A stretch of 22,098 nucleotides of DNA from positions 1-22,098 of IMG/VR virus record IMGVR_UViG_3300042521_002639. One strand, written 5' to 3'. The stretch is from a virus. The first letter of the stretch is position 1. Every line of letters starts with the position of its first letter. Shown piece after piece: positions 1 through 22,098 of this stretch. Under the pieces are notes generated by a model, which saw only the letters and a list, made by a program, of their open reading frames with translations, was not told the origin of the DNA and made no database searches. Both the position numbers and the translations under genes were made by a program.

Positions 1-150
1 ATTCTGGATTTAGAAGATAAGTCAAACTTCACCATAGATTATTCTAAAGACGGTTATCCAGCATTAAATGGCAAACACCCAAGCGAATTAGGACATCAGA
101 AAATAGCAGATTACATTATTAAACACTATGCATATCCTGTTCAACGGTGA
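1..150 (+). CDS. SGNH/GDSL-like protein, C-terminal fragment (copy 1)
   Basis: Frame 1 is open from the first base to a TGA at 148-150, giving the last 49 residues of a protein whose start lies outside the window. It ends with a block of the form H-P-S-E-L-G-H-Q-K-I-A, which matches the C-terminal block of the next gene (H-P-N-E-L-G-H-Q-K-I-A) almost residue for residue. In SGNH hydrolases this is block V, which supplies the catalytic His. The usual Asp three residues before the His is Asn here. The gene overlaps the next start by 23 bases. I infer that it is the first member of a tandem paralogous family; the N-terminal Ser block cannot be checked. Confidence 0.7.
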   Translation: MLDLEDKSNFTIDYSKDGYPALNGKHPSELGHQKIADYIIKHYAYPVQR

Positions 151-760
151 TTCATACACATGGGGAGATGAATTGCTTTATCGTTTAAGAGATCGGTTCA
201 GTAATCTCGTCTCTAAACATTATAATGCTACCAGCAACAACATCTCTATCTGTGGTAATAGCAACGATGCAATCGCTCGTACCACAATGGAATGGTTCTT
301 GCATAATAAAACCTGTGATCTAGCCATCATTCAACTTGCACCCATGTCAAGGTTTGAAGGTTGGAACCCACAAAAGAAAAAGTATTATCATGTTACCATT
401 CAAAAGACACCTGGATGGAAAGAATTTTATATTGAACATTATCAAGATAAACTAGCCGCTGATAATCTCTTTAAGAATTATTACCTCCTAGAACAATTCT
501 TTATCGCTCGTAAAATCAAATATGTCTTTATGCTTCATGACGCATGGGATCAGCATTTGGTTGAATCCAGTAACATTTGGAAATCTATGATTGTTCAAAA
601 ACCAATTTATTATATCCGTGGACATGACTTCATTGAGAATGTTATCTTGCCTGAGAAAGATAAAAAAGACTTGATTGTATCAAATGGTAATCATCCTAAT
701 GAATTAGGACATCAAAAGATCGCACAGCATATTATAGATACTATTGGAACTCTCCAATAA
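128..760 (+). CDS. SGNH/GDSL-like hydrolase (copy 2)
   Basis: A 210-residue protein of about the size of a single SGNH domain. Block I is F-N-G-D-S-Y-T-W-G with the nucleophile candidate Ser9. A block II-like stretch (I-C-G-N-S-N-D-A-I) follows near residue 43. The third block is I-I-Q-L-A-P-M-S-R-F-E rather than the canonical G-x-N-D. Block V has His189 in G-N-H-P-N-E-L-G-H, with Asn188 before it and Asn, not Asp, three residues upstream. SGNH family members are esterases or lipases, often removing or transferring acyl groups on glycans, but the substrate here is unknown. No signal peptide or membrane segment is visible, so a cytoplasmic role in the infected cell is inferred. The start overlaps the end of copy 1. 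This copy keeps the GDS motif that copies 3 and 4 have lost. Confidence 0.65.
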   Translation: MHILFNGDSYTWGDELLYRLRDRFSNLVSKHYNATSNNISICGNSNDAIARTTMEWFLHNKTCDLAIIQLAPMSRFEGWNPQKKKYYHVTIQKTPGWKEFYIEHYQDKLAADNLFKNYYLLEQFFIARKIKYVFMLHDAWDQHLVESSNIWKSMIVQKPIYYIRGHDFIENVILPEKDKKDLIVSNGNHPNELGHQKIAQHIIDTIGTLQ

Positions 761-766
761 AAATAA

Positions 767-1156
767 ATGTTACTCTCTTCTCCAGATGAGTATCTTTATC
801 AATTACAAGCGAACAATAAGGCAGACGCAATAAGATTATGGAGAAAAGCGATTAAGGAAGCATGGAATAACTGTTGCGCGTATTGCGGGCAAAACAAAGA
901 TCAAATGACAATTGATCATATCCTTCCGCAAGCATTAGGCGGAACAGATGAACTCATGAACGTTGTTTGTTGCTGTGAAGATTGTAACCGCGATAAATCC
1001 CATACAGAAGTTGAGATCTGGTATTTTCAGCAATACTTCTTTTCTCAAGAACGCTGGGATAAACTTGAAGACTGGCGAACACCCAAAAAAGATGGTACGA
1101 AGAAAAGATATATAAGGGGTAAAAATGGAACCCCAACAAGATCTATTGTTCAATGA
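767..1156 (+). CDS. HNH endonuclease
   Basis: A 129-residue protein with a standard zinc-supported HNH core: C37-A-Y-C40, then I-D-H-I-L-P with the catalytic His51, G-G at 58-59, Asn65, a second knuckle C70-E-D-C73 and N74-R-D-K. HNH enzymes cut DNA with one metal ion, and small free-standing ones are common in T4-like phages as homing endonucleases. The basic C-terminal tail (K-K-D-G-T-K-K-R) could help DNA binding. The gene starts six bases after copy 2 of the SGNH-like family ends, and its TGA overlaps the ATG of copy 3 (ATGA at 1153-1156). It therefore sits inside the paralogous array without breaking a gene. No flanking intron structure was seen. Family assignment is firm; a mobile role is inferred. 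Confidence 0.88.
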   Translation: MLLSSPDEYLYQLQANNKADAIRLWRKAIKEAWNNCCAYCGQNKDQMTIDHILPQALGGTDELMNVVCCCEDCNRDKSHTEVEIWYFQQYFFSQERWDKLEDWRTPKKDGTKKRYIRGKNGTPTRSIVQ

Positions 1157-1803
1157 AGATATATTTTAATGGTTGTTCTGTAACAGAAGGTGCAGAATTA
1201 AAAGATCCTCATCAAGATCGTTATAGTAGATTATTATGTGATTATTATGGCGCGGAAGAAACAAATAATGCTGCAGCTGGGGGATCTAATGATAGAATTG
1301 TAAGGCAACTTTTAACGGAAGTTAATATTTCTGATTATGATCTTGGTGTCATACAAATGACACATCCATCAAGAACAGAATTTTATACAAAACGGTGTTG
1401 GATACCAATGAATATACAGCATGATTATGTGTCTTGGAATTCAGAACAAACTGAAAAAAATGTTTTATCCCGTTTCTCTTGGTGGAACTGGGGAGAAAAA
1501 ACAGAAATGGATATTATGAAAAATGCTTGGAAAGAATATTATATGCATATTGTAACCGACGAGTTTTTAAAAAACAAAGAACTTGTTCATAATCTAACAA
1601 TTAGAAATTATTTTAAATCTAAAAATATTCCTTTAATCCTATTAACAATTAACCACAAGACATCTATTCTTGAGCATTTTGATATTAGTCTTGCTAATAA
1701 CAAATCATATCCATTAGCTCCTAACAGACATCCTAATGAAGAAGGGCACCACATGATTTTTCAGGACATTGTAAATTATATAAAAGATGAAAATTTACTT
1801 TGA
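1153..1803 (+). CDS. SGNH/GDSL-like protein with GCS motif (copy 3)
   Basis: A 216-residue paralogue of the genes on either side. The N-terminus reads M-K-I-Y-F-N-G-C-S-V-T-E-G, aligning with copy 2 but with Cys8 in place of the Asp of G-D-S, while Ser9 is kept. A G-G-S-N-D-R-I block follows, then V-I-Q-M-T-H-P-S-R-T-E-F. The C-terminal block has His193 in N-R-H-P-N-E-E-G-H, with Pro at the place of the usual catalytic Asp. A Ser-His dyad is therefore possible, but the canonical SGNH blocks I, III and V are each altered. A roughly 30-residue insert rich in Trp (about residues 95-125) distinguishes it from copy 4. The start overlaps the HNH gene by four bases and the end overlaps copy 4 by 17. 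Function unknown; it may be a divergent hydrolase or a ligand-binding derivative. Confidence 0.65.
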   Translation: MKIYFNGCSVTEGAELKDPHQDRYSRLLCDYYGAEETNNAAAGGSNDRIVRQLLTEVNISDYDLGVIQMTHPSRTEFYTKRCWIPMNIQHDYVSWNSEQTEKNVLSRFSWWNWGEKTEMDIMKNAWKEYYMHIVTDEFLKNKELVHNLTIRNYFKSKNIPLILLTINHKTSILEHFDISLANNKSYPLAPNRHPNEEGHHMIFQDIVNYIKDENLL

Positions 1804-2383
1804 TGGATGTTCTTGGACTTATGGGACAGAACTTGAGAATAAAGAACAAGAACGTTTTAGTCGATTACTCTGCAATGACCTTAGTGCAGAAGAAACAAAT
1901 CTAGCTTGTCCAGGTGGATCAAACCAAAGAATAATCAGAAACTTAATAACAGAGACAGATATCACCCAATATGATCTGGCAGTCATTCAATTAACGTATT
2001 CATCCAGAACAGAGTTTCATGATGGCACAACTTGGAGAACAATTAATGTTAATCCAAGACGGGTGAATATTAAAAATGATTTATTACCCAATGTAACCCA
2101 TCAGGATTTTTGGGAATATTATTACACCAACATTTGTAATGATATCTATTTTAAAGTACAAGAAAAGATCGCAGTTGAAACAATCACACACTATTGTAAA
2201 TCTAAAAATGTCCCACTTATATTAATGTCTATTGACCACACGACAGAATTGAATTATGATTTAATCTTGACAAAACCATGGAAACGGTATCCATCCGCAC
2301 CAAAGAAGCACCCGACAAGAGAAGGGCATAAAATGATTACTAAAGACATTCTAAATATAATAACGTCTCGGCAACTGTTATGA
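1787..2383 (+). CDS. SGNH/GDSL-like protein with GCS motif (copy 4)
   Basis: A 198-residue close paralogue of copy 3; about half of the first 80 residues are identical by eye. Block I is F-D-G-C-S-W-T-Y-G with Ser9 kept and Cys8 replacing Asp. The second block is P-G-G-S-N-Q-R-I-I. The third is V-I-Q-L-T-Y-S-S-R-T-E-F. His175 lies in P-K-K-H-P-T-R-E-G-H, again with Pro instead of Asp three residues before His. The ATG lies inside copy 3, and the two frames share 17 bases, which suggests tandem duplication followed by translational coupling. The stop overlaps the next short gene (ATGA at 2380-2383). No signal peptide is seen. Substrate unknown; the neighbouring carbamoyltransferase and glycosyltransferase point to glycan chemistry, which is inference. 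Confidence 0.65.
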   Translation: MKIYFDGCSWTYGTELENKEQERFSRLLCNDLSAEETNLACPGGSNQRIIRNLITETDITQYDLAVIQLTYSSRTEFHDGTTWRTINVNPRRVNIKNDLLPNVTHQDFWEYYYTNICNDIYFKVQEKIAVETITHYCKSKNVPLILMSIDHTTELNYDLILTKPWKRYPSAPKKHPTREGHKMITKDILNIITSRQLL

Positions 2384-2538
2384 CGTACAATGTTTATATC
2401 GATCAAAAGATCGCGTTTGAAAATTTATCAAAAGAAGATGCTGAGAAACGTGCTAGAGAAATACAGCAAATGATTTCCGCTGGCATTCCAACTGAATATA
2501 CTGTTGAACAAATTAAAGTTATTAAAATTAAACCATGA
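2380..2538 (+). CDS. Short conserved-looking protein, 52 aa
   Basis: A 52-residue reading frame beginning M-T-Y-N-V-Y-I-D-Q-K and ending V-I-K-I-K-P. It looks like a strand, a charged helix (about residues 17-32) and a second strand. Support comes from coupling at both ends: its ATG overlaps the stop of SGNH copy 4 and its TGA overlaps the ATG of the next short gene, each as ATGA. The type resembles short cyanomyovirus proteins of unknown role, from memory. No motif allows a functional call. Confidence 0.6.
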   Translation: MTYNVYIDQKIAFENLSKEDAEKRAREIQQMISAGIPTEYTVEQIKVIKIKP

Positions 2539-2630
2539 ACCCTATTGCAAAGCTGATCCGATGGATTAAAGGCGAATATAAGTTGTGGAAACTTCGTAGA
2601 CAAGATCCATACATTTATGAAGATGATTGA
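2535..2630 (+). CDS. Very short basic protein, 31 aa
   Basis: A 31-residue frame coupled by ATGA to the gene before it and ending two bases before the ATG of the carbamoyltransferase. The N-terminal two thirds are basic and amphipathic (I-R-W-I-K-G-E-Y-K-L-W-K-L-R-R) and the end is acidic after D-P-Y-I-Y-E. A D-P-[FY]-I-Y ending is something I recall from small cyanomyovirus proteins, which favours a real gene, but that is memory and not a search. Function unknown. It might simply couple translation into the next gene. Confidence 0.5.
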   Translation: MNPIAKLIRWIKGEYKLWKLRRQDPYIYEDD

Positions 2631-2632
2631 TC

Positions 2633-4018
2633 ATGATTGGAATAAGTGAAGGATTTCATGATGCTGCAATAGCAGTTGTTAATGGCGGTAAGATCAAATT
2701 TGCCGCTCATGCAGAACGATATTCTAGAGTAAAGCATGATAAGCATTTAAATCTACCAGTATGTGCAGAAGCACTGCTCCACACTGAAGATGATATTATT
2801 GCATTCTATGAACGTCCTTGGTTGAAGCGTACTCGTCAATTGTTTGCAGGACAGTACAAGAGTGCATTTAAAGAAAGGAGTATCTACATTACTCCTAATC
2901 AGTATTACTCACATCACCTCTCCCATGCTGCTGCAGCATTTCAGACATCACCATATTCCGATGCTGCATGTGTTGTCGTAGACAGTATTGGTGAATGGGA
3001 TACTGCTTCAATCTGGTATGCTCAGATGGTGGAGGGTTGTGCTAAGTATAAAAAAGTATGGTCACAGAAGTATCCAAGTTCTATTGGATTGTGGTATTCT
3101 TCTTATACGAAATGGGCAGGTCTAAGACCCTTAGACGAAGAATACATCTTTATGGGTATGGCAGCGTTCGGTAAGCCCTTATACGTGGAACAAGCGCGTA
3201 AACTGCTCTCTAGAAATAACCACAAGGGCTTTTCCACCTCTCTTGAAGGAAATCCAGAAGACAACTCAAAGAGTGCAGAGGTTGTTCTTTATGAGGAACT
3301 GAGAAAAATTTTCAATAGAGCAAGGCAATATAGTAATAATATTTGTTATGGAGGAGGAGTTGCTTTAAATTGTGTAGTGAATGCTAAGCTACAAAACGAG
3401 CACCCGTTCATGTGGATTATGCCTAATCCTGGAGACGCTGGAGCTTCCTTAGGGGCAGCTTTATTATCTTATGGTGGTAAAGTCATCTTCACCCCATATT
3501 TGGGTGAAAACATTCAAAAAACGGTTAATCCAAAGGAAGTCGTTGACACATTACTGCACAGAGGCATGTGTGGGATTGCAAATGGTCCCGCTGAGTTTGG
3601 ACCACGGGCTTTAGGTAATAGAAGTCTTCTAGCGGATCCTAGAACTCTACAGATGAAGGATTTAGTTAACACTGTAAAGAAGAGACAAAAGTTTCGTCCA
3701 TTTGCTCCTGCTATTCTGGAAGAATATTGTCAAGACTATTTCCGTATGCCAGCAGAAAGTCGTTATATGTCCTTCGTATACGATTGTAAGCGTCCTGATG
3801 AGATCCCAGCATGTGTTCACGTAGATAATACTGCTAGAGTTCAAACAGTTCCTACATGGTCTTCTAGCATCCTTAGGGAAATACTTGAATGCTGGTATCA
3901 ACGTACTGGTTGTCCAGTTCTTCTCAATACATCACTCAATATTCGTGGAATGCCTATTGTAAATACTTGGAATGATGCAAAAGAATTTTCTGAAAAATAT
4001 AGTATTGAGGTTTTTTAA
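2633..4018 (+). CDS. Carbamoyltransferase, NodU/CmcH family
   Basis: A 461-residue enzyme expected to use carbamoyl phosphate and ATP, through carbamoyl-AMP, to O-carbamoylate a sugar or other hydroxyl. The N-terminal Kae1-like domain has G-I-S-E-G-F-H-D-A-A, A-E-R-Y-S-R-V-K-H-D, the metal-binding pattern H94-H-L-S-H98, F-M-G-M-A-A-F-G, G-G-G-V-A-L-N and P-G-D-A-G-A-S-L-G-A-A. The C-terminal YrdC-like domain has E-F-G-P-R-A-L-G-N-R-S (321-331), F-R-P-F-A-P-A and L-N-T-S-L-N-I-R-G. Family members are usually about 550-600 residues, so this is a compact form, with the C-terminal end short. I chose the ATG at 2633 because it starts directly at the conserved M-I-G-I-S; an in-frame TTG at 2627 is the alternative. 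The stop overlaps the radical SAM start (TAATG). Substrate unknown. Confidence 0.9.
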   Translation: MIGISEGFHDAAIAVVNGGKIKFAAHAERYSRVKHDKHLNLPVCAEALLHTEDDIIAFYERPWLKRTRQLFAGQYKSAFKERSIYITPNQYYSHHLSHAAAAFQTSPYSDAACVVVDSIGEWDTASIWYAQMVEGCAKYKKVWSQKYPSSIGLWYSSYTKWAGLRPLDEEYIFMGMAAFGKPLYVEQARKLLSRNNHKGFSTSLEGNPEDNSKSAEVVLYEELRKIFNRARQYSNNICYGGGVALNCVVNAKLQNEHPFMWIMPNPGDAGASLGAALLSYGGKVIFTPYLGENIQKTVNPKEVVDTLLHRGMCGIANGPAEFGPRALGNRSLLADPRTLQMKDLVNTVKKRQKFRPFAPAILEEYCQDYFRMPAESRYMSFVYDCKRPDEIPACVHVDNTARVQTVPTWSSSILREILECWYQRTGCPVLLNTSLNIRGMPIVNTWNDAKEFSEKYSIEVF

Positions 4019-5205
4019 TGAATAATGATGTAATCTGCTCACAACCATTCACTAAAATTCATAATCTGCCAGGAAAAAATTACGCTCCTTGTTGTTGGTC
4101 AAATTATTCTCAATTTGGTCCACAAAATACTTTACCATTTGACTATTTTGATGGAGAAGAATTTAGAAGAATTAGAAAAGAAATGCTTTTAGGTGATAAA
4201 ACTGAGTTTCTAAAATCTGTTTGTAAAAAATGTTATAAACTTGAAGATGAAAATAACGATTCTCCTAGAAAACAATTTCCTGTAAATGAAAGGATGTTAG
4301 AAAATTTTAATGCAGATGGATCATTAAAAGAAACAAATAATAGATTTGTTCATGTATCAATTAATGTTTATGGCAATTATTGTAATTTAGAATGTTATGC
4401 ATGTAAATCCAGTAATTCAACATCTAGAAATAGTGCTTTAAAAAAATTAGATCCTAAATGGAGCAAAATTAGTGGTTTTTCAATTACAGACAATTTAATT
4501 GCAGATGTTGATAAAGATCAATTTAATAATATTGTTAATCAATTAGTAAAGTATTCACATATTATTGCTACTGTAGAATTGATTGGTGGAGAACCAATGC
4601 TAATGAAATCGCATTTTAAACTTTTAGATGCCTTGATAACATGTGGTCAATCTAAACAAATCATGTTGTCTTATGTTTCAAACATGACATTGATGAATTT
4701 AGATATTATGAAAAAATATTTTGATAATTTTAAACGTACTCACATTCAATGGAGTGTTGATGCTTTAGAAGAAAAAAATTATTGGTTAAGATATCCAACT
4801 GATTGGAACTCAACAATAAAAAATGTTTTTGATGTTCAAAGGTATTTGAATATTACAAAAAAAGGAAAAATAAGAGCAACAATTACTCCCAGTTTACTTG
4901 CAATTCCAAGTTTATTACAAACATATAAATGGCTTTATAGTAGAAATTTAATATCTAAGGAAAATTTCATATTCAACGTCATAACTGAACCAGAAATTTT
5001 AAAACCAAGAAATCTTCCAAATAAATTGAAAGAAAAAATTGCATTATCGGTAAAGTCAGTATCTGAGTTTCATTATAATGATCTGATGCAAGAAAGAAAT
5101 GAAAAAGAATTCCAATTAGCTATTCAATATTGTGATGAATTGGACAAATCTAGAGGTACTAATTGGAGATCTATATTTCCAGAAGTTGCAAAGTATGTAA
5201 ATTGA
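4018..5205 (+). CDS. Twitch-domain radical SAM enzyme
   Basis: A 395-residue protein. The [4Fe-4S] motif that reductively cleaves S-adenosylmethionine is C122-N-L-E-C126-Y-A-C129, the CxxxCxxC signature, and E-L-I-G-G-E-P-M-L follows as the usual GGEP strand. In front of the core lies a region with C7, C25-C26, C69 and C72 (A-P-C-C-W-S and C-K-K-C), followed by E-D-E-N-N-D-S-P-R. This fits the N-terminal twitch type of radical SAM protein, in which extra cysteines hold an auxiliary cluster. Such genes occur in marine T4-like phages. The reaction is unknown; peptide or sugar modification are both possible. It follows the carbamoyltransferase without a gap. Base composition is visibly lower in GC than that gene (see findings). 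Confidence 0.88.
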   Translation: MNNDVICSQPFTKIHNLPGKNYAPCCWSNYSQFGPQNTLPFDYFDGEEFRRIRKEMLLGDKTEFLKSVCKKCYKLEDENNDSPRKQFPVNERMLENFNADGSLKETNNRFVHVSINVYGNYCNLECYACKSSNSTSRNSALKKLDPKWSKISGFSITDNLIADVDKDQFNNIVNQLVKYSHIIATVELIGGEPMLMKSHFKLLDALITCGQSKQIMLSYVSNMTLMNLDIMKKYFDNFKRTHIQWSVDALEEKNYWLRYPTDWNSTIKNVFDVQRYLNITKKGKIRATITPSLLAIPSLLQTYKWLYSRNLISKENFIFNVITEPEILKPRNLPNKLKEKIALSVKSVSEFHYNDLMQERNEKEFQLAIQYCDELDKSRGTNWRSIFPEVAKYVN

Positions 5206-5210
5206 CATTA

Positions 5211-5218
5211 TCTAAATA
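5211..5218 (+). promoter_or_regulatory. Possible late promoter octamer
   Basis: TCTAAATA differs at one base from the T4 late consensus TATAAATA. It lies in one of the few true intergenic gaps of this part, just after the radical SAM stop and 62 bases before the glycosyltransferase start. Location supports it; in AT-rich DNA one mismatch is weak evidence. Confidence 0.4.
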
Positions 5219-5222
5219 ACGT

Positions 5223-5259
5223 GGTATCATGCCTTTGGGTGATACCCGTTTACGTAAAC
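5223..5259 (+). promoter_or_regulatory. Hairpin followed by 12-base palindrome
   Basis: GGTATCA at 5223-5229 pairs with TGATACC at 5240-5246 around a ten-base loop that could itself pair CC with GG. Directly after it, GTTTACGTAAAC at 5248-5259 is a perfect palindrome. No T-run follows, so this is not a standard terminator. It could be an mRNA leader structure or a protein-binding site; function is unknown. Confidence 0.4.
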
Positions 5260-5297
5260 AAATCAAATTGAAGTATATTCATGGCAAAAGGTTTTAA
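5229..5297 (+). CDS. Possible 22-aa basic leader peptide
   Basis: An ATG at 5229 opens a 22-codon frame beginning M-P-L-G-D-T-R-L-R-K-Q and ending in TAA at 5295-5297. It overlaps the glycosyltransferase start by 17 bases, the same overlap length as between SGNH copies 3 and 4. The peptide is rich in Lys and Arg. The frame also spans the hairpin and palindrome, so the open frame could be accidental. It may be a coupling leader or not a gene at all. Confidence 0.3.
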   Translation: MPLGDTRLRKQIKLKYIHGKRF

Positions 5298-6042
5298 AGT
5301 GGTTACAAAACCACCCACATCATCTTCTAATAATACAGATGGTTTTAATTTAGAAGAAGCAAAACAAATGATTAAAGACAAGAGCATTGTCTTTTGTCTT
5401 CCTGGAAGAGGCGTTTCATATACATATCTAAAGAATTTTGTACAACTCTGTTTCGATCTTGTACAAAATGGTGCTTCAATCCAGATTTCACAAGACTATT
5501 CTTCAATGGTCAACTTTGCCCGTTGCAAGTGTCTTGGTGCTAACGTCCTTCGTGGTCCCGATCAACTTCCTTGGGATGGTAAACTGAAGTATGATTACCA
5601 ACTTTGGATTGATAGTGACATCGTATTCAATACAGAATCTTTCTATCGCCTAGTGTGGATGGATAAAGATATCTCTTGTGGATGGTATGCAACTGAAGAT
5701 GGTGTAACTACATCAGTTGCACATTGGCTTGAAGAAGATGACTTCAAGAACAATGGTGGTGTTATGAACCATGAGATGGTTGATGGCATTCAAAAGCGTC
5801 GTAAACCATTCACTGTTGATTACACTGGGTTTGGTTGGACACTAATCAAACACGGTGTGTTTGAGCATCCAGAGATGAAGTATCCTTGGTTTGCACCTCA
5901 GATGCAAGTTTTTGAATCTGGTGAAGTTCAGGATATGTGTGGTGAAGACGTTTCGTTCTGTCTTGATGCTATTAAGGCAGGATTTGAAATTTGGTGTGAT
6001 CCAATCTGTCGAGTAGGACACGAGAAGACACGAGTTATCTAA
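5281..6042 (+). CDS. Glycosyltransferase-like protein, GT-A type
   Basis: A 253-residue protein with the layout of a nucleotide-sugar-dependent GT-A transferase. After a polar N-terminus of about 30 residues comes a first strand (S-I-V-F-C-L-P-G-R-G), then a nucleotide-binding region with N-F-A-R-C-K. The strand L-W-I-D111-S-D113-I-V-F carries the metal-binding DxD. The acceptor half has D-Y-T-G-F-G-W and C-G-E-D-V-S-F at 220-226, typical of the catalytic acidic region, and a late His (247) in V-G-H-E. The family transfers a sugar to glycan, lipid or protein; donor and acceptor are unknown. No membrane segment is visible. It ends the accessory cluster, which favours a joint role in surface or virion glycan modification (inference). 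Confidence 0.72.
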   Translation: MAKGFKVVTKPPTSSSNNTDGFNLEEAKQMIKDKSIVFCLPGRGVSYTYLKNFVQLCFDLVQNGASIQISQDYSSMVNFARCKCLGANVLRGPDQLPWDGKLKYDYQLWIDSDIVFNTESFYRLVWMDKDISCGWYATEDGVTTSVAHWLEEDDFKNNGGVMNHEMVDGIQKRRKPFTVDYTGFGWTLIKHGVFEHPEMKYPWFAPQMQVFESGEVQDMCGEDVSFCLDAIKAGFEIWCDPICRVGHEKTRVI

Positions 6043-6074
6043 TATATTAAGTAGTATTTTGTGTCGGATTACAC

Positions 6075-6239
6075 ATGGAGAAATACGATATATATTGTCA
6101 GGGGAGAAAAATTTACTCTTCCGTAACGGAAGAAGAAATGTTGGACATCACGCAAGAACTTGCTGATCAATTTTATACGAATGGTACTCCCCATCCTGAC
6201 GATATTGTGGTAGAATATCTTGGTTACGACATTGAGTAA
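6075..6239 (+). CDS. Short acidic protein, 54 aa, unknown
   Basis: A 54-codon frame starting M-E-K-Y-D-I-Y-C-Q-G and ending L-G-Y-D-I-E, too short for a usual length cut-off. A predicted strand, a helix rich in Glu (about residues 18-34) and a second strand suggest a small folded domain. It lies 32 bases after the glycosyltransferase and three bases before the next short gene. It resembles small hypothetical proteins of cyanomyoviruses, from memory. No functional motif seen. Confidence 0.6.
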   Translation: MEKYDIYCQGRKIYSSVTEEEMLDITQELADQFYTNGTPHPDDIVVEYLGYDIE

Positions 6240-6242
6240 ATT

Positions 6243-6386
6243 ATGGCAGTGAAAAGATCTTTGAGTGGTTCAAAAATTATTGAATCATCTCCAAAAAATA
6301 CACGTCAGGGACGCTCCAAAAACACAAAGCTTTCTGCGACTAGTAGAAATTGTGCTAAAAAGCGTTATAGAGGTCAAGGAAAATAA
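6243..6386 (+). CDS. Short highly basic protein, 47 aa
   Basis: A 47-residue frame starting M-A-V-K-R-S-L-S-G-S-K, with 14 Lys or Arg and a single acidic residue, also rich in Ser. Such a composition suggests binding to nucleic acid or to an acidic surface. I recognise the type as a recurrent short hypothetical of cyanomyovirus genomes (memory, not a search). It starts three bases after the 54-aa gene ends, so the two are probably co-transcribed. It could act in DNA packaging, in a host takeover step or on the ribosome; nothing in the sequence decides. Confidence 0.6.
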   Translation: MAVKRSLSGSKIIESSPKNTRQGRSKNTKLSATSRNCAKKRYRGQGK

Positions 6387-6436
6387 TTCGTAATTAATAA
6401 GTTGGTTTGAATTCCACTTCACATCATTTATCGAAG

Positions 6437-6571
6437 ATGGAGTTTATCCATACAAAAAATAGAATATGCTTATCAACAGTATTAATGTCCTTGATGGTAA
6501 CATCAGCAGTGATAAAATTGACTGATGCTTCTATCACTATAGATAAATTATTATCAACATATACAAAATAA
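6437..6571 (+). CDS. Possible small membrane protein, 44 aa
   Basis: A 44-codon frame with one hydrophobic stretch (residues about 11-27, I-C-L-S-T-V-L-M-S-L-M-V-T-S-A-V-I) preceded by basic residues, in the style of a single membrane segment or signal anchor. It stands between the 47-aa gene and the terminator with nothing else in the gap. No ribosome-binding site is evident. It could also be the open part of untranslated sequence. Confidence 0.4.
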   Translation: MEFIHTKNRICLSTVLMSLMVTSAVIKLTDASITIDKLLSTYTK

Positions 6572-6580
6572 CACATACAT

Positions 6581-6614
6581 AAGACAGGAAATATCTCCTG
6601 TCTTTTTTGTTTTT
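6581..6614 (+). terminator. Intrinsic terminator
   Basis: AAGACAGGA at 6581-6589 pairs perfectly with TCCTGTCTT at 6596-6604 around a six-base loop. A T-rich tail follows (TTTTTTGTTTTT from 6603 to 6614). It would end transcription coming from the accessory and short-gene block. The tail runs straight into the ATG at 6615. Confidence 0.88.
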
Positions 6615-7238
6615 ATGGCATATCTAAATCACAATTTACCTACTTTCACTTGTTACATTCGTAATGAATTTCTTTTTAATCATACAAAGGGATTTGGGGA
6701 AGTAACTTTATGTGATGTGCATTCAGTTGCTTCGTTGGAAAAGCATGTTCCTCTTTTTGAAGCATACTTAGAAAATGGCGTAAATTGGACAAGAAGACCA
6801 ATACATGCTTTCTGCTGGAAACCAGACGCACCCATTCCAAAACTTGAAGAGTGTATGTGGTGGGATTGTTTTTCTCCATATATCGACGTACAAGTTCGTT
6901 CAAGACTTGCAAACTTACGTGCAGATCTTATTAATTTTCGTGGAGAAAAAAATCAGGGAACATATATGTTTACATTAGATTGGTCATGGGAATCAAAATC
7001 TACTTTGAATACCAATTTTAGTGAAACACCCGAGCATAAATGTGCCCATTTCTTTAAAATGGATAATGGAAATTTTTATGCTTATCCAAATAATAAAATT
7101 ATTTGGTATGATGATGCATGGACAAAGAATAGAATTACTAAAAATCCAGGATATATAATTGATCTAACTGAATATTCAGTTGAGAATTTAAGAAAAATTG
7201 AAACTTCAGATGATTTCATGTATGAAGTGAAAAATTGA
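6615..7238 (+). CDS. Conserved-looking phage protein, 207 aa, unknown
   Basis: A 207-residue soluble protein, rich in aromatic residues (many Trp, Phe and Tyr). The stretches G-V-N-W-T-R-R-P-I-H-A-F-C-W and W-W-D-C-F-S-P-Y look strongly constrained. Further on are R-A-D-L-I-N-F-R-G-E-K, P-E-H-K-C-A-H-F-F and I-I-W-Y-D-D-A-W. I recall similar hypothetical proteins in cyanomyovirus genomes near gp25, but know no function. No signal peptide, membrane segment or enzymatic motif is seen. The ATG follows the terminator T-run with no space for a ribosome-binding site. Either translation starts on read-through RNA, or the true start is further in; the sequence right after the first ATG looks coding. 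Confidence 0.78.
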   Translation: MAYLNHNLPTFTCYIRNEFLFNHTKGFGEVTLCDVHSVASLEKHVPLFEAYLENGVNWTRRPIHAFCWKPDAPIPKLEECMWWDCFSPYIDVQVRSRLANLRADLINFRGEKNQGTYMFTLDWSWESKSTLNTNFSETPEHKCAHFFKMDNGNFYAYPNNKIIWYDDAWTKNRITKNPGYIIDLTEYSVENLRKIETSDDFMYEVKN

Positions 7239-7288
7239 GCGATAGAAACCGCTATAAAAGTTCTGATTAATCACAATCAGATACTAAA

Positions 7289-7429
7289 ATGGAATTTCAG
7301 GAGCAAAAAACTCACAATTTAATCATTCAGAGCAAACTTCATGAAAAAATTCGTAATGATGAGGATTATGATGACTGGGAATATGGAACAGAACCCAGTT
7401 ATGGAATGCCTATAAATACGAATAAATAA
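7289..7429 (+). CDS. Short acidic protein, 46 aa, unknown
   Basis: A 46-codon frame starting M-E-F-Q-E-Q-K-T-H and ending P-I-N-T-N-K, with an acidic middle (N-D-E-D-Y-D-D-W-E-Y). It occupies most of the 209-base gap before gp25 and its end contains the late promoter octamer. Sequence before it (7239-7288) holds only a weak six-base stem (CTGATT at 7263-7268 with AATCAG at 7275-7280). It may be real, since small genes fill the other gaps here; no function can be given. Confidence 0.5.
   Translation: MEFQEQKTHNLIIQSKLHEKIRNDEDYDDWEYGTEPSYGMPINTNK
7411..7418 (+). promoter_or_regulatory. Late promoter, exact T4 octamer
   Basis: TATAAATA is the full T4 late promoter consensus recognised by the gp55 sigma factor with gp33 and the sliding clamp. 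It lies 29 bases before the gp25 start, giving a short leader, inside the last codons of the 46-aa gene. A second partial match, AATAAATA at 7421-7428, follows. It should drive the baseplate genes late in infection. Confidence 0.75.
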
Positions 7430-7447
7430 ACGAAGATCCTATAAAAA

Positions 7448-7852
7448 GTGCCTCTTCAAAAAATTTCTAGAGGTTTCAAAGACATTTCATTGTCAATGAA
7501 ACGTCATCCAGTTACAAATGATATCCTTCCTCTAAAAAATGAGGATGCAATCAAGCGTTCTGTTCAAAATTTAGTAAGAATTCAAGTTGGAGAGGTCTTT
7601 TTTAACAATCTAATTGGCACTAGAATTAGTGGAGCACTATTTGAATTAGCAACAAGCGATTTTACTGCTCCAATAAAAACAGAAATTGAAACTGTTATTA
7701 CAAACTTTGAGCCAAGAGTTGTACTAAAAAGCGTTGAAGTTGATCCAGATCCTGATAATAATGCTCTAGAAGTCACAATATCTTATGACATAGTTGGTTT
7801 ATCAACGCCTACACAGACAGTTACCTTTATCTTAGAACCAACTAGACTATAA
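7448..7852 (+). CDS. 25: Baseplate wedge protein gp25
   Basis: A 134-residue protein, close to the 132 of T4 gp25. It has the gpW/gp25 fold signature, including the diagnostic E88-P-R90 core motif in N-F-E-P-R-V-V-L, which is shared with TssE of type VI secretion. gp25 joins gp6 in the core bundle of each baseplate wedge and helps start sheath polymerisation. The start is GTG: an in-frame TAA at 7442-7444 excludes anything upstream, and the next ATG (Met17) would remove conserved sequence. The stop overlaps the gp6 start (TAATG). A late promoter lies directly upstream. It is ordinary in every respect except the GTG start. Confidence 0.94.
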   Translation: MPLQKISRGFKDISLSMKRHPVTNDILPLKNEDAIKRSVQNLVRIQVGEVFFNNLIGTRISGALFELATSDFTAPIKTEIETVITNFEPRVVLKSVEVDPDPDNNALEVTISYDIVGLSTPTQTVTFILEPTRL

Positions 7853-9732
7853 TGGCACTAACACAATTTACAAATTTAAATTTTGAGGATATAAAATCCT
7901 CAATTAAGGATTATCTAAGAGCAAATACAAACTTTACAGACTATGACTTTGAAGGATCTAATCTTTCAGTCATCATAAATTTGCTTGCATATAATTCTTA
8001 TATCACCGCCTACAATACAAACATGGTGGTGAATGAAACTTTTATTGATTCCGCCACTTTGCGTGAGAACGTTGTATCTCTTGCACGTAATATTGGATAT
8101 GTACCACGATCAAAACGCGCTGCAAAAGCAACTGTAGACTTTTTTGTTAGTGGAATTTCTACAACAACAGACACAATTTCATTCCAACCAGGGGTTGTTG
8201 CGAATGGAAGTGTTTCGGATGTCAATTTTATCTTTTCTCTACCAGAAAAAGTTACCGTAGCAGCGCAAAATGGGTCTTCTTTTGGTAGTTTAGAAATTTA
8301 TCAAGGTCAATATTTAGAAAATTCTTGGACAGTTAACAATTCTCAACCAAATCAGCGTTATATTATCCCAAATGACAGCGTTGATACGTCAACTTTGCGT
8401 ATAAAGGTAAAAAATACATCCACAGATACAACTTTTACTGAGCATCAACTAGTTGATAATATCCTCGGTATTACTTCTACGTCAAATATTTACTTAATCC
8501 AAGAAACTACAGACGAAAAATACGAAATTTTGTTTGGTGATGGTGTTTTTGGTAAGAAATTACAGTCAGGAAACGTAATTACTGCATCTTACATTAAGAC
8601 AAATGGTAAAGATGGTAATGGAGTAACTGATTTTAGGTTTGCTGGAACAATTTTTGATGAAAATAACGCAAATATAACCTCATTTGCCGCTGATTTAACA
8701 GCACAAGTACCATCTGAAAACGGAGATGAGATAGAACCTGTCGAAAGTGTCAAATACTTTGCTCCTAGACTGTATTCATCTCAGCATAGAGCAGTAACTG
8801 CAAGTGATTATGAGGCAATTTTACCAACATTGTATCCAAATATTGAAAGTGTGAGTGCTTATGGTGGAGAAGATCTAACTCCACCCCAATATGGACGAGT
8901 TTTTATTGCTGCTAAACCAAGAAATGGATCTTTCTTATCAGATTTCACTAAAAAGCAACTTTTACAATCCTTAAAGAACTATTCTGTTGCTGGAATTGTT
9001 CCTCAGTTTGAGGACTTAAAGTATCTTTATGTAGAAATTGACAGTTATGTTTACTATAACGCAAATTTCGTTGGTGATCCAAATAATCTGAAAACTGATG
9101 TTATTTCTGCAATTACTTCTTATGCTAGAAGTTCAGAAATGAACCAATTTGGGGGAAGATTTAAATATAGTAAAACCTGTTCACTAATTGATAACGTCAA
9201 TACTGCTATTACTTCAAATATTACAACAGTAAGGATTAGAAGAGATCTTGTTGCACGTATAAATCAACCTGCACAATATGAATTGTGTTTTGATAATGAA
9301 TTCTATACAGGTAAGAAAAATTATAATGTCAAGAGTACAGGATTTAGCGTATTTGGTATAGATGGTACATGTTATTTTTCTGATGAAGTCGTAAATGGAT
9401 CTAATATCGGAAATCTTTTCCTTTTCCAAATTCTTTCCGATGAAGAGACGAATATTTTATCAACCAAATTTGGAACAGTCAATTATAGCACTGGTGAAAT
9501 CCTTATAGATACTGTAAATATTACATCAACCAGTTTAGCAGACAATATTATTGAAGTTCAAGCAATTCCGCTATCAAATGATGTTTTAGCGAGAAAGGAA
9601 TTGTATTTGCAATTAGATGTTTCTAAGAGCAATTTCTACATGAAGCAAGATAGCATCTCTTCAGGTGCAAATACTTCAGGAACAAGATTTGATATTCAAT
9701 CAAGCTATCAAAACGGTAAGAAAACAAGATAA
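7852..9732 (+). CDS. 6: Baseplate wedge protein gp6
   Basis: A 626-residue protein in the expected place after gp25; T4 gp6 has 660. The N-terminus (F-T-N-L-N-F-E-D-I, Y-L-R-A-N-T-N-F-T-D-Y-D-F-E-G-S-N-L, L-L-A-Y-N-S-Y) and S-A-T-L-R-E-N-V-V-S-L-A-R-N-I-G-Y-V-P are typical of the gp6/gpJ-like wedge family. So is the middle stretch F-A-P-R-L-Y-S-S-Q-H-R-A-V-T-A-S-D-Y with Y-P-N-I-E-S-V-S-A-Y-G-G-E-D. gp6 forms the ring of dimers that holds the wedges together around the hub and pairs with gp25 and gp7. The gene starts on the last base of the gp25 stop and is followed by the giant gene after three bases, so the three are probably one message. Confidence 0.93.
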   Translation: MALTQFTNLNFEDIKSSIKDYLRANTNFTDYDFEGSNLSVIINLLAYNSYITAYNTNMVVNETFIDSATLRENVVSLARNIGYVPRSKRAAKATVDFFVSGISTTTDTISFQPGVVANGSVSDVNFIFSLPEKVTVAAQNGSSFGSLEIYQGQYLENSWTVNNSQPNQRYIIPNDSVDTSTLRIKVKNTSTDTTFTEHQLVDNILGITSTSNIYLIQETTDEKYEILFGDGVFGKKLQSGNVITASYIKTNGKDGNGVTDFRFAGTIFDENNANITSFAADLTAQVPSENGDEIEPVESVKYFAPRLYSSQHRAVTASDYEAILPTLYPNIESVSAYGGEDLTPPQYGRVFIAAKPRNGSFLSDFTKKQLLQSLKNYSVAGIVPQFEDLKYLYVEIDSYVYYNANFVGDPNNLKTDVISAITSYARSSEMNQFGGRFKYSKTCSLIDNVNTAITSNITTVRIRRDLVARINQPAQYELCFDNEFYTGKKNYNVKSTGFSVFGIDGTCYFSDEVVNGSNIGNLFLFQILSDEETNILSTKFGTVNYSTGEILIDTVNITSTSLADNIIEVQAIPLSNDVLARKELYLQLDVSKSNFYMKQDSISSGANTSGTRFDIQSSYQNGKKTR

Positions 9733-9735
9733 CAG

Positions 9736-12700
9736 ATGATCGAAACCTCCCTATCCAAAGTCAAAATCAATGAAATTATTCAGAGCCAAATCCCTGAATA
9801 CATTGATGTCGAAAATCCTTATTTTGGAGAATTTTTAAGGCAATATTATTACTCGCAGGAGTATCAGGGAGGTCCTGTTGATATTGCAGACAATCTAGTC
9901 GAATATAAAGGATTAGATTATCTAAACACAAGAAATTTAATTGGATTTACATCCCTAACATCATACATCAGTGGCGTTGATGAAACCATTTATGTAAAAT
10001 CAACAGATGGTTGGCCAGCACAATGGGGTCTACTAAAAATTGATGATGAAATCATCACTTATACTGGTATTGGGTCTACATCATTTACTGGGTGTGTTCG
10101 TGGATTTAGTGGTATTGAAAAAAATACCAAAACCAATCAACCAGAGTATCTAACATTCACTTCCAGTGGTATTTCAACCCATGCATCAAATGCACGAGTT
10201 GAAAATCTCAGTAATGTCTTTCTTAATGAATTTTTAAAAAAATTAAAGACATTAGTTCTTCCAGGATTTGAAAATAGAAATCTATATGGTGATTTAAACG
10301 AAAGCAATTTCATTAGACAAGCAAAAGATTTCTATAAATCTAAAGGAACAGAAGAAGCATTCAAAATTCTCTTCAAAGCATTGTATGCTGAACAGGTTGA
10401 AATGGTTCAACCTCAAAAATTTGTAATTAAACCGTCAGATGCTGATTATATTAAAAATGATGTATTAGTTTGTGAAGTTGTCAGTGGTAACCCAATTAAA
10501 ATTGAAGGACAAACACTATTTCAAAATACAACACCACTTCAAACTAGTGGATCAATTTATAATGTTGAAAAGGCAATCATAGATGGTAAAACATACTATA
10601 AAATTGCCATTTCTAAAGGAACTACACTCGGGAAGTTTCTCCAGGTAGGAAAAACATTTGTTACTAAAGCATCTGGTACTGGATCTACAATCATCAATGT
10701 TGATAGTACAGTCGGATTTGGTACAACAGGAGATCTTACATATGAAGACTTACAGTTAAGTTACACAGATAAAAACTATACCCAATTCTTAGGTGTTTCT
10801 GGTATTACAACATCAGTAGGAATTGGGTCTACTGTTTTTGCGTATGGTCTTCAAGCATATTCTTACGAAGATGGAAATCTAGATAATCCAGTTTATCTAA
10901 ACATTGTAGGAACAATTAATAATTTTAATGGTAGTGCATTAAATCAACAAGAAGGAAGCAGCATTAATGTATCTACTCTAGGTATAGAGCAAAAAGATAC
11001 AAGATTTACTTCATGGATATACAACACATCAACAAAGTATATTATTGATAAAATCAATTCTTTGGGTTCTAATGTATATGAGTTTACTTTTTTCTCAACT
11101 CATGTTCTTTATGTTGGAGATACTCTTGATATCGTAGATGAAGACAATAATATTACTGTAGGCACAATATTACAAATTATTAATAATAAAACTATCCAAG
11201 TTAATTGTGCATCTTTAGATTTATCCAAAAAATATTTTATAAGAAGGCAATTAAAGACAAACAAAGATTATACAGCAGATATTCAAAATACATATTCATC
11301 TGGTGACACTGTTTATGTTGCTTCTAATAGCATTCCACATTGGAATATAAATCCTCAAAAGAGAATTAGAAACTTCACTACATCTGGAGTTACAACATTT
11401 ACAGAAATTTCAATTACCGATCATCATTTTAATGATGGTGAACTTGTAGTATATAAACCATCAGGTACAAACGGTGCAGTATCTGGATTAAGCACTAATC
11501 AGTCATATTATATTCGTAAGATCGATGACAATACAATTTCTCTTGCATATTCATTAGAGAATGCTCGTAGGGGTCAATATATTTCTATATTTGGATCTGG
11601 AGATTTATCTGGAATTACCACACATTCATTAACACCATACAACGTAGGATTTTCTACAATTGGAGCACAAAAGTTATTAAGAAAGTTTCCTGTTCCTGAA
11701 TATAGCGAGACTAAATCTGCAACTATTCAAGGAGGAGTTGGATTATTTGTTAACGGTGTTGAAATTTATTCTTATAAGTCAACAGACAAAGTTTATTATG
11801 GTCCAATTCAATCAGTTAGTGTCCTCAATGAAGGCAGTAACTTTGACGTAATTAACCCACCAAGACTTTCAGTTTATCAAGATGGACACTCTGGTGCAGG
11901 TTCTTCAGTAATTACACACGTATCTGGATCAATTCAAGAAATTCTTGTTGATACTGAAGGTTTAGATTATACTACCACACCAACTGTCTATATCTCTGGA
12001 GGAAATGGTTCTGCTAGTGCAGAAGCAAAGATGAAATTAGTCTCCCATCAGGTAGACTTTGATAGCACTAGTACTGGTGGAATTGTAGATACTGTTACTG
12101 ACAAAATTACTTTCCCAGAAGCACATGGATTTAAGCATGGTGAGGAAATTGTTTATAATACTCGTGGAACAACTCCAATCGGTCTTGGAACCGCTCCAGG
12201 GACGCTTATCAATGGGTCTTCGTATTATGTTATAAAGAACAATGATTACACCATTTCATTGGCGGAAACAAGGCAAAAAGCCCTTGCTGGAATTGCAACA
12301 TTAGATATCACTTCTAATGGTCAAGGTTTTCATGCATTTTCGACAAAGGAAAGAAGACTAAAAGTAGATAAAGTTTATATTATTGAAAACGGCACATTCT
12401 ATAACCGAGAAAATACAACAACTCCTGTTGGTATTAATACCTTTACAGATGTAATTACAATCAATAATCACGGATATAGTTCTGGAGAAGAGTTAAAGTA
12501 TTCTACAACAGGTCTATCAATTGGCGGATTAAGCACGACAACCAAATACTATGCAATAAAAATTAATGAAGATCAGTTTAGAGTTTCTATCTCTACCAGT
12601 CTAACAAATTATGTTGGACTAAGTAGTGTTGGATCTGGATATCATGTATTCAATTATCCGCCAATTGTAGTAACTTTAAATGGTCCACAAGGTATAACTA

Positions 12701-15700
12701 CAGCAAATGCGACTGTAACACCAATCGTTAGAGGATCTATATCTGCGGTCCATGTAAAGGATGGTGGTAGTGATTTTGGATCGACAATCATCAATGATAA
12801 CTATAAACCAGAAATCAGAATTATTGAAGGTTCTAATGCTTCACTAAAACCATTAATTATAAATGGTAGACTTGATAGTATTATTGTAAAAAGTGGTGGA
12901 TCAAACTATTTTAGTGTTCCTGATATTATTATTGAAGGTGATGGTGTTGGTGCAAAGGCAAAAGCAAACGTTGCAAATGGTCAAATTGTAAGCATTGATA
13001 TTATTGACCAAGGAGCAGGATATACTACGAATGGAACAACAGTTACTGCATCTACTCCAGGACAAGGTGCAATATTCTCATCCAATTTAAAAGAGTGGAC
13101 AGTTAATCAAGTTGAAAGATATGCAAAGATTGGTGATGTCAAATCTGATGATGGTTTTTATGAGACCGTAAGAAATACTAAACTCGGCAATCCTTACGTC
13201 AACTATTATGTTCCAAGAAATTTAAGATCTTTCTTAAATGACAGTGGAATTCAGCATTCTCCAATTTTAGGATATGCATATGATGGAAGTCCTATCTATG
13301 GTCCATATGCTTTTACAAATTATGATGGAACTGGATCATTAAAGTACTTACAGTCAAGTTATGCAAAAATTTCTGGATCAAGAGTTGATGGTCCAAACAT
13401 TTCACAATATCCAGCTGGATTTTTCGTCGAGGACTTTAATTACGTCCAGGGTAGTGGTGATTTAGATGAGTACAATGGTCGCTTTGCAATAACACCAGAG
13501 TATCCAAATGGTGTATATGCATACTATACAACAGTTTCATCATCTGTTGTTAACGATAATGGAAGTCCTTTTAATGGAGTAAGACAACCAGTATTCCCAT
13601 ATGTGATTGGCAATTACTATAACTTTACTCCAAGTGTTTTCAATTATGCATACAATTCAACTCAAGATATTGATCCACTTTCATTGAATTTGGTCAGAAA
13701 TACTGATGCATATAAAATTAGCAATGGATATGAATTTATTTCAAATTCTAATAAAAATACTACCACACAATCTAAAATCTTAAATGTAAAGAGCGGTAGT
13801 GTTGAAAAAATTAATATTGTAGAAAGTGGTGTTGATTATAACGTTGGAGATAGAGTTGTATTCAATAATAAAAATACTTCTGGATTTGGTGCTATTGCTA
13901 AGGTATCAAAAATCGTTGGCGTAGCTGTAACAAATATTACTTCTTCTATAACAACTTTAAGTAATATTACTTTAGTATGCAACAATAACTCAGTAACTGC
14001 GATATCAACAGTTCCACACAATTTGGTTGATGGATCTTATGTAAGTGTTGTTGGTATATCATCTACATCATTCAATAATTTAACTGGAACATTTAGAATT
14101 AATGTAAATCGTCTTACATCAGGTCTAGCAACATCTATGCTAGCGACTGGTCTTACAACTAGTATTCAAATTACAGATCTTGCATCCAAGTTTTCTGTAA
14201 ATGATATTTTGAAGATTGATAGTGAGCAATTCCTAATTATGGGAATTGATAAGGCAAATAATAAATTGAACTTATTGAGAAATTATAATGGAACAACAGG
14301 TGCTGCACATACAAATCGTGCTGAGATTGTTCGTCTTGAAAAAGAATTTACTTATGAACTCGATAAGATAGTTTCATTATCGACGCCAAAAAATGAAGTT
14401 GTATTTTTTGATGCTTCATCTTCTGTTGGTGTGGGATTATCTTATGGTGTTGGTATTGGTACAACTATTTCTTATATTGGTGCAGGAAATAGTCAAAAGT
14501 CAATTTTTATTCCAACGAGAAGTATTTTCTTACCAGATAATCCATTAATTCATGGTGAAGAGGTATTTTATAGTCCTGGAGCTGGTACTTCATTAACATA
14601 TTCATTGGATGGAAGCACGACTTCTCCAATGCCATCTAAAATGTATGTGCAAAAACTTACAAAAGATTTAATTGCACTTACAAACGTAAAAACTGGAATT
14701 AATTCCGATTTGTCAAGGGTTTTCTTTAATGGAAATATTGGTATCGGAAATAGTCATTCATTTACAACAAGAAGAAATACTGTTTCATCTAGTGTAAAGA
14801 CAGTAGATGTTGTTGTATCCACAGCATCTTCTCATAGATTAAGACCCGATGATATAATTGATTTTACAGTTGTTTCTACTGCTACGAGTTCAATATCTAC
14901 TTTATATGATCCTGTTACCAGATTTATAAGTATTGGTTCTTCAATAAATCCTAGACTTGATGTAACAACTGGAGATTATTTGGAGTTTGATGTTTCCCAT
15001 GCAAGTTTATTGAATTCTAGACTAGAATTTTTCTTAGATCAAGATTACAATAAAAAGTTTGTTGGATCTGGTGTTTCATCTTTAGAAATTACAAATCAGT
15101 TTGCACCAGGAATTACATCAGCAAAAACAACCATTCATTTTACTGAACAAGTTCCACCAGTTCTATACTATAAGTTTACATCACAGACATCAACGAAAAT
15201 AATTGAAGTCAATAAAGATGTTAATGATTATTCAAAAATAGTCGTTCATGCAAGTAAATTCACTGGCACTCATTCATTAACAACAACCACAAATCAATCA
15301 TTTACATTCAATGTATTTGAAATACCCGAAAGAGTAGGGTATACTAGTGCTTCTTATATCAATTATATTACCAATTCCACACACACCAAAGGATCAATTG
15401 CAAAGATTGATATTTTAGATGGTGGAAAAAATTATAAATCATTGCCATCAGTATCAGTAGCATCGACAACAGGATCTTCTGCTGTGTTAAGAGCACAGGG
15501 ATCAAAAGTTGGTGCTATTGATAGTGTTCAAATTCTTGACTTTGGATATGATTATCCATCAGATAAAACACTACAACCACAAGCATCAGTTCCACAAGTA
15601 ATACTATTGAAAGATAATTATAGTGTTGATACTGTTGCAATTACATCAACTGGTTCAAAATACTTAACTGCTCCAGATGTAATTGTTTACAATAGAGAAA

Positions 15701-17934
15701 CAGACACTATCAATACCCAAGTAAGTATTGTTGCTTCATTATCTGGAAGTAGTGTTGGATCTGTAAGTATTATTAATTCTGGTGGAAATCTTAAGAGCAC
15801 TGACAATGATGCTATTGCAATTAATAATACAAATGGTGTTGGAATTATTAGTGCCACTTATTCATCTCCAAATGTTACATTAAGACTTCAAACACCTACA
15901 TCAGGATTTACTACAAGTAATCCTTTGCCATTTGCAGTTGGAGACCAAATATTTGTAGAAAATATTGGAGTTTCTACTGGTAAAGGATACAATTCTTCAG
16001 AATATGGATATCGCTATTGGACTATTACTGGTGTTAATACTGCATTTGGATTAATTAATCAGGCAACGATTTCATATTCTGTAGATGAAGACCCAGGTAT
16101 TCACGATGGACAACAATATGGATCCGTTTCTAATGTAAAAAATCTAGCTACATTCACTATTACTCTTAAAGAAGGTGAATTTTTCAATGGTGAAGAAGTA
16201 TATACAAATAATTCATCTGTGAATGTTATTTCTGGAAATGATCCAGTAACCAATGTTTTAAGAGTTAATAGTCTTGTTGGATTAAACACTGGAGATCTGT
16301 TAAGGGGAAGAACTTCTGGATCTTCTGGCATTATCGAAAGTATGCAAGATTATTCTGGATACTTTGATGTAAATTCAACCATATCGAAAGATTTTGGATG
16401 GGAAAAAGATACTGGCAAACTTAATGACTTTTTCCAAAGAATACAAGATAGTGATTACTATCAACAGTTTGCATATTCATTAAAAAGTAAAGTTGGTATT
16501 AGTAGTTGGAGTGAACCTGTTGACAGTTTGGCACATATTGCAGGTTTCAAAAAACATTCTGACTTATTGATACCATCAGATAGTCTTGCTGGACTTGGTA
16601 GCACTAGTATTTCAACTGGAATTGGAACTCAAGCAAGTACAGTTGTATTAGTAAATCCAGATCCTGTAAAAATGTATTGTAAACATGATTGGGATCTTGT
16701 CTATGAAAAAACAAACGATGATGCAACGATTAGTGATGAAATTGTTTTTAAATCCAATAGATTTGGTGATGCTTTAATTTGCAAATCAAATAGAGTTCTT
16801 GAAATTGACGATATTAGTCCACAGTTCTATTCAGATCCTAACATTAGTAGATCTCTAGAACTTGATAGTTTTGATATTACTTCTGCATCTGCTATTAAGT
16901 ATTATGCTCAAGTAGTTCTTGATACTTCTTTAGGAATTACCTTTAATGAAACCCAATACACAGAATTTGTGGTGTCCCATGATGGAACGATTTCGTTCAA
17001 CAATCAATATTCTGATATATCTGATGCATTTGATTTAGGTGATTTTAGTACTTCAATTTCTGGAACAACTGTTTCAATATTGTTCTCACCATATAATACA
17101 ACTTATACCTACGATCTTACTTTCTATAAAGAAAAAATTGAACCTGGAGTTGGAGTTGGAACTACTTCATTTGGACATGTCCAAAAAGTTGGTGTAGCAT
17201 CTTTCATTGCTGCTTCTGGATCCCCATCATCACAAATAATTCAATCTATTGATGCAAATCAATTTAAGAGTGGTAGTGTAATTGTTTCTGTTATTGGTCC
17301 TAATCAAAAAAATATTACTGAAGCATCATTCTTGGGAATAGGATCTACATCACAATATATTGAATTTGGAAAAATGGAAAGTGGTGTAGGTCTTGGAACA
17401 TTTAGTGTAGATATGACTGCAACCAATAATTTACAATTAAAATGGTTACCAGCAGCTGGAGTTGGAGTTACTGTTGCAATGCTTTCTACTTTAGTTGGAG
17501 TTGCTACAACAGTTTCGACAGGAATTCCTGGTACGAGTTATGAAGTTGGAGATGCATCTCTAAATTGTACTAGAACTACGATTAATTCTTCTGCTACACC
17601 ATCAGCAGAAATAATTTCTACAATTTCTTCCAATAGTTATGTTTCTATAAAATATTTGGTAGAAATACATAATACAACCGATAATGAATATTCTTTCTTC
17701 CATGTAGCAGCAAATATTTACGGCGATGTGGTTAACTACATAAAATATAATAACCTTTCAACATCTTTAGATTATAGAAGAGATATTCAAAATATTGACA
17801 TGATAGTCTCTGGAGCAAGTGGATTATTAAGATTTACACCAAAAGCAAATAAAGCATATATTGTGAGAACTTCAGAAATAAGAATTGATAATCCAGATGA
17901 TGTGGCAAGTGATGTCGTCATAACCCTTCCATAA
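9736..17934 (+). CDS. Giant baseplate/tail structural protein with YHYH domain
   Basis: A 2732-residue protein at the position of T4 gene 7 (1032 aa); I do not claim orthology. The N-terminal about 240 residues (N-P-Y-F-G-E-F-L-R-Q-Y-Y, F-I-R-Q-A-K-D-F-Y-K-S-K-G-T-E-E-A-F) look like a dedicated baseplate attachment domain seen in large marine myovirus proteins. The long middle is beta-rich and modular: four copies of an H-G-x-x-x-G-E-E-V-x-Y module, two of a I-D-x-E module, several G-G-S-x-Y modules, and a YHYH-like domain at about 1120-1295. The C-terminal part has L-N-D-F-F-Q-R-I-Q-D-S-D-Y-Y-Q-Q-F-A-Y (about 2230-2250) and a Gly/Ser/Thr-rich end. Probably it extends the wedge or forms fibre-like projections. 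No catalytic motif is certain. It starts three bases after gp6. Confidence 0.8.
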   Translation: MIETSLSKVKINEIIQSQIPEYIDVENPYFGEFLRQYYYSQEYQGGPVDIADNLVEYKGLDYLNTRNLIGFTSLTSYISGVDETIYVKSTDGWPAQWGLLKIDDEIITYTGIGSTSFTGCVRGFSGIEKNTKTNQPEYLTFTSSGISTHASNARVENLSNVFLNEFLKKLKTLVLPGFENRNLYGDLNESNFIRQAKDFYKSKGTEEAFKILFKALYAEQVEMVQPQKFVIKPSDADYIKNDVLVCEVVSGNPIKIEGQTLFQNTTPLQTSGSIYNVEKAIIDGKTYYKIAISKGTTLGKFLQVGKTFVTKASGTGSTIINVDSTVGFGTTGDLTYEDLQLSYTDKNYTQFLGVSGITTSVGIGSTVFAYGLQAYSYEDGNLDNPVYLNIVGTINNFNGSALNQQEGSSINVSTLGIEQKDTRFTSWIYNTSTKYIIDKINSLGSNVYEFTFFSTHVLYVGDTLDIVDEDNNITVGTILQIINNKTIQVNCASLDLSKKYFIRRQLKTNKDYTADIQNTYSSGDTVYVASNSIPHWNINPQKRIRNFTTSGVTTFTEISITDHHFNDGELVVYKPSGTNGAVSGLSTNQSYYIRKIDDNTISLAYSLENARRGQYISIFGSGDLSGITTHSLTPYNVGFSTIGAQKLLRKFPVPEYSETKSATIQGGVGLFVNGVEIYSYKSTDKVYYGPIQSVSVLNEGSNFDVINPPRLSVYQDGHSGAGSSVITHVSGSIQEILVDTEGLDYTTTPTVYISGGNGSASAEAKMKLVSHQVDFDSTSTGGIVDTVTDKITFPEAHGFKHGEEIVYNTRGTTPIGLGTAPGTLINGSSYYVIKNNDYTISLAETRQKALAGIATLDITSNGQGFHAFSTKERRLKVDKVYIIENGTFYNRENTTTPVGINTFTDVITINNHGYSSGEELKYSTTGLSIGGLSTTTKYYAIKINEDQFRVSISTSLTNYVGLSSVGSGYHVFNYPPIVVTLNGPQGITTANATVTPIVRGSISAVHVKDGGSDFGSTIINDNYKPEIRIIEGSNASLKPLIINGRLDSIIVKSGGSNYFSVPDIIIEGDGVGAKAKANVANGQIVSIDIIDQGAGYTTNGTTVTASTPGQGAIFSSNLKEWTVNQVERYAKIGDVKSDDGFYETVRNTKLGNPYVNYYVPRNLRSFLNDSGIQHSPILGYAYDGSPIYGPYAFTNYDGTGSLKYLQSSYAKISGSRVDGPNISQYPAGFFVEDFNYVQGSGDLDEYNGRFAITPEYPNGVYAYYTTVSSSVVNDNGSPFNGVRQPVFPYVIGNYYNFTPSVFNYAYNSTQDIDPLSLNLVRNTDAYKISNGYEFISNSNKNTTTQSKILNVKSGSVEKINIVESGVDYNVGDRVVFNNKNTSGFGAIAKVSKIVGVAVTNITSSITTLSNITLVCNNNSVTAISTVPHNLVDGSYVSVVGISSTSFNNLTGTFRINVNRLTSGLATSMLATGLTTSIQITDLASKFSVNDILKIDSEQFLIMGIDKANNKLNLLRNYNGTTGAAHTNRAEIVRLEKEFTYELDKIVSLSTPKNEVVFFDASSSVGVGLSYGVGIGTTISYIGAGNSQKSIFIPTRSIFLPDNPLIHGEEVFYSPGAGTSLTYSLDGSTTSPMPSKMYVQKLTKDLIALTNVKTGINSDLSRVFFNGNIGIGNSHSFTTRRNTVSSSVKTVDVVVSTASSHRLRPDDIIDFTVVSTATSSISTLYDPVTRFISIGSSINPRLDVTTGDYLEFDVSHASLLNSRLEFFLDQDYNKKFVGSGVSSLEITNQFAPGITSAKTTIHFTEQVPPVLYYKFTSQTSTKIIEVNKDVNDYSKIVVHASKFTGTHSLTTTTNQSFTFNVFEIPERVGYTSASYINYITNSTHTKGSIAKIDILDGGKNYKSLPSVSVASTTGSSAVLRAQGSKVGAIDSVQILDFGYDYPSDKTLQPQASVPQVILLKDNYSVDTVAITSTGSKYLTAPDVIVYNRETDTINTQVSIVASLSGSSVGSVSIINSGGNLKSTDNDAIAINNTNGVGIISATYSSPNVTLRLQTPTSGFTTSNPLPFAVGDQIFVENIGVSTGKGYNSSEYGYRYWTITGVNTAFGLINQATISYSVDEDPGIHDGQQYGSVSNVKNLATFTITLKEGEFFNGEEVYTNNSSVNVISGNDPVTNVLRVNSLVGLNTGDLLRGRTSGSSGIIESMQDYSGYFDVNSTISKDFGWEKDTGKLNDFFQRIQDSDYYQQFAYSLKSKVGISSWSEPVDSLAHIAGFKKHSDLLIPSDSLAGLGSTSISTGIGTQASTVVLVNPDPVKMYCKHDWDLVYEKTNDDATISDEIVFKSNRFGDALICKSNRVLEIDDISPQFYSDPNISRSLELDSFDITSASAIKYYAQVVLDTSLGITFNETQYTEFVVSHDGTISFNNQYSDISDAFDLGDFSTSISGTTVSILFSPYNTTYTYDLTFYKEKIEPGVGVGTTSFGHVQKVGVASFIAASGSPSSQIIQSIDANQFKSGSVIVSVIGPNQKNITEASFLGIGSTSQYIEFGKMESGVGLGTFSVDMTATNNLQLKWLPAAGVGVTVAMLSTLVGVATTVSTGIPGTSYEVGDASLNCTRTTINSSATPSAEIISTISSNSYVSIKYLVEIHNTTDNEYSFFHVAANIYGDVVNYIKYNNLSTSLDYRRDIQNIDMIVSGASGLLRFTPKANKAYIVRTSEIRIDNPDDVASDVVITLP
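11401..14775 (+). repeat. Repeated HGxxxGEEVxY modules in giant protein
   Basis: Four divergent copies of a module of about 70-85 residues lie at 11401-11640, 12100-12348, 12442-12657 and 14521-14775. Each has an H-[GH]-[FY]-x-x-G-E-x-[VL]-x-Y start and a Y-Y-x-I-K-x-x-x-[DN] strand (degenerate in the fourth copy). Each then has an L-A/S-x-S-like stretch and ends in H-x-F or H-S-L. Two further copies are in the following gene (18098-18358 and 18755-18970). Similarity is at the protein level only; I saw no long exact DNA repeat. Confidence 0.7.
13081..13620 (+). other. YHYH-like domain region
   Basis: Inside the giant protein, His1174-S-P-I-L-G-Y-A-Y-D-G-S-P-I-Y-G-P-Y matches the core of the YHYH domain. 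D-L-D-E-Y-N-G-R-F follows, and then Y1261-A-Y-Y1264 where the name-giving Y-H-Y-H would be, ending in F-P-Y-V-I-G. The arrangement fits the family; the two-His motif is lost, which argues against metal or ligand chemistry. Confidence 0.75.
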
Positions 17935-17937
17935 ATA
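17930..17937 (+). promoter_or_regulatory. Late promoter octamer overlapping a stop codon
   Basis: CATAAATA is one base from the T4 late consensus and 13 bases before the next start. The TAA inside it (17932-17934) is the stop codon of the giant gene. The same octamer recurs at the next junction, which strengthens both. Confidence 0.65.
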
Positions 17938-17950
17938 TTCCAAAAACAAT

Positions 17951-20900
17951 ATGGGATTTCAGTTAGGATCCGTAAATAAACAATATAATTCTGCAACGGA
18001 AACCTTCAGGTATTCGTTTAATTTGACGCACGAAGGAGATCCTATCTTCCATAAAGTTTTTGATGGATCGAATACATCATCAGTTTTACTTGGGGCTGAT
18101 ACATTTGTTATTGATAATCATTTTTTTGTAACTGGCGAACCTTTATATTATAATGCTGGACCAGGAAATACTGCTATTAGCATAAATCCATCGAGTACTG
18201 GTGTCGGTGGAGCTACAACTTTACCGCAACGAGTGTTTGCAATTAAAATAGCAGAAAATAAATTTAAGGTTGCTGCTGCAACAACTCTTGCTTTTGCTGG
18301 AGATGCGATTGATTTAACTTCTGTTGGAATAGGAACAACGCATTCATTCACAGCAGAAAAGCAAAATAGTAAGTGTATTATTGCTTTAGATAATATTATT
18401 CAGTCTCCAATCTATAAAAGAATTGGTGCAACTACTACACTTTCATCCATTAATAATAGAATATTAGAAGTCAGTGATATTAGTATATTTAAAAATTATG
18501 ATCTAATTCAAATAAATGACGAAATTATGAGAATCCAAGTAATTGGATTTAATGGAGTTTCAAATCAAATGTTAGTTGATAGACGTTGGATGGGAACTTC
18601 ATTTGGAGGTCATTCAGCTGGAGACACTGTTCAACTTGTTTTTGGTGACTATAATATCATTAATGATGTAATTACTTTTGCAGATGTTCCATTTGGTGGA
18701 TTACGTTATACTGTAGGATTTTCTTCCGAAAATGTAAATTTAACATCAAGCAGTTTTACTGCTTTATCAGATATTTTTACAACAGGATCTCAGGTTTTAA
18801 TAAGAAGTCTTACTCCACCTTCTCCACTTCAATCCAATGAAAACTACTTTTTAATAAAAAATTCTGAAAATAATTATTCATTTTCATCATCTCTAGACAA
18901 TGCCAATGTTGGCATAGCGATTACTTTAACATCTGCTGGTATTGGAACTCATAATTTGGTTTATGTAGACGTTACTAATGGAAGTTCATTCCAAGGTAGA
19001 TCTTTTATCAGATCAAATTATGATGGTAACCTTATTATTGATGATATTTCCCAAAACTTTACTGGTATAGCAAAAACATTCACTATTAAGAGTTCTGGTG
19101 TAAATACAACAGGCATTACCAGTGATTTTGGAGTAATATTAGTTAATAATATTTTCCAGAAACCAGATGTTGATTATAATTTTATTGGAGGATCATCCAC
19201 TGGTATAACATCTATAAGATTTACTGGCAATAGCGATGCAACTGTAGAAGCATATAGTACTTCAGATGTAAACGCTAATAAACTTCCAAGAAAAGGTCTT
19301 ATTGTTTCTTTAGCAAATTCTGAAGGTTATGGATATCAACCACAATATGTCGGAACAGGAACCGCAGTGGTCTCTGGATTTGGAACGATCACAGTCGCAT
19401 TGGGATACTCTGGCAGCGGATACAGAAACGGTCCAACTACTTATAGAGTTCATGTCAATGGCGGAAATCCTACGACTGGAGCTGCTGGCACGTTCACTGT
19501 CTTAAACGGAAATATTGATAAAATTTTCATAAACACTCCAGGTGTAGGATATACTTGGACAAATGTTCCTGTAGTTTCTTTTGATGCCCCAATTCCATAT
19601 GATGATATTAGATTGATTAGTTCTTCAACTGGAATTGGAGCTTCAGCATCTATTGTTGTTGGTTCTGGGTTAAGCATAACATCTTTCCAACTTAACAATA
19701 TTGGTTATGGATTTACTGTTGGTGAACAATTAAGAATTGCTGGAATTCCTACAGTTACGAGTATTGGATCAACGTTTGCGAATGCAATATTTACAGTAAA
19801 AGAAACCAGAGATGATGAATTTGCTGGATGGGTACTTGGAAAACTTCAAGTCCTTGATGATTTCTCATCGGAATTTAATAGTGTTAAAACCACATTTACA
19901 ATCACTGAAAATGGGGTTCCATTAAGCATTGAAAAAACTCCAGGATCTCCAATTAATTTGGAAGATGTGTTGCTGATATTCATCAACGATGTTCTTCAAA
20001 AACCAGGAGATGCTTATACATTTGAAGGAGGAACTCAAATAACATTTGTAGAACCACCAGTAGCAGGATCTTCCTTACAAATATTATTTTATCGTGGAAC
20101 AGATGCTGATATTGACACTACTACAGCACTTGATACTATTAAGATTGGCGATGGAGTAACAATTCTTAAAAATCCAAATCAAATTATTCCAATTGAACAA
20201 AGTGAAAGAATTGTTAGAGCAATTGTTTCCAGAGACACTATTCAAACAAACAACTATAAAGGTCAAGGAATTAGTCAATCAACATCACCTCTTAGACCAG
20301 TTGTTTGGTGCCAGCAGCAAGAAGATTTATTTGTGGATGGCATTAAAGTAAGTAAATCTAGAGTTGAATATGCTTCAAAAATTAAACCAACAGCAAGAAT
20401 TATTAAAAATATTACCACAACGGATAATATCTTCTATGCTGATGGTGGAAGTTTAATCTTCAGTAAAACTGAAGATCCAAATACTACATCATTCGACGTT
20501 CAGATTATTGATAGTGATAAAGATAATACTGGATTTGGAACAACAACATTTATAAAACCAGTTGAGACAGTTTCATCAGTTTCAGTTCTTGGTGATGAGG
20601 GAATTATTACTGGAGTTGGAAGTACCAGTCAAGGACTTCAATTTAACTTCTTTATTCCATTAAATTCACCACTAAGGGATGCACCTTTTGGCAATATTAC
20701 TGTGACTGGAATTTCAACAGGAGATTATTTTGTTATTTCTAGATCAAATATCGGCAATGGAGTAACAGCATTATCACAAGACAGATCAACAACAGTCGGT
20801 CTTGCAACACAATTTTTAGATGGAGTTTATCAGGTAAGTCATATTGATCCTGTTGGAACTGGATTGTCAATGAGAGTTCATGTAAATATTGCCACAAACC

Positions 20901-21088
20901 ATACATTAAACTTTAGTGGTTTAGGATCTGGTGGTGGTAATTTCTATGGTGAATATAGTTGGGCTAAATTTACATCAGGAAGATCATCTGGATTAGCGTT
21001 TACTTGCAACCCTTTAAATGGATTAACTGGTATTTCAACTGCACCACAAATTGTTAGAACTACAAAGTTATCTTTAGATTACTCATAA
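17951..21088 (+). CDS. Large modular baseplate/tail structural protein, 1045 aa
   Basis: A 1045-residue protein between the giant gene and gp8. Its length is near that of T4 gp7 (1032), but I see no sequence link that would justify the name. It is beta-rich and modular: two H-x-x-x-x-G-E-x-x-Y type modules (residues about 50-136 and 269-340) and an I-N-D-E-I-M-R-I module with D-R-R-W-M-G-T-S (about 168-233). Two copies of a V-N-N/I-N-D-x-[IV]-[FL]-Q-K-P-x-x-x-Y module lie near 395 and 678, and G-Y-S-G-S-G-Y near 485. These are shared with the preceding giant protein. A structural role in the outer baseplate or as part of a fibre-like element is inferred. It is preceded by its own late promoter motif. 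A patch of high GC lies inside (19321-19500). Confidence 0.78.
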   Translation: MGFQLGSVNKQYNSATETFRYSFNLTHEGDPIFHKVFDGSNTSSVLLGADTFVIDNHFFVTGEPLYYNAGPGNTAISINPSSTGVGGATTLPQRVFAIKIAENKFKVAAATTLAFAGDAIDLTSVGIGTTHSFTAEKQNSKCIIALDNIIQSPIYKRIGATTTLSSINNRILEVSDISIFKNYDLIQINDEIMRIQVIGFNGVSNQMLVDRRWMGTSFGGHSAGDTVQLVFGDYNIINDVITFADVPFGGLRYTVGFSSENVNLTSSSFTALSDIFTTGSQVLIRSLTPPSPLQSNENYFLIKNSENNYSFSSSLDNANVGIAITLTSAGIGTHNLVYVDVTNGSSFQGRSFIRSNYDGNLIIDDISQNFTGIAKTFTIKSSGVNTTGITSDFGVILVNNIFQKPDVDYNFIGGSSTGITSIRFTGNSDATVEAYSTSDVNANKLPRKGLIVSLANSEGYGYQPQYVGTGTAVVSGFGTITVALGYSGSGYRNGPTTYRVHVNGGNPTTGAAGTFTVLNGNIDKIFINTPGVGYTWTNVPVVSFDAPIPYDDIRLISSSTGIGASASIVVGSGLSITSFQLNNIGYGFTVGEQLRIAGIPTVTSIGSTFANAIFTVKETRDDEFAGWVLGKLQVLDDFSSEFNSVKTTFTITENGVPLSIEKTPGSPINLEDVLLIFINDVLQKPGDAYTFEGGTQITFVEPPVAGSSLQILFYRGTDADIDTTTALDTIKIGDGVTILKNPNQIIPIEQSERIVRAIVSRDTIQTNNYKGQGISQSTSPLRPVVWCQQQEDLFVDGIKVSKSRVEYASKIKPTARIIKNITTTDNIFYADGGSLIFSKTEDPNTTSFDVQIIDSDKDNTGFGTTTFIKPVETVSSVSVLGDEGIITGVGSTSQGLQFNFFIPLNSPLRDAPFGNITVTGISTGDYFVISRSNIGNGVTALSQDRSTTVGLATQFLDGVYQVSHIDPVGTGLSMRVHVNIATNHTLNFSGLGSGGGNFYGEYSWAKFTSGRSSGLAFTCNPLNGLTGISTAPQIVRTTKLSLDYS

Positions 21089-21091
21089 ATA
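21084..21091 (+). promoter_or_regulatory. Late promoter octamer overlapping a stop codon
   Basis: CATAAATA again, with the TAA at 21086-21088 serving as stop of the 1045-aa gene. It lies 21 bases before the gp8 ATG, a normal late leader length. Confidence 0.65.
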
Positions 21092-21112
21092 AAACAAAAA
21101 GTCTAGAAAATA

Positions 21113-22098
21113 ATGCCCGCGATCATTACTGATCAGATCAGAGTATTGAATGCATCTAACTTTGTCAGTGGTATTTCGACCTCTGATAACAGTTATTATG
21201 TGTTTATTGGTCTACCAAATGCCACTGAAGTAAGTGCAGATTGGAATACTAATACACCATATCCAATTGATAGTTTCGATCAATATAGTGACATATATGA
21301 TACTCTAATTTCTGCAAAGAAAATCACATCAAGTGATGTCCTAAAAGTTATCAGAAAAATTTCTTGGACATCAGGTACAATTTATGAAATGTACCGACAT
21401 GATTACAGTATTAATAGAACTTCACCTCAAACTGGTGCAACTAGTTTGTATCGAACAAATTTTTATGTAATGAACTCTGACTATAGAGTTTATGAGTGCA
21501 TTTATAATGGTGCTGCTCCGTCAAATAGCGGAAAAGGAATTATTTCCTTGGAAGAACCAACTCATACGGATCTCCAACCAAGATTAGAAAGTGATGGATA
21601 TATTTGGAAATATCTGTTCTCGATTAAACCAAGTGACATCATTAAGTTTGATAGCGTAGAGTATATTCCAGTTCCTGCAAATTGGAAAACAAATTCTGAT
21701 GTTGCCGATGTTAGAAACGCTGCAGTTGATGGACAAATTGAAGTTATAACAATTGAAGACGTAACTTCAGCTTCATATCAATATAGTGGATCAAAAAATA
21801 ATGTTCCCATAAGAGGTGATGGTCAAGATGGATTAGCATCTGTTACCTTTATTGATGGAAAACCAACATCAGTAACTGTAACTAATGGTGGATCTGGTTA
21901 TACATTTGCTACACTAGATCTTGATAGTGTTGTAACTGGATCTGGTGCTAGTTTTTCAGTAATTATTCCTTCACCAGGTGGACATGGTGCAGATATTGAT
22001 AAAGAACTTGGTGCTAATAGAGTTTTAATTTACTCAAGAATTGAAAATAGTGATGTAACAAATCCAGATTTTCCTACAGGAAACCAATTTGCTAGAAT
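21113..22098 (+). CDS. 8: Baseplate wedge protein gp8, N-terminal part
   Basis: The frame from the ATG at 21113 is open to the window edge: 328 complete codons, no stop. It begins M-P-A-I-I-T-D-Q-I-R-V-L-N-A-S-N-F, typical of gp8 of cyanomyoviruses. It continues with Y-R-T-N-F-Y-V-M-N-S-D-Y-R-V-Y-E-C-I-Y-N, L-E-S-D-G-Y-I-W-K-Y-L-F-S-I and G-G-H-G-A-D-I-D-K-E-L-G-A-N. T4 gp8 has 334 residues. This one is already about that long without ending, and a G-G-S-G-Y module (about 21831-21960) sits inside it, so it is an enlarged form. In T4, gp8 dimers bind gp7 and gp10 at the wedge periphery. A late promoter motif precedes it. Confidence 0.88.
   Translation, partial: MPAIITDQIRVLNASNFVSGISTSDNSYYVFIGLPNATEVSADWNTNTPYPIDSFDQYSDIYDTLISAKKITSSDVLKVIRKISWTSGTIYEMYRHDYSINRTSPQTGATSLYRTNFYVMNSDYRVYECIYNGAAPSNSGKGIISLEEPTHTDLQPRLESDGYIWKYLFSIKPSDIIKFDSVEYIPVPANWKTNSDVADVRNAAVDGQIEVITIEDVTSASYQYSGSKNNVPIRGDGQDGLASVTFIDGKPTSVTVTNGGSGYTFATLDLDSVVTGSGASFSVIIPSPGGHGADIDKELGANRVLIYSRIENSDVTNPDFPTGNQFAR

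What the first reader, a model, noticed from the sequence alone, without database searches (positions are those of the whole stretch)
2633..6042. Carbamoyltransferase, twitch radical SAM and glycosyltransferase in one phage cluster
Three biosynthetic enzymes stand next to an SGNH family directly upstream of the baseplate genes. Together they could make or alter a carbamoylated, acylated or otherwise modified glycan on the host surface (exclusion of other phages) or on the virion. I know of no defined phage pathway with this combination; this is the best candidate for an undescribed system in the window.
Basis: inference. Interest (0 to 1): 0.62.

Follow-up and report, generated by a model that had tools for sequence, protein, structure and literature searches.

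The report
Cyanophage island of glycan-decorating enzymes
A virus of ocean cyanobacteria carries, just ahead of its tail-baseplate genes, a fast-changing set of enzymes that look fit to add or remove small chemical groups on sugars; the three enzymes first noticed turn out to be one fixed gene, one swappable gene and one independent core gene rather than a single pathway.

Summary
The three enzymes are real: an O-carbamoyltransferase (CT, 2633-4018), an N-twitch radical SAM protein (rSAM, 4018-5205) and a probable glycosyltransferase (phrog_1574, 5281-6042). Upstream lie three and a half SGNH-like genes and an HNH gene; gp25-gp6-gp7 follow. The virus is a T4-like cyanophage (Kyanoviridae).

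They are not one unit. (1) The phrog_1574 gene is a baseplate-region core gene. It sits before gp25 in cyanophages that lack CT nearby, and has its own conserved sigma-70-type promoter between it and the CT/rSAM block. (2) CT is fixed at this spot in one clade (24 of 25 assessable contigs; 0 of 19 outside). (3) rSAM is a swappable cassette, cleanly absent from several relatives and about 52% identical where its neighbours are 89-96%.

Relatives show a larger structure: a hypervariable island of SGNH-like genes and an almost unrecognised sulfotransferase family, up to 8 copies of each. Reciprocal empty sites are visible.

In picocyanobacteria, CT and sulfotransferase homologues neighbour SGNH/AlgX-like, glycosyltransferase and polysaccharide-export genes. 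Decoration of a host surface glycan is therefore the best mechanism (inferred). Virion-glycan decoration is the main rival. 5hmC-DNA carbamoylation is disfavoured.

The parts
1..150 (+). 3' end of a further SGNH-like gene (cut by the contig start)
   Evidence: matches the 3' end of the SGNH copy upstream in near-identical contigs L003/L005/L012; repeat 63-119 vs 679-735
128..760 (+). SGNH-like protein 1 (210 aa)
   Evidence: PF13472 0.0097, weak; member of the multi-copy family
767..1156 (+). free-standing HNH endonuclease (129 aa); possible driver of island exchange (inference)
   Evidence: PF14279 6e-13, PF01844 2.5e-9; present in 11 of 26 non-redundant islands
1153..1803 (+). SGNH-like protein 2 (216 aa); ATGA overlap with the HNH stop
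   Evidence: AF2 model pLDDT 87; best PDB folds are GDSL esterases
1787..2383 (+). SGNH-like protein 3 (198 aa); tandem relative of copy 2
   Evidence: 47% identical to copy 2; DNA repeat
2380..2538 (+). small ORF (52 aa) between cassettes
   Evidence: conserved in L013 and L018; in L013 HNH joins it directly with no SGNH genes between
2535..2630 (+). small ORF (31 aa); left edge of the conserved block
   Evidence: similarity to L004, L013, L014, L015 and L018 begins at 2528-2535
2633..4018 (+). O-carbamoyltransferase (CT), clade-specific version
   Evidence: PF16861/PF02543, phrog_1601; TobZ/GdmN/NovN profile matches E 1e-47 to 8e-69
4018..5205 (+). radical SAM protein with N-terminal twitch domain, exchangeable cassette
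   Evidence: NF033640 248 bits, cut-off 170; CxxxCxxC and GGEP invariant; empty site in L015, L016, L020, L022
5202..5230 (+). conserved sigma-70-type promoter for the third enzyme gene (TTGACA-N17-TATCAT), with CTAAATA inside the spacer
   Evidence: best promoter-like site of 1-7900; a site with >=10/12 matches in 42 of 47 distinct loci
5281..6042 (+). probable GT-A-type glycosyltransferase (phrog_1574), core gene of the baseplate region
   Evidence: phrog_1574 9.5e-118; weak phrog_34859 glycosyltransferase match; next to gp25 across cyanophages
7448..9732 (+). baseplate wedge genes gp25 and gp6 (synteny anchor)
   Evidence: phrog_261, phrog_219

Best explanation
This is the right-hand end of a hypervariable decoration-enzyme island in a T4-like phage of picocyanobacteria. 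Shown: in one phage clade a CT is fixed between the island and the block promoter - phrog_1574 gene - gp25 - gp6 - gp7. The island to its left, and the slot to its right, hold exchangeable cassettes: SGNH-like genes, an almost unrecognised sulfotransferase family, radical SAM genes and others, which differ between close relatives at fixed junctions. Inferred: these enzymes, in which no export domain was recognised, add or remove small groups (carbamate, sulfate, acyl, a radical-based change) on sugar hydroxyls of a glycan precursor made in the infected cell. The most likely target is the host's lipopolysaccharide or exopolysaccharide, so that other phages no longer find their receptor. Fast turnover of cassettes would follow from an arms race over surface chemistry. 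The phrog_1574 gene is a core gene under its own promoter; whether it works on the same glycan is open.
For: Island content, 26 non-redundant loci with >=5 kb upstream of CT: SGNH-like in 25, sulfotransferase-like in 24, about 3 copies of each per locus, at most 8 of each. Sulfotransferase identity: profile vs PDB 3rnl 1.9e-7, AF2 pLDDT 92.9, Foldseek to carbohydrate 3-O-sulfotransferases 6e-5. SGNH fold: nearest is an acetyl-mannan esterase, 4e-6. Surveys centred on the phrog_1574 gene: CT upstream in 24 of 25 assessable clade contigs, 0 of 19 outside. Empty sites and swaps: rSAM absent in L015/L016/L020/L022; the SGNH pair absent in L013, which instead has two sulfotransferases at a site that is empty in the window; L004 is 99.1% identical from 2528 on but has a sulfotransferase to its left. 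Promoter. Host: psbA/psbD in relatives, psbA 96% identical to Synechococcus RCC307. Host-family genomes: CT homologues in 101/300, sulfotransferase homologues in 41/300, beside SxtJ, SGNH/AlgX-like, glycosyltransferase, Wzz and polysaccharide-export genes.
Against: No activity, acceptor or glycan is shown, and the window itself holds no complete glycan pathway. No O-antigen ligase, sugar-nucleotide synthesis or export gene was recognised in it. The SGNH-like proteins keep Ser and His but lack the usual block-V Asp and block-III Asn, so hydrolysis or transfer is unsure. The host-family neighbourhoods are few (6 CT, 4 sulfotransferase loci) and had no background control. Closeness to baseplate genes is equally compatible with a virion target.
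Confidence: 0.5

Rival explanations
1. Virion decoration: the phrog_1574 protein puts a sugar on a baseplate or tail-fibre protein, and the CT, sulfotransferases, SGNH-like proteins and radical SAM protein vary that glycan, to tune adsorption or hide the virion.
For: phrog_1574-gp25-gp6-gp7 order is conserved across cyanophages. The island lies at the virion block, and NATAAATA-type late-promoter motifs sit only before virion genes in the window (motif from PMC2984593). Known virion glycosylation in other phages is a precedent (own knowledge; PMC11256854 suggests it for a mycobacteriophage).
Against: The phrog_1574 gene carries a sigma-70-type (early-type) promoter rather than a plain late one, and it is conserved where no decorating enzymes are near. 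Host-genome homologues of CT and sulfotransferase lie in cell polysaccharide contexts.
Confidence: 0.25
2. DNA hypermodification: the CT carbamoylates 5-hydroxymethylcytosine in phage DNA, as the enzyme of PMC8670742 does, giving 5-carbamoyloxymethylcytosine and protection from restriction.
For: Same enzyme family; that phage-linked enzyme was shown to act on 5hmdC (PMC8670742).
Against: That pathway pairs the CT with a thymidylate-synthase-type hydroxymethylase; no PF00303 in five relatives including records of 172 and 192 kb, although records may be incomplete. The verified enzyme is extremely remote from this CT clade in the tree (with a long-branch warning). A review found no evidence of modified nucleotides in cyanomyoviruses (PMC2984593). 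SGNH and sulfotransferase neighbours do not fit.
Confidence: 0.05
3. Small-molecule or modified-peptide synthesis: the radical SAM protein and partners make a secreted or intracellular metabolite, with CT and sulfotransferases as tailoring enzymes as in antibiotic or saxitoxin-type pathways.
For: Nearest solved CTs tailor natural products (NovN, GdmN, TobZ). Host CT homologues sit beside SxtJ. Weak radical SAM similarity to PapB-type peptide maturases (far below cut-off).
Against: No scaffold-building genes (NRPS, PKS, precursor peptide) were recognised in the island. The radical SAM gene is optional (13 of 52 non-redundant loci have it between CT and the third gene).
Confidence: 0.1
4. Passive hotspot: the site is a tolerated insertion hotspot moved by the HNH endonuclease, and most cassettes are hitchhikers with no shared function.
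For: HNH in 11 of 26 non-redundant islands, fixed junctions, clean empty sites.
Against: Content is strongly biased to two families present in 25 and 24 of 26 islands. CT is conserved in parallel with gp6 (median 89% vs 91%). Genes are intact and tightly overlapping (198 of 249 junctions overlap by up to 30 nt).
Confidence: 0.1

Closest known systems
Lipopolysaccharide-gene clusters of large cyanomyoviruses (P-SSM2, S-SM2, S-SSM7; PMC3037559, PMC2984593)
   Same: T4-like cyanophages; glycan-related enzymes; proposed to alter the host surface against other phages
   Different: Those clusters lie near hli03/phoH and are described as lipopolysaccharide-biosynthesis genes; here the site is ahead of gp25, with decoration enzymes (CT, SGNH-like, sulfotransferase, radical SAM) in swappable multi-copy arrays
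Cyanophage carbamoyltransferases T4-GC 303/721/1350 (Sullivan 2010)
   Same: Carbam_trans family, 'Nol-like' phrog_1601
   Different: Separate clade in the tree, shorter (about 460 aa), fixed upstream of the phrog_1574 gene; three of the longest relatives (G001-G003) carry a second CT elsewhere as well
5-hydroxymethylcytosine carbamoyltransferase (PMC8670742)
   Same: Phage-linked member of the family
   Different: Very remote in sequence; no hydroxymethylase partner found here
Sugar clusters with CT in Pelagibacter phages Mosig and HTVC008M
   Same: CT beside a MoaA-like gene, aminotransferase and methyltransferase (Mosig) or UDP-glucose dehydrogenase (HTVC008M)
   Different: No SGNH or sulfotransferase array seen in the stretches read, different site, distant CT
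Marine virus AG-345-D19 (MH319727/MH319728)
   Same: SGNH-CT-rSAM and phrog_1574-gp25-gp6-gp7 on two contigs with the same order
   Different: Unannotated single-cell fragments; CT 65%, rSAM 44% identical

Membership tests
O-carbamoyltransferase (TobZ/NodU/NovN type) | PF02543 N-terminal plus PF16861 C-terminal domain | tested here: met
   8.2e-31 and 1.7e-50, both above curated cut-offs
O-carbamoyltransferase (TobZ/NodU/NovN type) | metal-binding and carbamoyl-site motifs (HHxSH, Asp117, PGDAG, GPRALGNRS, NTSLN) conserved | tested here: met
   invariant or nearly invariant columns in A5 aligned to solved family members; their catalytic role is from knowledge of the family
O-carbamoyltransferase (TobZ/NodU/NovN type) | transfer of carbamoyl from carbamoyl phosphate to a hydroxyl | not testable with these tools
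   needs an enzyme assay
5hmC carbamoyltransferase DNA-modification pathway | partner hydroxymethylase of the thymidylate synthase family | tested here: not met
   0 of 5 relatives have PF00303; control genomes ring; records may be incomplete
5hmC carbamoyltransferase DNA-modification pathway | grouping with the verified enzyme | tested here: not met
   end branch of 5.7 changes per site to the verified enzyme; long-branch warning noted
N-twitch radical SAM (NF033640) | whole-protein score above cut-off, CxxxCxxC | tested here: met
   248.4 bits, cut-off 170; C122, C126, C129 and GGEP invariant, auxiliary Cys 7, 25, 26, 69, 72 invariant
Viperin (antiviral radical SAM, NF038283) | score above cut-off 180 | tested here: not met
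   29.6 bits
SGNH/GDSL hydrolases | catalytic Ser (block I) and His (block V) | tested here: met
   Ser9 in 52/53, His193 in 50/53; fold match
SGNH/GDSL hydrolases | block III Asn and block V Asp three residues before His | tested here: not met
   H-3 is never Asp; mostly Thr/Ser at position 70 where the GxND motif would be
Sulfotransferase (relatives' islands, not in the window) | sulfotransferase fold and family profile | tested here: met
   but only 5 of 57 members reach a Pfam sulfotransferase family
GT-A glycosyltransferase (5281-6042) | family profile or fold match | tested here: inconclusive
   phrog_34859 6.5e-5; no Pfam, no PDB profile hit, no match to host proteins; DxD motif present; fold not modelled
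P-SSM2-type phage lipopolysaccharide cluster | sugar-nucleotide synthesis or transport genes in the cluster | tested here: not met
   none recognised in the window; one epimerase-like sequence (c55) was seen by eye in relative L064, not profile-tested

The most novel reading that the evidence does not exclude
A combinatorial decoration system: one phage clade keeps a fixed CT and reshuffles arrays of an unrecognised sulfotransferase family, SGNH-like proteins and radical SAM proteins at set junctions, so that each phage lineage writes a different pattern of sulfate, acyl and carbamoyl groups on the surface glycan of the cell it infects, as a lineage-specific superinfection barrier.
Probability: 0.3. 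Interest if true: 0.78.

Novelty: new variant of a known kind. Interest (0 to 1): 0.5.

Why it matters
Host-surface alteration by lytic marine phages has been suggested since the P-SSM2 lipopolysaccharide genes, but without a defined chemistry. This island names concrete reactions (carbamoylation, sulfation, acyl transfer or removal), gives an evolutionary signature of rapid swapping beside a conserved core, and names phage and host groups in which to test it. It also describes a multi-copy phage sulfotransferase family that the standard libraries almost entirely miss.

Tried and rejected
Three enzymes as one operon or pathway: rejected (independent occurrence, separate promoter). DNA modification: no PF00303, remote tree position. 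Viperin-like antiviral rSAM: score far below cut-off. Genome scan with the rSAM alignment: no relatives. Rfam scan of the window: nothing. Glycosyltransferase confirmation by profile-profile comparison with host proteins: no signal. rSAM-SGNH fusion: suggested by one BFVD entry title but none found in the fetched loci. A hairpin just before the phrog_1574 gene (5218-5250, z -2.1) is seen in the near subclade only and was not pursued. Published labels of cyanophage CT as the aspartate-type pyrimidine enzyme (PMC9146016, PMC10436341): for this protein the Pfam families are Carbam_trans_N/C, so that label does not apply.
Full report
What is there. The window is a whole IMG/VR record of 22,098 bases from a T4-like phage. 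Gene order on the + strand: SGNH-like (end of one copy, then 128-760), HNH 767-1156, SGNH-like 1153-1803 and 1787-2383, two small ORFs (2380-2538, 2535-2630), CT 2633-4018, rSAM 4018-5205, phrog_1574 gene 5281-6042, small ORFs, phrog_3704 gene 6615-7238, gp25, gp6, gp7, gp8 (gp7 and gp8 named by position and by similarity to annotated relatives). The name 'glycosyltransferase' for the third gene is likely but weakly supported.

Host and lineage. Relatives are Kyanoviridae. Three of the long relatives carry psbA/psbD; the psbA of the closest long relative (171,943 bases) is 96% identical to Synechococcus sp. RCC307 and close to Cyanobium-type sequences. The phage therefore most likely infects picocyanobacteria (inferred from relatives).

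Is it one unit? Starting from CT, 80 loci show CT - [variable slot] - phrog_1574 gene - gp25 - gp6 - gp7. That survey is chosen on CT, so I repeated it from the phrog_1574 gene. With the S-SSM7 gene as query, 38 contigs with gp25 and more than 2.5 kb upstream had no CT, SGNH or sulfotransferase there. With the window's gene, contigs whose gp25 is at least 60% identical had CT upstream in 24 of 25 assessable cases (4 more too short); of those under 60%, 0 of 19 with at least 2 kb upstream did (one CT match in L231 lies downstream and is a different, 33% identical protein). So the phrog_1574 gene is a core neighbour of the baseplate genes, and CT is a clade trait.

The slot between CT and the third gene, 52 loci non-redundant at 97% CT identity, holds one SGNH in 25, rSAM alone in 10, nothing in 10, SGNH plus rSAM in 3, other sets in 4. 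Among pairs with gp6 88-99% identical, median identities are gp6 91, phrog_1574 96, CT 89, rSAM 52: the rSAM is exchanged or evolves much faster than its neighbours, while CT keeps pace with the structural core.

Exact junctions. In L015, L016, L020 and L022 the CT stop runs directly into the stretch that follows the rSAM stop in the window (TCTAAATAACGTGGTATCATGCC in the window, with small differences in some relatives), which is a clean empty site for the rSAM. In L013 the HNH stop overlaps the start of the 52-aa ORF (CAATGAGTTATAAC) where the window has SGNH 2 and 3; in turn L013 has two sulfotransferases after that ORF where the window goes straight on. L004 is 99.1% identical to the window from 2528 to 9079 but carries the end of a sulfotransferase to the left of that point. 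Similarity of five relatives starts at 2528-2535, so this is a fixed edge. Junctions are often ATGA (55) or TAATG (17) overlaps; 198 of 249 distinct island junctions overlap by up to 30 nt (no control was computed).

Promoter. Just before the third gene the window has TTGACA-N17-TATCAT (5202-5230), the best promoter-like site in 1-7900 (single matches are common by chance, 42 found against 36 expected). The comparison carries the weight: in 42 of 47 distinct loci a site with at least 10 of 12 consensus positions lies there, nearly always with a 17-nt spacer, mean 10.7 against 8.2 in shuffled copies of the same stretches. It overlaps the end of whichever gene precedes it. Related sequences are not independent, but the preceding genes differ (CT, rSAM or SGNH) and the site stays. 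NATAAATA-type late motifs (PMC2984593) occur at 7412, 7422, 17931 and 21085, directly before virion genes. The third gene is therefore likely to have its own transcript start (inferred).

The island. In 26 non-redundant loci with at least 5 kb to the left of CT, SGNH-like genes occur in 25 and family c6 in 24, 84 copies each, up to 8 per locus. c6 matches no Pfam or PHROG in the representative, and only 5 of 57 members reach a Pfam sulfotransferase family. Its profile finds PDB 3rnl (sulfotransferase) at 1.9e-7; the model (pLDDT 92.9) matches carbohydrate 3-O- and N-sulfotransferases. Other cassettes include HpcH/HpaI aldolase, 2OG-Fe(II) oxygenase, another sulfotransferase type (PF03567) and another radical SAM. 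The SGNH-like model matches GDSL esterases, first an acetyl-mannan esterase, and viral SGNH proteins. Ser9 and His193 are kept, the block-V Asp is absent: I call it SGNH-like and leave hydrolase or transferase open. The window's near-identical longer contigs show only SGNH copies in the held 5.9 kb, so this phage's own island may lack sulfotransferases there.

Function. CT is an O-carbamoyltransferase by domains and motifs. In 300 genomes of the host's family, CT homologues occur in 101, sulfotransferase homologues in 41, rSAM homologues in 4. Around six host CT genes are SxtJ (5), GDSL/SGNH or AlgX-like genes, family 2 glycosyltransferases, a sugar transferase, a cytidylyltransferase and a polysaccharide deacetylase. 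Around four host sulfotransferase genes are further sulfotransferases, glycosyltransferase, Wzz and polysaccharide-export genes. So a CT-SGNH neighbourhood also exists in the host family, in polysaccharide settings. No background rate was measured. Together with the known proposal for cyanophage lipopolysaccharide genes (PMC3037559, PMC2984593), host-surface glycan decoration is the best mechanism, at about 0.5. Virion decoration (0.25), a small molecule or peptide (0.1), a passive hotspot (0.1) and DNA modification (0.05) remain.

Known and new. CT in cyanophages (PMC3037559), CT beside radical SAM and sugar genes in a Pelagibacter phage, and the host-surface idea are known. I found no description of this clade's fixed CT, of the sulfotransferase/SGNH arrays, or of the reciprocal empty sites in the open-access library; that library is incomplete. 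I rate it a new variant of a known kind.

Noticed in passing
L088:6941-7861 and relatives (alignment A1): A multi-copy sulfotransferase family in cyanophages that Pfam, PHROGs and NCBIfam almost entirely miss.
   Followed up: yes
L243:7512-16115 (G001) with L244, L245: A second CT region beside a PhoH-like and a ThyX-like gene (both by eye), with several radical SAM genes around it; CT here is 530 aa in L243, followed by a further 283-aa CT-like ORF.
   Followed up: partly
L244:9695-11265, L245:5939-7400, L365:7938-9410: The other kind of CT appears as separate N- and C-terminal-like ORFs in these phages.
   Followed up: no
window 7412-7428, 17931-17937, 21085-21091: ATAAATA occurs only 4 times (13.8 expected), each time directly before a virion gene: likely T4-type late promoters.
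   Followed up: partly
window 6615-7238: phrog_3704 is labelled 'ferredoxin' but the protein has no Pfam match even at E<=10; the label looks doubtful.
   Followed up: no
window 5218-5250: Hairpin and a GTTTACGTAAAC palindrome just after the promoter of the third gene, kept in the near subclade.
   Followed up: partly
L351-L356: Picocyanobacterial CT genes sit beside SxtJ and often an SGNH/AlgX-like gene, a possible conserved cellular trio of unknown function.
   Followed up: partly
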